Below are positions 1-64,000 of a stretch of DNA of 64,000 nucleotides, piece by piece; within the stretch, counting starts at the first letter, position 1; each line of letters starts with the position of its first letter. The stretch is from Thermoplasmatales archaeon SW_10_69_26 (GTDB taxonomy: Archaea > Thermoplasmatota > SW-10-69-26), in NCBI GenBank assembly GCA_003009755.1, contig PXUB01000001.1:62001-126000 (forward strand), in the 5' to 3' direction. The translations under genes and the position numbers were made by a program. The notes under the pieces are model-generated. The model was not told the origin of the DNA. It did not search any database and saw only the letters and a program-made list of their open reading frames with translations.

Positions 1-743
1 GCCGACAACCCCAGGTCCTGGTCGAGCAGGAACGGCATCGTGGTGAGGACGCCGCCGTAGAGGAGGACGAAGATCCCGAGCGCGGTCGCGTACAGGAGGG
101 CGGATTCGATGCCGCGCAGCGCTCGCAGGGCGCCGGTGATGTAGGACAGCCCGCCGACGGGGTCCTCGATCACCGGCTCCTCGAGGATCTCGAGGGCGAG
201 CAGGCCGACGGGCACGCCGACGAGGTACAGGGCGAAGGGCGCCCGCCAGTCGATCTCGGACAGCAGGCCGCCGACGAGCGGGTAGATGCCGGTCCCGATG
301 GAGAGCACGGCGCCGTTGAGGCCCATGATCGCGTTGCGTTGGCTGCCCTCGAAGGTGTCGCCGATGAGCGTGATCGCGAGCGTGATCAGCCCGGCAGCGG
401 CCGCCCCCTGCACGACGCGCAGCGCGACGACCGTCCACAGGCCCGGGGCCAGCAGGACCGCACCGCCGGCGACCCCGTAGACGACGAGGGACGGGATCAG
501 GACCGGGCGGCGGCCGTAGCGGTCGGCCAGGATGCCCACGACCGGCCCCATGAGGATGCCGGGCAGCGTGAACGCGGACAGGATCAGGCTGGCTTCGGCT
601 TCCGTGATGCCCAGGCTGTTGCGGATGGCCGGCAGAGCCGGGCTGATGAGCGAGACCCCCATGACGCCCATCAGCGTGCTGGCCAGGATGACCTGGACGG
701 TGGGCATGCGGACGGAGCCGAGCGTGCCCTCGTCGTTGGCCAC
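1..743 (-). CDS. MFS transporter, 3' end beyond the window
   Basis: The visible N-terminal 247 residues form a major facilitator permease of the drug:H+ antiporter kind. From the GTG at 743 there is a short acidic leader, then alternating hydrophobic helices and the hallmark loop between helices 2 and 3 (GILADRYGRRPVLIPS, about residues 70-85). A helix 4 with ALRVVQGAAAAG and a helix 5 motif-C-like stretch (LNGAVLSIGTGIYPLVGG) follow. At least seven helices are visible; the rest lies left of base 1. The substrate cannot be inferred. It is not linked to a neighbouring gene; the next 555 bp are non-coding. Confidence 0.85.
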   Translation of the reverse strand, partial: MANDEGTLGSVRMPTVQVILASTLMGVMGVSLISPALPAIRNSLGITEAEASLILSAFTLPGILMGPVVGILADRYGRRPVLIPSLVVYGVAGGAVLLAPGLWTVVALRVVQGAAAAGLITLAITLIGDTFEGSQRNAIMGLNGAVLSIGTGIYPLVGGLLSEIDWRAPFALYLVGVPVGLLALEILEEPVIEDPVGGLSYITGALRALRGIESALLYATALGIFVLLYGGVLTTMPFLLDQDLGLS

Positions 744-1298
744 GGCGCGGGGACAGCGGAGGTCCGGGAAAGGGGTTGTGCCCGGCCTCGGCAGGCGCGA
801 GCGTCAGCTGCTCTGTCCCACGTTCGCCTATCGTCCCGGCAGACGCGACGACGCGAGGGAGGTCGGCGACCGAAGGGTCAGCCGAGCTTCGGAGACCGCC
901 CATGTCCACCCGTCTCCGGATCTGCACGCCCTCGGCTATGCCCGCGGTCGGGCGTGCGCTCGGCAGAGCCCCCTCACTCCTCACCGCGAGCCCCATGACG
1001 GCCTGCCTCTGCCAATCGAACCGAGGTAGGATGGCCGCCTCACTGTGAAGACAGGACTGTCACTGCCATCGTGCCCCCAGGAAGCCCGGTCCTATCCGCG
1101 GAGAAGCGAGGGAGGTCGGCGACCGAAGGGTCGGACCGAGGCAGGACGCCCGCGTCCACCATGGAACCTGAGCTGCCGCTGACAAGGAGCTCGAAGCAGG
1201 CATCCCGGCGGGATGCCGATGCAGAGCGACGCCGTCAGCGTGGCCTGCTCAGGGCAGCCTGCCGACGGGAGACCCTGAGGGAGCCGACCTTCCCCGAG
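744..1298. other. Non-coding stretch with a 27-bp exact repeat
   Basis: No convincing gene is visible; the open frames here show no protein-like composition. An exact 27-bp direct repeat occurs at 853-879 and 1106-1132 (starts GCGAGGGAGGTCGG, ends CGAAGGGTC). A short inverted element lies near 1047-1066 (GACAGGACTGTC). The region probably holds the upstream signals of the MFS gene plus decayed repeats. Confidence 0.5.
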
Positions 1299-1595
1299 CT
1301 AGTACTGCCGCCACTTGTTCCCGCATTCGGCGCAGGTGAGGATGATGGTGGTGGGCTCGTCGGCTGCCCGCGTCTGTTCGGTCCGGTAGTAGGCGTCGCG
1401 CTCGCCGCACTCCTCGCATTCGTACTCGTCGGTCTTGGGGAGGGCGTGCGCGTGCTCGTCCTCGTCGACCATCGTGATCTCCTCGCCTTCCGAGGACTGG
1501 GAGACCTTCTGGCCCTCACCCTCGGTGCCGCAGTCGTCGCAGATGGGGCCCTCGGGTGACGGCTGCATCATGCTCCCGCATTCCGGACAAAGCAT
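1299..1595 (-). CDS. tfs: Transcription factor S (TFS), RNA polymerase transcript-cleavage factor
   Basis: This 98-residue protein rescues backtracked archaeal RNA polymerase by stimulating its cleavage activity through the secondary channel. Two zinc ribbons are visible: C3/C6/C19/C22 at the N terminus (Rpb9-like) and C60/C63/C88/C91 at the C terminus (TFIIS-like). The C-terminal ribbon carries the acidic tip D79-E80 needed for cleavage, within TRAADEPTT. The linker is unusually acidic. Length matches the family. A TATA-like GGCTTACATC (minus strand, around 1619-1628) sits about 28 bp upstream of the ATG, which fits a near-leaderless start. It diverges from the hydrolase gene at 1660. Confidence 0.95.
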   Translation of the reverse strand: MLCPECGSMMQPSPEGPICDDCGTEGEGQKVSQSSEGEEITMVDEDEHAHALPKTDEYECEECGERDAYYRTEQTRAADEPTTIILTCAECGNKWRQY

Positions 1596-1659
1596 CGGCC
1601 CCGCGGTAGCAGCCGGTGCGATGTAAGCCTTTTGCCGGGAGAGCTCGTCCGCGAGCCCG

Positions 1660-2511
1660 GTGCTCGTCGAGGCGTTGCGAGGCTCGATCCGCGTCCTCTA
1701 CCACGTGCTCGATGGCCGACCCTTCGAGCACGCGAGGGACACGGCCACGGTGCGCGGGTTCGTCTTCGAGCCGGACGCCGAGGCCGAGCGGACGGTCGCG
1801 TTCGTGCACGGGCTCGGGGACGCCTCGACGACGTGGCTGCGTCAGGTGCGAGGCCTGCGCCAGGATGCGCGGTTGGTGCTGGTGGACCTGCCGCCGTTCG
1901 GGCGCTCCAAGCTGGCGGACGGTTACGCGCTGGGCCCCGACGAGCACGCCCGGCTGTTGGCGCCGATCGTCGCCGAGCACGCCGTGGGTCCGACGACCGT
2001 CGTCGGGCAGAGCATGGGCGGCTGGGTCACGCAGTGGTTGTTGCACGAGCGTCCGGACCTGGCCGACGCGGCGCTTTTGGTGGCCCCGGCCGGCACCCGC
2101 CTGGAGGGCTCCTACGACGCGGTCGGCCTCATGACGCCCCACGATGCGGAGGGCGCGCGGCGCTATCTGGAGGCGGTCTGGCACGAGGTCCCGCTGGCGG
2201 CGCCGGCGGTGCTGGACCACATGTTGGAGCGGATGCACGACCCGGTCGTGCGCGGTTTCCTCGCCGAGACCGAGCACCGCCACACCGTGCCCGAGGAGGC
2301 GCTGGCCGCCATCGACGTGCCGACGTTGGCTCTGTGGGGCAGCGACGACGGGCTGCTGGATGGCCGCACGCCGGCCTACCTCGCCCGGCAGTGGGGCGGG
2401 CCCTTCGAGCGCACCTACCTGGCTCGCGCCGGCCACATGATCCACCAGGAGCGACCCCAGGCGGTCGAGGCCGCGGTCCGCCGCATGATGCGGGTCGCCG
2501 AGCAGGTGTGA
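1660..2511 (+). CDS. Alpha/beta-fold hydrolase
   Basis: A cytoplasmic alpha/beta hydrolase of 283 residues, substrate unknown. The oxyanion-hole HG lies at residues 50-51 (VHGLGDASTTW), the nucleophile elbow GQSMGG places the catalytic serine at S118, an acid is expected at D229 or D230 (WGSDDG), and the catalytic histidine is H259 (AGHMIHQE). The triad is therefore intact and in canonical order. The GTG start at 1660 gives a complete fold; the gene is divergent from tfs with 64 bp between starts. The best guess within the family is an esterase or a C-C hydrolase. Confidence 0.85.
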   Translation: MLVEALRGSIRVLYHVLDGRPFEHARDTATVRGFVFEPDAEAERTVAFVHGLGDASTTWLRQVRGLRQDARLVLVDLPPFGRSKLADGYALGPDEHARLLAPIVAEHAVGPTTVVGQSMGGWVTQWLLHERPDLADAALLVAPAGTRLEGSYDAVGLMTPHDAEGARRYLEAVWHEVPLAAPAVLDHMLERMHDPVVRGFLAETEHRHTVPEEALAAIDVPTLALWGSDDGLLDGRTPAYLARQWGGPFERTYLARAGHMIHQERPQAVEAAVRRMMRVAEQV

Positions 2512-2551
2512 GAGCCCTGTCAGCCTGCCGGCGTTCCAGGTGCAACGCGGC

Positions 2552-2566
2552 CCCTTCCTTTTTCAA
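2552..2566 (+). promoter_or_regulatory. Probable TATA region of the PCNA gene
   Basis: A T-rich stretch (CCTTCCTTTTTCAAG) in otherwise GC-rich DNA lies about 35-40 bp before the PCNA ATG at 2597, a position suited to an archaeal TATA/BRE element. Assigned by position and composition only. Confidence 0.4.
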
Positions 2567-2596
2567 GGGAAGCTTCGATGGGTCTCGCGAACAGCC

Positions 2597-3334
2597 ATGT
2601 CCTTCAGGGCGGTATGCAAGGCCGACGTGGTCAAGTCGGTGATCGACAGCCTGTCCACACTCGTGGATGAGGCCAAGTTCCAGGTGGCGCCCGAAGGTCT
2701 CGAGGTCCTCGCTGTGGACGCGGCGCACGTCGCGATGATCGACCTCAGCCTCTCGAAGGCCGCGTTCAAGAACTTCGAGGCCGACGAGATGGAGCTGGGG
2801 ATCGACATCGACAAGCTCTCCGACGCGGTCCGGCTGGCCGGCGCCGACGACGAGGTCGAGATCGTGCTCGAGGACGAGGGCCTGCTGCGGCTCGAGATCG
2901 GGAACCTGACCCGCCGCATGAGCCTCGTCGACACCAGCGGCATGACGGACCCCAAGATCCCCGACCTCGAGCTGCCCGCGATGATCAAGATGCCCGGCGC
3001 CGAGCTCGATCGCGGCATCAAGGCGGCCGAGGGCATCAGCGACCACGTGGCCCTGCACGCCACCGCCGGCGGCTTCGAGCTCTCCGCCGAGGGGGACATG
3101 GACTCCGTGAACCTGAACCTCGAGAAGGACACCCTCCTGGAGCACCGCGCCAGCGAGGAGGTTCGCTCCCTGTTCTCGCTGGATTACTTCTCGAACATGG
3201 TCAAGGTCGCCAAGGACGCGGGCACGGTGCAGCTCCGCCTCGGCAACGACTACCCGGTCCGGCTGGGCTTCGAGTTCGCCGACGGCGAAGGCGAGGTCAC
3301 CTACCTGCTTGCCCCGCGCATCGAGAGCGCCTAG
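2597..3334 (+). CDS. pcn: DNA polymerase sliding clamp (PCNA)
   Basis: A 245-residue archaeal PCNA, the homotrimeric ring that tethers replicative polymerases, Fen1, ligase and RFC to DNA. Family signatures are clear: an N-terminal FRAVCKADVVKSVIDSL helix, LEVLAVDAAHVAMIDLSL near the centre of domain 1, the interdomain connector around residues 115-130 (DPKIPDLELPAMIKM), and a C-terminal PVRLGFEFADGEGEVTYLLAPRIES that supplies the last strand and the PIP-box docking face. Length is typical. The ATG at 2597 is chosen over upstream in-frame codons because it begins exactly where the family fold begins. Monocistronic. Confidence 0.96.
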   Translation: MSFRAVCKADVVKSVIDSLSTLVDEAKFQVAPEGLEVLAVDAAHVAMIDLSLSKAAFKNFEADEMELGIDIDKLSDAVRLAGADDEVEIVLEDEGLLRLEIGNLTRRMSLVDTSGMTDPKIPDLELPAMIKMPGAELDRGIKAAEGISDHVALHATAGGFELSAEGDMDSVNLNLEKDTLLEHRASEEVRSLFSLDYFSNMVKVAKDAGTVQLRLGNDYPVRLGFEFADGEGEVTYLLAPRIESA

Positions 3335-3415
3335 ACCGCCGGACTCACCGGGCCTACCATCTCGCGGCCCTCTGAGCGTGTCGAGATCGAGGAGGCCGAA
3401 GCAGGAAACTCCCTG

Positions 3416-3532
3416 CGGGTTGTCGATGGACACTGCCCGAAGCAGAGATTCGGGCGTGCCTGCGATCGCCCGGACGGGCGAGATCTCACAGGCCGACGAC
3501 GGCCGAGCACCGGTCGGCAACGCAGACCGGCC
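3416..3532. repeat. Dispersed repeat, copy 1 (partner at 16603-16717, inverted)
   Basis: About 115 bp here align, at roughly 75-80 percent by eye, to the reverse complement of 16603-16717. Conserved blocks include GGGTTGTCGA, GATCGCCCG followed by CGGGCGAGATCTCAC, and CGGCCGAGCA. Both copies lie in non-coding DNA. The nature of the repeat is unknown. Confidence 0.6.
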
Positions 3533-3596
3533 CCGACGACTCGTGAGGCCGGAAGGCTCTTGAGGAAGCCGTCGCCTCTCCGTGTGAGGCTGTTCC

Positions 3597-5618
3597 ATGG
3601 TGAGGCGAGCTGCCGTCATCCTCTGCGCGCTGCTGACGATCGTTCCCTCGTTTGCCACCGTCCCTGGGAGTGCCCAGGCCGTCGAGGACCCGCCGGTCGG
3701 CGACGTCTTCGAGGCCGGTGCGGGCGAGGCCGAGATCACGCCCCCGATCGGGACGTCGATGTGGGGGTACACGGCTCGCGAGGGTCTGGTCTCCATCGGG
3801 GGCGACCTCTCCGAAAGCGAGTACCCGCGCTTCGTCGACCAGCGCGACGACGGCGCCGATCTCGACCTGTACGGGAAGACGTTCCTGAAGAGCGAGGGCG
3901 TGCACTCGCGCCTGTACAGCAAGGCGCACGTCTTCGACGACGGGGACACCCAGCTGGCGACCGCGTTCGTCGACCTCGGCGGCGTGCCCGGCGAGCTGCA
4001 CCAGGCCGTCGCCGACCGGCTGGCCGATCGAGGCATCCCCATCGATCGCTCCGAGCTTTTGATCAGCGCCTCGCACACCCACGGCGGACCCGGCGAGATC
4101 TTCCCCTACCAGGGGTACGCGCTGCTGGGGGGCGGCGAGCTCGATCCGCGCGTCTTCGGGCTCGTGGCCGACCAGATCACCGCCTCGGTCGTCGAGGCCT
4201 GGGAGGACAAGCAGCCCGCCGAGATCGCCGTCGGGCAGGTCGAGCTCGAGGACGCTACCACGAACCGCGCAGAGGCGGCCCACACCGAGGTCCACGACGA
4301 TCACGCCGGCGAGCCCCACGTCGACGAGACGGCGCGTGTGATCCGCGTGGACGCCAAGAGCGGCGAGCCGATCGGGATCGTCACCCAGTTCGCCGCCCAC
4401 GGGACCGTGGTCGGGGCCGACGACCTGTTCTTCACCGCCGACAACCAGGGCGTGGCCTACCGGCTGATCGAGCGCGGCGTGGCTGCACTCTCGCCGAGCG
4501 TGGACTCGACCGACGACGTGGTCGTCAGCTACCTCAACGGAGCCGAGGGCGACATCAGTCCCAACGGGAACGGCGACACGTTCTTCGCGCAGGTCGAGGA
4601 CGCCGGGCAGCGCCAGGCGGGCCCGATCCTGCAGGAGTGGCTGAGCCTCGACGGCGAGCTGACGAGCGACGTGGACCTCGACACGAGATCCACGTTCACC
4701 TGCTTTTGCGGGCAACAGGTCGACTACCGGGACGGCAGCGAGCGGTTGAGCCCGATCCCGATCCTCGGCGCCGGCGGCACCACGCCCGATCCGGTCCACG
4801 TCCCCGGGCACGGCAACAAGACGCCGCTGCTCGGCGGGCCGGGCCTGGTGCCCAACCTCGTGCGCCTGCAGGTGGTCGAGGTCTCGGCCGGCGAGGAAGA
4901 CCACCTGTTCGCCACGATGCCGGGCGAGCCCACGATGGCCGCCGGGCTCGCCATCGAGGAGGCCATCGCCAACCTCGACTCGGCCAGCGACGTCGACACG
5001 GTGGACGTCGTCGGCCTCGCCAACGACTACGTGTCGTACATGACGCGCGTGCCGGAGTACGAGGTCCAGGCCTACGAGGGCACGTTCACGCTGTACGGGC
5101 GGATGACGAACCCGATGTTCCGCCACACGCTCGTCGACGTGGCCGACAAGCTGTTGCGCGACGAGCCGGTGGACCCGGGATACGCGGGCCTCGTCGAGCA
5201 CCCGAACCTGCCCCTGACGTCCGTCGACCCGCTGTGTGAGCAGGCGGCCGACTCGCAGTGCGTGCCCACGGGTCAACCGCCGGCCCGAGTGCTGGCCCAG
5301 CCGGCCGACACCGCCACCGCGGGCGAGGTCGTCGAGTTTGCCTGGCTGGGCGGTCGGCCCGGCGTCGACCATCCGCTCGGCGAGCCGATGGTCGAGGTCG
5401 TCGACGACGAGGGCAACGTGCTCGTCGACGACGAGGGCTTCACGCTGCGTGTCTTCTACGACAAGGTCGAGGACGAGCACCGCTGGCGCGTCGAGTGGCC
5501 CGTCGACGAGACCACGCCCGAGGACACCTACACGATCCGGGTGGACGGCCAGTACGTCGACACGCCCGGCCACGTGGCCGCGTACAGCCACACCAGCCAG
5601 CCGGTCACCGTCTCGTAG
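3597..5618 (+). CDS. Secreted neutral/alkaline ceramidase-like protein
   Basis: A 673-residue exported protein. It begins with a Sec-type signal peptide (hydrophobic residues about 7-24, ending near SAQA), followed by a domain resembling the N-terminal catalytic domain of neutral/alkaline ceramidases: AGAGEAEITPPIG at the start, SHTHGGPGEIF (metal-binding histidines) near residue 160, and FAAHGTVVGADDL near residue 265. The family hydrolyses N-acyl sphingoid bases at a zinc site; the archaeal substrate is unknown and may be another lipid or amide. The last 130 residues look like a beta-sandwich of the ceramidase C-terminal type. Its stop directly abuts the next gene, so the two are probably co-transcribed. 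Confidence 0.85.
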   Translation: MVRRAAVILCALLTIVPSFATVPGSAQAVEDPPVGDVFEAGAGEAEITPPIGTSMWGYTAREGLVSIGGDLSESEYPRFVDQRDDGADLDLYGKTFLKSEGVHSRLYSKAHVFDDGDTQLATAFVDLGGVPGELHQAVADRLADRGIPIDRSELLISASHTHGGPGEIFPYQGYALLGGGELDPRVFGLVADQITASVVEAWEDKQPAEIAVGQVELEDATTNRAEAAHTEVHDDHAGEPHVDETARVIRVDAKSGEPIGIVTQFAAHGTVVGADDLFFTADNQGVAYRLIERGVAALSPSVDSTDDVVVSYLNGAEGDISPNGNGDTFFAQVEDAGQRQAGPILQEWLSLDGELTSDVDLDTRSTFTCFCGQQVDYRDGSERLSPIPILGAGGTTPDPVHVPGHGNKTPLLGGPGLVPNLVRLQVVEVSAGEEDHLFATMPGEPTMAAGLAIEEAIANLDSASDVDTVDVVGLANDYVSYMTRVPEYEVQAYEGTFTLYGRMTNPMFRHTLVDVADKLLRDEPVDPGYAGLVEHPNLPLTSVDPLCEQAADSQCVPTGQPPARVLAQPADTATAGEVVEFAWLGGRPGVDHPLGEPMVEVVDDEGNVLVDDEGFTLRVFYDKVEDEHRWRVEWPVDETTPEDTYTIRVDGQYVDTPGHVAAYSHTSQPVTVS

Positions 5619-6788
5619 GTGGAGCCCGTGCGCGAGACGCTGCTCGCCGTCCTCGTCGCCTCGCTCGTGGTCGTCTCGGCCACGCCCGCGGCCAGCCTAC
5701 CGACCGACGGGGCCGACGATCGGACCTGGCTGGCCGGCGACTGGCACGTGCACACCAACGCCAGCCACGACGCCTGCGCAGCCCACAACGTGCCGCGTCT
5801 GCTGTCGGACCCCAGCGACGGGTGCGGGGACGGCCCGCACACCCTCTCGGCCGACGGCGCCACCCGCATGCGCCAGGCCGAGGCCCGCGGGTTGGACTAC
5901 CTGAGGATCACCGACCACAACACACTGGGCGGCCCCCTCCACGCGCAGGCCAACTACGAGGGCCCGGTCACGCTCGTGCCGGGCTACGAGCACTCGCTGC
6001 CGGACGCCCACGCCGGCGTCTCGTCGCTGAACCTCCTCGACCGCGGCATCTTCGAGGACCCCAGCGAGGCGAGCGCGATCGACCCCTGGATCGACGCGGT
6101 GCAAGGCGAGCCCGGCGGCCACGTCACCGCCAACCACCCGTTCAGCGGTGGATCCAGCGCCTGGACCGAGGGCCACAGCGATCCGGCCGCGTGGGACGCG
6201 ATCGAGATCTGGAACATCCACTGGCTGTGGCGCGACGAGGTCACCAACGGCTTCACCGACGCCAGCAACAACGAAGAGACGCTGGACTTCTGGACCCATC
6301 TCTTGAACCAGGGCCACGAGCTGCCGATCGTGGGCGCCTCGGACAACCACTGGCTAGCCACGACCGCCGTCCAGGGACCCGGCCAACCGACGACCTGGGT
6401 CAAGGCCACCGAGGACACCCCAACCGCGATCCTCGAGGCCGCCCGCGAGGGCCGCACGTACGTCACGTGGGACCCCGTCGGGCCGCGGGTCGCGCTCACC
6501 GCCGAGGGCCCCTCGGGCGAGGCGATCGTCGGCGACCACGTCCCGACCGGTGAGGAGATTACCTTCCGCGCCGAGGTGACGGCCGGCGCCGGCGAGCGCA
6601 TCCGCTTCGTCTCCTGCAACGGCCTCGAGCACGAGAGCCCGCCTGGGGCTCCCGTCGCCGAGGTCACGCTCACATTCGCGGAGGATTGCTGGATGCGCGT
6701 GGATCTCGTGACGGTGGACGATCTCGGCGGCAGCGGGCCCGACGACCTCGTCTATCGGGCGATCACGAGCCCGGTGTACGTGGGGTAG
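5619..6788 (+). CDS. Secreted PHP-domain (CehA/McbA-like) metallohydrolase
   Basis: 389 residues with an N-terminal signal peptide ending around PAASLP. The PHP superfamily metal site is visible: GDWHVHTNASHD (residues about 43-54), LDYLRITDHNTLGG, an EHS motif in PGYEHSLPDAH, ANHPFSG, and GASDNHW near residue 246. This combination is typical of the CehA/McbA subgroup, which cleaves phosphoester or carbamate bonds with divalent metals. Its GTG follows the preceding TAG with no gap; a second GTG at 5628 is an alternative start. The pairing with a ceramidase-like enzyme suggests joint extracellular breakdown of a lipid or conjugate; that is inference. Confidence 0.8.
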   Translation: MEPVRETLLAVLVASLVVVSATPAASLPTDGADDRTWLAGDWHVHTNASHDACAAHNVPRLLSDPSDGCGDGPHTLSADGATRMRQAEARGLDYLRITDHNTLGGPLHAQANYEGPVTLVPGYEHSLPDAHAGVSSLNLLDRGIFEDPSEASAIDPWIDAVQGEPGGHVTANHPFSGGSSAWTEGHSDPAAWDAIEIWNIHWLWRDEVTNGFTDASNNEETLDFWTHLLNQGHELPIVGASDNHWLATTAVQGPGQPTTWVKATEDTPTAILEAAREGRTYVTWDPVGPRVALTAEGPSGEAIVGDHVPTGEEITFRAEVTAGAGERIRFVSCNGLEHESPPGAPVAEVTLTFAEDCWMRVDLVTVDDLGGSGPDDLVYRAITSPVYVG

Positions 6789-6860
6789 GCGAGCGCGGTT
6801 GCCGACGAACCGGGTGGACGAGGTCGAGCACAAGCCGGCTCGGTCACCGCCGGGCAGAGC

Positions 6861-6876
6861 AAGAACAAAAAGGAGA
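6861..6876 (-). terminator. Possible U-tract terminator
   Basis: Read on the minus strand, CTCCTTTTTGTTCTT follows the end of the FN3 surface-protein gene by about 50 bp. T-tracts are sufficient for archaeal termination, and this is the only T-rich run in the convergent gap 6789-6922. Confidence 0.4.
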
Positions 6877-6922
6877 GGGGCCGGCGGGGGTGCCGCTGCG
6901 GAGCCAGGTACCTCAGCGCCGC

Positions 6923-8053
6923 TCAGCCGCGGCGCACGCGAAGCGCCCCGACAGCGCCCACGCTACCGAGGGCCGCCATCGCGACCAGCGCCGGACTACC
7001 GAAGAACGGGATCGCCGTCACCTCAGCCGTCGGACAGTCCTCGGCCTCGCCGGCCTCGTTGGCCGCCGTGACCTCGTACGTGTACGTGGTCTCGGCCTCC
7101 GTCTCCGTGTCCGTGTAGCTGGTGGCGTTGACCTCGGCCACGTGCTGCATGTCGCCGTCCTCGGTGGCGCGGTAGACGTGGTAGCTGTCCGCGTCCGCGG
7201 AGGCGTTCCACGCGAGGGTCACGTCCTCGTTGCCGTGGGCTTGGGCGCGGAGGTTCTCCGGGCAGGCGGGAGTGTCGTCTTCCTGCTCCTCGACGAAGAC
7301 GGTCGCGTGGTCACAGGGGTAGCCGTAGTTGCGCGGTCCTTCGTTGAGCTGGGTCACGAAGTAGTGGTAGCCCTGGCCTTCCTCGACGGTTGTGTCGCGG
7401 TAGGAGGAGGCGTTCGGGTCCGGCCGCGCGATCTCCTGGAAGTCGCGCGTGCCCTCGGGGGCGCGCTCGACGATGTGCGTGTACTGGTGCTCGTCCTCGG
7501 AAGGCTCGCCGCTCCACTCGACGACGACGGTGCCGTTGTCCACGTGGGCCTCGACGGTGGACGGCGCCCGGCAGGCGTGCGGGTCGTCGCCCGGCAGCCA
7601 CCACTGGAAGTCCTCGCAGTGACTGTAGTCGACCTCGTGGATCTCGGTGCGGTGGTCCCCTTCCATGTAGGCTCGGAACCACTGCTCGCTCTCGCTGCCC
7701 GAGTGGTGGTGCCACTCGAAGGGCCCGGCCTCGAAGTCGTAGGTCCCGTTCTCGTTCTGGGTCCCGTTGACCTCGGTGAGCGTCATCCCGTGGATGTCAC
7801 GTCCGCCGGTGTCGTGGGTAATCCGGATGGTCGCATTCTCGTGGCTCATCCCGTGACCCTTCACCCAGAACTCGCATTGGAGATCGTCGGTGGGTGGCCC
7901 GTCCTCGCTGTCGTGGAACGTCACCTCCCCGTGTTCGTCGCTGGCGTGGGCGGCCCCGGTGTCGGCGATCGCGACCAGGCCTGCCAGGGCGGCGAGCGCG
8001 ATCAGGGTGAAGCCGGTGCCGCGGCGCAGCGTGCCGTTGTTTCGAGCGTTCAT
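6923..8053 (-). CDS. Secreted surface protein with two fibronectin type III domains and C-terminal anchor
   Basis: Starting at the ATG at 8053 the 376-residue product has a basic N region, a hydrophobic core (TLIALAALAGLVAIAD) and a likely cleavage after AHAS. A first domain of about 120 residues is unassigned. It is followed by two FN3-like repeats, one beginning near PSTVEAHVDNGTVVVEWSG and one near PENLRAQAHGNEDVTLAWNAS. The C terminus (FFGSPALVAMAALGSVGAVGALRVRRG) is a single hydrophobic anchor with a basic tail, as in archaeal surface proteins. An in-frame upstream extension to 8206 is rejected because it would precede the signal peptide. Role: cell-surface adhesion or binding, not known further. 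Confidence 0.8.
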   Translation of the reverse strand: MNARNNGTLRRGTGFTLIALAALAGLVAIADTGAAHASDEHGEVTFHDSEDGPPTDDLQCEFWVKGHGMSHENATIRITHDTGGRDIHGMTLTEVNGTQNENGTYDFEAGPFEWHHHSGSESEQWFRAYMEGDHRTEIHEVDYSHCEDFQWWLPGDDPHACRAPSTVEAHVDNGTVVVEWSGEPSEDEHQYTHIVERAPEGTRDFQEIARPDPNASSYRDTTVEEGQGYHYFVTQLNEGPRNYGYPCDHATVFVEEQEDDTPACPENLRAQAHGNEDVTLAWNASADADSYHVYRATEDGDMQHVAEVNATSYTDTETEAETTYTYEVTAANEAGEAEDCPTAEVTAIPFFGSPALVAMAALGSVGAVGALRVRRG

Positions 8054-8239
8054 CGTTTTCACCTGCACTTGAATCGTCCTTCGGCAGGTGGGATAAGGGA
8101 GCTGAGGGACACGACTCGGTGGGGCTTGCACGATGTTGAGAAGAAGGGGAAGATGGGACCCGGAGACGCCCTCAGGTGGGTGACCGTCATCGGACGGCCG
8201 GATCAAGCAGCCCAGAGAGAGGAGGGCTGGTTAAGGTGG

Positions 8240-8395
8240 TCAGTTCCACAGAGATGCGACGTCGACGTGGAGATTCCGGTCGTCTCCGTCCACGACGGCG
8301 TCGTTCGTGTAGCGGATCTCGAGGTTGTGATCTCCGCCAGATAGATCCACGGGCGTGGTGTAGGTTTGCCAGGTGTCGGTGAAGTGCTCAGCGCG
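8240..8395 (-). pseudogene. 3' remnant of a carbohydrate-binding-module-type gene
   Basis: On the minus strand an open stretch of about 50 codons ends at 8240. It reads ADHFTDTW-like sequence (VRAEHFTDTWQTYTTPVDL), then LSGGDHNLEIRYTND, then DDRNLHVDVASLWN and a stop. The pattern W-x-TY ... aG-H-x-L-x-I-x-Y-x-ND ... RNL-x-VD is that of the C-terminal half of calcium-dependent carbohydrate-binding modules. There is no start and no upstream continuation; the frame breaks at the 29-bp repeat at 8400-8428, as if the rest was deleted there. Confidence 0.55.
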
Positions 8396-8399
8396 GACC

Positions 8400-8428
8400 G
8401 GGACGAGCGGGTGGATCCGTCGATCCCG
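8400..8428. repeat. 29-bp exact repeat, copy 1 (copy 2 at 10936-10964)
   Basis: The 29 bases beginning GGGACGAGCGGGTGG and ending TCGATCCCG recur exactly at 10936-10964, with similarity extending about 12 bp upstream. Copy 1 lies at the break of the carbohydrate-binding-module remnant. Confidence 0.7.
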
Positions 8429-8454
8429 ACCCCGGAGGGGAGCCGGTTGGCCGG

Positions 8455-8550
8455 GACGGCGGGGTTGCCGTCGACGACCAGAACCGAGGCCAGTGGTTCG
8501 AGAAGGTTTAACACCTCGCGGCTGCCTGCGGCGCTCGGAGGCGGGAGGCC
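8455..8550 (+). promoter_or_regulatory. Promoter region duplicated upstream of both NosD-like genes
   Basis: The roughly 95 bp before the ATG at 8551 match the 95 bp before the paralogue at 15095 at more than 90 percent by eye. Both contain the TATA-like AAGGTTTAACA (8503-8513 here) about 40 bp from the ATG and a GGAGG-containing run (CTCGGAGGCGGGAGGCC) just before it. The conservation implies a recent duplication and common control. Confidence 0.6.
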
Positions 8551-9699
8551 ATGCGAACGCAGTCCACGCTCGTCGTCGTGCTCGTTGCCGTGATCACCAC
8601 CACCGGGTTCGTGCCCGTGGGCAGTGCGATGGGCATGCACGATGCCGAGCCAAGCACCGGCGAGACCGTCCAGGCCGTCGAAGAGGAACCGTGCGTCCCC
8701 CACCCACCGATCCACATCGAGGGCAACGAGGACTTCCTCTCACCGGGAAGCGGCGTCATCGCGGGTGCAGGAACCGAACAAGCCCCTTACATCATCGCAG
8801 GCTGGTGCATCGACGGCGACGACGAGACCTGGGATGATGTTGATTTCGGAGCCGACCAACAAAGCGGCATCGTCATCGAGAACACCGATGCCCACGTCCT
8901 AATCGTCAGCAACACCATCACGAACCATGATTACCACGGTGTCCGGCTCAAGGGAGTCGAGAACGCTGAGCTTCGCAACAACACCATCACCAACAACGGC
9001 GACGACGGCGTGTACCTGTTCGAGTCCAGCGACAACAACGTGGTCGAGAACAACACCATCACCAACAACTACGACCACGGCGTGTTCCTGTCGGGGTCCA
9101 GCGACAACGTGGTGCGGGACAACACCATCACCGACAACCGCTACGACGGCGTGGACCTGAAGGGGTCCAGCGACAACAACGTGGTGGAGAACAACACCAT
9201 CACCGACAACCGCCTCGGCGTGTTCCTGGTGGGGTCCAGCGACAACGTGGTGCGGGACAACACCATCACCGACAACGACTACGACGGCGTGGAGCTGTTC
9301 AGGTCCGGCGACAACGTGGTGCGGGACAACGCCATCACCGACAACGACCGGTACGGGGTGGACCTGTTCGGGTCCAGCGACAACGTGGTGGAGGCCAACG
9401 TCCTCCAAGGCAACACCGTAGGCATCACGGTCACAGCGTTCTTCGGGGCCGCGCTGACCGGGACGATCGTCCACGACAACAACATCCACGACAACGACGA
9501 CTTCGGCCTCGAGGTCTCCGCCGGCGTCACCGTCCACGCCGAGAACAACTGGTGGGGCGCCGCCAACGGCCCATCTGGCGGCACCACCGACGCCTGCACC
9601 AGCACCACCGCCGACGGCAACGGCGACGCGATCTCGGGTGGCGACGTCTGCTTCGACCCGTGGCGAACCAGCCCGAACCCCGACGCCGGTGCCGGGTGA
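8551..9699 (+). CDS. Secreted NosD-like right-handed beta-helix protein
   Basis: 382 residues: signal peptide (TLVVVLVAVITTTGFVPVGSAMG), a conserved lead-in with SGVIAGAGTEQAPYIIAGWCI, then a tandem array of about ten 22-24 residue parallel beta-helix coils, each of the type DNNVVENNTITNNYDHGVFLSGSS (residues about 125-300). It ends with an NNWWGAANGPSGG cap. Such solenoids bind or modify surface carbohydrates, or serve as structural surface proteins; no catalytic residues can be assigned. Cysteines in CVPHPP, GWCI, DACTST and DVCF could form disulfides. The paralogue at 15095-16216 shares signal peptide, ends and promoter but differs in coil number and sequence. Confidence 0.85.
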   Translation: MRTQSTLVVVLVAVITTTGFVPVGSAMGMHDAEPSTGETVQAVEEEPCVPHPPIHIEGNEDFLSPGSGVIAGAGTEQAPYIIAGWCIDGDDETWDDVDFGADQQSGIVIENTDAHVLIVSNTITNHDYHGVRLKGVENAELRNNTITNNGDDGVYLFESSDNNVVENNTITNNYDHGVFLSGSSDNVVRDNTITDNRYDGVDLKGSSDNNVVENNTITDNRLGVFLVGSSDNVVRDNTITDNDYDGVELFRSGDNVVRDNAITDNDRYGVDLFGSSDNVVEANVLQGNTVGITVTAFFGAALTGTIVHDNNIHDNDDFGLEVSAGVTVHAENNWWGAANGPSGGTTDACTSTTADGNGDAISGGDVCFDPWRTSPNPDAGAG

Positions 9700-9788
9700 C
9701 GCCGCGCCGCGGGGCTGAACGCGACGCCCAGCTCTCGGCGACGGCACGGGGCGTGGCCTTTGTATGCCGGTGTGCCCTACTCTCCCCC

Positions 9789-10205
9789 TTGCAGCCCGAG
9801 AGGCTGAGCCGCTACGCGGACAAGCTCGACCGCGCCCGCCAGCGATTGGGAGCCTTCGAGGCGTGGAAGCCAACCCCCGAGGGTCCGCTCAAGGATCGGC
9901 TGGCCGGCTACAAGGCTCTGCAGGAGGCCTCCCAGGCCCTGCTGGACACCGCCAGCATGCTGGCCAAGGACCTGGGGACCCCGCCGAAGGACAACCACGC
10001 GAACATCTCGATGCTCGAGGAGCACAACATCCTCTCCGAGGCCCCGGCCAGAGCGCTCCACGAGGTGGCCGGACTCCGCAACAGGCTCGTCCACGAGGAC
10101 AACGGACGCGACGACGAGATCGCGATCGACTCCGCGCGGCGGCTGGCTCCCGACCTCCGAAAGGCGTGCGAGGAGGTGCGATCGTGGCTCTCGAGGAACG
10201 GCTGA
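9789..10205 (+). CDS. HEPN-domain ribonuclease-type toxin (HepT-like)
   Basis: 138 residues, all-helical, ending in the HEPN active-site pattern R-N-x3-H: R97-N98-R-L-V-H102 within AGLRNRLVHED. In this family the motif cleaves RNA and is silenced by the partner nucleotidyltransferase. The TTG start at 9789 lies about 30 bp after a TATA-like CTTTGTATG, fitting a near-leaderless transcript; upstream in-frame codons have no protein character. It overlaps the MNT gene at 10184 by 22 bp, the usual translational coupling of this type VII toxin-antitoxin module. Confidence 0.8.
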   Translation: MQPERLSRYADKLDRARQRLGAFEAWKPTPEGPLKDRLAGYKALQEASQALLDTASMLAKDLGTPPKDNHANISMLEEHNILSEAPARALHEVAGLRNRLVHEDNGRDDEIAIDSARRLAPDLRKACEEVRSWLSRNG

Positions 10206-10603
10206 CCCGGCGCTTTGCACCGATGCGTGACGACGTGCTCGGCGTGATGCTGTGGGGATCGGCTGCCAGGGGCGAGGACGCGTTGACCCCCCAATCCGAC
10301 GTCGACGTGTGCCTCGTGGCAGGCCCCGACGCGGACCCTGTCGAGACGCTCAGACGGGCCTGGCGCACGGTCGACCTCGACGGGTTCGACCACCGCGTCG
10401 ACCTGCACGTCTTCGAGGAGCTGCCCCGCCACTTGCAGGGTGCCGTGATCGACGCCGACCACGTGCTCGTCACCCGGGACGAGCCCGCGCTGTACGAGTA
10501 CCTGTACCCCTACCGCAAGATGTGGGACGACCAGCGCCACCGCCACGAACTGACCCACGACGAGGCACTGGAGATCCTGCGCCGCGGGGGCGGTGAGGCC
10601 TGA
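10184..10603 (+). CDS. Minimal nucleotidyltransferase antitoxin (MntA-like)
   Basis: 139 residues with the polymerase-beta-fold signature G25-S26 ... D39-V-D41 (GSAARGEDALTPQSDVDV) and a third acid expected in DHRVDLHVFE near residue 70. Known partners of this type transfer AMP to the HEPN toxin and inactivate it. The GTG at 10184 lies inside the end of the toxin gene, so the two are translated together, HEPN first. A second, unrelated pair in the opposite order sits at 45995-46686. Confidence 0.82.
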   Translation: MALEERLTRRFAPMRDDVLGVMLWGSAARGEDALTPQSDVDVCLVAGPDADPVETLRRAWRTVDLDGFDHRVDLHVFEELPRHLQGAVIDADHVLVTRDEPALYEYLYPYRKMWDDQRHRHELTHDEALEILRRGGGEA

Positions 10604-11273
10604 CCCGCTCGCGGTGACGCCAGCACCGAGCGAGATCGATCCGGCCCGCGAGGTCGAGGGGCCTCTGCCCGCACGATCGTCGCAGCGATCACCCGCCCTC
10701 GTCGTCGGACCTCGTCGATCCGGTCCTCGACCGCCGAGGACAGCCGCTCGCTGCCGACGACGTACCACACCAGCAGATGGTCGCGTATCCAGCACTTCCA
10801 TCTGGTCGAGCGCCGCGAGGAGGCCGACGAGCACGCATCCAGCAAGCCCGAGGACGTCTTCGCCGCGACGGGCCTGGCGGTTGACCCAGGCACGCACGGA
10901 GCCGCAGAAACCGATGGACGTGCCGAGCGCGGAGCGGGACGAGCGGGTGGATCCGTCGATCCCGGACGCGCCGACCGGTGGGCTGGGCGCCGGGCGTCCG
11001 GCGAGCCTGCGGTGAGCCCTCGGCTGGCTCGACCGGGGTGCACGCGGTTTCCGGACAACGCGTTCGCCCCGCGGGATGGCCGATCCCCCACGACGGCACC
11101 AAGGACACGCGCACGAATCCTTTCACCGAGGGAACCGACCTCGCCACCGATGCCGACGACCCCAACAAGCGGTGCCCCAGCTCGCCCGCAAACGACCCTG
11201 GTTGACCCGTCGCGGAGTAATTTGACCCCGCCCTGCACCTGTCGCTTACACGGGCGCGGTCGGCATCTCCTCG
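10604..11273. other. Decayed non-coding region with a broken membrane-protein frame
   Basis: No intact gene is visible. On the minus strand between about 10900 and 10650 two adjacent frames together read as one protein: WVNRQARRGEDVLGLAGCV, LVGLLAALDQMEVLDTR, then after a frame change DHLLVWYVVGSERLSSAVED. That looks like a small membrane-protein relic with one frameshift. The rest (10965-11273) has no protein-like frame. It contains copy 2 of the 29-bp repeat and probably the promoter of the RadA-like gene. Confidence 0.4.
10936..10964. repeat. 29-bp exact repeat, copy 2
   Basis: Identical to 8400-8428, in the same orientation, about 2.5 kb away. The HEPN-MNT module and the first NosD-like gene lie between the copies. 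Confidence 0.7.
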
Positions 11274-12062
11274 GTGATGCTGGACACCGCGCACGCGCGG
11301 TCGGAAACCTCGCCCGGTGACGTCACCCGGGCTCGCCCGGTCGACCCCTCGCGCGCAAACCGCGAGATGGCGCCCCGCCTGTCGTTCTCGGACGACGATA
11401 TGATCGACCCGATCCCGGTGCCCGAGGGCGAGGTCACGCTGGTCGAAGGGGTCTGCGGCACCGAACCGATGCGGCACCGCCTGGTCGTCGAGCAGGCCCG
11501 CGCGGGCCAGGCCACGATGCACGTGCTCGGCGGAGACCGATTGGACACAACCGGGCTGGCCCGGCGGGCGCAAGCCGACAACCTGGACCCAGGCTACGTG
11601 TTGCGGTCGAGCATCGTAGCGCGCGCGTTCACCGCCTACCAGTTGAGTGTGCTCGTCGAGGAGCGGCTGCCCCAAGCGTTGGCCCGCGTGGACCGGTTGT
11701 CGGTGGCGCTGGTCGTGGACCCGTTGCGGTTGTACACGGACGAGGACGTGCGCCGGGCCGAGGCCAAGCGCCTGGCCTCGCGCGCATTCGACGAGATCGC
11801 AACGACCGCCGAAACCAACAAACTGCCGGTCGTGCTCGTGCAACCGCCCCGCGCCGAGCGCCCCGAGCTGTTGGCGCAGGCGCGCGAGCTGGCGACAAAG
11901 CACGTGCTCGTGCAAGCCCAGGGCGAGGGCTCGGTGCAAAGCGGGCAACGCCGCCCCGAACTCGTGGTCACGTTGCCCGGCGAGGACCAGCGCCACCGCG
12001 TGCAGGATCCGCGACGACGCCAGGCGCGCTTGAACCGGTTCACAAGCGGGGGGACCGCGTAG
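11274..12062 (+). CDS. RadA/RecA-like protein lacking a functional Walker A, PolB2-associated
   Basis: 262 residues with a RecA/RadA core. Recognisable parts in order are a degenerate P-loop at residues 59-68 (GVCGTEPMRH in place of GxxGxGKT, so no catalytic lysine), the strand-helix around NLDPGYVLRSSIVARAFTAYQ that matches the RadA region before Walker B, the Walker B strand VALVVD (144-149), and NKLPVVLVQPP where RadA has its sensor strand. It is probably a non-hydrolysing, structural RadA paralogue. It runs directly into the small helical gene (1-bp overlap) and is followed by PolB2, forming one operon. Archaeal PolB2 genes are, to my recollection, often found beside such a RadA-like gene; the role is thought to be DNA repair or damage tolerance. 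Confidence 0.7.
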   Translation: MMLDTAHARSETSPGDVTRARPVDPSRANREMAPRLSFSDDDMIDPIPVPEGEVTLVEGVCGTEPMRHRLVVEQARAGQATMHVLGGDRLDTTGLARRAQADNLDPGYVLRSSIVARAFTAYQLSVLVEERLPQALARVDRLSVALVVDPLRLYTDEDVRRAEAKRLASRAFDEIATTAETNKLPVVLVQPPRAERPELLAQARELATKHVLVQAQGEGSVQSGQRRPELVVTLPGEDQRHRVQDPRRRQARLNRFTSGGTA

Positions 12063-12313
12063 TGGGGCGCACGTTGCCCACGTTCCGGGCGCTGCTGGAC
12101 CGGTTGGAGCGCGAGTGGTCGGACTACCGGCGCGTGCTGTCCGACGAGGAAAAGCGGCGCTGGGACGTACTGTGGCAGCAGGCCCGCCGGCACGCGAGCG
12201 CGAGCACGAACGCGGCGCCGCTGAACCCGATGGAGGCGGCCCTGCTGTCGATGCTGCTCGAGCAGGAGAAACGGCTGCAGGAACTGGAACGCGAGCTGGA
12301 TGCCAGGGACTGA
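12062..12313 (+). CDS. Small helical protein conserved next to archaeal PolB2
   Basis: 83 residues with the N-terminal block MGRTLPTFRALLDRLEREW followed by SDYRRVLSDEEKRRWD and a C-terminal amphipathic helix rich in Leu and Glu (LLSMLLEQEKRLQELERELD). I recognise the MGRTLPTFR opening from haloarchaeal hypothetical proteins (a DUF8156-type family, from memory). Its GTG overlaps the stop of the RadA-like gene by one base, so the two are translationally coupled. With 232 bp to the polymerase start it is likely the middle gene of the operon and may bridge the other two proteins; that is inference. Confidence 0.7.
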   Translation: MGRTLPTFRALLDRLEREWSDYRRVLSDEEKRRWDVLWQQARRHASASTNAAPLNPMEAALLSMLLEQEKRLQELERELDARD

Positions 12314-12545
12314 GGCTCCGGGCCTCGACGGGCGCGAGTGGGCCCCATGGCGAGGTGTCCGGCGCTTGGTTCCCGGACGCGGTTGTCGGGCGTGCCCGCG
12401 GACGCGCTCGCAGCGCCCGCCCAGCGTCTGTTGCGCCGGGCCGGCTCCGGCACCGATGCGCCCGGCGAGGCGGCGTGACCCGGCCCGCGCGTAGTTTCGC
12501 CCATCTCTGACCGGCTGGTTTTCCCGGGACCGTGTCCAACGGGGG

Positions 12546-14897
12546 GTGCGATCCCGCGTGGACGCGTTCGTGCTCGACTGCCACCCGGACCCGGTCGCCA
12601 ACGAGATGGTGCTCTGGTTGAAAACCCGCGACACCGGGCAGGCGTTCTCGCGCCGCTACGACATGGCGGCCACGTTTTACGCGGCCCCGCGCGACGACGA
12701 GCAGGGGCTGGCGGACCTGGAGGCGATGCTGGACGAGGTGCCCCAGGTCACGCACGAGCGCGTCGAGCGCTTGCGATCGCTGGACACCAAGCCCAGCACG
12801 GTGCTCCAGGCGCGCGTTCATACCCTGGACACGTTTCACTCGCTGGCGCGCGCGGTGGACCGGTTGGGCGAGCACCGGGCCTACGATGTGTACGACGTGG
12901 ACTTGGGGCTCTCCCATCAGTTCCTGCTCGAGCACGAGCTGTTCCCGTTCGCGAACGTGCGCGTGGGCGACACCGTGGACGCGGTGGACGGGCAGTGGGA
13001 TTTATCCTACGAGCCGCCCGCGTTGTCGCGGGCCGAGCTCACCGCAACGACGAGCGCGCCCAGCGGCCGCGTGGACCGGCACGCGGACCCGATCGCTAAG
13101 GTGCGCCTGAGCACCGCAAGCGACGAGCGCGTGTTCGACGGACCCGAGAGCCGGATCCTGGCCGAGTTGAACGAGGCGTTGGCCACCGTGGACCCGGACG
13201 TGTTGCTCACCGAGCGCGGCGACCGGTTCCTGGTGCGCTACTTGCACCGCCGGGCGCGCGAGGCCGGCGTGGACCTGCAGTTGGGGCGGGCCCGCGACCC
13301 GGACGAGCCGTTGCGCTCGGGGTCCTCGTACTCCTCGTACGGGCAGATCAAGTACCAACCCCGGGTCGAGGTGCTGCACGGCCGGTTGCACGTGGACAAG
13401 CGCGACTCGTTCTTCTACGACGAGGCGGGCTTTTGGGGGTTGGTGGACCTGTCCCGGATCACGAGCACCCCGCTCCAGGAGCTGGCGCGCGTGGGCGCGG
13501 GCACGGCGGTGACGGCGATCCAGATCGACCGCGCCAAGCGTGAGGGCCGCCTGGTGCCCTGGAAGAAGAACTTCCCCGAGGAGCCGAAGACCGAGCACAC
13601 GCTGGTCAAGGCCGACCGAGGCGGGTTCATCTTCGACCCCGACGTGGGCGTGTTCGAGAACGTGGTCGAGCTGGACTTCGCGTCGATGTACCCGAACATC
13701 ATGGTCACGCGCAACGTGAGCCCGGAGACGATCCTGTGCGATTGCTGCGACCCCGACGACGAGGGGGTTCAACGGGTGCCCCAGGTCGGGTACCACACGT
13801 GCAAGGACAGCGGGTTCATCGGGCGCGCGCTCGAGCCGTTGATCGACCGGCGCGAGCGGTTCAAGCGGCTCCGCGGCGAGCACCCCGAGGAGAGGGACCG
13901 CTACCAGGCCGCCGTGGACGCGATCAAGTGGCTGGCCGTGTGCTCGTTCGGGTATCAAGGCTACAAGAACGCGCGTTTCGGCCGCATCGAGTGCCACGAG
14001 GCGATCTGCGCGTGGGGTCGCGAGATCCTGCTCACCTGCTCGGAGATCGCCCGCGAGGAGGGCTTCGAGATCGTGCACGGGATCGTGGACAGCGTCTGGG
14101 TGCAACCCGTGGAGGACTGGGCGGACCCCCAGCGCTTGGCCCGCCGGGTCACCGAGGCCCTCGACATCGAGCTCGAGGTCGAGGGCACCTACGATTGGAT
14201 CGTGTTCTTGCCCACGCGCTCCTACGCGTTGGGCCTGGAGCCGGAGGCCGAGGACGAGGTCGAGGCCGCCGGCGCCCTCAACCGTTTCTACGGGTGCTTC
14301 GCGACGCCGCCGGACGCGCCCTCGCGCAGCCAAGCCGGGCAAGAGGCGGACTATATCGAGCAGGGCCGGGTCAAGGTGCGCGGTGTCGAGTTGCGGCAGC
14401 GTTCGTGTCCGGGCGTGGTGCAGCGCGCCCAAGAGGTGGTGTTGCGCGAGCTGGCGCGGGCCCGCGACCGCGAGGGCTTCCGCGAGCGGTTGCCGCACGC
14501 CCTGGACCGCGTGGAACCCATGCTCGACGATCTCCGTGCCGGCCGCGTGGGCTCGGAGGACCTGACGATCACGAAGCGCGTCTCGCGCCGCGCGGAGGAC
14601 TACCGGTCCCGCACGGACACGTGGGCCGCGCTCTCCCAGCTCGAGCAAGCCGGCGTGGACGTGCCCCCGGGCGATTTCGTGCGGTTCGTGGTCACCGACG
14701 ACGACGCCACCGCGCCCGAGCACCGGCTCGTGGAGACCCGATGCATGGATGGCGAGCCCGACTACGATCACGACCACTACGAGACGCTGATCCTGCGCGG
14801 GCTCGAGTCCCTGTTGTTGCCGCTGGGCTGGGATCAAGAACGCCTGGGGGACCGGTTCGCGCGCGTCGACGAGCCCACACTGTGGCGGTTCGCGTGA
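12546..14897 (+). CDS. polB2: PolB2-type family B DNA polymerase homologue with altered catalytic motifs
   Basis: 783 residues. Palm motif A is intact (D377 in LDFASMYPNIM). Motif B is altered: K461 is kept but the usual NSxYG is CSFGY. Motif C reads HGIVDS at residues 511-516 instead of YGDTDS: the first aspartate is lost, the second (D515, the metal ligand) stays. In the exonuclease region the expected Asn-x3-Phe-Asp is replaced (DPDVLLTERGDRF, near residue 215), so proofreading is probably absent. A cysteine-rich insert (CDCC ... YHTC) follows motif A. These changes match archaeal PolB2, usually considered weak or inactive, with a suggested role in translesion synthesis or as a scaffold. 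The last gene of the RadA-like/small-protein/PolB2 operon; not the main replicase. Confidence 0.85.
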   Translation: MRSRVDAFVLDCHPDPVANEMVLWLKTRDTGQAFSRRYDMAATFYAAPRDDEQGLADLEAMLDEVPQVTHERVERLRSLDTKPSTVLQARVHTLDTFHSLARAVDRLGEHRAYDVYDVDLGLSHQFLLEHELFPFANVRVGDTVDAVDGQWDLSYEPPALSRAELTATTSAPSGRVDRHADPIAKVRLSTASDERVFDGPESRILAELNEALATVDPDVLLTERGDRFLVRYLHRRAREAGVDLQLGRARDPDEPLRSGSSYSSYGQIKYQPRVEVLHGRLHVDKRDSFFYDEAGFWGLVDLSRITSTPLQELARVGAGTAVTAIQIDRAKREGRLVPWKKNFPEEPKTEHTLVKADRGGFIFDPDVGVFENVVELDFASMYPNIMVTRNVSPETILCDCCDPDDEGVQRVPQVGYHTCKDSGFIGRALEPLIDRRERFKRLRGEHPEERDRYQAAVDAIKWLAVCSFGYQGYKNARFGRIECHEAICAWGREILLTCSEIAREEGFEIVHGIVDSVWVQPVEDWADPQRLARRVTEALDIELEVEGTYDWIVFLPTRSYALGLEPEAEDEVEAAGALNRFYGCFATPPDAPSRSQAGQEADYIEQGRVKVRGVELRQRSCPGVVQRAQEVVLRELARARDREGFRERLPHALDRVEPMLDDLRAGRVGSEDLTITKRVSRRAEDYRSRTDTWAALSQLEQAGVDVPPGDFVRFVVTDDDATAPEHRLVETRCMDGEPDYDHDHYETLILRGLESLLLPLGWDQERLGDRFARVDEPTLWRFA

Positions 14898-14999
14898 TGG
14901 GGCGGCTGGCGCTTGGGGCGTGGCATCGGGTTGGGATCGGTTCCGACGGGTTGTGCAGGTCGTGGACCTCGGAGACGTGCCGTGGCACGGTTCGCGGGG

Positions 15000-15094
15000 C
15001 CGGCGGGGTCGCCATCGACGACCGGAACCGAGGCCAGTGGTCCGAGAAGGTTTAACATCTCGTGGCTGCCTGCGGCGCTCGGAGGAGGGAGGCC
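15000..15094 (+). promoter_or_regulatory. Promoter region of the second NosD-like gene
   Basis: Near-copy of 8455-8550, including the TATA-like AAGGTTTAACA at 15048-15058 and the GGAGG run before the ATG. Homology starts abruptly about 95 bp upstream, just behind the end of polB2. Confidence 0.6.
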
Positions 15095-16216
15095 ATGCGA
15101 CCACAGTCCACGCTCGTCGTCGCGCTCGTCGCCGTGATCACCACCACCGGGTTCGTGCCCGTGGGCAGTGCGATGGGCATGCACGATGCCGAGCCAACCA
15201 GCGACGAGCGCCACGAGGTCCTGGACCCGGCACCGGTCTCTACTGTCGAAGCGGCGGATTGCGTCCCCCACCCACCGATCCGGATCACCGAGAACCAGGG
15301 CCCCGACGGGTTCATCCTCGGCCACGAACCGGCCACCGGCGAACCCATCTATCGACCCGGTAGCGGCGTCACGGCCGGCGAGGGCACCGAGGAGGACCCC
15401 TACGTGATCTCGGGTTGGTGCATCGAGGACTCCCCCATCAGCGAGGTCACCAACCGCCTCTTGGGGATCGAGATCCGTGGAACGAGCGCGCACGTTGTCA
15501 TCCAAGACAACGTCATCACAGGACACGATCGCGGTGGGATGAAGCTGGATGGAGCCGAGACCGTAACCATCCACAACAACACCATCACCGACAACGGCCG
15601 GGGCGGCCTGATCCTGTCGGGGTCCAGCCCCTACGTGGTGCAGGACAACACCCTCACCGACAACGACCGGTACGGCGTGGTCCTGTACGGGACCAGCGAC
15701 AGCGTGGTGCAGGACAACACCCTCACCGAGAACGACGACGCCGTGGTCCTGTTCAGGTCCAGCCACAGCGTGGTGCAGGACAACACCCTCACCGAGAACG
15801 ACGACGGCGTCGTCCTGTCGGGGTCCAACGACAACGCGGTGCGGGACAACACCATCACCGACAACGCCGACGGCGTGGAGCTGTTCAGGTCCAGCAACAA
15901 CGCGGTGCGCGCCAACACCGTCACCGACAACGGCGACGACGGCGTGGTCCTGTTCGAGCTTAGCGACAACAACGTGGTGGAGAACAACAACATCCACGAC
16001 AACACCGGCGCCGGCCTCCTCGCCGAGGACCTCTCCGAGCCCGTGGACGCCACCGACAACTGGTGGGGCCACGACACCGGCCCCAGCGGCGGCGAAACCG
16101 ACGCCTGCACCGACACCACCGCCGACGGGCAAGGCGACGCGATCACGACAAGCAACGCCGAGGTGTGCTTTGCCCCGTGGCGAACCAGCCCGAACCCCGA
16201 CGCGGGCGCGGGCTGA
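15095..16216 (+). CDS. Secreted NosD-like right-handed beta-helix protein, paralogue
   Basis: 373 residues. The first 34 residues are nearly identical to the protein at 8551-9699. A 30-residue insertion (HEVLDPAPVS to ATGEPIYRP) and the conserved VTAGEGTEEDPYVISGWCIED follow, then about eight beta-helix coils (DNTLTENDDAVVLFRSSHSVVQ type). The end, NNIHDNTGAGL then DNWWGHDTGPSGGE and WRTSPNPDAGAG, matches the first paralogue. Ends and signal are conserved while the coils vary, suggesting selection or gene conversion at the termini and divergence of the binding face. Cys positions CVPHPP, GWCI, DACTDT and EVCF are shared. Confidence 0.85.
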   Translation: MRPQSTLVVALVAVITTTGFVPVGSAMGMHDAEPTSDERHEVLDPAPVSTVEAADCVPHPPIRITENQGPDGFILGHEPATGEPIYRPGSGVTAGEGTEEDPYVISGWCIEDSPISEVTNRLLGIEIRGTSAHVVIQDNVITGHDRGGMKLDGAETVTIHNNTITDNGRGGLILSGSSPYVVQDNTLTDNDRYGVVLYGTSDSVVQDNTLTENDDAVVLFRSSHSVVQDNTLTENDDGVVLSGSNDNAVRDNTITDNADGVELFRSSNNAVRANTVTDNGDDGVVLFELSDNNVVENNNIHDNTGAGLLAEDLSEPVDATDNWWGHDTGPSGGETDACTDTTADGQGDAITTSNAEVCFAPWRTSPNPDAGAG

Positions 16217-16450
16217 GTGCGCCCACAAGCGTGTCCCCCGCGCGTTCGATTCCAACCCGCCCTACCGTGACAGGTGGCCAGCGCGGGGTGCCGACGCTGG
16301 TTTTCGGGGGTCGCGCAGCCGCGAGCCCTAGACTGCCGGCTGTGCTTGGGTTAAGCTCTCGCTCGGCCTCAGGCGGTGAAAGCGCGGAGCCGAGACGAAG
16401 GAGTAGCCGGAGGCTACTTCGATGTCCGCCGCCTGAGGGCGGCCCCGCCG

Positions 16451-16499
16451 TGAGGGGGGTCACGGAGACCGCTCCCCCTCGATTTGGTGAACATTTCCT
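16451..16499. repeat. 49-bp direct repeat, copy 1
   Basis: Matches 16720-16769 with about six mismatches; the shared blocks are TGAGGGGGGTC, CCGCTCCCCCTCGATTT and ATTTCCT. Confidence 0.65.
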
Positions 16500-16602
16500 G
16501 GCCACCCGCTCGGATGGGGAAACCGTGAGACCGGAAATGTTCTGGTGCGCCGGTCTGCGGCGGGCAATCTTGCTGTACGAATCGAAGATGCGCAGCCGAG
16601 AT

Positions 16603-16717
16603 CGGTCCGGACGGCGGACCGATGCTCGGCCGTTGTCGCCCCCGTGAGATCTCGCCCGCCCGGGCGATCTTAGCCGCGACCGGATCCCTGATCCGGGCCG
16701 TGTCCGTCGACAACCCG
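16603..16717. repeat. Dispersed repeat, copy 2 (inverted relative to 3416-3532)
   Basis: Reverse complement of the element downstream of the PCNA gene; it lies between the two 49-bp repeats. Confidence 0.6.
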
Positions 16718-16719
16718 AC

Positions 16720-16769
16720 TGAGGGGGGTCGCAGCCACCGCTCCCCCTCGATTTGATGAAAATTTCCTC
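16720..16769. repeat. 49-bp direct repeat, copy 2
   Basis: See 16451-16499. The two copies bracket 220 bp that include the inverted dispersed repeat. Confidence 0.65.
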
Positions 16770-16836
16770 TCCGACCGCGGGCCTGCAACCACCGGAGGCG
16801 GCAGTCTAGCTCGGTACGTCTCGCCCCGAGGCCCCT

Positions 16837-17157
16837 TCACCGGTCGGTCCCGCGGCCGAAGAACTGCCCCAGCAGCTCGGCCTGGTCGTCCTCGTAGGGA
16901 TCGCGGACGAGCCGGACCTCGGTCCCCTCCGAGACGGGGTGCCGCACGCGGACCTCGGCCTCCTGCCCCTCGTCGGCCGACTCGACCGGTTCGCGGTTCT
17001 GCCGCAGGGCGGTGACCGCCTCCTCGAAGTCGGCGTCCGTCCCCTGGAAGTGGACGACGTCACCCAGCTCGAGGTGGCCCTTGTCCACACGCACGTTCGC
17101 CATCTGCGTCTCCGGCGAGTAGGATCGCACCGTGCCGACGTGCTCCTCAGGTTGCAT
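16837..17157 (-). CDS. Small beta-barrel protein resembling translation-factor domain 2
   Basis: 106 residues from the ATG at 17157. The sequence follows the pattern of the EF-Tu/IF2 beta-barrel: VGTVRSYSPETQMANVRV, then GHLELGDVVHFQGTDADFE, then a variable strand and GQEAEVRVRHPVSEGTEVRLV. Archaeal genomes encode stand-alone versions of this barrel annotated as translation-factor-like, usually without known role. There is no GTPase domain. An in-frame ATG five codons upstream (MKGRGM) is possible. It is divergent from the ProA-like gene. Confidence 0.6.
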   Translation of the reverse strand: MQPEEHVGTVRSYSPETQMANVRVDKGHLELGDVVHFQGTDADFEEAVTALRQNREPVESADEGQEAEVRVRHPVSEGTEVRLVRDPYEDDQAELLGQFFGRGTDR

Positions 17158-17267
17158 ACCCCGCCCTTTCATGCCAACCCCTGTCAAGGGTTCCTCAGCG
17201 GGTCCTTGCCGGTCCCAGGGCCGCCTTGAACGACAGGCTTTTGTCCACCCGATCCGCCTCGTGGGCG

Positions 17268-18332
17268 ATGGCGTCGCTGGGCGAACGGCTCGCCGAGGCC
17301 CGCAAGGCCGGACATCAACTGGCGCGGGCGCCCGAGCGTCGCAAGGTGGCCGTGGCCGCCTTCGTGGACGAGCTGGCCCCCGCGGACCGGCCCTCACTGT
17401 TCCCGGACGCGCGCTCGGTCGCCGCCTTCGAGGACCCCATCGGCACGATCACCGCCACCCGCGAGACCGCCCCTGGCCGGCAGACGGTGGACGTGCGGGT
17501 GCCGGCGGGGCTCGTGCTCGCCGATGCGCCAGCCGTGGATCTGATCGCGGCCGCGATCGCCGCCGGCGACGCCCTCGCCCTGACCGGCGCCGACGACCGC
17601 CTGGCGTTGGCCCGCCAGGCCCTGGAGACCGCCGGCCTCCCAGTGCAGGCCTTGCTCGCCCTCGAGACGGGCGAGGGCGAGGAGGCCGGCGCCCACGCCG
17701 ATCGGGTGATCGGCGGGCCCTCGCCCTCCAGAGATCGGACCGGCGCCTGCCACGTGTTCGTGGACGGAGCCGCCGACGTCGACGAGGCGCTGGCCGTGTG
17801 CCGGGAGGCCCTCACCGGCGAACCGCAGGCCGTGCAGGCGGACACCGTGCTGGTTCACGAAGCCCTGGAAGGGGCGTTGTTGCCTGCGCTGGGCGAGGCG
17901 TTGGCCGAGACGGGGATCGAGCCCGTGGCCGGCGAGGTGGCTCGCCGACGGCTCTCCCGTGCCCGCCCCGCCGAGCGAGCCACCTGGTTGGGCCGGTCGG
18001 GATCGAGGGCTGTCGGTGTCCGGGTCGTGGGCTCGGTGACCGAGGCGCTGGCGCACGTTCACGCTCACGGCTCGGGCCGTTCGGAGGCGATCGTCACCGC
18101 CGAACCGAGCGCAGCCGAGTCCTTCCTCTTGGGCGCCGAGGCCGAGCACGCGGTCCTCAACGGGCCGACGACGCTGGGCGCCCAACCGCGGCCGCCGAGG
18201 GACACCGTGGAGCCGGATGCGGTGGACGTGGAGGCGCTCACCGCGACCCGGAGCCTCCACCTGCCGGCGCCCGAGGAGGCCCCGGCGGCGACGCTGGCCG
18301 AGCGACTCGATCGAGCGCTGAGGCCGCGGTGA
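17268..18332 (+). CDS. ProA-like (gamma-glutamyl phosphate reductase family) protein without the catalytic cysteine
   Basis: 354 residues with an aldehyde-dehydrogenase-type fold closest to ProA. Visible landmarks are RKVAVAAFVDEL near the start, VRVPAGLVLADAPAVDL, CHVFVDGAADVDEALAVC around residue 165, TVLVHEALEGALLPALGEAL around 200, and VVGSVTEALAHVHAHGSGRSEAIVT around 265, all with clear ProA counterparts. Where ProA has Q-R-P-G-V-C-N with its nucleophilic Cys, this protein reads LTGEPQAVQADTV, with no Cys. It is also about 60 residues shorter. It is therefore probably not an active reductase, or it has another activity. No proB lies nearby. Confidence 0.6.
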   Translation: MASLGERLAEARKAGHQLARAPERRKVAVAAFVDELAPADRPSLFPDARSVAAFEDPIGTITATRETAPGRQTVDVRVPAGLVLADAPAVDLIAAAIAAGDALALTGADDRLALARQALETAGLPVQALLALETGEGEEAGAHADRVIGGPSPSRDRTGACHVFVDGAADVDEALAVCREALTGEPQAVQADTVLVHEALEGALLPALGEALAETGIEPVAGEVARRRLSRARPAERATWLGRSGSRAVGVRVVGSVTEALAHVHAHGSGRSEAIVTAEPSAAESFLLGAEAEHAVLNGPTTLGAQPRPPRDTVEPDAVDVEALTATRSLHLPAPEEAPAATLAERLDRALRPR

Positions 18333-18818
18333 TCACCGGGGATCGATGCCGAGGCTCTCGAGGGCCTCCTCGGCGAGCTGTTCGCCCTCGTCGACGGGGG
18401 CGCTCATCGGTTCCCCGCCCGCTCGGGCCTCGAGATCCGGTTCCCGCATGACGCCAGCCCGCCCCTGGACGACGAGCCCGAAGGCCGGCCACCGCAACCG
18501 GGCCCCCTGGGAGTGGGCGTCCACGTCTGGGTCGGCCGGCACGGTCTCGGCGAAGGCCTGCAACCCCCGAGCCATGCGCCAGGCGCTGTGCAGGGCGAAC
18601 GCGACCAGCGTGAGAGCTACGACGAGGCCCAGCTGGAAGGCCAGCGTCATGCCCGTGATGCGCGCCCCGGCGACGATCGGCACCCCGAAGGCTGCCGCCA
18701 GGCCGAGACCTCGCAGGCTGCTGCGCGCCGCCAGGGACCAAGCGCTGGGCACGCGACGGGATGGCTCCCCGGTCAGCAAAAGCGTTGCGGCCGACCGGGG
18801 AAACAGGGCAACACTCAC
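18333..18818 (-). CDS. Small membrane protein of unknown function
   Basis: 161 residues from the GTG at 18818. Two hydrophobic segments (LRGLGLAAAFGVPIVAGARI and LAFQLGLVVALTLVAFALHS) form a helical hairpin, followed by a soluble acidic tail of about 85 residues. A longer start at 18881 exists but its extra 21 residues look non-coding. Convergent with the ProA-like gene (no gap) and divergent from the PrsW-like gene. Not recognised. Confidence 0.5.
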   Translation of the reverse strand: MSVALFPRSAATLLLTGEPSRRVPSAWSLAARSSLRGLGLAAAFGVPIVAGARITGMTLAFQLGLVVALTLVAFALHSAWRMARGLQAFAETVPADPDVDAHSQGARLRWPAFGLVVQGRAGVMREPDLEARAGGEPMSAPVDEGEQLAEEALESLGIDPR

Positions 18819-18898
18819 GAGCCCCGGTCGGGTAAGCCTGTGCCCGTGAGTATGCCTGCCTGTCACCGGCTTGGGGCCCACGGGAGGTCCCGGCGTTG

Positions 18899-19603
18899 GT
18901 GAGCGATCGCCTCCTGTTCGCGTTGGCGGTGGGGCTGGGCTCGTTCCTGGGCCCGATCCTGTTCGCCGCGTGGGTCCGCAACCAGGAACGCTACCACCGG
19001 GAACCCTGGACGCGGGTTGGCTTGGCCTTCGCCTGGGGAGCCACCGGGGCCGTCGTGATGGCGATCGTGTTGAGCCTGCTGGTCACCGCCAGCGCCGTGC
19101 CCCAACCGATCGGCGTCTCCTCGGCGCTGTTCGGCGCCGTGATCGTGGCCCCGATCGTCGAGGAGGCGACCAAGGGCCTGGGTCTGCGATGGGTGAAAGA
19201 CGAGCACGTGGAGCTGGAGGACGGGCTCGTGTACGGGGCCGCCGCCGGCCTGGGGTTCTCGGCGACCGAGAACATCGTGTACGGCGTCAGCGCCTACCTG
19301 CAGGGCGGCCTGCCCTCGGTGTTGTGGACGGTCGGGTTGCGCACGTTCACCTCCTCGCTGTTGCACGCCTCCGCCTCGGCCCTGATCGGGTACGCGTTGT
19401 GGCGTCGCCGCGCCGGCGCCGGCGGGGTCGGGCTCGGCGTCGCCGGGTTCTACGGCGCCGCCGTCCTGCTCCATAGCATGTTCAACGTCGCGGCCAGCGC
19501 GCAGCTCGTGATCACGTTCGTGGCCGGGCTGGCGCTCGCGATCGGCGGCTTCTCGTGGGTCCGCCGACGGGTGCGCGAGCTCGACCGCTCGCCGCCCTTC
19601 TGA
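18899..19603 (+). CDS. PrsW-type glutamic intramembrane protease homologue
   Basis: A 234-residue multi-spanning membrane protein. The conserved PrsW blocks are present: an early WVRNQERYHREPW loop, the E-E pair in APIVEEATKGLGL, EDGLVYGAAAGLGFSATEN with the family glutamates, RTFTSSLLHA, and a final LHSMFN. In bacteria PrsW performs site-1 cleavage of an anti-sigma factor; in archaea the substrate is unknown. GGGAGGT lies 10 bp before the GTG at 18899, which decides the start over the adjacent TTG. Confidence 0.8.
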   Translation: MSDRLLFALAVGLGSFLGPILFAAWVRNQERYHREPWTRVGLAFAWGATGAVVMAIVLSLLVTASAVPQPIGVSSALFGAVIVAPIVEEATKGLGLRWVKDEHVELEDGLVYGAAAGLGFSATENIVYGVSAYLQGGLPSVLWTVGLRTFTSSLLHASASALIGYALWRRRAGAGGVGLGVAGFYGAAVLLHSMFNVAASAQLVITFVAGLALAIGGFSWVRRRVRELDRSPPF

Positions 19604-19610
19604 CGTCGGC

Positions 19611-20978
19611 TCACCCTTGGGCTGGGTCGACCTGGCCGTACCAGATCGTGGGCACGTCGGTCGTCGTGTCGGTCCACGTCACGTGGGAGACGCCATCGGC
19701 GTCCACGTCGACCTCGAAGAAGTCCAGCAGCCGACGCTCGTCGCTTCGGCCCTCGAGCACGCAGCCCAGCCCGCCCACGCAGATCGGGCCCTCGTGGTTG
19801 GGCTCGTCGGTGATGCGCGTGACCTCGGCCTGCTCCAGCGTCGAGCCGTTGACCTCGAACTGGAAGCTGGCGTGCATCGGGTACCACTCGCCATCCTGCT
19901 CGCCGGGGGCCGCCTTGCCGCGGGCTTCGTACCAGACGACGGACACGGTCCCGTCCTCGTTGGCGCTCGTCCACGGGAACACCGCCGTGCTGTTCGTCGA
20001 CGACAACGTCACGGGTTCGCTCCAGGTTTCCCCGCCGTCGGTGGTGGTCATCGCCTCGACGCGGGCGGTCCCGTCGAGGGCCTCGCTGTAGACGAACGTC
20101 CACTGGCCCTCGCCGGCGGTGGACAGGCTGGGGAACACGTTGGCCGCGGGCCCGTCGGCGTCGGGCGCGTCGGTCCGCGTCCAATCCATCGCCTCGCCGG
20201 TCGGCGAGGTGAGCACGCTCAGGTTCGCGCCGTCCTCGCCACCGATGCAGGGGATGACCAGCTCGTCGCCGGGATCCAGGGCCGGGTCGGCCTGGCTGCA
20301 GCTCGGGATCGAGACGTCCTGGAGGAACGTCTGGCCGCCGTCGACGCTGCGGGCGACGCGGTAGCCGGTGCTCGTCTGCAGGTACTTGACGTACACCTCG
20401 TCCTCCCCGGCACCGGTGATCCACGGGCGATCGGTGCCGGGAAGGCCGGCCGCGCTCTGGGCGGCCAGCCACGTCTCGCCGCCGTCGTCGCTGGCGGAGA
20501 CGCCGTTGGAGGCCAGCATCGAGAGGTCGACGAAGTAGGCGCGCCCGCCCTCGTCCTGCGAGAGGTCGCCCTCGACGCCGGGCACGGCGTTCCGGTAGGG
20601 CGTGTACTCGTCACTGGGACCGGGCGTGTCGATGTCGACCAGATCCCAGCGTTCCCCGTCGTCGGTGGATCGCCAGATGTAGGATTGACCGAAGTGGCCG
20701 GGCGCGTCGGTGGGATCCTCGATGTAGCGCGAGAACCCGCCGGCGCCGGTGATCAACAGCGTGCCGTCGTCGAGCGCGAGGATCGAGGGCTCACCCGACC
20801 AGCGATCCTCGACCTGGACGACCCGCTCCACGGTCTCGGACACGTTCGGCAGGCCCGCCCGCTCCTCGACGTCCTCGGCGGACTGGGCGTCGAGATCCTC
20901 CCCATCCCCGCCGGTGCCAAGGCACCCGGCGAGCACGGCCAACAGCGCCACTCCCAAGATCGACCAGCGACGGTGCAC
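19611..20978 (-). CDS. Lipoprotein with BNR/sialidase-type beta-propeller
   Basis: 455 residues. The N terminus is a lipoprotein signal with lipobox LAGC (LLAVLAGCLGTGGD), so the mature protein is tethered outside the membrane. The body contains at least four Asp-box repeats of the S-x-D-x-G-x-x-W type (RSTDDGERW, SASDDGGETW, RSVDGGQTF, TTTDGGETW), the mark of a six- or seven-bladed propeller. Catalytic sialidase residues cannot be confirmed, so a binding or photosystem-assembly-like propeller is as likely as a glycosidase. The GTG at 20978 is chosen because it immediately precedes the signal; upstream in-frame sequence is antisense to the next gene. Convergent with the PrsW-like gene. Confidence 0.8.
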   Translation of the reverse strand: MHRRWSILGVALLAVLAGCLGTGGDGEDLDAQSAEDVEERAGLPNVSETVERVVQVEDRWSGEPSILALDDGTLLITGAGGFSRYIEDPTDAPGHFGQSYIWRSTDDGERWDLVDIDTPGPSDEYTPYRNAVPGVEGDLSQDEGGRAYFVDLSMLASNGVSASDDGGETWLAAQSAAGLPGTDRPWITGAGEDEVYVKYLQTSTGYRVARSVDGGQTFLQDVSIPSCSQADPALDPGDELVIPCIGGEDGANLSVLTSPTGEAMDWTRTDAPDADGPAANVFPSLSTAGEGQWTFVYSEALDGTARVEAMTTTDGGETWSEPVTLSSTNSTAVFPWTSANEDGTVSVVWYEARGKAAPGEQDGEWYPMHASFQFEVNGSTLEQAEVTRITDEPNHEGPICVGGLGCVLEGRSDERRLLDFFEVDVDADGVSHVTWTDTTTDVPTIWYGQVDPAQG

Positions 20979-21095
20979 GGGCCCCGAGGCGATCTGGCAC
21001 GGCAAAACCGTTGGGGTGCCACGGGCGAGGGCGGCCCCGCGGGACGAGATGCGAAGGCCCAAGATCCAGGCCGTTACTCGTCGGGCTGGCTCAGG

Positions 21096-22817
21096 ATGTC
21101 GGCGCCAGGAAGCGACGAGGCGGACGTCCACGAACGGCTCGACCGCATGGAGCAGCGCATCGACCGGCTCGAGCGGGCGATCCGGCAGCTCGCCGAGCAC
21201 CAACGCAGCGAGCCCTCCGCCGACGACGAGGAGGACGAGGCTCGCACGTTCTCGCCGACCGAGGACCCCTCCGCCAGCCCGGCCAGCCCCGAACCCAGCC
21301 CCGCCGGCAACCGCTCGGCCGGGCTCGAGCAACGCATCGGCGCCGACCTGCTCGCCAAGGCCGGCGTGCTCGTCCTCGTGCTCGGGTTGGCCTTCTTCGT
21401 CGCCTGGGCGATCGAGTCCGGCCTGATCGGGCTGAAGACGCGCATCGTGCTCGGCGTCCTCGGCGGCCTGGGCGTCGCCGGCGCCGCCTACCCCTTCCAC
21501 GACTCGGCCCGCTACGGCCGGTTGGCCCAGGTGCTCGCCGGCGGCGGCTTCGGGCTGGCCTACTTCAGCCTCTTCGCCGCCCACCACTTCCCCGACTACC
21601 AGGCCGCCATCGGCATCGGCTTCTGGACCGACACCATCCTGTTGACGATCGTCGCCGCCGCGGCCGCCGGCTACGGGCTCAAGATCGCCTCGCCGGCCTT
21701 CCTGCTCGAGGCGCTCGCGCTCGGCGTCACCACCTCGTTCCTCGCGCTCGACCTCACCGCGTTCACGCTCGCCTACGCCACCGCGATCGGGCTCGGCGTC
21801 GCCCTCGCCGCCGCGCGCCTGCGCGCCCCGCGCGTCGCGGCCCTGTCCCTCACCACGATCTACGGGCACGGCCTCGTCACGCACCTCGCCGGCGAATCCC
21901 CCCGCCTCGTGCTCGGCGCGCTCGCCGTCGACGCCGCCCTCGTCGGCCTCTTCGCCCTGCTCGTCCCCGAGGACCTCTCGATCGAGCCGGGCCCCGACCT
22001 CGCCGACCCGGCCGTCCTGTACGCCGCGAACGCCGCCGCCTTGATCGTCGTCGGCACGATCGTCGCCGAGACCGGCGACGTGCTCGCCGACGGCGTCTTC
22101 CCCCTGCTGGCCGGCGTCGCGCTCGGGCTCGCTGGCCTACCGGCTCGGCTGCGATCCCCGCGCCTGACCGCCGTCTCGCTGGTCGCCGGCCTCGCCAGCC
22201 TGCTGACCGGCGCCTGGTTCGCCTTGACGCCCGTCACCGTGCTCTACGCCTGGGCCGGCACCCTGCTGGCGCTGGCGCTGCTCGCCGGCCTCGTCGACCA
22301 CGAGCTGCTCGACCGCGTCGTGCACGCGATGGGCATCCTCGTCGCCCTCGGCACGTGGAACGGCTTCCCAGCGATCGAGGCGGGCGGCGAACGCGTCGCC
22401 GTGCTCGGGCTCCTCACGCTGGCCTTCGCCGTCGCCTTCCTCGCGCTGAAGACCGCTCGCGACACCGAGCCGACCCCGACACCCACGCGGCTGCACCTCG
22501 CCGCCGCCACGGCCGCGCTCGGCGCCCTGCTCCTGGTCGAGCTCGACGCCTGGCGGTCGACCGTCGCACTCGGCGGCGCCGGCATCCTCGCCCTGCTGGC
22601 CGGCTTCCTCGTCGACTGGGCCGAGCCGCGGTGGGCCGGCCTGGGCCTGTTCGGGCTCGGCCTGCTGAAGGCCTTCGCCGTCGACGTCTGGGACCTCGAT
22701 CCCGCCCTCCGCGTCGTCGCGTTCGTCGGGCTCGGCCTCGCCCTCGTGGCCGGCGCCTTCGCCTACGCCCGCTTCCTCGACCCGAGCCCTCCCGACGGGC
22801 CCGAGGGATCGGCTTAG
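21096..22817 (+). CDS. DUF2339 family polytopic membrane protein
   Basis: 573 residues. A short coiled coil (DVHERLDRMEQRIDRLERAI) and a disordered acidic linker are followed at about residue 78 by GLEQRIGADLLAKAGVLVLVLG, the entry motif of DUF2339. About 14-16 hydrophobic segments follow to the end, with a family-typical YGRLAQVLAGGGFGLAYFSLFAAHHF. The function of the family is unknown. The ATG at 21096 begins the coiled coil. Divergent from the lipoprotein gene with 117 bp between them. Confidence 0.8.
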   Translation: MSAPGSDEADVHERLDRMEQRIDRLERAIRQLAEHQRSEPSADDEEDEARTFSPTEDPSASPASPEPSPAGNRSAGLEQRIGADLLAKAGVLVLVLGLAFFVAWAIESGLIGLKTRIVLGVLGGLGVAGAAYPFHDSARYGRLAQVLAGGGFGLAYFSLFAAHHFPDYQAAIGIGFWTDTILLTIVAAAAAGYGLKIASPAFLLEALALGVTTSFLALDLTAFTLAYATAIGLGVALAAARLRAPRVAALSLTTIYGHGLVTHLAGESPRLVLGALAVDAALVGLFALLVPEDLSIEPGPDLADPAVLYAANAAALIVVGTIVAETGDVLADGVFPLLAGVALGLAGLPARLRSPRLTAVSLVAGLASLLTGAWFALTPVTVLYAWAGTLLALALLAGLVDHELLDRVVHAMGILVALGTWNGFPAIEAGGERVAVLGLLTLAFAVAFLALKTARDTEPTPTPTRLHLAAATAALGALLLVELDAWRSTVALGGAGILALLAGFLVDWAEPRWAGLGLFGLGLLKAFAVDVWDLDPALRVVAFVGLGLALVAGAFAYARFLDPSPPDGPEGSA

Positions 22818-23011
22818 GTCCCTCCTCGGGCTGTCTCGTTAAGCAGGGGCCGCGAAGGGCACGAAGGATCGCCAAGGCCACGAAGGGCCTGTGGCTCGCC
22901 GGCCGGGCGGCGTTGTCACGGCAGCTGCTCCCCGTTGTGCCCTGGCGTCCCCTCGCGTCCTTGGTGGTCCCCCCGTTTCTTATCCTTACAGCGCGGCCCC
23001 TCCTCCAGGGT

Positions 23012-23023
23012 AACCCTTTCAAA
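23012..23023 (+). promoter_or_regulatory. TATA-like box of icd
   Basis: CTTTCAAATAGG is an A/T-rich hexamer block in GC-rich DNA, centred about 28 bp before the icd ATG at 23045, the distance expected for a near-leaderless archaeal transcript. Confidence 0.5.
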
Positions 23024-23044
23024 TAGGGGCGCGTTCCCGCAACC

Positions 23045-24298
23045 ATGCCCGAGGAGCCCTCCTTCGACCGCGTCGAGGTGCCTGCCGGTTCGCGGATCAC
23101 TTACGAGGACGGCGAGCTCGACGTCCCCGAGGACCCGATCATCCCCGTCATCTACGGCGACGGGATCGGCAAAGACGTCGCGCCCGCCATGCGCAAGGTG
23201 CTGGACGAAGCCGCGCAGGCCACCGGCCGCGAGATCAACTGGATGCGGCTGTACGCCGGCGAGAGCGCCCGCGAGGCCTACGACGAGAACCTGCCCCAGG
23301 AGACCGTCGACGCGATCCGACACTTCCGCGTCGCGATCAAGGGCCCGCTCACGACGCCCGTCGGCGCCGGGTTCCGCTCCTTGAACGTCGCGCTGCGCAA
23401 GAAGCTCGACCTGTACGCGAACGTGCGCCCGACCTACCACCTCGAGGGCATCCCCTCGCCGATGAAGAACCCCGAGCAGATGGACATGATCACGTTCCGG
23501 GAGAACACCGAGGACGTGTACGCCGGCATCGAGTGGGAAGCCGGCAGCGACGAGGTCGACGAGGTGAAGCGGTTCCTCGTCGAGGAGATGGACGTCGGGG
23601 ACTCCATCCACGATGGGCCCGTCGGCATCGGCGTCAAGCCGATCACCGAGTTCGGCACCAAGCGGCTGGTCCGCCAGGCGATCGACTACGCCCTCGAGAA
23701 CGACCGCGACACGGTCACGCTCGTCCACAAGGGCAACATCATGAAGTTCACCGAGGGCGCCTTCCGCGACTGGGGCTACGAGGTCGCCAACGAGGAGTAC
23801 GGCGACGAGGTCATCACCGAGGACACGCTGTGGGAGGAGCGCGACGGCGAGCTGCCGGAGGACGCCGTCGTCGTCAACGACCGCATCGCCGACAACATGC
23901 TCCAGCAGTTGCTCACCCGCACCGACCAGTACGACGTGCTGGCGATGCCCAACCTCAACGGCGATTACCTGTCCGACTCCGCCGGCGGCCAGATCGGCGG
24001 CCTCGGCATCGCGCCCGGCGCCAACCTCGGCGACGGCCGCGTGCTCGCCGAGCCCGTCCACGGCTCCGCGCCCAAGTACGAGGGCCAGGACAAGGTCAAC
24101 CCGAGCGCGTTGATGCTCTCCGGCGTCCTCATGCTCGAGCAGATCGGTTGGGACGACGCCGCCAAGCTGGTGCGCGACGCCGTCGAGGCCCAGATCAGCT
24201 CGGGCCGGGTCACCTACGACATCCACCGCAACATCGAGGGCGGCACCAAGCTCGCCACGAGCGAGTTCGCCGACGAGGTCGCCAAGCGGATCTCGTAG
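23045..24298 (+). CDS. icd: Isocitrate dehydrogenase (NADP type)
   Basis: 417 residues. Oxidative decarboxylation of isocitrate to 2-oxoglutarate in the TCA cycle. Landmarks: GDGIGKDV at the start, the substrate loop GAGFRSLNVALRKKLDLYANVRP with the serine and arginines that bind isocitrate, the metal-binding aspartates in GDYLSDSAGGQIGGLG, and SAPKYEGQDKVNP followed by VTYDIHRN. Lys-Tyr after AP and the Tyr/Arg pair in YDIHR are the residues that select NADP over NAD in the E. coli enzyme. Full length. Stand-alone gene with its own promoter. Confidence 0.95.
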   Translation: MPEEPSFDRVEVPAGSRITYEDGELDVPEDPIIPVIYGDGIGKDVAPAMRKVLDEAAQATGREINWMRLYAGESAREAYDENLPQETVDAIRHFRVAIKGPLTTPVGAGFRSLNVALRKKLDLYANVRPTYHLEGIPSPMKNPEQMDMITFRENTEDVYAGIEWEAGSDEVDEVKRFLVEEMDVGDSIHDGPVGIGVKPITEFGTKRLVRQAIDYALENDRDTVTLVHKGNIMKFTEGAFRDWGYEVANEEYGDEVITEDTLWEERDGELPEDAVVVNDRIADNMLQQLLTRTDQYDVLAMPNLNGDYLSDSAGGQIGGLGIAPGANLGDGRVLAEPVHGSAPKYEGQDKVNPSALMLSGVLMLEQIGWDDAAKLVRDAVEAQISSGRVTYDIHRNIEGGTKLATSEFADEVAKRIS

Positions 24299-24438
24299 AG
24301 CACGCATCGACGGGCCTGGGGGATCGGCTATCCGCGGGCCGTCCAGGCTGGCCCGAAAAGAGGCCCCCTGGGCCCCGCTCGTCGACCGCGTCTGCTGTCG
24401 GGGAAGGCGTTTAGGACCACCGTCGGCCTGCGAGGCTC

Positions 24439-25074
24439 ATGCCCACGTTCCACGGCGACGGGCCCCTCTCCGTCGTCGGCATCCCCGGCAGCCTGCGCGA
24501 CCCCAGCTACACCCGCTTCACCGTTCGCTTGGCCCTCGCCGGCGCCGAGGAGGCCGGCGCCCGGACCCACCTGGCCGACCTGCGCGAGTACGAGCTCCCC
24601 TACTGCGACGGCTCCCAAGAGCAGGGCGAGGTCGGTGACGTCGCCAAGTTGCGTGAGGAGGTGCGCGAGGCCGAGGGCATCGTGCTCGGCACGCCCGAAT
24701 ACCATGGCGGCTACTCCGGCGTGCTGAAGAACGCGCTCGACCTGATGGGCTTCGACGAGTTCGAGGGCAAGATGATCGGCCTCGTCGGCGTCAGCGGCGG
24801 CCGGATGGGCGGCTTCGGCGCCATGAACGCGCTGCGCGAGGTCGGCCGCGCCCTGCACGCCTGGGTCGTCCCCACGCAGACCTCGATCCCGAAGGCGTGG
24901 AGCGTCTACGACGACGAGACCGGCGAGATCGACGACGAGGAACTCGGCCAGCGCGTGCGCGAGGTCGGCGAGGAGGTCGTCCGCTACGCGAACCTCCACG
25001 AGGCCGAGGACAAGCTCGACTTCCTGCGCACGTGGGAGTGCGCCACCGAGAACCCCGGCGCCGAGGCGCGCTGA
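24439..25074 (+). CDS. NADPH-dependent FMN reductase family flavoprotein
   Basis: 211 residues with a flavodoxin-like fold. The FMN phosphate loop is GIPGSLRDPSYTRF at residues about 13-26; the second family signature is LGTPEYHGGYSGVLKNALDLM around residue 90, followed by VGVSGGRMGGFGAMNALREVGRAL. Members reduce FMN, quinones, azo compounds or chromate with NADPH. A C-terminal extension of about 35 acidic residues is unusual. It lies 140 bp after icd on the same strand, possibly with its own promoter. Confidence 0.85.
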   Translation: MPTFHGDGPLSVVGIPGSLRDPSYTRFTVRLALAGAEEAGARTHLADLREYELPYCDGSQEQGEVGDVAKLREEVREAEGIVLGTPEYHGGYSGVLKNALDLMGFDEFEGKMIGLVGVSGGRMGGFGAMNALREVGRALHAWVVPTQTSIPKAWSVYDDETGEIDDEELGQRVREVGEEVVRYANLHEAEDKLDFLRTWECATENPGAEAR

Positions 25075-25162
25075 GCGCTCGCCCGGCCGACGAGCGAGGT
25101 CCCCGGGCGGGCTCGCGCCGGACCGAAGGCGCTTTGGGCCCCCCACCCACGGTGAGGGTCGA

Positions 25163-25351
25163 GTGGACCTCCCCGACCTCGTCTCCGACCTCAGCAGCGA
25201 CGAGGAGGCGGGCAGGGCTGCCGCCTGGAAGGAGGAACGATTCGACGAGATCGTCGCGGAGAACCTCGAGATCGCGGCAGCGGTCCCTGATCCGTCCCCC
25301 TCTCCCGCGGATCACGCACGGCTCGTGCCGCATCAGACCCAGCCGTCCTAA
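25163..25351 (+). CDS. Short hypothetical protein, probably truncated by tRNA-associated repeats
   Basis: 62 codons from a GTG. The first 42 residues (MDLPDLVSDLSSDEEAG, then AAWKEERFDEIVAENLEIAA) have the composition of a real acidic helical protein. From about 25287 the frame runs into the tRNA-Tyr repeat cluster and becomes low-complexity. I read it as the 5' end of a gene cut off by an insertion at tRNA-Tyr. Family not recognised. Confidence 0.4.
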   Translation: MDLPDLVSDLSSDEEAGRAAAWKEERFDEIVAENLEIAAAVPDPSPSPADHARLVPHQTQPS

Positions 25352-25519
25352 TCCGGGAGAGGGGACAGCTGACGCTATTCCCCTGTCAGGATCTTGGATC
25401 AGTCCCCTCTCCCAGGGATCACGGACGACCGTGCTGCGGTGTCTGCGGTCGTCCTAATCCGGGAGAGGGGACAGCTGACGCTACTCCCCTGTCAGGATCT
25501 TGGATCAGTCCCCTCTCCC
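25287..25519. repeat. Alternating direct and inverted copies of the tRNA-Tyr 3' end with palindromes
   Basis: A 69-bp unit occurs at 25345-25413 and 25451-25519 with one mismatch; the second copy runs into the tRNA-Tyr 3' end. Each unit carries the tRNA tail in both directions: ATCCGGGAGAGGGGAC, then 35 bp, then GTCCCCTCTCCC. A third, degenerate tail lies at 25294-25306. The spacers are themselves palindromic (GGACGACCG ... CGGTCGTCC at 25423-25455). The tRNA tail thus appears five times in alternating orientation. Confidence 0.75.
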
Positions 25520-25623
25520 GGATTCGAACCGGGGACATCCTGCTCTCTGCAGCGCCTGTCGGGTGCTCACCCGAGAGTGTTCTTCTACAGGCAGGCGCTC
25601 CGGCCAGTCTGAGCTAAGAGGGG
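25509..25623 (-). tRNA. tRNA-Tyr (GTA) with an intron
   Basis: Acceptor CCCCTCT pairs with AGAGGGG, the D stem is GCTC/GAGC, the anticodon stem is CCTGC/GCAGG with loop CTGTAGA (anticodon GTA), and the T arm is CCCGG-TTCGAAT-CCGGG. The gene is 115 bp; about 40 bp in excess lie after position 37, the canonical archaeal intron site. The intron contains the palindrome CGGGTGAGCACCCG, compatible with a bulge-helix-bulge substrate for the splicing endonuclease. Its 3' end is duplicated in the neighbouring repeat cluster. Confidence 0.85.
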
Positions 25624-25785
25624 AGCGCCAGGCGATTCCAGAACCTGTACTTCAGCGTTCCGGCCCCGGCCGGGAGCGGACGTCGCGAACACCTGCCCCG
25701 AGCCCGGCAACTACAAGGTAGGCGAGGTTTTCATCGCCGCCGCGGTCGGCGCAGCGTTCCGCGGACCGCGTGCGGAGGACGACGC

Positions 25786-26163
25786 TTGCCCGACGACACC
25801 GTCACCGAGCCCGAGGAGCCCATCGTCGACGAGGACAAGGTCCAGGACCTGCGTTCCCTGCTCGGCGACGGCCCCGAAGGTGTCGACGGTCTGATCGACA
25901 CGTTCGTCGACCGCATCCCCGAGGTCATCGAGGACCTCGAACAGGCCGCCAGCAACGGCGACCTCGAGGAGGTCGGCAACCTCGCCCACAAGGTGAAGGG
26001 CGAATCCGCCACGCTGGGCGCCAAGCGGCTCTCGGAGCTGGCCAAGCGCATCGAGGGGCAGGCCCGCAACGACGAGCTGGCGGACCCCGAAGCGGCGGTC
26101 CAACTGCTGATCGACGCCTACGCGGAGACCGAGGACGCCTACGCGGCGCGGCGCAAGGATTAG
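25786..26163 (+). CDS. Histidine phosphotransfer (HPt) domain protein
   Basis: 125 residues, a stand-alone four-helix HPt module. The phospho-accepting histidine is H68 in LAHKVKGESATLGA, with the usual K and G residues after it. HPt proteins relay phosphate between histidine kinases and response regulators. The gene converges tail to tail with a receiver-domain gene whose stop is adjacent; no kinase is encoded nearby, so the source of phosphate must be elsewhere. The TTG start at 25786 is the only start giving the complete domain. Confidence 0.85.
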   Translation: MPDDTVTEPEEPIVDEDKVQDLRSLLGDGPEGVDGLIDTFVDRIPEVIEDLEQAASNGDLEEVGNLAHKVKGESATLGAKRLSELAKRIEGQARNDELADPEAAVQLLIDAYAETEDAYAARRKD

Positions 26164-26562
26164 CTACTTGATCCGGCCCGAGCTGCCCTCCTCTCGCCGG
26201 AGCAAGCGGATCAGCTCCTCGACGTCCGAGGAGTGGATCGGCTTCTGCAGGAAGTCGAAAGCCCCCTTCATGATCATCTCGCGCACACGGGGATCGTCCT
26301 CCATCAGGCCCGTGATGACGACGACGCGCGTGTCGGGGTCCTCGTTGAACATGACCTGAGCCGTCTGATCGCCGTCCACGTCGGGCAGCATGATATCCAG
26401 CAGGACGATGTCGGGTTTCTCCGCTCGGAAGACCTCGAGCGCCTCCTCCGAGCTCTCCGCCGTCAGGATCCGCTCATCCCGGTCCGTGAACCGCCGAAGC
26501 ATCTTCTCCAACGTCTGGCGGATGACGGACGAGTTGTCGACGATCAGGTACGTGCGGCTCAT
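26164..26562 (-). CDS. Stand-alone response regulator (CheY-like receiver)
   Basis: 132 residues, a single receiver domain without output domain. The phospho-acceptor is D56 (IVLLDIMLPD), the switch threonine T84 (VVITGL) and the conserved lysine K107 (FLQKPIHSSD). The acidic pair of the first loop is D9-N10 rather than D-D, a mild deviation in the magnesium site. A TATA-like CTTATACG lies about 45 bp upstream. It lies immediately beside the HPt gene in the opposite direction, so the two may be partners. Confidence 0.88.
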   Translation of the reverse strand: MSRTYLIVDNSSVIRQTLEKMLRRFTDRDERILTAESSEEALEVFRAEKPDIVLLDIMLPDVDGDQTAQVMFNEDPDTRVVVITGLMEDDPRVREMIMKGAFDFLQKPIHSSDVEELIRLLRREEGSSGRIK

Positions 26563-26652
26563 CGTTGGCGCTCGCGAGCGGTCCCCCCAGACCCATCTCG
26601 GTCCTCAACGTATAAGTTCCTGGCGTTTCCCCCTGCCGCGAAGGTCAGCCTC

Positions 26653-28110
26653 TCAGAACAGCGTCTCCTGCTTGCGGTGCTCCTCGCCGGGGATATCGAC
26701 CGGATACCGACCGGTGAGGCATCCGGTGCAAAGGCTGCCCTCGGGCTTCCCGATCGCTCGCTTGAGACCCGGGATCGAGACGTAGGCGAGGGAGTCGGCA
26801 CCGATCGTGTCGCGGATCTCCTCGACGGACTTGTCGGCCGCGATGAGCTCCTCGCGCGTCTTCATGTCGATGCCGAGGTAACAGGGCGCCTGGATCGGCG
26901 GGCACCCGATACGGACGTGGACCTCCTCGGCGCCGGCCTCGCGCAGCATGTCGGTGAGCTGGCCCATCGTCGTGCCGCGCACGATCGAGTCGTCGACGAG
27001 CACGACCCGGTTGCCCTCGACGACGCTCTGGACCGGGTTGAGCTTGATGTTGACGCCGCTGGCGCGCTCCTCCTGGCTGGGCATGATGAACGTGCGGTGC
27101 ACGTAGCGGTTCTTCATCAGGCCCTCCGCCATCGGGAGATCGAGCTGCCGGGCGAACCCGAGCGCGTGCGATCGACCGCTGTCCGGCACGGGCACGACGA
27201 TGTCGGCGTCCACCGGGCTCTCGTTGGCCAGCTGCTCGCCGATGCCGACGCGCACGTCGTAGACCTCGCGGTCGTCGATGCGGCTGTCGGCGCGCGAGAA
27301 GTACACGTACTCGAACTGGCAGTGCGCCAGGTCGGCGCTTTGCGCGTTCGTCATGTGGCCCTCGTAGCCGCCGGGCGTGATCTCGACGATCTCCCCCGGC
27401 TTCACGTCGCGGATCGGCTCGCCGCCCAGGGCCTCGATGGCGACGGTCTCGCTGGCGACGGCGTAGCCGCCGACCTCGCTCTCGGAGCCGTTCTGACCGC
27501 CGTAGGCGGCCGGCAGCTTGCCAAGCGCCAACGGCTTGATGCCGCGCGGGTCACGGACCGCGAGGATCCGTTCGCCGACGACGAGCACGAGGCTGTAGGC
27601 GCCCACGATCTGCCGCATGACGCGACGCATCGCGCGCACCGGGGACTTCGCGTCGGAGAGCTCGTTGGCGAACAGGCGGACGATGACCTCGCTGTCGTTG
27701 TCCGTGATGAACGCCCAGCCGCTCTCCTGGAGATCCTCGCGGATCCCGTCGGCGTTCACGATCTCGCCGTTGTGGCCGAGCGCGATCGAGCCCTCGGCGC
27801 TGGAGACGCACACCGGGTGCGCGTTCTCGAGCCGCGAGGTGCCGGCCGTCGAGTAGCGGGTGTGGCCGAGCCCGACGCGGCCCGTCAGCTGCTCGAGCTC
27901 CTTGGCCTGGAAGATGTTCTCGACGAGGCCCATGCCTTTGATCGTCTGCAGACCGTCGTCGAAGGTCGCGATCCCGGCCGACTCCTGTCCACGGTGCTGG
28001 ATCGCGCGCATCGCCTGGTAGAGGGCGGGCGCAACGTCCCGCTCCGCGGCGATGCCAGCGACCCCGCACTTGTCCTGCGCGAGCCCGGAGCGGTCCGGGA
28101 GACCATCCAT
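26653..28110 (-). CDS. purF: Amidophosphoribosyltransferase
   Basis: 485 residues, first committed step of purine synthesis (PRPP and glutamine to phosphoribosylamine). The glutaminase nucleophile is C15 (DKCGVAGI), behind a 14-residue propeptide that is normally removed. RHPR-type substrate residues lie in GHTRYSTAG and NGEIVN; the PRPP-binding loop is VVLVDDSIVRGTTMGQL near residue 370. The C terminus has Cys in GCPPIQAPC and SLCTGCLTG, which in the B. subtilis-type enzyme ligate a 4Fe-4S cluster. Monocistronic; the 121 bp upstream separate it from the ACT gene on the same strand. Confidence 0.95.
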   Translation of the reverse strand: MDGLPDRSGLAQDKCGVAGIAAERDVAPALYQAMRAIQHRGQESAGIATFDDGLQTIKGMGLVENIFQAKELEQLTGRVGLGHTRYSTAGTSRLENAHPVCVSSAEGSIALGHNGEIVNADGIREDLQESGWAFITDNDSEVIVRLFANELSDAKSPVRAMRRVMRQIVGAYSLVLVVGERILAVRDPRGIKPLALGKLPAAYGGQNGSESEVGGYAVASETVAIEALGGEPIRDVKPGEIVEITPGGYEGHMTNAQSADLAHCQFEYVYFSRADSRIDDREVYDVRVGIGEQLANESPVDADIVVPVPDSGRSHALGFARQLDLPMAEGLMKNRYVHRTFIMPSQEERASGVNIKLNPVQSVVEGNRVVLVDDSIVRGTTMGQLTDMLREAGAEEVHVRIGCPPIQAPCYLGIDMKTREELIAADKSVEEIRDTIGADSLAYVSIPGLKRAIGKPEGSLCTGCLTGRYPVDIPGEEHRKQETLF

Positions 28111-28231
28111 GACGGGCGAGTCATGGGTCGCTGCGGTACTTCAACGTTTGCTTCCGCACCGTCGAGCACCGGACAGGGGATCTCCAGCCGGCGCCCTGGG
28201 ACCGGTCGGCGAACCCCCTCGCGATCGAGCC

Positions 28232-28621
28232 TCACACGGTGGATTGGTCGAGGACCCGGCGGGCCTCGGCGTTGTCGTCGGTGATCAACACGAAGTTGCC
28301 TTGCTTCCCGTACGTCGTGCCGAAGCAGCTCTCGATGTTGATGCCCGCCTTCGCCAAGCGTCGACAGACGTCGGCGAAAGCGTGTCGGTCGTTCGACAGC
28401 GTCATCACGTGCACGTCCTCGCGCGTGCCCGCGAAGCCGGCCTCCTCGAGCACCTCGAGGCATCGGTCGCCGTCGCTGACGAGGAACTGCGCCTCGCCCT
28501 CGCGGCCTTTGGGGACCACGTTGACGCCCTCCACCTGCACCCCGCGCTCGGCCAAGATGCCCGTCAGCTTGGCCATCGCCCCCGGCTCGTCGGGGATCAC
28601 GGATCGGATCACGTCCGCCAT
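28232..28621 (-). CDS. Tandem ACT-domain protein
   Basis: 129 residues with two ACT repeats: VIRSVIPDEPGAMAKLTGILAERGVQ at the N terminus and a second one around HAFADVCRRLAKAGINIES. Such stand-alone ACT proteins bind amino acids and regulate metabolic enzymes. The ATG at 28621 is preferred over one ten codons upstream because CTTATG (minus strand, near 28650) is a TATA-like box about 29 bp away. Between purF and the PLP enzyme, same strand, separate transcripts likely. Confidence 0.75.
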   Translation of the reverse strand: MADVIRSVIPDEPGAMAKLTGILAERGVQVEGVNVVPKGREGEAQFLVSDGDRCLEVLEEAGFAGTREDVHVMTLSNDRHAFADVCRRLAKAGINIESCFGTTYGKQGNFVLITDDNAEARRVLDQSTV

Positions 28622-28697
28622 CGGGTTGCTCAGATGTTCGGCCGACCGCATAAGGACTAGGGAAGGGCCGGGGATCGCTGCCGCCTGACCGACCCCC

Positions 28698-28800
28698 CGG
28701 TCGGCCGTCCGATCGAAGACGTCGTCGTGCTACATCGACTCCAACGCTCGGTCGAGGTCCGTCGTGAGATCGACTGGAACCCCCACCCCGAGCATCGGCT
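28698..28800 (-). pseudogene. Duplicated 3' end of the neighbouring PLP-enzyme gene
   Basis: The 77 bp at 28698-28774 repeat 28923-28999, the end of the cystathionine gamma-synthase/lyase-like gene plus 32 bp beyond its stop, with about five mismatches. Read on the minus strand the fragment encodes VDLTTDLDRALESM and a stop, matching the authentic VDLETDLDQALESM. Upstream of it the frame has no further homology. It is a gene-end relic left by a local duplication or by insertion at the gene end. Confidence 0.75.
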
Positions 28801-28954
28801 CCCCACGGTGGGCCCCGCAGCAACGATGCTCGGGATCCGGCCGAAGCAGAGCTTAGGCCTCCCGCTGGCGTCGGCCCTGCGGGCAGCGACGCCAGCGACA
28901 CGGACGGCCTCGACGGTGGGCACGGTCGGCCGTCCTATCGAAGACGTCGTCGTG

Positions 28955-30130
28955 CTACATCGACTCCAACGCTTGGTCGAGGTCCGTCTCGAGATCGACG
29001 ACGTCTTCGATCCCGACGCTCAACCGGATCAAGCCGTCGGCGATGCCGGCCTCGCGGCGTTCCTCGTCGGAGAGCGGCGCGTGCGTCATGCTGGCCGGGT
29101 GCTGGATGAGGGTCTCGACGCCGCCCAGGGACACGCCCAGGGTGGCGACCTCGGTCGATTCGAGGGCGCGGCGGCCGGCCTCGACGCCGCCGTCGACCTC
29201 GAAGGACACGATCGCGCCGAAGCCGTCCATCTGGCGGGCGGCCACGTCGTGGCCGGGGTGGGTCTCGAGGCTGGGGTGGTAGACCTCGGTGACGAGCGGA
29301 TGGTCGTCGAGGAAGGCGGCCAGCTGGCGTGCGGTCTCGTTCTGGCGTTGCACGCGCAGCTCGAGGGTCTTCATGCCGCGGTGGGCGAGGAAGGCGTCGT
29401 TGGGCGCCAGCGATGGGCCCAGCATCTTGTACGTCGTCCACATCGACTCGATCGTGTCCCGATCGGCGACGATGGCGCCGGCGGTCACGTCGCTGTGGCC
29501 GGCGAGGAACTTCGTGCCGGAGTGGAGGACGACGTCGGCGCCCAGCTCGAGCGGGCGCTGGTTGACGGGGCTGGCGAACGTGTTGTCGACGAACACCGGC
29601 ACGTCCCTCTCGTGCGCGATGTCGCTGATCGCCTCGACGTCGGCGACCTGCAGCAAGGGGTTGGAGGGGGTCTCGAGGTAGACGAGGGAGGTGTCCTCGG
29701 TGATCTCGTCGGCGAACCGGTCGACGTCGGTGCCGGGCAGGAACGTCGTCTCGACCCCGTAGTCCGGCAGCAGGCGGGCCATCATCTCTTGCGTGGCGCT
29801 GTAGAGGCTGTTCTGCGCCACGATGCGCTCGCCCTCGCGCGCCTGGTCGATCAAGGCGGTCGCGATGGCGCCCATGCCGGAGCTGGCGGCCAGCGCGGCT
29901 TCGCCGCTCTCGACGTCGGCCAGGGCCTCCTCGAAGCGGGCCACGGTCGGGTTACCCCATCGCGCGTAGAACTCCTCGGGGCGCTTGGCTTGGGCGAACG
30001 CGGCGCCCTGTTCGGCGCTCTCGAGGCTCCAGGTGGCCGATTGCTCGATCGAGAGGCCAAGCCCGTCGTGATCTTCCTCGGAGGCGGTGGCTTCGAGGAA
30101 CGCGGTGGCGCGTTGCCGGTCCCCGCTCAC
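28955..30130 (-). CDS. Cystathionine gamma-synthase/lyase family PLP enzyme
   Basis: 391 residues of the Cys/Met metabolism PLP family. PLP-binding landmarks: the Y-x-R region YARWGNPT near residue 60, SSGMGAIAT, VYLETPSNPLLQV, VDNTFASP, and the Schiff-base lysine in LHSGTKFLAGHSDV near residue 205. The family includes cystathionine gamma-synthase, beta/gamma-lyase and methionine gamma-lyase; sequence alone does not decide between them. Its GTG overlaps the stop of the preceding disordered-protein gene (GTGA), so they are translationally coupled. Its 3' end is duplicated downstream. Confidence 0.85.
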   Translation of the reverse strand: MSGDRQRATAFLEATASEEDHDGLGLSIEQSATWSLESAEQGAAFAQAKRPEEFYARWGNPTVARFEEALADVESGEAALAASSGMGAIATALIDQAREGERIVAQNSLYSATQEMMARLLPDYGVETTFLPGTDVDRFADEITEDTSLVYLETPSNPLLQVADVEAISDIAHERDVPVFVDNTFASPVNQRPLELGADVVLHSGTKFLAGHSDVTAGAIVADRDTIESMWTTYKMLGPSLAPNDAFLAHRGMKTLELRVQRQNETARQLAAFLDDHPLVTEVYHPSLETHPGHDVAARQMDGFGAIVSFEVDGGVEAGRRALESTEVATLGVSLGGVETLIQHPASMTHAPLSDEERREAGIADGLIRLSVGIEDVVDLETDLDQALESM

Positions 30131-30894
30131 GGGCGATCCCTCCGGGGGCCGGTCTCGTGGCGGTCGAGCACGGCGTCCACCTGCTCGTGCAGGATCTCCG
30201 GGTCGGGCACGTCGACGTCGTCGAAGCCGGCCGAGCGCTCGGGTTGGCCATCCAGGTCCGGATGGCCGGGCACGAGGTCCCCGCCGGTCGGCGGCGCCGG
30301 GCCGGGCGCCCTCACGGTGGGGCGCACGCGGTGGCGAGGGTCGTCGTCGGTCTCCGTCGAGGGCGCAGGGCGAGCGGGCACGCGGCGACCCGCGTCGGTC
30401 CCTCGCGGCGGGCGGTCCCTGGTCTCGGCGGGTCGGCCGGTCTCGGCGGACACGGGCGCCGGCTGCGGCGCGGGCTCGGCCGGCTCGTCCGCGTCGATCG
30501 CCGGCTCGAGCTCGTCGGTCGCCACCTCGTCGGCCCCCTCGGTCTCGTCGAGGCTCTCCGGTTGGGGGTTCTCGGTCTCGTCGGCATCGTCGTCGCCGAG
30601 CCCGATGCGGCGCCGGAGCCGAGCCAGCAAGCCATCGTCGGCCTCGTCGACCTCCTCGGCGTTCTCGGCCGTGGCGGGGCTCTCGTCGGCGTCGGGGGCT
30701 TGCCCGGGGTCGAAGCGGTCGACGAGCTCGTCCACCACGCTTCCGCCGGACGAGCCGGTCGCCGATCCCGAGCGGCCCCGGGTGGGGACCATCGGGGTCG
30801 GCGGCGGAGCCGTCCGTGGGCCGGCGTCTGGTGTGCTCGTCGGCTGAGCCTGGCTGTCGTCGACCGTCGGCCGCGAGGCCGCATCCTCGACCAT
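30127..30894 (-). CDS. Acidic, low-complexity hypothetical protein
   Basis: 255 residues, mostly disordered: Pro/Thr/Ala and Asp/Glu-rich tracts with one predicted helix around VVDELVDRF and another at LLARLRRRIGL, and a C-terminal helix ILHEQVDAVLDRHE. No domain is recognised. GC3 and frame continuity support coding, and the 4-bp overlap with the PLP-enzyme gene suggests they are made together. It could be an adaptor, but nothing shows this. Confidence 0.55.
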   Translation of the reverse strand: MVEDAASRPTVDDSQAQPTSTPDAGPRTAPPPTPMVPTRGRSGSATGSSGGSVVDELVDRFDPGQAPDADESPATAENAEEVDEADDGLLARLRRRIGLGDDDADETENPQPESLDETEGADEVATDELEPAIDADEPAEPAPQPAPVSAETGRPAETRDRPPRGTDAGRRVPARPAPSTETDDDPRHRVRPTVRAPGPAPPTGGDLVPGHPDLDGQPERSAGFDDVDVPDPEILHEQVDAVLDRHETGPRRDRP

Positions 30895-30943
30895 CGGCCG
30901 GCCAACCGCGTCCCGCCAGGTAAAGGCTTCCGGGCGCGGCAGG

Positions 30944-31756
30944 TCAGCCGTCGGTCAACAGCTTGCGGGCCTCGCGCCAGTCGCCCTTGCGCGGCTCGGT
31001 GCGGTCCTGGTCGGCGTAGAAGGCCTCGACGAGGACGCGATCGACGTCGGCCTCGCGCGTGGCTTCCAGGATCGCGTCGAGGTCGGCCTCGCCGGCGCCC
31101 GGCATCAGGTGATCGCGGATGCCGGCCTCGGTCTCGACGAGGTCCATGACGTGGGTGAGCTGCCAGGGATCGCCCAGCGCGTGGCCCCAGGTGTCCAGGT
31201 CCCAGCGGTTGCCGTCGCGGTGGGCCTGGATGGCCGCGTGGCCGGGGTCCAGGCAGAAGCCGACCTCGGTGAGCGGGTCGAGGAACGCGGCGACCTCTTG
31301 GGGGGTGCCCATCGGGGAGCCGGTGTTCTCGACGATGACGTCGACCTCGTCGCCGGCGCTGCGCGCCAGCGCTTGCAAGCTGGCGTGGGCGGTCTGCAGG
31401 CCCTCCTCGAGCACCTCGCGGCGCGGGTAGCCGCGGAAGTCGGGGGCCTCGACGTGGAACACGATGTAGCTGGCCTCGGCGGTGCGGGCGATCGCCAGGC
31501 AATCCTGGGCGATCTCGCGAGCGGCCCGCGCCAGCGGCTCGCGGGGATGAGCCAAGGCCTGGGTCCGCCAGGGGGCGTGGATGCCCAGCCCGACACCCAG
31601 CTCGTCGCAGGTGTCGGCCAGGTCCGTCGGGTCGAGCCCGTCCGGCCAGGGTGCATCGAGGGAGAGTTCGACGAAGTCGTAGCCCGTCTCGGCCGCCAGC
31701 TCGAGCCCCTGGCGGGGCTGGCCGGCACCGATCCACCACGGCAAACCGAGCTGCAC
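30944..31756 (-). CDS. Sugar phosphate isomerase/epimerase-like TIM-barrel protein
   Basis: 270 residues of the xylose-isomerase-like/AP-endonuclease-2 superfamily. Visible: LAAETGYDFVELSLDAPW near the N terminus, LGIHAPWRTQAL, YIVFHVEAPD, a metal-ligand E in VDVIVENTGSPMG, DPGHAAIQA with Asp and His, and the final E in VLVEAFYAD. These supply the typical metal-binding Glu/Asp/His set at the barrel mouth. The specific substrate is unknown. GTG start. Same strand as, and 49 bp before, the disordered-protein gene. Confidence 0.75.
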   Translation of the reverse strand: MQLGLPWWIGAGQPRQGLELAAETGYDFVELSLDAPWPDGLDPTDLADTCDELGVGLGIHAPWRTQALAHPREPLARAAREIAQDCLAIARTAEASYIVFHVEAPDFRGYPRREVLEEGLQTAHASLQALARSAGDEVDVIVENTGSPMGTPQEVAAFLDPLTEVGFCLDPGHAAIQAHRDGNRWDLDTWGHALGDPWQLTHVMDLVETEAGIRDHLMPGAGEADLDAILEATREADVDRVLVEAFYADQDRTEPRKGDWREARKLLTDG

Positions 31757-31902
31757 ACCTCACGAACGCGGACGTGCGTGAAAAGCCAACGGGTGGGGAG
31801 GGGGGCCATAGGGAAGCTCAGCGCTTCGCCCGTCAATCATCCACAACGCGGATGTGAATCTTCTCGAAGGGACGCTTTTACCTCTGTATGTTCTAGATTC
31901 GA

Positions 31903-32097
31903 ATGGGAAAACGAACGGTGGATCGGAGAGTTACTTTCGGGACCCTACTGGGTTTGGCGCTGATCGTGGCCGCTCTTCCCGCCGGCCTGGCAGACGCACT
32001 GACGTGCTCGACCAGCATGCCAGGATGCGAAATGGATCTCCTTCCATCCACAGGCACCGTAGAATCGGAGGTTCGCGTAGACCGGTATCGGGATTGA
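31903..32097 (+). CDS. Small secreted hypothetical protein, possibly truncated
   Basis: 64 residues: basic N terminus, a clear hydrophobic signal (TFGTLLGLALIVAALPAGLADA) and a short mature part with two cysteines (LTCSTSMPGCEMD). It follows a T-rich, promoter-like stretch (TTTTACCTCTGTATGTTC around 31876-31893). It may be a miniprotein or the surviving 5' end of a longer gene. Confidence 0.45.
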   Translation: MGKRTVDRRVTFGTLLGLALIVAALPAGLADALTCSTSMPGCEMDLLPSTGTVESEVRVDRYRD

Positions 32098-32180
32098 CCG
32101 GCGAAACAGACTGACGTAAGAGGGGGCGGGCCCCCCACTTAGACCCTCCAAAGATAGCCCACATCACTGGAAGACGGATC

Positions 32181-33443
32181 ATGTCATCGCCGCGAACTGT
32201 CGTGTTCCTGGCCGTATTCAGCCTCACCCTGGGTTCGATCATCCCCACCGCGATCGCGGTGAACCCGACGGACGACGATGCCGGATCTGGAGGCGATGCA
32301 GGCGATCGACCTGAGGCCGCGACCCGCATCCAGCCTGGCGTCTACGAGGGGGAGACGAGCCCACCGATGGACGAGTACGATTGGTACGAGTTCCACGCCG
32401 AACGAGGGGAGGGGCTGACGATCCAAGCCTCGAACTTGGCGAGCAGTCAACGATTGTCTCTCTACGATCCCAGCGGAACTGAGAGGGTTGAGCTCTCCAG
32501 GTTCGACAGCACCCGGACGATCACCGTCCACGAGGCGGGCGTCTGGCAGGTCGAGATCCGTCAGAGCCGGTACAGCCTCAGCCCTCCGAGCGAGTACGCG
32601 TTCTCGGTCCGCTTGGAACCGCAGGAGGCCTTCGCGGTCGGGGAGGAGCTTCCCGGCGGTAGCGTCGTGGAAGCCTCGGTGGATCGACCGGCCTCGATGA
32701 ACCTGCAGGCGTTCGCGTGCGCTCGGCAAGGCCCAGGCGTCGGCCCCGAGAGCGCCGGCTACCAGTTCTCCGTGAACGCCACTGTCGACGGACAAACAGG
32801 CACCCTCATGCTCATCGGGTTCATCGGTTCGTCTGGCACAGACGAGGCGGTGTTCGTGGACGGTCCCCTCGCAGGGAGCATAGAGCTCCCTCTCGAGGTT
32901 GATCTGGACCGCTTCGGCCACTGCATCGGGGTCATATTCAGCGGGGATGTGGATCGCGCTCTCGTGCGGGGAGGGGTCTTCGCTCTCCACGCCGACACCG
33001 ACTCGATCCTCTCCTTCGGCACCAACCGGACCGCCGAAACCCGGTCGTTCGCGACCGACGAGGTCGTCCGCTGGGACGGAGCCTCCAACAGCACCCGGGT
33101 CCGCGGCCCTGGCGTGAACGTAGCCGACGACCGTTCCACCGAGCGAGCTCTCCCGGAGGGCTTCTTCGGTCGCTTCTCCACCTACGGCTCGGGGGGTTGG
33201 GTCGAGACACCCGACGGTTCACGGATCCAGATCGATGAAGGGGAAGGCGGGATCGCGTTGGCTTCGCAGCCGTCGGGGGAATGGCGGTTCCACGTCGATC
33301 GGTCCGTCTCGGTCGTTGCTGCCGACCGCTCCTACCTGATCGGTGCCCGATTGCCAGCACTGGGTCTTGCCGAGCCTGTCACCGTCCTCACCGAGCCAGA
33401 CCCCTGCCCCAGCGCCGAATGCCGGTTGACGATAGGGATCTGA
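32181..33443 (+). CDS. Secreted protein with a PPC-like beta-sandwich domain
   Basis: 420 residues. A signal peptide (VVFLAVFSLTLGSIIPTAIA) is followed by an acidic linker and, from about residue 50, a domain with PGVYEGETSPPMDEYDWYEFHAERGEGLTIQ-type spacing, SLYDPSGTE and WQVEIRQS; this is the pattern of bacterial pre-peptidase C-terminal (PPC) domains. The remaining 270 residues are beta-rich and unassigned. No C-terminal anchor is visible. It is lower in GC than its neighbours and probably has an extracellular role. Confidence 0.6.
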   Translation: MSSPRTVVFLAVFSLTLGSIIPTAIAVNPTDDDAGSGGDAGDRPEAATRIQPGVYEGETSPPMDEYDWYEFHAERGEGLTIQASNLASSQRLSLYDPSGTERVELSRFDSTRTITVHEAGVWQVEIRQSRYSLSPPSEYAFSVRLEPQEAFAVGEELPGGSVVEASVDRPASMNLQAFACARQGPGVGPESAGYQFSVNATVDGQTGTLMLIGFIGSSGTDEAVFVDGPLAGSIELPLEVDLDRFGHCIGVIFSGDVDRALVRGGVFALHADTDSILSFGTNRTAETRSFATDEVVRWDGASNSTRVRGPGVNVADDRSTERALPEGFFGRFSTYGSGGWVETPDGSRIQIDEGEGGIALASQPSGEWRFHVDRSVSVVAADRSYLIGARLPALGLAEPVTVLTEPDPCPSAECRLTIGI

Positions 33444-33473
33444 GTCGGGCTCGTTCGCCGGGCAGTCGGCCCG

Positions 33474-34184
33474 CTATTCCTCGTCGACCTCGACGGGGAC
33501 GCCTTGCACCTTGGCGCCGGCGGGCACGTGGCCGTCTTTCGGGACGACGCTGCCGGCCCCGACGACGGCGCCCTCGCCGATGTGGGCGCCGGGGAACACG
33601 ATGGCGCCCTCGCCGATCGCAGCGCCGTCCTCGATCACGACCTCGTCGATGTAGAGGTCGTTGCCTTGACCGGCGTGGGCCATGACGACGGCGCTGCCGC
33701 CGATCACGACGCCGTCACCGATGGTGAGCAGATTGAGGTCGTACACCTGGGGCGTGTTGATGACGACGCCCTTGCCGACCTCGGCCCCCATCGCTCGATA
33801 GAACAGGATGTTGAACCGCGTGGTGCGGGTGAAGGGCAAGAACAGGTAGCGGGCGATCATCACGAGCAGGTTGTAGATGAAGAACTTCGTGACGGCCCAC
33901 GAGCGCAGGTCCCTCTCGCCCTCGGGGACCGAGATCCGGAAGACGTTGCGGACGAGCGCGATCGTCGTCAACAGGACAAGGCCCCACGCGATGAAGGTGA
34001 GGAAGCCGAGACCGCCGACGGCCGCGCCTCGGGCGATCGGGTGCAGACCGGTGACCCAGCCCCACCACCAGCTGGCCAGCGGCCACACGACGGCGGTGGC
34101 TGCCCCGATGACGAGCGCCGAGATGCCGTAGCCGAGCATCGCCGGCGTGTTGTACATGACGACCTTGTTCAGGCGCCGCAGCAA
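33474..34184 (-). CDS. Membrane-associated hexapeptide-repeat acyltransferase
   Basis: 236 residues. Two long hydrophobic helices in the first 85 residues (AMLGYGISALVIGAATAVV and VGGLGFLTFIAWGLVLLTTIAL) precede a left-handed parallel beta-helix built of hexapeptide repeats from about residue 145: INTPQVYDLNLLTIGDG, VVIGGSAVVMAHAG, then VIEDGAAIGEGAIVFPGAHIG and EGAVVGAGSVV. The catalytic His is probably in VMAHAGQG. Enzymes of this fold transfer acetyl or other acyl groups to sugars or lipids. Start TTG; an internal ATG at residue 10 is possible. Confidence 0.75.
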   Translation of the reverse strand: MLRRLNKVVMYNTPAMLGYGISALVIGAATAVVWPLASWWWGWVTGLHPIARGAAVGGLGFLTFIAWGLVLLTTIALVRNVFRISVPEGERDLRSWAVTKFFIYNLLVMIARYLFLPFTRTTRFNILFYRAMGAEVGKGVVINTPQVYDLNLLTIGDGVVIGGSAVVMAHAGQGNDLYIDEVVIEDGAAIGEGAIVFPGAHIGEGAVVGAGSVVPKDGHVPAGAKVQGVPVEVDEE

Positions 34185-34264
34185 CGCGCCGGCCAGCCTG
34201 GCTTGCCCGGAAAAGGTTAGCCCGTCCCCGTCAGCGTTTTCCGGTCGAGCCCGGTGCAGGGCCC

Positions 34265-35113
34265 GTGTCCGAGCGCCCGATCGACCTGCAGACGCACTCC
34301 GTGCACTCGGATGGCACGCTCACGCCGACCGAGATCGTCGAACGCGCCGCCGAGACGGACCTGGCCGCCGTCGCGCTCACCGACCACGACACGACCAGCG
34401 GCTTGGAGGCCTTCGAGCAGGCGGGCGAGGATCGCGACGTCGAGACGGTGCCGGGCGTCGAGCTGTCGGCCCGCGTCGGTCGTCAGGACGTCGACATCCT
34501 CGGCTACTTCGTCGACCCGGACGACGAGACCTTGCAGGAGGTCATGGAGAAGGCTCGTCGGTTCCGGCGCGAGCGGGCGCCCGAGATGATCGAGCGGTTG
34601 GCGGAGGTGGGCGCGCCGATCGAGATCGAGGCCGTCGAGGAGCACGCCGGCGAGGCCGCGATCGGTCGCCCGCACATCGCGCAAGCCCTCGTCGATGCGG
34701 GCCACGTCGACGACGTGGACGAGGCCTTCGCCGAGCTGATCGGCGAGGAGCAGCCCGGCTGTGTACCCAAGGAGCGGCTGGATCCGCCCGAGGCGATCGG
34801 CGCGATCCACTCGGCGCATGGCGTGGCCGTGCTGGCGCATCCCTCGCACATCCACCCGGCCGCGTTCGGGCGCATCCTCGAGGTCCTGTTCGAGGCGGGG
34901 GTCGACGGGATCGAGGTCTGGCACAGCGACCACGACCGCAACCACGAGCAGTTCTTCGGCCAGCAGGCCGCCAAGCACGGGCTCGTCAAGACCGGCGGCT
35001 CGGACTTCCACGGCGACAACAAGCCCGACATCGCGCTCGGCGAGGGCCGCGGCGACCTGGGCGTGCCCTACGAGTCGCTGGAACGACTGCGCCAGCGCGC
35101 GGGTTCGGAGTGA
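34265..35113 (+). CDS. PHP-domain phosphoesterase (YciV/TrpH-like)
   Basis: 282 residues. The PHP metal site is complete: DLQTHSVHSDG at residues 7-17, LTDHDT around 39-44, E in PGVELSA, H in AVLAHPSHIH near residue 193, HSDHDRNH near 220, and GGSDFHGD near 245. The architecture matches 3',5'-nucleoside bisphosphate phosphatases/5'-3' exoribonucleases of the YciV (RNase AM) type. GTG start 81 bp from the divergent acyltransferase gene. Convergent with the epimerase gene, 4 bp apart. Confidence 0.85.
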   Translation: MSERPIDLQTHSVHSDGTLTPTEIVERAAETDLAAVALTDHDTTSGLEAFEQAGEDRDVETVPGVELSARVGRQDVDILGYFVDPDDETLQEVMEKARRFRRERAPEMIERLAEVGAPIEIEAVEEHAGEAAIGRPHIAQALVDAGHVDDVDEAFAELIGEEQPGCVPKERLDPPEAIGAIHSAHGVAVLAHPSHIHPAAFGRILEVLFEAGVDGIEVWHSDHDRNHEQFFGQQAAKHGLVKTGGSDFHGDNKPDIALGEGRGDLGVPYESLERLRQRAGSE

Positions 35114-35117
35114 GGGC

Positions 35118-36074
35118 TCAGATCACTTCCTCGGCCATCCACTCGGCCGTGGTGCGCACGGCCTCGTCGCTGGTGAGCTCGGGCTCCCAGCCGAGCTTCT
35201 CGAGCGTGGGGATGGCCAACCGCATCTTCTTGACGTCGCCCTTCCATCCGCCGCCGCCCTCGACGCCGCCGGTGTACTCGTAGTCGACGTCCTCGAGGCC
35301 CATCGCCTCGCACACGAGGTCGGCGATGTCGGTGACGCTGGTCCAGGACTCGGTCCCGACGTTGACGATCTCGGCCCGCTCTCGGCCCTCCCACGCCTGG
35401 AGGGCGAACACGGCGTCGACCATGTCGTCGATGTGGCAGTAGGATTTCTCCTGGCTGCCGTCGCCGAGGATCTCGAGCGTCGTCGGGTCGTCCTCGAGCT
35501 TGTGCACGAAGTCGTAGACGACGCCGTGCGTGAGGCGGGGGCCGAGGATGTTGGCGAACCGGTAGACGATCGCGTCGAAGTCGAAGGTGTGGGCGTGCCC
35601 GCTGACGATCGCCTCACCGGCGAGCTTGGAGGCGCCGTACGTGCTGATCGGCTTCATCGGGCCGTAGTCCTCGGGTGTCGGGAACTGCTCGACCTCGCCG
35701 TACACCGTCGAGGTGCTCATGAACAACAGCTCGTCCACGGCGTCGGTGGTGCGGCAGGCCTCGACGACGTTCTGCGTCGTCGCCACGTTCTCCTCGAAGT
35801 GGCGTTGGGCGTGCTTGTGACCGACGCGGACGTCGGGATCGGCGGCGCAGTGGACGACCAGGTCGCAGCCCTCACTGGCGGCCCGGACGCGGTCGGCCTC
35901 GCGGAGGTCGGCCTCGACGAGATCGATCTCGCCCTTCGGCAGGAAGTCGCGGCGGCCGCTGGAGAAGTTGTCGTAGACGACGACCTCCGTGCCCCGGTCC
36001 AACAGCTCGTCGACGAGGTGGCTGCCGATGAAACCGGCGCCCCCGGTCACGAGCGCTCGCTCGGTGGAGCTCAT
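35118..36074 (-). CDS. NAD-dependent nucleotide-sugar epimerase/dehydratase
   Basis: 318 residues of the extended SDR family. NAD-binding GGAGFIGSHLVDEL at residues 9-22, VVYDNFSSG, an HCAADPDV loop where a Ser/Thr usually sits, and the catalytic YGASK (Y-x3-K) near residue 150 preceded by STSTVYGE. This is the GalE/UDP-glucuronate epimerase group; the substrate is a nucleotide sugar, probably for surface glycans. The ATG at 36074 overlaps the end of the Sm_multidrug-type gene (ATGA), so they form an operon. Confidence 0.85.
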   Translation of the reverse strand: MSSTERALVTGGAGFIGSHLVDELLDRGTEVVVYDNFSSGRRDFLPKGEIDLVEADLREADRVRAASEGCDLVVHCAADPDVRVGHKHAQRHFEENVATTQNVVEACRTTDAVDELLFMSTSTVYGEVEQFPTPEDYGPMKPISTYGASKLAGEAIVSGHAHTFDFDAIVYRFANILGPRLTHGVVYDFVHKLEDDPTTLEILGDGSQEKSYCHIDDMVDAVFALQAWEGRERAEIVNVGTESWTSVTDIADLVCEAMGLEDVDYEYTGGVEGGGGWKGDVKKMRLAIPTLEKLGWEPELTSDEAVRTTAEWMAEEVI

Positions 36075-36739
36075 CTGTGGATCCTCCGCGTCAACAGGAC
36101 GGCGAACACGGCTGAAGCTATAAGAACCAGGGAAGCCCGAAGAACGACATCGAGGCCGAAGACGAACACGGCGGCGCGGATCGCGCCGGCGGCGTAGGCC
36201 CAGGCGAACGAGGCCGTGAGCGCGCCGAGCATGATCGCCAGCCACGCGCGCTGGGCGGGCATCCCGACGAGACGGCCCAGCGTGATGCCGGCGACGGCGC
36301 CCGAGCCCTGCATCGGGAAGAAGACGAACAGGATCAGGCCCAGGAACGCCGAGCGGTCGACGATCGGCTGCTCCTCCATCCAGGCTTGCCCTCTCTCCAT
36401 GAGCCGCTCGACGAGCTCGCCGACGAGCGGGATGCCGGTGATGAAGTCCCAGTTCCACGCCATCAGCCAGCCGACCGTCATGTCGATGCCGGCGATGTAG
36501 GTCGCGACGAGGAACGGCGAGAACCCGGCCGCGACGGCGGCGGGGATGACGGTCTCCTTGCCGGCGGGTGGCACCATGTAGGTGACCACCAGGCCGTAGA
36601 ACTCGGCCCCGCGGTAGGGGAAGACGACGAGGACGGAGGCGATCAGGCCGACGACGGCGGCCAGGGGCAACGCCAGCCGCAGCACGACACCGGTCCGCCC
36701 GCGCAGGACGCTGGGGAACTCGGTGACCTCGGTGCTCAC
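36071..36739 (-). CDS. Small multidrug export-like (DUF/Sm_multidrug_ex) membrane protein
   Basis: 222 residues, five to six hydrophobic helices. The family signature VTYMVPPAGKETVIPAAVAAG lies near residues 53-73, followed by FSPFLVATYIAGIDMTVGWLM and GSGAVAGITLGRLVG. The transport role is inferred from an old family name only. GTG start. Overlaps the epimerase gene by 4 bp and abuts the fibrillarin gene (36736), so at least four genes (nop5, flpA, this gene, epimerase) lie head-to-tail on the minus strand. Confidence 0.7.
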   Translation of the reverse strand: MSTEVTEFPSVLRGRTGVVLRLALPLAAVVGLIASVLVVFPYRGAEFYGLVVTYMVPPAGKETVIPAAVAAGFSPFLVATYIAGIDMTVGWLMAWNWDFITGIPLVGELVERLMERGQAWMEEQPIVDRSAFLGLILFVFFPMQGSGAVAGITLGRLVGMPAQRAWLAIMLGALTASFAWAYAAGAIRAAVFVFGLDVVLRASLVLIASAVFAVLLTRRIHR

Positions 36740-37266
36740 GGTGAGGCCCCGTCGAAGTCGGCGACGATCATCACGTGGTCCTCGTGGTGGGGATCCAGGC
36801 TGACGATCTCCCGCACGGCGGCCTCCTCGGCGACGCGCTCGCGGGCCCGATCGAACACCTGCTCGGGCGGTCGGTCGACGGCGATCGAGCGAGCCTTGAC
36901 GGCCAGGTAGCCGCGCTCCGGTTGGAAGCGGTCGGCGTTGTCGAGGAAGATCTCGACCTGGTCCGGCTGGGCGACGTCCTGGACCAACAGCCCGAGCTCG
37001 GGCACCAGGGGGCCGTAGGCCTCGGGCTGGCGGGCGTCACCGACGACGGGGACGAGGTCGGCCTGGGCTTTCGCGCGCTCGACGAGGCGCAGGCCGGCGA
37101 CCGGGCTCTTCTCCACGGCGAGCACGGAGGTGGCTTGGCGAGCGATCGCGGCGGCGCGTTCGCCGCCGGCCGCGCCGAGGTAGACGACGGCCTCGCCCTC
37201 GGGGGTGAAGCCCTCGCCGCCGGCGTCCTCGTAGGCGGCCAGCTTGCCGACCGTGGCCCGGCTCAC
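36736..37266 (-). CDS. flpA: Fibrillarin (rRNA 2'-O-methyltransferase), short form
   Basis: The methyltransferase of archaeal C/D box RNPs. In 176 residues: AVVYLGAAGGERAA (SAM loop), VLAVEKSPVAG, DLVPVVGDARQPEAY, LLVQDVAQPDQVEIFL with the catalytic Asp, YLAVKARSI with the catalytic Lys, and HHEDHVMI near the end. Archaeal fibrillarins usually have about 210-230 residues; here the N-terminal beta-domain is almost absent and the protein begins at the helix equivalent to R-S-K-L-A. GTG at 37266 overlaps the nop5 stop (GTGA). Confidence 0.88.
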   Translation of the reverse strand: MSRATVGKLAAYEDAGGEGFTPEGEAVVYLGAAGGERAAAIARQATSVLAVEKSPVAGLRLVERAKAQADLVPVVGDARQPEAYGPLVPELGLLVQDVAQPDQVEIFLDNADRFQPERGYLAVKARSIAVDRPPEQVFDRARERVAEEAAVREIVSLDPHHEDHVMIVADFDGASP

Positions 37267-38315
37267 CGGTCCGACCCCCGCATCGCTCGTCGGCGCCCGA
37301 CGCGCTGGATCTCGTCGACGCGGGCTTGCAGGTCGGCCTCGAGCTCGCCGGCGATGTCGTTGCCGGTCAACGCGTCGGCTCGGGCCGCGATCGCGACCTT
37401 GGCCGCCATCGCCCGCGCGATCGATCCGCGGTCGTCGGGGTGGGCCTCGTGGATCATCGGGTGCCGGAAGATGACGCCGTGCTTGGGCGGGGGGGCGTCC
37501 TCGGTGAGGTGCTGGAACACGGCGCGCTCGGCACCGAGCATCTGGATCGTGCTCGCCGGTTGCTTGGCCAACTCCTCGAGGCCGCCGGCGTGCTGGATCA
37601 GGCGGGCGGCGATCGCCGGCGTCGTGAGCTGGGCGATGTTCGGCGCCATCTCGCGGGCGAGCTCGGTGACGAACCGTTCCAGCGGTTCGCGGGCCTGGGC
37701 CTGTTGCACGATGCTGGCGGCCAGGCCCTCCAGGGCGCGCATCTCGTTCGGGTCCAGGGCCGAGCCCATGCCGGGATCGACGTCGAGGGCGCGGGCGATC
37801 GCCTCGCGGTCGTCGTGGCGGGCGACCAGGCGCGCCAGCTCGACGCCGTCGTCGACCTCGTCGACGAGGGCGGGCGCGTGCAGCCGGAACCACGAGGTCA
37901 ACCGCTCGATCATGCGGTTCTCGATCTCGTGGGTCTCGTCGAGGTAAGCCACCGCTTGCACGAGGTGGCGGCCCTCCGCGGACAGCTGGGCCTCGATCGC
38001 GGCCTCGGCGCGGTCGATCGCGGCCTCCTGGCGGAGGGCGGGATCGAGGTCGTGGTCGGCGGGTCGTTGGCGGGCCCGCGGGACCGGGCCCTCCATCGTG
38101 GCGGCGTGGGTCAGCAGGCGCTCGTCGGCGACCCGCACGTCCTCGACGCCGTCGAGCATCTGGCGCTCTTCGTCGAGCAGCTGACCGGTTGCGACCGCTT
38201 CGAGCCGTCGGGCGATGGCCTCGGCTCGCGCCGGGAAAAGCTCCCGGTCGACGAGGTCGTCGTCCTCGTAGAGGAAGACGCCGAACCACTGGGTGGCCAG
38301 GGCCCGCGAGACCAT
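37263..38315 (-). CDS. nop5: Nop5 (Nop56/58 homologue), C/D box RNP core protein
   Basis: 350 residues. It bridges L7Ae-bound C/D box guide RNA and fibrillarin. An N-terminal fibrillarin-binding domain is followed by coiled-coil helices and the NOP domain, whose signature is clear: LAREMAPNIAQLTTPAIAARL, then HAGGLEELAKQPASTIQMLG and AERAVFQHL, with PKHGVIFRHPMI. The ATG at 38315 lies about 30 bp after TATA-like CCTTAAGCC (minus strand, 38338-38346). First gene of the nop5-flpA operon. Confidence 0.93.
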   Translation of the reverse strand: MVSRALATQWFGVFLYEDDDLVDRELFPARAEAIARRLEAVATGQLLDEERQMLDGVEDVRVADERLLTHAATMEGPVPRARQRPADHDLDPALRQEAAIDRAEAAIEAQLSAEGRHLVQAVAYLDETHEIENRMIERLTSWFRLHAPALVDEVDDGVELARLVARHDDREAIARALDVDPGMGSALDPNEMRALEGLAASIVQQAQAREPLERFVTELAREMAPNIAQLTTPAIAARLIQHAGGLEELAKQPASTIQMLGAERAVFQHLTEDAPPPKHGVIFRHPMIHEAHPDDRGSIARAMAAKVAIAARADALTGNDIAGELEADLQARVDEIQRVGRRRAMRGSDR

Positions 38316-38788
38316 CGAGGCGTCGAGAACCCGCGCGTGGCTTAAGGCTTCTCGTGACGGACGTCCTCCCCGAGGCGCGGAGCGGGATCGCTGGGGTTCG
38401 ACCAGCGGTTGCGGTCCGGCGGTCTGCACGCCGAGGATGCCTTCGCTGTCCTGCTGGACGCCGGCCACGCAGAGGCGGCCCCTGGGGGTCGTGGACGACG
38501 TCCAGGTGGTCGTTGGTCCCGCAGCGGGCAGGGAGCCCGCGCTGGCGTCGGCCCGGTGATCGCCGCCGGTGGCGTTCACCGTGCCCTCCAAGCCGTCGAC
38601 GCGCAGAGGCTCGGCGCCGGCGAGCCCGGCCGAGAGGCTCGCCGCCGACGACGAGCACCAGCCCTGCACGGTGACGTTGCCCGGCGGACGATCGCGGCGC
38701 GCCGTCGCGAGCGGTCCGCTGAGCTCGTCGAACCCGCCGGCCTCGCCACGTCGTTGCGAGATGCGAGACTACGAGTAGGGGACCCGCG
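38316..38788. other. 473-bp gap with a possible decayed gene
   Basis: The left 30 bp hold the nop5 promoter. In the rest, pieces of protein-like sequence appear in different minus-strand frames (EPLRVDGLEGTVNATG; DHLDVVHDPQ; CVAGVQQDSEGILGV), suggesting a frameshifted relic of a secreted protein, but no continuous frame exists. Confidence 0.35.
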
Positions 38789-39871
38789 TTGGCGGCCCGC
38801 GTGTACGGGGCGCTGAAACCGCTGTTGTTCCGCGTGGACCCCGAGCGCACTCACGGGTGGGCCTTGTCCTACCTGTCGATGGTGCAGCGGTCGGGGTGGC
38901 TGCGGGGCTCGATCGCCCGGCGCCGGCCGGACCCGAACCCGCGGCTGAGCGTCTCCGCGATGGGGATCCAGTTCCCGGCCCCTCTCGGGTTGGCGGCCGG
39001 GTTCGACAAGGACGCCGAGGCCCACAATGCGCTGCTGGCTCACGGCTTCGGTCACGTCGAGGTCGGCACGGTCACCCCCGAGCCCCAGGATGGCAACCCG
39101 CGCCCCCGCGTCCAGCGGTTCCCAGACCATCGGGCCCTCGTCAACTGGCTGGGCTTCCCGAACGACGGCCAGCAGACGGTGGCCGATCGGCTGGAGGAGC
39201 ACCCGCCGGAGGGGGTCGTGGGCGTCAACGTCGGGCCCAACAAGGACTCGACGGGCGAGGCGGCGCTGGCCGACTACGAGGATGCCGCCGCGCGGCTGGC
39301 TCGCTACGCCGCCTACCTGACGGTGAACGTCTCGAGCCCGAACACGCCGGGCCTGCGCTCGTTGCAGGAGCCCGAGCAGGTGGCCGAGCTCGTCGCGCGC
39401 GTGCTGGACGCTCTGGACGAGGCCGGGCATCCGCGGCCCGTGCTGTTGAAGATCCACCCCGACGCCGGCGGCGCCGAGACCCGACAGGCGGCCGAGGTCG
39501 CGGTGGATGCCGGCGCCAGCGGGATCGTGGCCGTGAACACCACCTCGGAGAAGCCCGAGGGCCTGGGCGACCCCGACCAGGGCGGCCTCTCCGGATCGCC
39601 GCTGAGCGGGCGCGCGACGCAGGTCGTCGAGCAGGTGTACGAGGCCGTCGGCGAGGAGGTCCCGATCGTCGGGGTCGGCGGCGTCGAGACCGGCGAGGAC
39701 GCCCTCGACAAGATCCGTCACGGCGCGACGCTCGTCCAGGCCTACACCGGGTTCGTGTTCCGCGGCCCGCGGTTCCCGGGCCTGGTGCACGAGGAGATGC
39801 TGGCGACGATGGACGATCTGGGCGTCGACCACGTCACCGATCTCGTGGGTGAGGCCGTGGACGGCGATTGA
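38789..39871 (+). CDS. pyrD: Dihydroorotate dehydrogenase (quinone), class 2
   Basis: 360 residues. Oxidises dihydroorotate to orotate in pyrimidine synthesis, passing electrons to quinone. The N-terminal extension (YGALKPLLFRVDPERTHGWALSYL) is the membrane-contact helix pair diagnostic of class 2. FMN and substrate motifs: PAPLGLAAGFDKDAEA, VNWLGFPNDG, VNVGPNK, the catalytic serine in VNVSSPNTPGLR, LLKIHPD, AVNTTSEKP and VGVGGVETGEDALDKI. The TTG start gives the complete helix. It implies a membrane quinone pool. Confidence 0.93.
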   Translation: MAARVYGALKPLLFRVDPERTHGWALSYLSMVQRSGWLRGSIARRRPDPNPRLSVSAMGIQFPAPLGLAAGFDKDAEAHNALLAHGFGHVEVGTVTPEPQDGNPRPRVQRFPDHRALVNWLGFPNDGQQTVADRLEEHPPEGVVGVNVGPNKDSTGEAALADYEDAAARLARYAAYLTVNVSSPNTPGLRSLQEPEQVAELVARVLDALDEAGHPRPVLLKIHPDAGGAETRQAAEVAVDAGASGIVAVNTTSEKPEGLGDPDQGGLSGSPLSGRATQVVEQVYEAVGEEVPIVGVGGVETGEDALDKIRHGATLVQAYTGFVFRGPRFPGLVHEEMLATMDDLGVDHVTDLVGEAVDGD

Positions 39872-39964
39872 TGCCGCCAGCCCCCGTGAGTCGGCGGTTC
39901 ATACCAACCCGCCGCTTGCGAAAGGGTTAACCCAGGGCCCTGTTATCGCTGGGGCGGTGTCCCG

Positions 39965-40198
39965 GTGGCGGTGGGTTTCGTCCTGATCCACGCGAACACG
40001 GGTGAGGAGCACGATGTCTACAACGTCCTGCTGGACGTTCCAGAGATCATCGAGCTTCACCCGCTGTTCGGCGAGTACGACCTGATCGGCAAGGTCGAGG
40101 CGTCCGACTACGATACCCTCGGCCAGGTGATCACGTCCGAGATCCGTTCGGTCGACGGCGTGGAGGACACGAAGACCCTCACAGGGACCCGCTTCTAG
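39965..40198 (+). CDS. Stand-alone Lrp/AsnC ligand-binding (RAM) domain protein
   Basis: 77 residues, only the effector domain of Lrp regulators, no DNA-binding helix-turn-helix: AVGFVLIHANTGEEHDVYNVLLDVPEI, then FGEYDLIGKVEASDYDTLGQVI and VDGVEDTKTLTG. Such proteins bind amino acids and oligomerise, and may modulate full-length Lrp proteins. TTAACCC about 40 bp upstream is TATA-like. Followed by two membrane-protein genes in the same direction (11 and 18 bp gaps), so likely an operon. Confidence 0.85.
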   Translation: MAVGFVLIHANTGEEHDVYNVLLDVPEIIELHPLFGEYDLIGKVEASDYDTLGQVITSEIRSVDGVEDTKTLTGTRF

Positions 40199-40209
40199 GA
40201 GGGATCGCG

Positions 40210-40512
40210 TTGACGTTGCCCGTGTTCGGGAGCATCACGCTGGCCAGCTTCGCCTTGTTCACGCTGGGCTCCGGCCTGTTCACCGCCTACTTCGGCGCGG
40301 GCAAGTCCCGACGGATCGGGTTCGGCCTGGCCGTGTTCGGCCTGCTGGCCGCGCTCGTGTTCGTCGTCATCTCGTTCTCCCTGTTCCCGGACGTCATGGA
40401 GAGCCCCTGGAGCCTCGACGACATCCTCGTCGGGCTCGCGGGCGTCGCCGGCGCGATCGTCGGCGGCCTCGTCGGCCTGCTCGCCTTCCTCGGGAGCATC
40501 GTGCGCGCCTGA
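40210..40512 (+). CDS. Small three-helix membrane protein
   Basis: 100 residues with hydrophobic segments ITLASFALFTLGSGLFTAYF, IGFGLAVFGLLAALVFVVIS and ILVGLAGVAGAIVGGLVGLLAF. No recognised domain. TTG start; GGAGG lies about 10 bp upstream (AGGAGGGATCGCG). Middle gene of the Lrp-domain cluster. Confidence 0.6.
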   Translation: MTLPVFGSITLASFALFTLGSGLFTAYFGAGKSRRIGFGLAVFGLLAALVFVVISFSLFPDVMESPWSLDDILVGLAGVAGAIVGGLVGLLAFLGSIVRA

Positions 40513-40530
40513 TCGACCGGCCGGGCACGC

Positions 40531-40986
40531 ATGTCTGTCCAAGGTTGGGTTCTTCATGCAGCACGGGGCAAGCCCGGCGCGGTGGTCCTCGTGCCCGAGC
40601 ATACCTCCGGCTGGGCCCTGTTCCGCATGGAGAGCCTCTCGTGGTTGAACATGGCGATCTCCGTCGTCCTGTTGGCCAGCGCAGCGCTCGTCACGCTGCC
40701 CGCCTGGACGTTCTGGACGACGGTCGTCGTGGCGGCCACGGTGATCGTGTTGGAGATCTTCGACGAGTGGGCCGAGCGCCACGACCTGGCCGAGGAGGTC
40801 GTGGGCCCGGAGAGCGTCGTGCTCGTCGCCGGGCTGTGGTTGACCGGAACCGTGCTCGTCACCGGCGGCCCAGCCTGGTTCGTGGCCCTCGCCGCGATCG
40901 GGGGCGCGGTGATCGCCGCAGGCGCCGCGATGAACGCGATCGAGTCCTATCGCCTGGATCCGACCACACGGGGTGAGGAACCGTGA
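40531..40986 (+). CDS. Small membrane protein of unknown function
   Basis: 151 residues with three to four hydrophobic segments (LNMAISVVLLASAALVTL, FWTTVVVAATVIVLEIF, SVVLVAGLWLTGTVLVTGG, FVALAAIGGAVIAAGAAMN). The N-terminal 32 residues are not protein-typical for a membrane protein, so the in-frame ATG at 40627 may be the true start. Last gene of the Lrp-domain cluster. Confidence 0.55.
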   Translation: MSVQGWVLHAARGKPGAVVLVPEHTSGWALFRMESLSWLNMAISVVLLASAALVTLPAWTFWTTVVVAATVIVLEIFDEWAERHDLAEEVVGPESVVLVAGLWLTGTVLVTGGPAWFVALAAIGGAVIAAGAAMNAIESYRLDPTTRGEEP

Positions 40987-41097
40987 GACGACAACCGCCA
41001 AGACGCCGAGAACGTCGGGCTCTGGCCGCCGCACCGGCGATGGGTGCTTCGTCCGAATCCTTAAGGGCTCCAAGGTGTACCTGTGGGTGTGGGTAAG

Positions 41098-41586
41098 ATG
41101 GGAGACGACCCCGTGCGCTGCGAGATCGAGAACGTGGTCATGAGCACCCAGGGCCCGGTCGTCCTCCTGACGCCCGAGACGCAACCGAACCGGGTGCTCC
41201 CGATCTTCATCGACCACAGCCAGGCGTTCAACATCCAGACGGCGCTGAAGGGCCAGGTCCCGCCCCGACCGATGACCCACGACCTGATGAACCACGTCCT
41301 CCAGGAGCTGGGCGGGGTCGTCGAGAAGATCGTCGTCGAGGAGCTGACCCAGTCGACCTTCTTCGCCTCCCTGTTCATCGAGGTGGAGACGGACGGCGAG
41401 CAGGACCTGCACAAGTTCGACGCTCGCCCCAGCGACGGGCTGGCCTTGGCCGTGCGCGCCCACGCTCCCATCTACGTGCGCGGCGAGGTGCTCGACGATG
41501 CCACGATCAGCCGGGCCGACATCGAGGGCGAGTCCCTGAAGGTCGAGGAGACCGACGAGGACATCGACCTCGGCGTCGAGCCCTGA
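41098..41586 (+). CDS. Bifunctional nuclease (BFN/DUF151) domain protein
   Basis: 162 residues. The BFN domain is recognisable: VVLLTPETQPNRVLPIFIDHSQAFNIQTAL, TMDL-type PMTHDLMNHVLQELGGVVEKIVVEEL, FFASLFIEV and the hallmark FDARPSDGLALAVRAHAPIYV. Family members show RNase and DNase activity or act in stress responses. The acidic C-terminal tail is an addition. TATA-like CTTAAGGG at 41061-41068 lies about 33 bp from the ATG, which excludes the upstream GTG at 41083 as a comfortable start. Confidence 0.85.
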   Translation: MGDDPVRCEIENVVMSTQGPVVLLTPETQPNRVLPIFIDHSQAFNIQTALKGQVPPRPMTHDLMNHVLQELGGVVEKIVVEELTQSTFFASLFIEVETDGEQDLHKFDARPSDGLALAVRAHAPIYVRGEVLDDATISRADIEGESLKVEETDEDIDLGVEP

Positions 41587-41669
41587 CCCGATCGCCAACG
41601 GCTCGCGCGCCTCCCCGGCCGCCGTTGGGAACCTTCATTAGGCCCTTCCAAATACTCGGCTGTCCCGTC

Positions 41670-41753
41670 GCCGAGGTCGCCTAGCCTGGTAGGGCGCAGC
41701 ATTGGAAATGCTGTGGGCTTCCACCCACGGGCGTTCAAATCGCCCCCTCGGCG
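41670..41753 (+). tRNA. tRNA-Ser (GGA)
   Basis: Acceptor GCCGAGG pairs with CCTCGGC, discriminator G. Anticodon stem CAGCA/TGCTG with loop TTGGAAA gives anticodon GGA. A long variable arm (GTGGGCTTCCACCCAC) and T loop TTCAAAT complete a class II tRNA. No intron. Unlike tRNA-Ser(TGA) at 61698, it has no fragment repeats around it. Confidence 0.95.
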
Positions 41754-41787
41754 CTTCTCGCGGCCACGCGCCGCCTCGCCGAACCGA

Positions 41788-41797
41788 ACACCTTATC
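41788..41797 (+). promoter_or_regulatory. TATA-like box of the lipoprotein gene
   Basis: ACACCTTATC lies 25-30 bp before the ATG at 41821, fitting a near-leaderless transcript. Confidence 0.45.
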
Positions 41798-41820
41798 CGC
41801 GAGCAGCCGATGGTGGGTCG

Positions 41821-42222
41821 ATGGACGGCCGAACGGCCCTCGGCCTCGCCGCGAGCCTCCTCTTCCTGCTCGCCGGATGCGCCAGCAGCCCGGCCAGCTC
41901 GACGGCCGACGAGCGGTTGACCATCGAGCCTATCGCGCCGGAGGACACCGATCTCCGCCTCGACGAGGGCGAGACCGTGACCTTCGTGGCGACGTGCGAT
42001 TCCCCCGGGCCCACCAAGAACGTGGTCGTCGAGTGGGAGCACGCGATCCGCGACGAGCGCGTCGCGGAGGACAAGCAGGATCTCACGACTTCCGCCAACG
42101 AGAGCGCGTTCACCGTCAGCTTCGAGGAGACCGCCGACCAGCTCGTGACCGCCGTCTGCACGACCGACGACGACCGGACGCAGCCCCGCGTCTGGAACGT
42201 GACCGTGCGCGCGGACGGCTAA
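41821..42222 (+). CDS. Small lipoprotein
   Basis: 133 residues with lipoprotein signal LAASLLFLLAGCASS (lipobox LAGC). The mature part is a single beta-sandwich-like domain with two cysteines (ATCDSPG and AVCTTDD) that could form one disulfide; EWEHAIRDERV lies between. No family recognised. Between tRNA-Ser(GGA) and the convergent SMR gene. Confidence 0.7.
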   Translation: MDGRTALGLAASLLFLLAGCASSPASSTADERLTIEPIAPEDTDLRLDEGETVTFVATCDSPGPTKNVVVEWEHAIRDERVAEDKQDLTTSANESAFTVSFEETADQLVTAVCTTDDDRTQPRVWNVTVRADG

Positions 42223-42258
42223 CCCACGACGCAACGGCACCGCCCGAGACCGAATCCG

Positions 42259-42576
42259 TCAGCTGCCCGTCAGATGCAGGCCCACGATCCCCACGAGGAT
42301 CGTCGCGATGAAGCCCAACCGGGCCAAGCCGGGCGGCTCGTCGAAGAGCACGATGCCGACGAGCGCGGTCCCGACGGCGCCGATCCCGGTCCACACCGCG
42401 TAGGCGGTGCCGAGCGGGATGCGTTCGACCGCTTGCGCGAGCAGGACCATGCTCACCGCGAGCGCGGCCAGGGTCGCGATCGACGAGACCAGCCGCGAGA
42501 ACCCCTCCGAGTACTTCAGACCGACCGCCCAGCCGACCTCGAACAGGCCGGCGACGATCAACCGCGCCCAGGCCAA
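42259..42576 (-). CDS. SMR-family transporter (SugE/Gdx-like)
   Basis: 105 residues, four transmembrane helices. The membrane-embedded glutamate is E13 in VAGLFEVGWAVGLKYSEGFSR, followed by LLAQAVERIPLGTAYAVWTGIGAVGTALVGIVLF, the signature of the SugE/guanidinium-exporter branch rather than EmrE. Works as a dual-topology or paired homodimer. TTG start. Confidence 0.88.
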   Translation of the reverse strand: MAWARLIVAGLFEVGWAVGLKYSEGFSRLVSSIATLAALAVSMVLLAQAVERIPLGTAYAVWTGIGAVGTALVGIVLFDEPPGLARLGFIATILVGIVGLHLTGS

Positions 42577-42701
42577 CGGACCACCTCACGAGAACCGAGC
42601 ATCGTCCCACCGACGGCGGAGCCCGCTTAAAGGGGTCGGCCCCGGCGGGCGCGACGGTGCCCAACGCCAGGTTCTTGCCGGGACGCCGGGCACGCACGAG
42701 C

Positions 42702-43031
42702 ATGCCCTACCGCTTCGTCCGCGCCGAGCCCAAGCCGGAGGAGCTGGCCGAGCTCAAACGCCGGCTCGACCAGAAGGAGATCGAAGCGATCCGCCCGTTC
42801 GGCCCCGCGATGACCAAGTCCCTCGAGCAGGCCCGCCTGGACCCGGAGACCGGCGAGGCGGTCTGGGTGGAGGAAGACCACTGCACGCCGCCGCTGGCCA
42901 CGGAACGCGAGATCCTCGAGGACTACTTCCAGCAGATCACCGTGGAAGAGGAGGACGTCGACCGGGCCGGCGGCTGGCGACGCATCGAGGAGCTGCCGTC
43001 GATGTGGGTCGAGATGGGGGTGGAAGGGTGA
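42702..43031 (+). CDS. Conserved-looking hypothetical protein
   Basis: 109 residues, soluble, with CTPPLATEREILEDYF and PFGPAMTKSLEQARLDPETGEAVWVEEDH. No domain recognised. The ATG at 42702 is used; a GTG at 42657 lies 27 bp after the TATA-like CTTAAAGG and would add 15 basic residues, so a leaderless longer form is possible. Confidence 0.55.
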   Translation: MPYRFVRAEPKPEELAELKRRLDQKEIEAIRPFGPAMTKSLEQARLDPETGEAVWVEEDHCTPPLATEREILEDYFQQITVEEEDVDRAGGWRRIEELPSMWVEMGVEG

Positions 43032-43046
43032 GCGCGAGCCCTCGCC

Positions 43047-43919
43047 CTAGCGTCGGTCTCCACGGCCTCGTCCCGCGATCCACGCTGCGACCGGGAGCGC
43101 GATCGGCGCGACAGACGTGATGGGAACGCTCGCTAGGCCTCCTGCATCCCCGTTCCCGTCGTCGGCCTCCTCGACGCCGCCGCCGTGGTGGTCCCCCTCG
43201 GCCCCGTGGTCGTGATCGTGGCCGTCCCCGCCCGAGCTCGGGCTGGTTCCCCCCAGCGACAGCTCGGCGTCCTCGACCTGGGCGACGATCGCTTCCCGAC
43301 CCTCCGGTGTGCCGAAGGCGTGTTCGCTCACCCGGATGGCCGCGTCTGCGGTGTCCGCCCGGGGCTGCACCGATAGCGTCGCCAGGTGCGTCCCGCCGAA
43401 GGCCTTCGTTCCGTTCGACGCGAGCGTGATCTCCCCCTCGTCCCGTTCGACGCTCGCGTTGGCCTCGGCCCACACCGTCTCGACGTCGGTCACGTTTACC
43501 TTGGTGGCGTTGAAGCGGAGGACGACACGGTAGCGATCGATGCCTTCGAGGCCCATGTTGGTCAACCCGACGGGCACCTCCTCGGTGCCTGCGCCATCCC
43601 ACTCGGTGTCGCGCACGGTGAACCGGAGCCCGTATCCGATCTTCGCGCTCTTATGCATCTCCGTCACCGCGTCCTCGATCGCGCCTCCGAGGTCGTCGGC
43701 GGTCCCGTTCTCGAGGGTTCGGAGGACGGTCGCGAAGGCGCGGTCGGTCGGGCGGGTTCCCCGGTCGCCGTGGCGCAGGAAGTTCACCCGGTGGTTCCGG
43801 TGGTGCTGTTCGGTGTCCTCGAGCAGCTTCTCGGACCTGTCGGGCTCGGTGTCCATCGTCCGCAGCGCGATGAACAGCGGGCTCTCGATCGAGGCGACGA
43901 TCCCGCTCACAGCACTCAC
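43047..43919 (-). CDS. Hypothetical protein with C-terminal membrane anchor
   Basis: 290 residues. The first 75 are helical and polar, the middle is beta-rich with many N-x-S/T sites (NATKVNVTD, NASVERD, NGTKAF), then a His/Gly/Asp-rich linker (DGHDHDHGAEGDHHGGG) that could bind metal, and a C-terminal anchor (VAPIALPVAAWIAGRGRGDRR). An export signal is expected but none is visible at the N terminus. A hydrophobic run (VDLGLLAVAAVVVEG) lies just upstream in another frame, so the true 5' end may be frameshifted. Confidence 0.55.
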   Translation of the reverse strand: MSAVSGIVASIESPLFIALRTMDTEPDRSEKLLEDTEQHHRNHRVNFLRHGDRGTRPTDRAFATVLRTLENGTADDLGGAIEDAVTEMHKSAKIGYGLRFTVRDTEWDGAGTEEVPVGLTNMGLEGIDRYRVVLRFNATKVNVTDVETVWAEANASVERDEGEITLASNGTKAFGGTHLATLSVQPRADTADAAIRVSEHAFGTPEGREAIVAQVEDAELSLGGTSPSSGGDGHDHDHGAEGDHHGGGVEEADDGNGDAGGLASVPITSVAPIALPVAAWIAGRGRGDRR

Positions 43920-44087
43920 CGCCCAGCGACGCGGACGGATTCACGGCCTTCGTCACCCCTCCACAACGACGGCGGCGACCGCCAGCAGGCCGAGATCGAC
44001 TGCCTCGGGTGCCTTTGAGCACTCGCGGGGCGACCAGCCCTCGAAGCCTAAAGACCAAGGAGGCCCAGCCGAACCGGGAGGCCGAGC

Positions 44088-45569
44088 ATGGACGTCGAAG
44101 CCGCGCTGGCCGTGGCCTTGGCCCTGGCCGCGGTCCCCGCCCTCGCCCTCCCCGGCGGCGCTGCCGAGCAAGGGGTCGACGCGTCCGCGGACGTCCCACC
44201 CCAACCCCACGGGCCGATCCAGGGGGACGCCGAGTTCGAGCTCCCCACCGCCGTCAACGGGGTCCGCTCCGGCAGCGGGACCGCCGAGGATCCCTACGTG
44301 ATCAGCGACTGGGTGATCGCGCCGTCGACGACGTTCGCGATCCGCATCTTCGACACGGACGCGCACGTTCGCATCGACACGATCCTCGTCCGCGGACAGG
44401 GCTGCCCGACCGACTCCGGAGCCACGTGCGACCTGACGGGGCTGGACCTCCGGGGAGCCGACAACGTCACCGTCGAGGACGTGCGCGTGCTGGGGGCCGG
44501 GCGCGGCCTGCACGCGACCGACGTCGAGCACCTGACGATCCGACGCTCGGCCTTCGGTCTCGCGACGGAGACGCCGTTCGTCGTCACGAGCGAGGGCCTC
44601 GACATCCACTTCAGCCGGGACGTCGAGGTGGCGAACGTGACGAGCGTGGCGGTCTTCCCGCTCGTCCTCACGCGCTCCGAGAACGCCACGTTCCACGATG
44701 TGACGCTGCTCGGCGATCCCGCGGCGGCCGAGTCGCTGGCCACCACGTTCGATCCCGCCGTCACCGGGGACGACGCCCGCAACGTGTCCTTCGTCCGGAC
44801 GGACGTGGTCGACGTCAACGCGTTCCTCGGCGGCGAGCGGGGCGACACCGAGTTCGTCCACAGCCGCTTCCTCCGCGGAGCCGGCCACGGCTTCAGCGAG
44901 GGATCCAACGACGCTACCTTCGATTCCCTGTTCGTGTGCGGCTCGACGTTCCGCGACGTCCCCGACGAGGCGCTCGACGTCTCGGACGTCGAGAACCTGA
45001 CGATCGAGGGCAACGTGTTCACGAACAACACCGACGCCGTCACCACGAGCCTCGCGGACGAGAACGTGACCGTCGTCAGGAACCGGGTGGAGAACCAGTC
45101 GAGCACCGGGTTGGCGATCGGCGGTCACGACATCACGGTCCACAACAACTCGCTCGCGAACAACGGGGGGCGTGGGTTCCTCGAAGGTCACGACCTCTCC
45201 CCGACCGACGCCGACAACCCCACGGACGCGCGGTTCAACTGGTGGGGCCACGAGGACGGCCCGAACGTGACCGTGTCCGGCAGCGACGAGATCCTCAACC
45301 CGAGCCCCGGCGACCAGCTCGTCGTCGACGCGGTGGACGAGGTCGACTGGAGCGACTGGCTGAGCCAGCCCCCCGAGGTGGGGCCCGACGCCGTCGACTG
45401 CGGCGTCCCCGCGGGCGAGCCCGGCGCCGATCGCGGACCCGACCTGGACGTCGCCTTCCAGGCGGAGCTCGCGATCGAGGTCACGGTCGACGAACAGCTC
45501 GGCCCCACGCACGTCCGAGCCGAAGCCGAGGCCGTCGGCGAGACGGCTCTCGACGCCGACGCAGGCTAG
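44088..45569 (+). CDS. Secreted NosD-like right-handed beta-helix protein
   Basis: 493 residues, a third beta-helix protein, distant from the other two. Signal peptide AALAVALALAAVPALALPGGA; the lead-in SGSGTAEDPYVISDWVI and the cap FNWWGHEDGP are the family's shared ends. The coils in between (NVTVEDVRVLGAGRGLHATDV, NLTIEGNVFTNNTDA, DITVHNNSLANNGGRG) are less regular. A 75-residue C-terminal extension is unique. TATA-like CCTAAAG at 44046-44052 precedes the ATG by about 39 bp. Confidence 0.8.
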   Translation: MDVEAALAVALALAAVPALALPGGAAEQGVDASADVPPQPHGPIQGDAEFELPTAVNGVRSGSGTAEDPYVISDWVIAPSTTFAIRIFDTDAHVRIDTILVRGQGCPTDSGATCDLTGLDLRGADNVTVEDVRVLGAGRGLHATDVEHLTIRRSAFGLATETPFVVTSEGLDIHFSRDVEVANVTSVAVFPLVLTRSENATFHDVTLLGDPAAAESLATTFDPAVTGDDARNVSFVRTDVVDVNAFLGGERGDTEFVHSRFLRGAGHGFSEGSNDATFDSLFVCGSTFRDVPDEALDVSDVENLTIEGNVFTNNTDAVTTSLADENVTVVRNRVENQSSTGLAIGGHDITVHNNSLANNGGRGFLEGHDLSPTDADNPTDARFNWWGHEDGPNVTVSGSDEILNPSPGDQLVVDAVDEVDWSDWLSQPPEVGPDAVDCGVPAGEPGADRGPDLDVAFQAELAIEVTVDEQLGPTHVRAEAEAVGETALDADAG

Positions 45570-45614
45570 GCCGCTCGCGGCGGGGGACCGGGCGAGCGCT
45601 GGGAACCTCGGGAT

Positions 45615-45715
45615 GCAGAGGTCCGAGGCATCGATGCAGAACGAGGACCTCTGCCAACGACGGGAACACGAGGCCTGCAGATACCGTGGAAAGAGGCCGA
45701 GTGGTCCCGTCGGGA
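45615..45715 (+). repeat. 101-bp repeat ending in a tRNA-Glu 3'-end copy (unit 1)
   Basis: Near-identical units lie at 52155-52255 and 52482-52582. Each begins with a palindrome (GCAGAGGTCC ... GGACCTCTGC), has GAGGCCTGCAGATACCGTGG in the middle, and ends with TGGTCCCGTCGGGA, the plus-strand image of the tRNA-Glu 3' end at 60935-60948. Read on the plus strand the unit encodes an integrase-like tail ending in SGPVGT and a stop, in the same frame as the DGPVGI end of the recombinase at 60953. Interpreted as an old attachment site. Confidence 0.75.
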
Positions 45716-45761
45716 CTTAGACCCTCTCGAGGAAATCGGGGCGAGCCAGATTCTGAGGCTC

Positions 45762-45977
45762 GTGGCTCGGAATGCAGGGTTCTCGCTAGCGCCCTCGCGG
45801 GCGCCTCCCTCTTCTTTTTCTCTTTCACTCCCCAGCCGCGAGGCTCGCCAGCTGCGCGACCAGCTGATCGAGGCGGCCGAGGACCCGCACCTGGAGGCCC
45901 TCGACGTCGAACCGGGGTGGCTGATCGCGTTCGCCGCCCACCTGACGGCTCACCTGGAGGGGTGGATATCACGGTGA
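45762..45977 (+). CDS. Possible short protein or gene fragment
   Basis: The frame is open for 71 codons, but only the last 48 look coding (REARQLRDQLIEAAEDPHLE, ALDVEPGWLIAFAAHLTAHL); the first part crosses a terminator-like hairpin and T-tract. Perhaps the 3' remnant of a longer gene. Family unknown. Confidence 0.3.
   Translation: MARNAGFSLAPSRAPPSSFSLSLPSREARQLRDQLIEAAEDPHLEALDVEPGWLIAFAAHLTAHLEGWISR
45789..45829 (+). terminator. Hairpin plus T-tract terminator
   Basis: GCGCCCTCGCGGGCGC (8-bp-class stem) is followed by CTCCCTCTTCTTTTTCTCTTTC, the most T-rich run in the neighbourhood. It would end transcripts from the beta-helix gene and the repeat downstream of it. Confidence 0.5.
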
Positions 45978-45994
45978 CTCCTCCTTCCGCGGGG

Positions 45995-46369
45995 TCACTC
46001 GAGCATCGCCGCGATGCGGTCCACGAACCCCCGAGCGTCCTCGAGGACGCCGCGGGCCTCGTCCTTCGAGATCCCCGGCTCGGGCTCGTAGTCGCTGACC
46101 TGACGCTTCTGCATCGTCGTCGACAGCAACCGGCCCATCTCGCCGGGCAGCGGTCCGTCCTGCACGAACCGCTTGCCGAACTCGGTGATGACCCCGCGAT
46201 GGGTGGAGGCGTCGACGCCTTCCTCGAGGAGAGCCGCCTCGGCGACGAAGAACATCGCGTAGTAGGCACGCGAGACGCAGGACTCGGGGTCCCCGTTGTC
46301 CAAGAGCAAACCGGCGCTGTCCAGGTAACGACCCGCGCGATCGAGCAGGGCCTCGACCTCGCCGGTCAT
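45995..46369 (-). CDS. HEPN-domain protein, partner of the MNT gene
   Basis: 124 residues, all-helical HEPN of the PF05168-like type: ALLDRAGRYLDSAGLLLDNGD, the core SRAYYAMFFVAEAALLEEG, and THRGVITEFGKRFVQDG. It lacks a clean R-x4-6-H at the C terminus, so it may be a non-nuclease HEPN of the substrate-binding kind. Its ATG overlaps the MNT stop (ATGA): here MNT comes first and HEPN second, opposite to the pair at 9789-10603. Confidence 0.8.
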   Translation of the reverse strand: MTGEVEALLDRAGRYLDSAGLLLDNGDPESCVSRAYYAMFFVAEAALLEEGVDASTHRGVITEFGKRFVQDGPLPGEMGRLLSTTMQKRQVSDYEPEPGISKDEARGVLEDARGFVDRIAAMLE

Positions 46370-46686
46370 GCGGGCACGCCCTCGCGGCGGACGTTGCGAA
46401 GTAGGGGGCTGTTGCCTTGCTCGAAGTCCGGCTTGGCTACGGGGACGACGGACAGGAGCACCTCGTGCTCCATGTCGATCTGCCAGGTGAGCTCGCCCAT
46501 CCGGTCGATCTCCTCGAACCGGTCGACCGGGCCCTCGAGGACGACCATCAGGTCCACGTCCGAGGCGTCGGTCGCCTCGCCGCGGGCTTGCGAGCCGAAG
46601 AGGAGCACCTGGTGCAGGCGGTCGCCGTACAGCTCCTGGGCCCTCTGCTTGAAGGCCTCGACGGCCGATCGGGTCGCCTCGTCCAC
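46366..46686 (-). CDS. Minimal nucleotidyltransferase (MNT)
   Basis: 106 residues from the GTG at 46686. The signature LLFGSQARGEATDASDVDLMVV supplies G-S and D-x-D; a third acid is likely in DMEHEVLLSVV. Upstream in-frame sequence to 46911 has no family match. Forms a coupled module with the HEPN gene; such modules act as toxin-antitoxin or defence-linked switches. Confidence 0.82.
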   Translation of the reverse strand: MDEATRSAVEAFKQRAQELYGDRLHQVLLFGSQARGEATDASDVDLMVVLEGPVDRFEEIDRMGELTWQIDMEHEVLLSVVPVAKPDFEQGNSPLLRNVRREGVPA

Positions 46687-46749
46687 GGCAGGCCCTGGTA
46701 GGCGCTCTACGTCCTTTAGGTTCTCGCTTCCGGCCGCCCGCTGAGCACC

Positions 46750-46846
46750 GTCAACCTCCAGTGAACACCATGTCAACCCGCCCGCGCCTCCTGGATCAGC
46801 CCCTTGCCGTTGACGAGGTTGACACCAACGTCGACCCGGCGTTGAC
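46750..46846. promoter_or_regulatory. Cluster of GTTGAC half-sites upstream of the winged-helix gene
   Basis: Five copies of GTTGAC or its complement lie in 97 bp: GTCAAC at 46750 and 46772, GTTGAC at 46809, 46818 and 46841. The two orientations face each other. They fill the gap between the MNT and winged-helix genes and are candidate operators or iterons. Two more (GTCAAC, GTTGAC) occur inside the gene at 47165-47178. Confidence 0.45.
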
Positions 46847-46867
46847 ATCGCCCCGGGAGGGAATCCT

Positions 46868-47640
46868 GTGAGCTCGGTTTCCGAGCTGACCGACGCCCAG
46901 CAGCGGGTCATCGAGCGCCTCTACGAGGGCAAGTACGCGGCCGCGATCGCCGACGAGGTCAACGTCACCCGGCAGGCGGTCAGCAAGCACGTTCGCAAGC
47001 TCGAGGAGAAGGGGCTGATCACCGAGCACGCGGGCGAGACCGCCTTCTACCGCCGCTCGCTCGGACAGGGCACCTCGTTCAAGATCTACGGCCTCACCGA
47101 CGCCGGCCTCCAGGCCCTCCGCGAGGCCCAGGGCCTGGGGCCAGGGGAGACGCCGCGGACGCCGTCAACGGGGTTGACGGAGCCTCCACCGGGGCAGTAT
47201 GAGGACGTCAACGAGCCAGCCGTCCACAACGCGCCAGCCGAGCGTGGGCCGCGGGTCGAGGTGCACAACTATCGAAGTCAAGATCCCGATCGAGGACGAC
47301 CAAGCCAAGCTCTGGCTACCCAACGAAGCCGAGCTCAACAACTGGACCCGCCGCTGGGACGAGAACGTCCACGGCGTCTTCCTCGAAGCCACCACCCGAC
47401 ACCTGCTGCGCGCCGGCGCCGAGGCCCGCTCGGTCGAGATCGCCGAGGGGCTGGTGCTCCGGAAGCTCGTCAAAGCGATCGAGCTGCTCGAGGACGCCTA
47501 CGGGCTCGAGTTGGGCGCGCCCGAGTTCCGCTGCACCTACGAGCCCGGCAAGGGCAAGGTCGGTGTCACCGGCCACCCGCTGGCCGAAGGCCGCGGCCAC
47601 GACGAAGGGGGGCTGGCGACGATCGACGACACGCCCGAGC
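46868..47640 (+). pseudogene. Winged-helix regulator broken by a frameshift
   Basis: Frame 1 (GTG at 46868) encodes a winged helix: DAQQRVIERLYEGKYAAAIADE, then NVTRQAVSKHVRKLEEKG and a wing TAFYRRSLGQGTSF. After about 47270 the protein-like sequence continues one frame over (EVKIPIEDDQAKLWLPNEAELN, NNWTRRWDENVHGVFLEATTRH, GAEARSVEIAEGLVLRKLVKA). A one-base indel in CACAACTATCGAAG would join the halves. The domain order resembles archaeal plasmid- or virus-borne MarR/ArsR-like proteins with a C-terminal sensor. The 3' end dissolves into a NosD fragment on the other strand. Confidence 0.6.
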
Positions 47641-47669
47641 CCGACACGATCCACGCGACCGACGACCCG

Positions 47670-47905
47670 GCGGACGTCGACCACGTCGTGGCAGTCAACA
47701 TCGTCGGGCCCGTCCGCGCACCCCCACCAGTTGTGCCGCGCGTCGACGGTCGTGTCGGTGTTCTCGACCTCGAGCCCAATCCCGCCGGTGTCCTCGAAGT
47801 TCGTCTGCCGCACGGTCACGTTCTGGGTCAGCTCGACGTGCATGCCGGCGTCGGTGTAGTTGGTCACGTCGTTGTGCTGCCAGGTGGGGTCGTTGCGCTT
47901 GTAGC
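47670..47905 (-). pseudogene. Fragment of a NosD-like beta-helix gene
   Basis: On the minus strand: NDPTWQHNDVTNYTDAGMHV, ELTQNVTVRQTNFEDTGG, IGLEVENTDTTVDARHNWWG and CADGPDDVDCHD. That is one to two coils and the NWWG cap of the secreted beta-helix family. No start, no signal peptide, no downstream stop in a sensible place. Tail-to-tail with the broken winged-helix gene. Confidence 0.65.
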
Positions 47906-48035
47906 GTCCAAGCCGATGTCGGCGCTCAGGCCGACGGCAATATCCCTAAGCCGGTCTGTATCCCTGGGGGTCACGCCGAGCTCGGGTTCACCTGGACGGC
48001 TGGGTGACGGGGAGGTCTATCGCCTCCGCTCGCCG

Positions 48036-48590
48036 TCAGAGCCGGCTTCTCCCAAGAAGCGCCCCAACGAAGGCGACGATAAGGAGGAGAGACCCCGGTG
48101 CAGGCGATGCTTTCTCCCCCTCTGGGAACTCGCCACCGTCACCGATCGAACCTTTGTCGTTCTCTTCGTATGGGGGCGTACCCTCGCTGCGGTTGTACTG
48201 GGGGACAGTAAGGCTCCCCTCTTCGCCTCGATCCCGATGGTCTCCCTCGTCACACCAGAACACGTATTCCCCTGGCTGCTCGAGGTGAACCGTCATGGCT
48301 GCCTCCTCGCCCGGCGGGACGGCATCCCCATCCCCGCTCACGCAGTTGATTGTACCGTTGATCTCCATGCAGAGGTCGTGACCGACGGAGCCCTGGTCGT
48401 TGTCTAGGAGGACCGTCACGTTCCCCTTACCCACCTTCTCGCCAGGAGGGTTGAAGCAGTAGGTGTCCCCATCCGGGCAGCCCTCCTCGCGAACCTCGAA
48501 GGCCTGTGTCTCCTCCGCCAGAAGTGACGGGGACGCGAGCGACGCCATCAGAAGGGCGGAGAGGATCACCCGCGTCGTGTCGCCAGCCAT
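48036..48590 (-). CDS. Secreted cupredoxin-like protein with C-terminal anchor
   Basis: 184 residues from the ATG at 48590. Signal peptide (VILSALLMASLASPSLLA), then a plastocyanin-like sandwich: KVGKGNVTVLLDNDQGSVGHDLCM supplies the first His, and EYVFWCDEGDHRDRGEEGSLTV supplies Cys and His in the usual Y-x-F-x-C-x4-H arrangement. The axial Met expected a few residues later is replaced (GEEG), so copper binding may be altered. C terminus: SLLLIVAFVGALLGRSRL anchor. Lower GC than core genes. Confidence 0.7.
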   Translation of the reverse strand: MAGDTTRVILSALLMASLASPSLLAEETQAFEVREEGCPDGDTYCFNPPGEKVGKGNVTVLLDNDQGSVGHDLCMEINGTINCVSGDGDAVPPGEEAAMTVHLEQPGEYVFWCDEGDHRDRGEEGSLTVPQYNRSEGTPPYEENDKGSIGDGGEFPEGEKASPAPGSLLLIVAFVGALLGRSRL

Positions 48591-48741
48591 GAGCAATGCT
48601 ACCCGATGACGACGGAAAAGACGTGGGGAAGGATACGGCCTCTACCGACCAGATTTGAATGTCCTCGAAGTTTCTCTACAATCGATTCTGGTATTCTGTA
48701 CAAGGAAGGTCAAGGGTCCAGGCGCAATTTTTTCCCTCCTT

Positions 48742-50181
48742 ATGGAAAGGAACAATCGAGCAGAGACCGTCCGAGGAACCGTAGGCCTGGCGTTTGTGAT
48801 CCTGCTTGCAGGGGTCGGCCCCTCGGCGATCGCCACCGGGGCTGTCGACCAGATCGATGAACGGTGCCCAGAGACCATCGGAGAAAGCGGTCCGGACCCA
48901 GTATCACGCTGCTCGGCCGAGGACAAGGTGATCTCCGACCGATGCATGCATATCGCCATGGAGGGGGCACAGCTTGACGCAGCCGTTGACTGTGGCGGGT
49001 TCCCGCCGGGAGAAAGCGACCCCTGCGTCAGGGTAGAGGAGGGCCCGCCACCGAGCGTGGCCGTGAACACGGACCTCGGGGCCAACGGGACGGACGCCGC
49101 CAACGTCACCGACAACAGTTCAGTCCAAGCGGGGTCTGGAGGAGCCGGCGGAGATGTTCTCCTGGATCTCGCGGATCCCCACGTCATCCTCATCACCGAC
49201 ACAGCCCAAGTGGCGACGGGGTCAGGCGGCGCCGGTGGCGATGTCAATGTGACTCGCGAGAACCGTACCACGGATACGATCAACGGAACGGCAGGACCCG
49301 GTGGCGACGGAGGGAAATTGGGGATTCTCGCCGAGGCTAACATCAACGGGAATCTCTCAGTCGGCGATGGGGGCGACGGAGGCTCGGCCTACGTGGAACA
49401 CGTCGATGGTCCCTCCGTCAGTCACGGCGGAGACGGCGGTCGACCGGGTCTCCTAGGTCTCCCGACGGCCTACGACGCCGAGAGCCTCCACGAAGCTGGA
49501 CAGCTGGAGGGAGCCAACTCTGGCGACGGCGGCGGAGCCTCCTCGACCTCCCTTTGTGCTCTCGAAACGAATGGTAGTCCTTACTGTGATGGCTCGGGCG
49601 ATACGGATACCAGCACGGACAACGAGGATGGAAGAGACGGGGCGGACGCCAGTGGCCCCGGTAATGCCGGCGGCGACGGCGCAGCCGGCGCCGACGCCTA
49701 CGCCGAGGGTGGTGACGGTGGCCCTAGATGCGTGCTCGTAGATCCCCCAGACCCCTACGAATGCGTTGCCATCACCGGTGGCAACGGCGGCAATGCCATC
49801 GCAGTTGCCGGGGAAGGAGGCCTCGGTGGAAACGGCGGCGACGGTGTGCACAACTCCACCGAGAAAGCGATTCATGGCGGGGACGGTGGAGCAGGCGGTA
49901 CGGGAGGGACGGCCGAGGCTTACGCCGGAAGCGCCGGATGCGCGACGGTCGGTGACCGTTGCGGACAGCCGGGCCATGCGAAGGCCCGGAGCGACGGTGG
50001 GGACGGAGGCATCCCCGGCGGCTCGGGGTGGACCGAAAACCTCTCCCAGACAATCGAAGATAAATGCTCCTCAAACAGCCACGACCTCTGCTGGGAGCCC
50101 ACACGTCCAAAGATGCCTGTGGACACGTCGGCATCGCTGCGAAGGGGGAAATCCAGGGACTATGATTGCCGAGAGCGATGA
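48742..50181 (+). CDS. Glycine-rich secreted repeat protein
   Basis: 479 residues with a signal peptide (GLAFVILLAGVGPSAIATG). The bulk is G-G-D-G-G and G-S-G-G-A-G-G-D repeats (AGSGGAGGDVLLDLADPHV, VATGSGGAGGDVNV, GPGGDGGKLG, GDGGDGGSAYV, HGGDGGAGGTGGTAEA), broken by short beta-like stretches and cysteine pairs. It resembles PGRS-type low-complexity surface proteins in style, without homology being implied. The repeats could form calcium-binding or polyproline-II-like bundles. No anchor is visible. Lower GC and different codon use suggest transfer. Confidence 0.65.
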   Translation: MERNNRAETVRGTVGLAFVILLAGVGPSAIATGAVDQIDERCPETIGESGPDPVSRCSAEDKVISDRCMHIAMEGAQLDAAVDCGGFPPGESDPCVRVEEGPPPSVAVNTDLGANGTDAANVTDNSSVQAGSGGAGGDVLLDLADPHVILITDTAQVATGSGGAGGDVNVTRENRTTDTINGTAGPGGDGGKLGILAEANINGNLSVGDGGDGGSAYVEHVDGPSVSHGGDGGRPGLLGLPTAYDAESLHEAGQLEGANSGDGGGASSTSLCALETNGSPYCDGSGDTDTSTDNEDGRDGADASGPGNAGGDGAAGADAYAEGGDGGPRCVLVDPPDPYECVAITGGNGGNAIAVAGEGGLGGNGGDGVHNSTEKAIHGGDGGAGGTGGTAEAYAGSAGCATVGDRCGQPGHAKARSDGGDGGIPGGSGWTENLSQTIEDKCSSNSHDLCWEPTRPKMPVDTSASLRRGKSRDYDCRER

Positions 50182-50296
50182 TCCGGACAATGAACAGACG
50201 TATCCACGACCGGGGGACGATGGGAGCACTCCATCGTACGATACGGGTTGTGACCACGACAGCCAACATAGCCATATCTGAAGGAGTGCGACAGCC

Positions 50297-50989
50297 ATGA
50301 AACGGAACATCCCGAGAACTGCCATCGTCGGGCTAGGTTCCATTTTGATGCTGACCTTCGCGGCCATACCATCTCTCGCGTCGGACGCTAATCCGCCGGA
50401 CGTGGAGATCGAAGACCGCGTGACCTGGTTCCCTAATGCCCATCACCTTGGCTTCCAAGCCCACGCCGAGGCGTGCGACGAGCGTTCGACTGTACGTCTA
50501 TCTTTGACAATCAAGGAGGTTGGGTCGGCGTCCGAAACCGGGAACTCCCCCTGTTTGGAGGTTTCCGAGACGTTCACCCTCCCCAGCCCGGGAGATCACA
50601 AGGCCAAGGCAGAAGCCCAGGATGATCACGGGAACGAGGCCCGAAATGAAGGAAAAGTGACCTCGAGGATTGTCCCCTTCGATACGGGGTCTGTGCCCGG
50701 TTACCCCCCGCTCGAGGAAATCCGAGAAACGGAGCTCGGTCCGCGTGTCACCATCGAGACGCTGAACGACGCCGGGGGCACAGTGAAGCGCTACGAGGTC
50801 TCTTCGCAGGGGGCCGTCCTGATGAGCACCATGGCCGATGCCGTTCCCGAGGACGGAGACTTCACGACTCGCGCCGTCCTTGACCGTCCTGTTGGATGGG
50901 CCGACGTCCACGTGGACGGTGACGTTACGTGGTCCGGTTTGATTTACCAGTCGTCGGAGGAATGGTGGCATTTCCGCGCTCTCAAGTAA
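50297..50989 (+). CDS. Secreted hypothetical protein
   Basis: 230 residues, signal peptide AIVGLGSILMLTFAAIPSLASD, then an Ig-like segment (PPDVEIEDRVTWFPNAHHLG, EVSETFTLPSPGDHKAKAEA, DDHGNEARNEGKV) with a disulfide-capable pair (ACDERS, SPCLEV) and a second beta domain. ATG at 50297, GAAGGAG 13 bp upstream. Same strand and low-GC style as the glycine-rich protein gene before it. Confidence 0.6.
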   Translation: MKRNIPRTAIVGLGSILMLTFAAIPSLASDANPPDVEIEDRVTWFPNAHHLGFQAHAEACDERSTVRLSLTIKEVGSASETGNSPCLEVSETFTLPSPGDHKAKAEAQDDHGNEARNEGKVTSRIVPFDTGSVPGYPPLEEIRETELGPRVTIETLNDAGGTVKRYEVSSQGAVLMSTMADAVPEDGDFTTRAVLDRPVGWADVHVDGDVTWSGLIYQSSEEWWHFRALK

Positions 50990-51539
50990 TCGTCTCGTGG
51001 TGACCGAGGCAGGGTCGACGGCGAAGCGGAGCAGGCTGCATCCGGCTTGAGCCCGGCGGCCATCTGCATCGACAGCAATGGCCCCGGCGTTCGCCGCTGG
51101 CCACCTCGCCGACGTAGCGCTCGACCGAGATCCCTCTCGTGATACGTCTCCGGGTAGCCCGGGATCCAGCCGTCGGTGACGAGCGCCTCCAGCCCCAACC
51201 GTGACGAGATCCCGCCTCCCACGGGGCGATCATCGTCTTCGACGAACCGACGAGCTCGCTGTCGGGGACCGATCGGGGTGGGCGTGCAGGTGGTAGGCCC
51301 GCCAGGCCGTCCGCGAGGCGTCGGCGAACACCGTCTCGCTGAGCGCCACGATGCCCTCCACGTCCCTGCGGACGGCGGTCCCGCCCCGTGGATGGACCAT
51401 CGCGCCGGGCAATCCTGCGCGAGCGGGAGCGCCTTCCGCCGTGTGGCATCCACGCCAGACGTTAAGACCATCTCTCCACAACGTTAGAGCCTCCGCGGGC
51501 TGACCAGCGATTACCCCGACGTGACCACCGGCGGTAGAG
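50990..51539. other. Decayed coding region
   Basis: Minus-strand fragments in two frames (RRDVEGIVALSETVFADASR with AWRAYHLHAHPDRSPT; then RRFVEDDDRPVGGGISSRLG, LEALVTDGWIPGYPE) read as one protein interrupted by a frameshift near 51230. No start or family can be given. Nothing else is seen. Confidence 0.4.
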
Positions 51540-51662
51540 CTAGGGTTTTTCCTCGCGGCCACGCACCCACCGATAGAGGATCCACGCGGAGACTCCCAAC
51601 AGCAGGGCCACGACGAGAGCGATGATCAGTGAGGCGATCTCCACCTGGCGGAGCCCGAACAT
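51540..51662 (-). CDS. 40-residue single-helix membrane miniprotein
   Basis: ATG at 51662, stop at 51540. It reads MFGLRQVEIASLIIALVVAL then LLGVSAWILYRWVRGREEKP: one transmembrane helix with a positively charged tail. AATAATACATAC (minus strand, 51691-51702) is a good TATA-like box about 35 bp upstream. The compact reading frame and promoter make it a credible small gene of unknown role. Confidence 0.55.
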   Translation of the reverse strand: MFGLRQVEIASLIIALVVALLLGVSAWILYRWVRGREEKP

Positions 51663-51707
51663 GGTCAGATGTTTTAGAACTGCTTGTTGTATGTATTATT
51701 CTAATGG

Positions 51708-51953
51708 GTGCGGGACCAGGCATTCGCCTGGCTGCAGGCCAGATCCGTCGGCGACCTGCTAACAACTCCGGAGACTTTTCTGTTTGAGGATGTCAAAGGG
51801 AGATGGGCTTACCCGCACATCCTCGACGAGGGCCGGGACCTAGAGTGCCATTACGTGATCACGGACGAGCCCACCGAAGGCGGCGTCACGTGGAACGACC
51901 AACCCAGCGGCGACGACCTGAACCTGCAGGACACGACGGCCACGAGAACGTGA
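51708..51953 (+). CDS. Short hypothetical reading frame, possibly a remnant
   Basis: 81 codons (FAWLQARSVGDLLTTPETF; PHILDEGRDLECHYVITDEP; GVTWNDQPSGDDLNLQDTT). It has moderately protein-like composition but begins without a promoter at the right distance and ends just before the tRNA-Glu repeat cluster. Could be a gene fragment left by insertion. Confidence 0.3.
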   Translation: MRDQAFAWLQARSVGDLLTTPETFLFEDVKGRWAYPHILDEGRDLECHYVITDEPTEGGVTWNDQPSGDDLNLQDTTATRT

Positions 51954-52139
51954 ACACCACCAAGAAAAACTACGAGAACGAAGCCCGGTACCCCCAGAAC
52001 CTGTATGGAGACCGCTGGCTGTTGCGAGCGCTCGAGGACTCGCTGGCGGTCTCGAGGCTCGGACGGACCCTCGCTGGCGCTTCGGCTCCGTCGAGCTTCT
52101 CGACGGCTGCGCCGCCGTGGGGGATCAGCCGTCGAGAAG

Positions 52140-52584
52140 TGGTCCCGTCGGGACGCAGAGATCCGAGGCATCGATGCAGAACGAGGACCTCTGCCGACGA
52201 CGGGAGCACGAGGCCTGCAGATACCGTGGAAAGAGGCCGAGTGGTCCCCTCGGGATTCTCGTACGAACCTCGCTTCGCTCGGTTCGGACGGCTCGCAAGC
52301 CCTTCCCGCTTGCTCGTAACCTGTGGTTCAAATCCCTCGGTCCCACTTCCTCTGGATGGTGGGCGAGAAGCCGCCCGTCGGGATCTCAAGACGTGGCGGA
52401 GACCGGGCACGTCTTGAGAGACGACGGGACCACGAGCGAACGTGGCCACAGGAGAAGGTGAGCGAGTGGTCCCGTCGGGATGCAGAGGGCCGAGACGACG
52501 ATGCAGAACGAGGACCTCTGCAAACGACGGAGACCCGAGGCCTGGAGATACCGGAGAAAGAGGCCGAGTGGTCCCGTCGGGGAC
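52140..52584 (+). repeat. Stack of tRNA-Glu 3'-end copies and 101-bp units (left attachment cluster)
   Basis: TGGTCCCGTCGGGA or a one-base variant occurs at 52140, 52242, 52468 and 52569, always in the orientation of the authentic tRNA end at 60935. Two 101-bp units (52155-52255, 52482-52582) match 45615-45715. Between them lie palindromes (CGAACCTCGCTTCGCTCGGTTCG at 52264-52286, CAAGCCCTTCCCGCTTG) and a half tRNA T-arm (GGTTCAAATCC, 52324). This is the expected left border of elements integrated at tRNA-Glu, duplicated several times. No gene is seen in 51954-52670. Confidence 0.7.
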
Positions 52585-53075
52585 TATCCTCCATACCGGG
52601 AGGGGCTGGAGCCAAAACCGCCCCCGGTTTTGACGGTTTCCGGCTTGGACCCTGATACGTGGACGGCGAACCCGTCCGCGTCTCCCTCTTTCTCCATTTC
52701 AGACCCCCCACCTTCTCCGACCCCGACGACGAGCCGAGCGTGCCGCAGCGCCCTCCGAGGGGCGACCGGCGATCAGGTCGGGCGGCCCATCATGGTCCCG
52801 CCCGAGCGACAGCGAGGGCGGGGCCTTGATGAGCGCCGGCCGATGCTCCGCCAGCCCCGAGGGGAAGCGAAGGCACGCGAGGCAGGAGGAGCGGGGAGCG
52901 GCCCCGACGGCGAGCCGAGACGCCGTAGCGACCCTCCGAGGCTCGCCCGCCAACCGTCAACCTCACCCGCCAACTTCCCCCACAAGCAGACTCGGGAACG
53001 GGCCGTCGAAGGCGGGTGCGGAGAAACCTGGAAACCAGCCACGCACTCTTGTCTAGTAGACGGAAGCGCACGCAC

Positions 53076-53098
53076 GGGCCGCCCCTATGGGGCGGCCC
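53076..53098. promoter_or_regulatory. Perfect 10-bp hairpin upstream of rep
   Basis: GGGCCGCCCC and GGGGCGGCCC are separated by three bases and end 24 bp before the Rep GTG. It could be the nicking hairpin of a double-strand origin, a regulator of rep, or a terminator. A small palindrome, TCTAGTAGA, lies 25 bp further upstream. The rest of 52670-53075 shows no gene. Confidence 0.45.
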
Positions 53099-53121
53099 GC
53101 TCGGTGTATCCTGCCCCTACG

Positions 53122-54105
53122 GTGGACTACGATGCAGCCCCACCCTCCACAGACGAGGCCCAGCATCCGCCCGCCGTCTTCGCCACCCTTCCCGGCCAAG
53201 CCGACGAATGCGGCGAGAGCGAGTGCGGCAACGTCATCGGAGCCGAAGCCTGCTCCCATGCCGAGCACAACCCTGAGGACCACGACCTTCGGCTATTCTA
53301 TCAGACCTGCGAAGGCCGCACCTGTCCCCAGGGATTCGAGGACTGGATTAACGACCGCGCCGACAAAGCCCTCCACCGGCTCGTTGACGGAAAGAAGGCC
53401 TACGCTGAGGAAGGCAAGAACCTCGGCCCGGTCAAGCACGTAATCTTCTCCCCACCCCCGGAGGAGACCGACGCCTATCGAAACGAGGATGGCTACGGCC
53501 AGCTCGTCCGCGATGCCTACGAGCACGCCCGCGAGGCCGGTATGGATGGGGGCGTGGCTATCCCGCACCTCTGGCGGCTCTCAGACGACCTCAAAGCCTG
53601 CCTGCGAGACGAAGGCTATGGAATCGGTGAGGAGAACGGCGGCCTCTGGCAAGGCGTCCACGACGACGCACTCGGCCTCGGCCATTGGCGAACCTACGTC
53701 ACCTTCAGCCCCCACGTTCACCTCCTCGGTACCGGCTACCTGGAAAACGCCCGAGAGTTCAACGACCGAACGGGCTGGGTCTACCACAACAAGGGAAAGC
53801 GTCCCTCGCCGGGCTCGGTCCATTCCACGGCCGCCTACATCCTCAGCCATGCCGCCCTTGTGGACGGCAGCCGCGCCCTCCGCTGGTGGGGTGTCTTCTC
53901 CTACAACAAGCTCGCCAAGGTCGAAGAACTCGTCCGCCGAGAGCCGAAGACATGCGAATGCGGCGAGCCGATCTATGAGTACCCGACCACCAAGGACGGT
54001 ACCCGCGTCGGCTGGGAGCATCGGGGCTCTCCAGCAGAACGGGTGGAGAAGACCGTTCTCTATCGGGTCGTGGGCAAGCCTCCGCCGGGGGGAGTGCAGT
54101 GTTAG
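53122..54105 (+). CDS. rep: HUH-family rolling-circle replication initiator
   Basis: 327 residues from the GTG at 53122. The three motifs of HUH endonucleases appear in order: motif 1 KHVIFSPPPEE (near residue 105), motif 2 TFSPHVHLLGTGY with the H-U-H metal pair (near residue 200), and motif 3 SVHSTAAYILSHA with the nicking tyrosine (near residue 250). Cysteine clusters at both ends (CGESECGN, CEGRTCPQG, CECGEPIY) may bind zinc. The arrangement recalls Rep proteins of haloarchaeal plasmids and pleolipoviruses. It would nick one strand at the element's origin. Frame continues upstream to 52480, but that part is low-complexity and antisense-like. Confidence 0.75.
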   Translation: MDYDAAPPSTDEAQHPPAVFATLPGQADECGESECGNVIGAEACSHAEHNPEDHDLRLFYQTCEGRTCPQGFEDWINDRADKALHRLVDGKKAYAEEGKNLGPVKHVIFSPPPEETDAYRNEDGYGQLVRDAYEHAREAGMDGGVAIPHLWRLSDDLKACLRDEGYGIGEENGGLWQGVHDDALGLGHWRTYVTFSPHVHLLGTGYLENAREFNDRTGWVYHNKGKRPSPGSVHSTAAYILSHAALVDGSRALRWWGVFSYNKLAKVEELVRREPKTCECGEPIYEYPTTKDGTRVGWEHRGSPAERVEKTVLYRVVGKPPPGGVQC

Positions 54106-54215
54106 AGGTGGAGTGCGAGCGATGTGGCCATACGTGGATGGAACACGGAGTGGCCCAATGGGAATGTCCGCGATGCGGGAGCCTTTACGGTCGGTGGCCC
54201 GCAAACCGCGACTAG
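54099..54215 (+). CDS. 38-residue zinc-ribbon miniprotein overlapping rep
   Basis: GTG at 54099 overlaps the rep stop by 7 bp. The sequence has C-E-R-C-G-H at residues 5-10 and C-P-R-C-G at 23-27, a minimal zinc ribbon, and ends WPANRD. Coupled translation with rep suggests an accessory or copy-control factor. Small zinc fingers of this kind are common in archaeal plasmids and viruses. Confidence 0.6.
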   Translation: MLEVECERCGHTWMEHGVAQWECPRCGSLYGRWPANRD

Positions 54216-54292
54216 CCGCCCAACACCCGTTCGATAAGTAATCGTCCCGTCCGAGGATACCGCCTTCTCTCATCGGGAACGAAGATGAAGCG

Positions 54293-55405
54293 ATGGACGG
54301 CGTTCCGCGACCGGAGTCCCGGCTTGTTTCGCCTCCGACGGAGGGGAAACTACAATTTAGCTGGGCTGCTTTAGACCCGGACGCGGAGACTGAGGGAGCG
54401 GCTGTGGAAGATGGTTTCGAATATCCGGGCTATCTGCTGTTCAACGAGATTGTACATGTCCAGGAAATCGGCTTCGATGGCCCGCAGACGATAGGAGAGG
54501 AGCTTTCGACTTTCGGAGACGGGACCCCCACCAATCCATCGAAGGGGTTTCGGCAGCTTGATCTGAGTGAGGAGGTCGACGTGCGGGTATTCGAGACTGA
54601 GAGCTTCGCCCCTGTCGTCGAAGATATGCAATCCTTCGAGTATATAGCAGAAGATTACGGTACCCAAATGGAGTTCGTGACAGGCGAGGGGGACCGCCAA
54701 CAGGGACGCCCCAGAAGCTTGGACCGAGCCCATATCCATTGGCATTGGCCCGACTACTTCTTCGTCCAAGGGTCACAATCTGTTGCCGAAGCTGCAGCAG
54801 AGGAGATAGTTTCAGAGCTGGACTTGGACAGCGCAGATGTTCAGCGTTTCACCTTTGACAACGATTTCTTCTTATGGATGTACAAGAAGAATCACGACGG
54901 AGACCCCCTTTCTGAATCACTGGATCTGCTCAAGTGGACTGACGCGGAAGCGACGGGCGATCTTCCCTACCTCGGGAGTTCGACAGAAGTCCAGGAGTCA
55001 GAGGACGTTGGGCGTTCTATACCCATCCTCGTCGCGGTCCTACGGAATATGGACCTAGCCTCGCTGGAGGGAATCTTCGAGGTAGGCTCGTACGCGATGA
55101 CAGCTAGCATCGGAAGCCAAGGCAAAGTCCACGTTAAATCCGAGCAGACTGTGCAGAAAGCGTCCAATATCGCTCGGGTCTTTCTGTCAAATCTTTTCCT
55201 CCACGAACTTACCAACCTCTACGAGAACTGGAAAACTCTAGATCCTGAGGAGAAATACCCTCATCCCTCCTTCTTCTCTAGCCTCTGGGATAATGCCTCT
55301 GAACAAGGCGCCAACCTTGACATGGACTTCGACAGAGTCGTCGAGGAATACGCTGCGAAGCGTGGAGAGAGCGCAGAAGACTATGACTTCGATTTCGGTA
55401 ACTAG
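54293..55405 (+). CDS. Unrecognised 370-residue protein of the integrated element
   Basis: Soluble, acidic, mixed alpha/beta. Notable segments: HIHWHWPDYFFVQGSQSVAEA near residue 145, DNDFFLWMYKKNHDGD near 190, ILVAVLRNMDLASLEGIFEV near 245, and KVHVKSEQTVQKASNIARVF near 285. No catalytic signature or known domain can be named. Low-GC codon use. First of three unknown genes before the methyltransferase, 12 bp before the next; probably one operon. Confidence 0.65.
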   Translation: MDGVPRPESRLVSPPTEGKLQFSWAALDPDAETEGAAVEDGFEYPGYLLFNEIVHVQEIGFDGPQTIGEELSTFGDGTPTNPSKGFRQLDLSEEVDVRVFETESFAPVVEDMQSFEYIAEDYGTQMEFVTGEGDRQQGRPRSLDRAHIHWHWPDYFFVQGSQSVAEAAAEEIVSELDLDSADVQRFTFDNDFFLWMYKKNHDGDPLSESLDLLKWTDAEATGDLPYLGSSTEVQESEDVGRSIPILVAVLRNMDLASLEGIFEVGSYAMTASIGSQGKVHVKSEQTVQKASNIARVFLSNLFLHELTNLYENWKTLDPEEKYPHPSFFSSLWDNASEQGANLDMDFDRVVEEYAAKRGESAEDYDFDFGN

Positions 55406-55416
55406 GGGTGTGAGAT

Positions 55417-56043
55417 GTGCTGAAAGCCTTGAGAAAAGTGGAAGGCGCCTCCGGCACCCACCCCAGAAGCCAAAACACAGAAAGCCTGCGGCTAGAGCTC
55501 CGCGACGAATGGCGCCTGAATCAAGCGGCCCTTGATGACTATCCATTTCTTGATCAGTTAGTGCTGGAGGGACGGTATGAGTATTCAAAAGATCCGACCT
55601 GGGGATCACCGGAGCACGTCGATGGTTCCTTCCAACTCCGGACGGCCTCTGGCCTCCTTCTGATAGAGATCAGCGCAGATCGCCCATCCCCGACGGAGCT
55701 CGCGAAGGAATTCGATAAGGCTATCGATTCGGGCTTGCGTGTGAGCAGGGACTTCGTACCCTCTCGCGGGAAAGTGTGGTCTTTCGTTGATCAGGCGGAT
55801 AGCGTTCTGAGTCTCCGGGCTCGAGACGAGACAGGACAGGTACGGAATCTTGCGGAAGTACATGACGCACAAAACCCCAGAGAATGGACCGTAGAACACG
55901 CGAGCTTGAAGTTCGGTTATGGTGGCGGATTCTTCCTCGATTTCGAGCGAGACTCAATCTCCATATACGGAGTCGATGAGGGGGATGAGGAGCCAGCGAT
56001 AGAAACTCTGGAAGTTGCCTTTTTGACAGGGATTTGGGACTAG
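55417..56043 (+). CDS. Unrecognised 208-residue protein of the integrated element
   Basis: GTG start 12 bp after the preceding stop. Mostly beta-strand-like sequence in the middle and end (SFQLRTASGLLLIEISADRP, SLKFGYGGGFFLDFERDSIS, IYGVDEGDEEPAIETLE). No known domain. The next gene starts 12 bp downstream. Confidence 0.6.
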   Translation: MLKALRKVEGASGTHPRSQNTESLRLELRDEWRLNQAALDDYPFLDQLVLEGRYEYSKDPTWGSPEHVDGSFQLRTASGLLLIEISADRPSPTELAKEFDKAIDSGLRVSRDFVPSRGKVWSFVDQADSVLSLRARDETGQVRNLAEVHDAQNPREWTVEHASLKFGYGGGFFLDFERDSISIYGVDEGDEEPAIETLEVAFLTGIWD

Positions 56044-56054
56044 GGGGTCCTGGG

Positions 56055-56630
56055 GTGTCCACAGAGAGAATCAAAATATTTTGGAACAGAGCCCGGGAGT
56101 GGAGATGGTTTGGCTTCTTCACTTATGCGTCCACATTCCCTTGGATCGGCAGCTCATTCTTCCAGTCCTTTTCAACCGAGTGGTTTCTAATTGTCGGAGC
56201 AGCCCTTCTCACTCATGTTTTCCCTCTAGTCTGGGTGGGACTGACGCAGAGGCCGTTTTATCTAAAGGTCGATTGGGTCCCCTTAGACGATGAGGGCGTA
56301 GCTTGGCGGAGGAAGTCGTCAGGGATCGTAGCGATGGAAAATGGATCTGGCGCCATCCAGGTCTTCTTTGAGGTAATTGAAGGTGCGGAGGATATCGAGG
56401 TCTCTGTGGACGCTGATACGCCTTACTATGCGAGCCCTAACCAGCCTCCTGCACCCCTTCGCTGGAGAGATGGCACGCTCTTGTTGGAAGATGGAGACTT
56501 GGAGAATAGGGAGTTCTACGTCAAGATAGAGCTCGTCCAGGATAGTGCTCTGGCTGGCGGAATGGACCATGAAGTCTATCTCCAGGATGAGCGGTCAGGG
56601 AAGGAGCTGTTGAGGGTACCCATCAATTAG
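56055..56630 (+). CDS. Unrecognised membrane protein of the integrated element
   Basis: 191 residues. Two transmembrane helices near the N terminus (WFGFFTYASTFPWIGSSFF and WFLIVGAALLTHVFPLVWVG) precede a cytoplasmic or external beta-rich domain (IQVFFEVIEGAEDIEVSVD, GTLLLEDGDLENREFYVKIE). GTG start at 56055. Membrane-anchored effectors are common in defence operons; whether this is one is unknown. Confidence 0.6.
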   Translation: MSTERIKIFWNRAREWRWFGFFTYASTFPWIGSSFFQSFSTEWFLIVGAALLTHVFPLVWVGLTQRPFYLKVDWVPLDDEGVAWRRKSSGIVAMENGSGAIQVFFEVIEGAEDIEVSVDADTPYYASPNQPPAPLRWRDGTLLLEDGDLENREFYVKIELVQDSALAGGMDHEVYLQDERSGKELLRVPIN

Positions 56631-56761
56631 GCTTCCGGAGGGCCAACCGGGGAGTCTTCCGGTCTCTCCGGCAACGATGAGGTCCTTCTTCACGGTGAAG
56701 GGAGTATCCTCTTAGGCAGGGAACTGGTTGCTCTACTCACTCCGACTGAGCGAGGGGATGG

Positions 56762-58159
56762 ATGATGGCGCTCCAAGAACCGATTCCCGGGCCAGATAGC
56801 GGAAAGCGGAACAAGCTCCTAGACCGGGACCGGGAGATACACGATTGGTATCGGTTCGTATTGGGGTATCCGCCCCACCTTGTCCGCCTCTACCTCGATA
56901 GGTTGGAAGCTGAACCCGGTGAAGACAGGGTACTTGATCCATTCTCGGGTACGGCCACAACACCCGTCGAAGCCCGGAAGAACGGCTTTTCGACCATCGG
57001 TGTTGACGCAAATCCGATAACTAGCTTGGCCACCCGCGTCAAGCTTCGATGGGGGTTGGATACGGACGACCTCATAGAACAGCTTGCCTCGATCATAGAT
57101 GACGCCGCTGGCCGTCTCCTTGCTCACGATCTCGACCCGCTTGTAGACGGAGGCTTCCAAACTCGTCTTGAGGACAAGGCGTTTGAAGGAGACATACCCG
57201 ATCTCGGCGCCCTAACCTCCGGCGCGGCCCCTTCTGAGCCAGTCAACGTTGATGTTATCCTCTCGGAGAGCGCCAAGAAACTCATTCCGAAAGGGTTCAT
57301 CAGCGAGAAGCCCCTCAAACGAGTTCTCGCACTCCGGCTGGCAATAGAGGAGAATACCGAGGTCATCGAACGAGAGGAGTTCTTCTTCCTAGCCCTATCG
57401 AACACAGTCGTTTCCACGGCAGGTAACCTCGGCTTCGGGCCAGAAGTATATCGAAAGAGCCCGAAAGAGGATGCTGGAGTGTTGTCGGATTTCTTCGGCG
57501 TATCGGCCCAAATGATCCACGATCTAACCCGAGTCCAGAATCAAGGGGATCTGCCGTCCGCCTGGACTCGTTCCGGGGACGCTCGGACAATGGATTGTTT
57601 AGAGGGTCTCCCACCCAGCGATCTGATTATCACTTCACCGCCTTATCCGAACGAGAAGGACTACACGCGGAGTACTCGCCTGGAAACCGTCTTGCTCGGG
57701 CTCGTGGAGGAGCAGTCGGATGTTCAAGACATCAAGAGGTCACTGCTCGTCAGCAACTCCCGGAATTGCTACGTTGATGTAGATGATGGGAAGCATATCG
57801 AGGACATAGACGAGATTACCTCCCTCGCGGACAGGATTGAAGAAAAGCGGATTGAACTTGGCAAGGATTCAGGGTTCGAGAAAAAGTACCACGAGATAGT
57901 TAGGCATTATTTCGGCGGTATGTACCTGCATTTCGAGTCCTTGAAGGACCACCTTAACCCCGGTGCGAAGCTCGCGTATGTCGTCGGAGATCAACAGTCC
58001 TATTTCCGCATCAATATCCCAACGGCGGACCTTCTGGAGAAAGTTGGTAAGAAGGCGGGATACCAGCCTCTCGATACAGAGCTATGGCGCGAGAGGTTTG
58101 CTACGGAAACCGAAAAGACGATTGATGAAAACGTGCTCCTCCTGGAGTACCCAGGATAG
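56762..58159 (+). CDS. DNA methyltransferase (N6-adenine or N4-cytosine)
   Basis: 465 residues. SAM-binding motif I is LDPFSGTATTPVEARKNG (near residue 60), followed by IGVDANP; the catalytic motif IV is TSPPYPNEKDY (near residue 285). About 215 residues between them could contain the target-recognition domain, the alpha-like order. TSPPY alone does not decide between N6-A and N4-C. ATG-ATG at 56762. Ends 5 bp before the nuclease-like gene, so the pair is probably a restriction-modification operon. Confidence 0.85.
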   Translation: MMALQEPIPGPDSGKRNKLLDRDREIHDWYRFVLGYPPHLVRLYLDRLEAEPGEDRVLDPFSGTATTPVEARKNGFSTIGVDANPITSLATRVKLRWGLDTDDLIEQLASIIDDAAGRLLAHDLDPLVDGGFQTRLEDKAFEGDIPDLGALTSGAAPSEPVNVDVILSESAKKLIPKGFISEKPLKRVLALRLAIEENTEVIEREEFFFLALSNTVVSTAGNLGFGPEVYRKSPKEDAGVLSDFFGVSAQMIHDLTRVQNQGDLPSAWTRSGDARTMDCLEGLPPSDLIITSPPYPNEKDYTRSTRLETVLLGLVEEQSDVQDIKRSLLVSNSRNCYVDVDDGKHIEDIDEITSLADRIEEKRIELGKDSGFEKKYHEIVRHYFGGMYLHFESLKDHLNPGAKLAYVVGDQQSYFRINIPTADLLEKVGKKAGYQPLDTELWRERFATETEKTIDENVLLLEYPG

Positions 58160-58164
58160 TCCAG

Positions 58165-58977
58165 ATGTCTGAGGATGAAGCGACCGTCGAAATAGCCGGG
58201 TCAGAGATTCGCCTGACTCAGTTCTCAGACTACGAGCAAGTTCTCCTCGCTGTCTTTGCGGAGCACTACGAGGAAGGCGATGAGGAGATTGAGTTCGAGA
58301 AGGATGAGTTCGCCGACGCCGCAGATGATCTGGGTCTGAGAATAAGGAACATCCCGGACGTGGTCTACGCTTTCCGATCCCGTAGGCCTCTGCCAGACCC
58401 AATCACGACCATTGGAGATTGGATAATCCAGCCGGCAGGCAAGGGGTCATACAAATTCCAATTGCTACAGAGCGCCCCTCAGTTCGATTTGAACTTTGAG
58501 GCGTATCAGCCGATTGAAATCTATAACTCGGTTCCGGAGGTAGTTCAAAAATTCCTTCGGGACGATGAGCAGTCTCTACTCACTACCATCCTATACAACA
58601 GAGTCATCGATATTTTCACAGGGCTAACCTGCTTCCATATCCAGAACCACTATCGGGCCAGCGTCCCAGGCACCGGCCAAGTCGAGCTCGACTCTTTTTA
58701 CGTTGGCGTGGACGACAAGGGAGAACTTTACGCGATCCCTATCGAGGCGAAAGGTGCAGCGGAATCCGAGAAAATCGGGCGGGTGCAAGTAGCACACATG
58801 TCGGAACTCGCACAACAAGATTTCCCTAACTTAGACCGCCGGATTCTCGCCATCAAAGAATTGGAAGATGGGACGATCTGTGCCGTCGAGTTCTCAGAAG
58901 GCGATTCGCCGGACGATTACAAAGTGAGACAAGTCCGGCGATTCGATCTAATACGAGAAGACCGCACTCGTCCGTAG
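58165..58977 (+). CDS. Probable restriction endonuclease partner (PD-(D/E)xK-like)
   Basis: 270 residues. The second half contains ELDSFYVGVDDKGELYAIPIEAKG: an acidic residue, a short hairpin and E-A-K, the usual PD-(D/E)xK core, near residues 175-195. The first third (DLGLRIRNIPDVVYAFRSRR) looks like a helix-turn-helix or recognition module. Placement 5 bp after a DNA methyltransferase supports the role of cognate nuclease. Recognition site unknown. Confidence 0.65.
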   Translation: MSEDEATVEIAGSEIRLTQFSDYEQVLLAVFAEHYEEGDEEIEFEKDEFADAADDLGLRIRNIPDVVYAFRSRRPLPDPITTIGDWIIQPAGKGSYKFQLLQSAPQFDLNFEAYQPIEIYNSVPEVVQKFLRDDEQSLLTTILYNRVIDIFTGLTCFHIQNHYRASVPGTGQVELDSFYVGVDDKGELYAIPIEAKGAAESEKIGRVQVAHMSELAQQDFPNLDRRILAIKELEDGTICAVEFSEGDSPDDYKVRQVRRFDLIREDRTRP

Positions 58978-58981
58978 AAGG

Positions 58982-59635
58982 CTAGTCCGCCTTGTCCGGT
59001 CTGGTCCTTTTCTTTTCCTCCTCATCCAGGAGGTTGGGAGGATGATGACCTCGCTGGAGAGGGTAGGGCCAGGGATCGGGCGGAGTCCAGACATTCGCGC
59101 AGGCAGGGCACGCCCAATCGAGCCCAACCCGCCAATCAGCAATCTTCAACGCAAGGTCGTGGTGCTCCTCTGCCTCTCCTTCTTCGACCGGCTTCCTGGC
59201 TCGCGGGCTCAGGTACCAGTCCGGGATTTCCCTCTCAGGAATCCGCTTTGGTAGAGGATAAGGGTCAATCAGGTACCAAGTCCCGCACTCGGTACATCTC
59301 ACCCGTTGTTGAGGCTGGACGCACTCAGCGTTTTCGCACCGCCCGGACCCTTCCTGGATCGAGTCGGCGCAAGCGACACAGTATCTCGCCTGACTGAGAG
59401 AGACATAGCCCCCAGCCCCAGGGGAGTGAATAACACGATATTCTTTCTTCAGTTCCCTCAGAGCACGGTTTTGCGTTCCGGACGGCTCTCCGCTGAACAG
59501 CTCTCGCTTGGAAGCGGGGCCATCCTCTAATTCCGTGAGGACTGCCTCTTTCTCCTCCTCTTGTCGACTCTTTGCCACCTCAGACTCCCCTCCTTGGACC
59601 CGCTCGCCCTTCTTCTTGGACCCATTCGGGCCCAT
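58982..59635 (-). CDS. Winged-helix protein with zinc ribbons
   Basis: 217 residues. A charged N terminus is followed by a winged-helix-like segment (AVLTELEDGPASKRELFSG, QNRALRELKKEYRVIHS), then a treble of cysteine pairs: CVACADSIQ, CENAEC, CTECGTWY, and CPACANVW. It is probably a DNA-binding regulator of the element. Convergent with the nuclease gene, divergent from the recombinase. Confidence 0.6.
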   Translation of the reverse strand: MGPNGSKKKGERVQGGESEVAKSRQEEEKEAVLTELEDGPASKRELFSGEPSGTQNRALRELKKEYRVIHSPGAGGYVSLSQARYCVACADSIQEGSGRCENAECVQPQQRVRCTECGTWYLIDPYPLPKRIPEREIPDWYLSPRARKPVEEGEAEEHHDLALKIADWRVGLDWACPACANVWTPPDPWPYPLQRGHHPPNLLDEEEKKRTRPDKAD

Positions 59636-59889
59636 TGACGGCTCCGCCTACTGATGTGCTAGGGCGAGAATGAGAGCGTGCTTCGCTGGCCCGGGCGGTT
59701 CCCCTCCCGACCCGGGCCGGCGGGGCCACCTTAAGCATGTCCGCTGAGAAGCCATCCGCCCCAGGCTCGAAAGGGTTTCCCCCTGGATCACTCGCCGTCT
59801 CCCCCTCACGGAACGGGGAAAGCTCCAACTCACCGTCTCCTCCTGCGGCCCGTGGAGGTGAACGCCCAACACCACACACGGGCACACCG

Positions 59890-60953
59890 ATGGCCGAACC
59901 CTGGCAAAACGAACACAACGCCAGGGTCCAAGCGATACTTGAGCGAAGCAACACGGCAGAGTTCGATCCGACCCGAGAGGGCTGGAAGCAATGGATGAAG
60001 GAGGACCGTGGACTGGCGACGAAGACCCGGGCCAGCTACATTCGGAGCCTCGACCGACTCGAACGGAACGGAGTCCTGACGGATGGCTCGGTCGGGGATT
60101 TCGTCTTGACCGCCCGGGAGCACTTCTTCCACCGCCGAGACGTGGAGGAGCGCCAGCGACCACTTTGAAGAACGACCTGAAGGCGATCAAGTGCTATGGC
60201 GATTATCTCGGCGTCCCCCGGAAACTTTGGCCGAAACAGCCCACGGTCAAGCAGAAGACCACCAAGCTACCCAGCCCCGAAGCCGTCCGCCACCTCCTGA
60301 CCGACAACTACCGGGAGGACTCGACCCGCAACGAGCTCGTTCTGACTGTCATGCGGGTCATGTTCGGGCTAGGACTCAGACCCAAGGAGGCCTACGAACT
60401 CCGGCTCCAACACTTCTACCCGGAGGACCACCTCCTCCGAGTCCCGAGCGTAAAGAACTCGGCGGACGGAACAGAACCGCTCATCATCGAACCGGAATGG
60501 CTCTGCTGTGGAACCACCCGGCCCAGCCTGCTGAACTGGGTCGAGCACCACCGACCGAAGCTCGACCCTACGACGGACGCCATGTTCCCGCACTTCGAAG
60601 GCGGGGACTGGCCCTCCGCCGAGGCCTTCTGGCAATACATCAAGCGCCCGGTGAAGAAGGTCTACCCGGGCTACTGGAACCGCCTCGGCCGCAAGTGGTC
60701 CGTCAACGCTCGCCTGATCGAGAGCAAGCAAGGCAGCCGGTACGACTGGAGGGGCGTGGCCAAGTTTCATCGACACACTACCGACACGTCAGTTCGGAAC
60801 TACGAGCAGTCGGTGGAACTCCACGAGAAGCTGTACGGCGACAACTGGATCACACGCGCCTTCCAGAAGCTCCCGGGCGAGGAAACCGAGCCTCGCTGGG
60901 GGGTTTTGGACCCGTCCTCTTCTGGGGAGTACGATGGTCCCGTCGGGATTTGA
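59890..60953 (+). pseudogene. int: Tyrosine recombinase (integrase) interrupted by a frameshift
   Basis: The N-terminal half (ATG 59890, core-binding domain: EGWKQWMKEDRGLATKTRAS, YIRSLDRLERNG) runs in one frame to a stop at 60168. The rest (LKNDLKAIKCYGDYLGV, catalytic domain) continues from about 60150 in another. A minus-one shift at GTGGAGGAGCG would restore one 355-residue protein. Catalytic elements: Arg in FGLGLRPKEAYELRL, a box-II-like RKWSVNARLIES, His in FHRHTTDTS and the nucleophile in SVRNYEQ. The last 19 bp lie inside tRNA-Glu. It is a decayed gene, a programmed shift or a sequencing error. An ATG at 59737 is an alternative start. Confidence 0.75.
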
Positions 60954-61009
60954 ACCCGAGTGGTCGCCTCGAGAGGGCGAAATGATTGGCCGGACTACAC
61001 CACGGGACC
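60935..61009 (-). tRNA. tRNA-Glu (CTC), integration target
   Basis: Acceptor GGTCCCG/CGGGACC, discriminator A; T arm TCGGG-TTCAAAT-CCCGA; anticodon stem TCGCC/GGCGA with loop CTCTCGA (anticodon CTC). No intron. Its 3' end is shared with the end of the recombinase gene and copied at 45702, 52140, 52242, 52468 and 52569. Confidence 0.93.
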
Positions 61010-61204
61010 GTTCCGGCTTGCGCCGTGAGCCCAGCAACCCCATCAGCATCAAAAAGGTTGCGGGCGGCGCTTGCGACGCCTTGTCGCATCCGCCTTCCCC
61101 CTCGATCCACGCTCTCGGCTGGAGCCGCTGCTCTTCGCGTTCTTCCTGCACGAAACCTTGACCAAGCCCCACGTAGTGACCCCGCCGCCGCTTACGTGCG
61201 GGCT

Positions 61205-61683
61205 GCGGGGGTAGCCTAGCCAGGTCATTCGAACGGATCGGAGATCCGTCCTCTCCCGGGATCCGCGCGAGTCGCCGTCGGTTCCCGGGATTCGCACGGA
61301 CCTCGCACCGTCGTCGGTTCGTACTCGCCCGAGAAGGCAAGCTTCTCGGGCATCCGTACGGCCAAGGCCGTACTCGCTCGGAACCGAAACACGGTTCCTC
61401 GCGGAAACCTTGACCTGGAGGCGACCTCCATCGGCACAAGTCTGCGGAGGTAGCCTAGCCAGGTCATTCGTACGAACCGTTCATCCCTGCCGGTTCGTAC
61501 TCGCCCGAGAAGGCAAGCTTCTCGGACAGGAAACCTTGACCTGGCAGGCTCCCTCATTGCCACGAGGTCTGCGGAGGTAGCCTAGCCAGGTCATTCGCAC
61601 GAACCGCGCGATCGCTACCGGTTCGTACTCGCCCGAGAAGACGAGCTTCTCGGGCAGGAAACCTTGACCTGGAAGCTACCTCC
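61205..61683. repeat. Array of tRNA-Ser 5'-half copies, direct and inverted, around hairpins
   Basis: GCGGAGGTAGCCTAGCCAGGTC, the first 22 bases of tRNA-Ser(TGA), recurs at 61205 (two mismatches), 61444 and 61571. Each copy is followed by ATTCG, one or more hairpins (ACGAACCG...CGGTTCGT; CCCGAGAA...TTCTCGGG), then an inverted version of the same tRNA piece (CCTTGACCTGG..., at 61408, 61534 and 61662). Three modules of 115-225 bp therefore lead up to the intact tRNA at 61698. Within 61010-61204 nothing is recognised. Confidence 0.75.
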
Positions 61684-61697
61684 ATCCCACGGTATCC

Positions 61698-61781
61698 GCG
61701 GAGGTAGCCTAGCCAGGTCAAGGCGCCGGTCTTGAAAACCGGTGGGCCTAGCCCACGGGAGTTCAAATCTCCCCCTCCGCG
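61698..61781 (+). tRNA. tRNA-Ser (TGA)
   Basis: Acceptor GCGGAGG/CCTCCGC, discriminator G; anticodon stem CCGGT/ACCGG with loop CTTGAAA (anticodon TGA); long variable arm GTGGGCCTAGCCCAC; T loop TTCAAAT. An intact class II tRNA lying in the middle of its own fragment array. Confidence 0.93.
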
Positions 61782-61786
61782 CTTCT

Positions 61787-61985
61787 CCAGGGCAAGGCGC
61801 CGGTCCCGCAGGACGCCCGTCAGGGCGTCCGAGGTGCGGACGAACCGACGATTGGAGGGTTCGTCCAGCATTGAAAACCGGTGGGCTTAGCCCACGGGAG
61901 TTCGAATTCCGGGACCGAGCCTGCCGGCGCCTCGGCCCCGCAAGAGCACGGATCTGTGATCCGTGCGAATCTCCCCCTCCGCGCT
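61787..61985 (+). pseudogene. tRNA-Ser pseudogene interrupted by two palindromic insertions
   Basis: The pieces CCAGGGCAAGGCGCCGGTC (61787-61805), TTGAAAACCGG through GTTCGAAT (61871-61907) and GAATCTCCCCCTCCGCGCT (61967-61985) reconstruct tRNA-Ser(TGA) from the D arm to the 3' end. The first insertion (65 bp) splits the anticodon loop, the second (59 bp) the T loop. Both consist of paired hairpins: GGACGCCCGTCAGGGCGTCC and GGACGAACC...GGTTCGTCC; CCGAG...CTCGG and GCACGGATCTGTGATCCGTGC. The 5' acceptor half is missing, so it cannot be a functional tRNA. Confidence 0.7.
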
Positions 61986-62028
61986 TCTCTTCCCCGACGA
62001 GCCATCTGGCTCTCCAGCCCCCACCCCT

Positions 62029-63553
62029 TCACAACCGCCGTTCGCCCAACCCGTCGACTGCCGGGCCATCAACGACCTCACCTTCGGGCCCGAAGCGGGA
62101 GCCGTGGCACGGTCAGTCGAAGGTCTCGTCGCTGGCGTTCCACTCGACCTCGCAGCCCATGTGTGTACAGATGGCGCTGTTGGCGTGGAGGCCGCCCTCC
62201 TCGTCGCGGTAGGCGGCGACGGGTTCGCCTTCGTAGCGGATGATCTCGCCTTCCCTGGGCTCGAGGTCGATCTCGGTGGCTTTGCCGTAGCGGCGGATGC
62301 GGTCCGCGACGAACTCCTTGGCGGCGTGGGCGTTGTGGGAGAGGACCGAGCTGAGCGAGGTCCCCTGGGCGGGCGGGGTCGAAGGCGGCCAGCTCCTCGG
62401 GCGGGTCGGCAGGGCCTCGGCCAGCATGCGGCCGGCGGCGATCCCGTTCGTCATGCCCCAGCCACCGAACCCCGTCGCGGCGTAGACGTTGTCGGCGCCG
62501 GGACCGACGGGCCCGACGAAGGGCATCTCGTCCAGGGAGACGAAGTCCTGGGTGGACCAGCGGTACTCGATGGTGTCGACGTCGAAGCGCTGGCGGACGG
62601 TCTGTTCGAGCTGCTCGTAGCGGTCGGCTTCGTCGGCTTCGCCGGTCCGGTGGTTCTGCCCGGTGAACAGGACCAACTCCTCCTGGCGGCCGGCTCGCGG
62701 GCGGATCGAGAAGATCGGGGAGGCGTCGTGGTAGTGCGTGCCCTCGGGTTCCTCGCCGTTCAGGCGCGCGGCGAGCACGTAGGATTTCGTCGGGTCGCAC
62801 GCGCGCGAAGTAGCCGGCGCGGTCGACGATCGGGAAGTGCGTGGCGAGGACGACCTGGTCGGCGGTGACCTCGTGGGATTCGGTCTCGATGCGGCAGGGG
62901 TCGCCCTCGTGGACGTCCTTGACGCGGGCTCGCCCGTGCACGGCGTTGGCGCCACCGTTGAGGGCCTCGGCGAGGGCCAGCAGGTAGCGGCGGGGATGGA
63001 ACAGCGCCTGGTCGTCGAAGCGGACGGCTCCCGCGACGTCGACGGGCACTGGCACGTCGTCGACGAAGCGGGCGGGCAGGCCCAGCTCCTGGGCGGCCTC
63101 GACCTCGGCGTGGATCTCGTCGACGCGGTCCTCGTCCTCGACGTAGGTGTAGGCGGGGGCTCGATGGAAGTTGCACGCGACGCCGTCGGTCTCGACGCGG
63201 TCGGCGACGACCTCGATCGCGGCCTCGTTGGCGTCGGCGCAGCGTTGGGCCCTCGTCGGCCCGTGGCGATCGAGCAGCGTGTCGTAGATGAGGCCGTGCT
63301 GGCTCGTGAGCTTGGCGGTCGTGTGGCCGGTGACGCCTTCGAGGATGCGGTTGGCCTCGAGCAGGGCGACGTTGTGGCCGGCCTCGCTGAGCTCGTCGGC
63401 GGCCACGATGCCGGCGACGCCAGCGCCGACGATCGCGGTGTCGACGGCAATGTCGCCGGGGAGGACGGGCGCCCTCGTGCTGGAGGTCTCCTCGATCCAC
63501 AGGGACTCGTGCTCGCTGGGCAGGGTCGCCAGCTTTTCGGGGGCGCGCGCCAT
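62029..63553 (-). pseudogene. DadA-type FAD oxidoreductase with C-terminal Rieske domain, broken
   Basis: From ATG 63553: FAD-binding VDTAIVGAGVAGIVAADEL, then VALLEANRILEGVTGHTTAK, as in DadA-Rieske proteins. Frame breaks occur near 62800 (one extra base in a CG run before CDPTKSYVLAARL) and around 62370-62430, where ADPPEELAAFDPARPGDL lies in a different frame from its flanks. The Rieske domain has box 1 CTHMGC; box 2 reads D-stop-P-C-H-G-S-R-F, a TGA in place of the first box-2 cysteine, an iron ligand. Read through, it continues GPEGEVVDGPAVDGLGERRL and a stop at 62029. Either a pseudogene or a region of sequencing errors. Confidence 0.75.
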
Positions 63554-63698
63554 GGTTCGCCTGGACCTCGGGGCTCGGGGAGGGAGCCCAGGGGTAAGCG
63601 AGGTGTCCAGCGCGGCCTGACCGCAGGCAACGGAGCCTTGGTCGCCAAGCGCGGGCGAGCCCGAAGGCCCTTGACAACCGTCGGGCCTGCCGGGATCG

Positions 63699-63977
63699 AT
63701 GCACGCCGAGTTCCTCGCACGCCGGGAAGAGGGTTGGACGTGGTTGGACGATCGCGTGCCGGTCGAGGCGGCCTTCGACGAGGTTGGCGCAGCGGTGGAC
63801 GCCGGGATCGAGGCGATGGAGGTCGAGGTCGAGGAGGATCGGCTCAGCCGGCAGGAGGCGGCCGAGCTGGCGGCCGATGCTCGCTTCGAGCTGGGCAGCA
63901 ACGAGCACCATCTCGGCGGGCAGGACTCGGCCGCGATCGAGGCGTTGGCAGCCTTCGAGGACGAGCTGCGGGCCTGA
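63699..63977 (+). CDS. Small acidic hypothetical protein
   Basis: 92 residues: FLARREEGWTWLDDRVPVEA, AFDEVGAAVDAGIEAMEVEV, ALAAFEDELRA. Helical and very acidic, without a known domain. ATG at 63699; divergent from the broken DadA-Rieske gene. Confidence 0.55.
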   Translation: MHAEFLARREEGWTWLDDRVPVEAAFDEVGAAVDAGIEAMEVEVEEDRLSRQEAAELAADARFELGSNEHHLGGQDSAAIEALAAFEDELRA

Positions 63978-64000
63978 CTCCACGGCCGGACGTGATCGGG

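Follow-up and report, generated by a model that had tools for sequence, protein, structure and literature searches.

Gene-less hairpin modules bearing copies of gene ends in a Thermoplasmatales archaeon, and their likeness to the RtT repeats of Escherichia coli

The tRNA-Ser locus

Toward the end of the 64,000-nt stretch of DNA analysed here—'the window', positions 62,001 to 126,000 of contig PXUB01000001.1 of Thermoplasmatales archaeon SW_10_69_26—an intact tRNA-Ser(TGA) gene stands among fragments of itself, some direct and some inverted, interspersed with hairpins:

61698-61782, plus strand: tRNA-Ser(TGA), the target gene, intact (ARAGORN and Rfam)
61205-61429, minus strand: upstream module 1, with 5'-end copy, several hairpins and inverted D-arm region (sequence, repeats)
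61444-61556, minus strand: upstream module 2, with 5'-end copy, two hairpins and inverted copy
61571-61683, minus strand: upstream module 3, with 5'-end copy, two hairpins and inverted copy
61787-61989, plus strand: second, partial tRNA-Ser with hairpin pairs, terminating in another tRNA 3'-end copy

An earlier note on this DNA had described three modules ahead of the gene and hairpins behind it, and the coordinates and repeats confirm this. Each module recopies the first 23 nt of the tRNA (at 61205-61227, 61444-61466 and 61571-61593) and closes on the inverted D-arm region (61408-61429, 61535-61556 and 61662-61683, respectively). R1 matches lie on the minus strand: at C1:123219-123306 for module 1, C1:123457-123546 for module 2 and, weakly, C1:123584-123674 for module 3. 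In design, these are the downstream modules of other tRNAs, mirrored onto the 5' side of the gene. The hairpin pairs of the partial copy behind the gene are located in its anticodon loop (61806-61870) and its T loop (61908-61967). We considered archaeal tRNA introns as a reading and rejected it: the intact gene is free of inserts, and the hairpins are confined to second, partial copies.

Hairpin pairs inside tRNA loops do speak for a palindromic transposon—of the REP/BIME kind, or derived from IS200/IS605—that a Y1 transposase would insert into the single-stranded D, anticodon and T loops, as do the REP sequences that adjoin tail modules at proK and tyrT of E. coli. Such elements, however, neither regenerate the gene they target nor bring a foreign gene end with them, and we consider an origin of this kind highly improbable.

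The tRNA-Tyr and tRNA-Glu loci, and integrated elements

Modules are also present at two other tRNAs in the window:

25508-25623, minus strand: tRNA-Tyr(GTA), with an ordinary intron (ARAGORN, introns allowed)
25287-25507, minus strand: two tandem modules of about 106 bp behind tRNA-Tyr
60935-61009, minus strand: tRNA-Glu(CTC), target of integrative elements
59991-60953, plus strand: ORF for the tyrosine integrase of the tRNA-Glu element (Phage_integrase match at E=6e-4, short of the family cut-off)
52138-52584, minus strand: module array, distal end of tRNA-Glu element
45600-45716, minus strand: another module with the tRNA-Glu 3' end, almost identical to one of those in the 52-kb array

The tRNA-Tyr gene was overlooked by the default tRNA scan and recovered once introns were allowed. 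In each of its units the tRNA 3' end is followed by hairpins, then by the inverted 3' end and a further hairpin, so that the alternation of end and inverse previously noticed here stands, as does that of tRNA-Glu 3' ends with hairpins. The 52-kb array comprises some five tRNA-Glu 3'-end copies, together with inverted copies and differing hairpins.

Adjoining this array is an element of ∼8.4 kb (52585-60934), integrated in tRNA-Glu(CTC), that encodes an N6/N4 DNA methylase and the tyrosine integrase listed above, the end of whose ORF overlaps the 3' end of the tRNA. Judged by an HVHLLG stretch, the ORF at 52480-54105 possibly encodes an HUH-replicase-like protein; a family search with this ORF gave no match supporting that reading. 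The region from 45717 to 52137 is probably an older element that used the same tRNA-Glu site, the second one there: an integrase-like C-terminal fragment lies at ∼51.8–52.0 kb, and a tRNA-Glu module, near-identical in its two copies, sits at either end of the region.

Three integrases are recognizable in the whole genome, each adjoining one tRNA: Glu(CTC), Phe and Gly(CCC). The tRNA-Phe element (L187:1996-15745, contig C19), of ∼13.4 kb, has its integrase adjacent to the tRNA, with hairpin modules at the other, far end. The tRNA-Gly(CCC) element (L059:3131-7582, contig C2), of ∼4.4 kb, has a DNA methylase and an integrase split by a frameshift, and its right end has GAGGCACCC..GGGTGCTAGG in common with the element that ends near 45.8 kb in the window. 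Modules might have been a component of every integrated element; we rejected this, since only the tRNA-Gly element has one—a full hairpin module—directly ahead of its distal gene-end copy. At tRNA-Phe and tRNA-Glu the modules are situated past the integrated element, so that the arrays, instead of being parts of the elements, may be tails of the host that were there before and were shifted outward.

Anatomy and fold of the module

A downstream unit begins behind an intact tRNA with a trailer of ∼10–30 nt, followed by S', which is the T-arm and tRNA 3' end inverted. Then come the 5' strand of the T-arm, hairpin H1, GA, hairpin H2, GAA, the 3' strand of the T-arm and, once more, the tRNA 3' end. 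The number of hairpins per unit varies from one to four, and the modules are 100–250 bp in size and gene-less. GATGAGAA followed by GGTTCG occurs in the downstream modules of Arg-TCG, Leu-TAG, Arg-TCT, Gln-TTG, Leu-TAA and Met; other downstream modules have the exact inverse, GATTTGAAC or GATTCGAAC. The GATGAGAA-GGTTCG inverted T-arm is absent from the modules upstream of tRNA-Ser and from those of tRNA-Tyr. Where units are tandem at one tRNA, they have the gene end and the trailer in common, and differ in their hairpins.

Ten units share a fold, a four-way junction. One of its stems, P0, forms between S' and the second gene end; the others are the small hairpin of the T-arm, H1 and H2. Cells are paired in the named structure in 95.8% of cases, against 78.6% in shuffles; 58 cells are double-changed, against 19 expected from shuffles; and covariation is 0.51, against 0.18 when shuffled, with a slide of the partner by a single column abolishing the signal. 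P0 covaries with the tRNA that it serves, three of its pairs changing with the tRNA.

Extent in the genome and among its relatives

We analysed the stretches around tRNAs, module matches and controls throughout this genome (2.8 Mb, 49 contigs, 68% GC). The earlier note had described a pattern of three tRNA loci; the pattern is real, but its extent was put too small. Modules are genome-wide, with 27 of the 41 tRNAs having a nearby copy of their own end, a downstream hairpin cluster, or both—where absence from other tRNAs had been named as grounds for abandoning the idea—and some protein genes have them, too. Hairpins near tRNAs and elsewhere were counted, as had been proposed: at least two lie within 400 nt downstream of 21 of the 41 tRNAs, compared to 8 of 291 control windows (p ∼8e-16), and these controls exclude chance hairpins arising from a composition of 68% GC. 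Perfect hairpins of at least 9 bp number 9.7/kb over the 100 nt immediately behind tRNAs, and are down to ∼0.5/kb beyond 400 nt downstream. When tRNAs were compared by BLAST with their own 1.5-kb flanks, 58 partial copies were found, a few of which are neighbouring tRNA genes, versus 3 with a reversed-tRNA control. Related hairpin families are reused at different tRNAs and genes, in keeping with the reuse between loci that had been reported earlier.

A genome in 49 contigs, with repeats at many of its tRNAs, raises the suspicion that the arrays are an assembly artefact of a metagenome bin. The same architecture occurs in complete chromosomes of E. coli and Paenibacillus, however, and compensatory covariation is not obtainable from assembly errors; we regard the chance of this as negligible.

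The modules are spread patchily. None of 11 tRNAs is affected in a genome of the same family, and one of 13 in a genome of the same class; a relative from that class, G002, has a simpler form of the module at a few tRNAs. A covariance model, run on 194 genomes of the phylum, found one further genome (G021), and this model misses the simpler variants of G002.

Several other repeats came to light. A hairpin family, TTCTCGACGG...CCGTCGAGAAG, lies directly behind the ends of tRNA-Val, -Met and -Ala (L022, L015, L054, L028), and also at 52090-52140 in the window. A dispersed repeat (L057:13350-13700, L057:17100-17460, L065:11750-12000) combines a TTTTTC-rich stretch with hairpins of the H1/H2 type, and some of its copies stand behind protein genes. 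L064:5283-5690 and 16451-16768 in the window belong to a separate family with AAAATTTTCC and GATACCGCGTGA motifs, tandem or inverted. At 28698-28999 in the window, with no tRNA near, copies of a 77-nt direct repeat lie 225 nt apart with hairpins between them.

Modules on the ends of protein genes

The genes gyrB and tfb, and one for a rhodanese, carry the same module at their 3' ends, and this rules out a mechanism specific to tRNA. The gyrB gene is followed by S', by three hairpins and by a second copy of its own last 103 nt. The first 33 nt of the two copies are identical; thereafter they differ at 11 sites, nine of them third codon positions and two of them first. The end copies of the rhodanese gene and tfb differ by changes that are silent or stop-for-stop, and for the three genes together 12 of the 14 differences in sense codons are at position 3 (p ∼8e-5). 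Both end copies therefore evolved as coding DNA. Local duplication, with decay of the downstream copy, would not yield a divergence biased to silent sites. The silent-site divergence suggests instead that the gene end was imported from elsewhere rather than templated by the resident gene; an end derived from another lineage, such as integrative elements bring in, would produce it. Exchange by homologous recombination with a module-bearing strain is the remaining way in which gyrB, tfb and the rhodanese gene might have diverged like this.

These observations tell against the suggestion, made earlier, that the modules are templated by the resident tRNA. Nor is tRNA-primed duplication favoured, given the mirrored modules on the 5' side of tRNA-Ser, the protein genes, and the terminators found between tRNA and module in several bacteria. 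The notion of palindromic elements that insert into tRNA genes fares better—there is indeed a covarying family, and it lies behind most tRNAs—but its restriction to tRNAs falls with gyrB, tfb and the rhodanese gene.

A second mode of local origin is fold-back, or template-switch, replication. A polymerase stalled in the palindrome of the tRNA or gene end would copy its own strand, producing S', and then go back to the original template, producing the second end; slippage would expand the tandems, and no dedicated enzyme would be called for. Local sequence copied in inverted orientation, or repeated directly in tandem, is what template switching typically leaves, and the modules display both; the repeated unit, moreover, includes trailers and even terminators. 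The silent-site divergence of the gene-end copies goes against this, as do the occurrence of related hairpin families at different tRNAs and genes, and the recurrence from Paenibacillus to archaea of an identical departure from the perfect inverted T-arm, GATGAGAAC. The inserts at tRNA-Lys of E. coli, for their part, bear other trailers. On balance, we find this explanation, one of the two main rivals to a miniature element, unlikely.

The closest known systems

Modules of this kind do have a precedent: the RtT repeats of E. coli (Rfam RF00391) have the same architecture. In both, a copy of the host tRNA 3' end closes each unit, units are in tandem, and the boundaries are at tRNA ends. Shared as well are the inverted T-arm GGATGAGAA, GGTTCG as 5' strand of the T-arm, and the hairpins, after which come GAGTA and, beginning at ATCC, the tRNA end. 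Descriptions of RtT treat it as a small RNA belonging to a single operon, whereas the archaeal set amounts to tens of units at many tRNAs and on protein genes, with different hairpins and with scores far under the Rfam cut-off. At the gathering cut-off, 45 bits, RtT has no match in the window, and it has none in L120 up to E=1; its best non-enterobacterial match, at 28.0 bits, is an Auribacterota unit. A second model, sX4 (RF02223), spans tRNA-Ser and the start of a module, ending in UGGGGGGUGAGA, and matches the tRNA-Ser tails of Clostridia and Paenibacillus below cut-off; it carries the annotation of a proteobacterial sRNA rather than that of a tail module.

The attP site of CTX phage and the attC sites of integrons are recombination sites formed by one folded DNA strand, conserved in structure and variable in sequence. 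The modules resemble them in that their fold is conserved despite changes of sequence, covariation exceeding that of shuffled and slid controls. They differ in that their target is a gene end, rather than dif or attI, and single-strand use is inferred in their case.

Archaeal integrative elements of the SSV and pNOB8 types generate, like the modules, a direct repeat of the target end and a regenerated gene; unlike them, solo modules are gene-less, and consist only of hairpins and an inverted end copy. For archaeal elements, inheritance of attP mismatches by the rebuilt gene has been reported (PMC3293823). A disrupted tRNA of Caldiarchaeum, in which a tRNA fragment accompanies an intact tRNA, has been read as site-specific integration (PMC3293823); that case, a 1.8-kb insertion with a putative recombinase gene, involves a single locus and no hairpin modules (PMC3293823).

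Our literature search, made in open-access papers, returned no paper on RtT or tRNA-tail elements. Within that literature we found no description of a genome-wide, cross-domain class that in part targets protein genes; RtT itself was already known.

Other genomes, E. coli and viruses

An exact pattern, S' plus the T-arm strand, was sought in 84,980 species genomes. Ten stretches match: in bacteria, three from Paenibacillus, two contigs of one Clostridia MAG, and one each from Auribacterota and Bacteroidales; in archaea, one from Woesearchaeota and two contigs of one Euryarchaeota MAG. With few exceptions they are situated immediately behind a tRNA gene, and in several a second tRNA end follows; the others are truncated or cut off by the end of the contig. 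The Paenibacillus genomes have four to nine pattern matches each. In Paenibacillus, Clostridia and Bacteroidales, and at proK of E. coli, a terminator-like hairpin with a T-run separates the tRNA from the module, which favours a unit that acts at the level of DNA.

In E. coli K-12 a single RtT unit separates tyrT from tyrV, and tyrV is followed by three more. Units of the RtT type occur in E. coli not only at tRNA-Tyr but also at tRNA-Pro, -Lys and -Arg; those at tRNA-Lys (lysT operon) and tRNA-Arg (argQZYV operon) are unannotated. The S' and the end of the proK units fit tRNA-Pro, and their hairpins resemble those at tyrT. At two tRNA-Lys genes, strains differ: one strain lacks the units, while another has them as exact inserts of 98 and 100 bp with different trailers. 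The comparison of empty and filled sites that was called for earlier has thus been made in E. coli; recombination among near-identical tRNA genes can account in part for the polymorphism. At proK, O157:H7 differs in copy number, with no truly empty site. RtT matches number from 1 to 14 per genome, with none in 731 of 5,426 E. coli genomes; at tRNA-Tyr, RtT is widespread (4,695 of 5,426), as if kept.

Could the modules, rather, be putative structured RNAs, co-transcribed with the tRNA, freed by tRNA 3' processing at the second end, in the way described for RtT of the tyrT operon, with their structure under selection and the copied end serving as processing site? Their architecture is that of the Rfam RtT RNA, which in E. 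coli stretches from directly behind one CCA up to that of the copied end, and they covary strongly. Wobble pairs on the module strand outnumber A-C mismatches by 6 to 3, a difference that is not significant. Yet the ends of gyrB and tfb have no tRNA processing site; the modules upstream of tRNA-Ser are mirror images; intrinsic terminators come between tRNA and module in the four bacterial settings named above; and copy number in E. coli varies as described. We take this reading seriously, but judge it unlikely.

Three exact-pattern scans of 2.9 million viral contigs found no modules, and with this we reject the idea that they are attP sites of known phages or viruses. A BLAST search with RtT gave one phage record, chromosome-like, and plasmid records, several of them chromosome-sized.

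A possible mechanism

To our minds there is about an even chance that the archaeal RtT-like units are non-autonomous miniature elements, recombined site-specifically at gene ends by way of a folded attachment site. Each unit consists of a copy of the target gene end, a trailer, S' and one to four hairpins, and is placed behind an intact gene. A unit in that position implies that the gene has been regenerated and its old end left downstream, much as attL and attR flank an integrated element; a direct repeat of the target gene end accompanying an intact gene, as in integrative elements, is what we find. Filled and empty orthologous sites, differing by 98–100 bp, are likewise found at the tRNA-Lys loci of E. 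coli. S' would pair with the split gene end while the hairpins are extruded, in single-stranded or cruciform DNA, and the structure so formed would be the attachment site, which a tyrosine recombinase, encoded elsewhere, would join to the chromosomal gene end. In favour of such elements we also count the silent-site divergence of the protein-gene ends, the covarying fold, the change of hairpins between tandem units, the module in the tRNA-Gly element, the patchy spread and the terminators. Against them count the small number of integrases in the genome, the result of the viral scans, the possibly displaced tails at tRNA-Phe and tRNA-Glu, possible recombination among tRNA-Lys genes and the wide occurrence of RtT at tRNA-Tyr. 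Solo modules, moreover, contain no integrase of their own, and have no room for a gene. Repeated events, along with unequal recombination, would give rise to the tandem arrays. The recombinase, the single-strand step and the mobility at the present day are parts of this scheme that we infer.

More tentatively, and with somewhat less confidence than for the archaeal units by themselves, we suggest that there might be a class of such elements that crosses domains: gene-less, mobile, ∼100–250 bp long, inserting, in the form of folded single strands of DNA, at the ends of tRNA genes and conserved protein genes, and each bringing the gene end that replaces the old one. The RtT repeats of E. coli, and its unannotated tRNA-Lys and tRNA-Arg tails, would then be members.

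Significance

An unexplained oddity of E. coli, the RtT repeats of tyrT, is joined here to a phenomenon that is genome-wide in an archaeon, and to tRNA tails in several bacterial phyla. Should the modules turn out to be RNAs, after all, the class would still be far wider than Rfam shows. If mobile, they would rank with the smallest integrative elements that lack genes; they would account for an exchange of gene ends between lineages, at gyrB or tfb for example; and they would offer a testable instance of site-specific recombination by a folded strand outside integrons and CTX phage.
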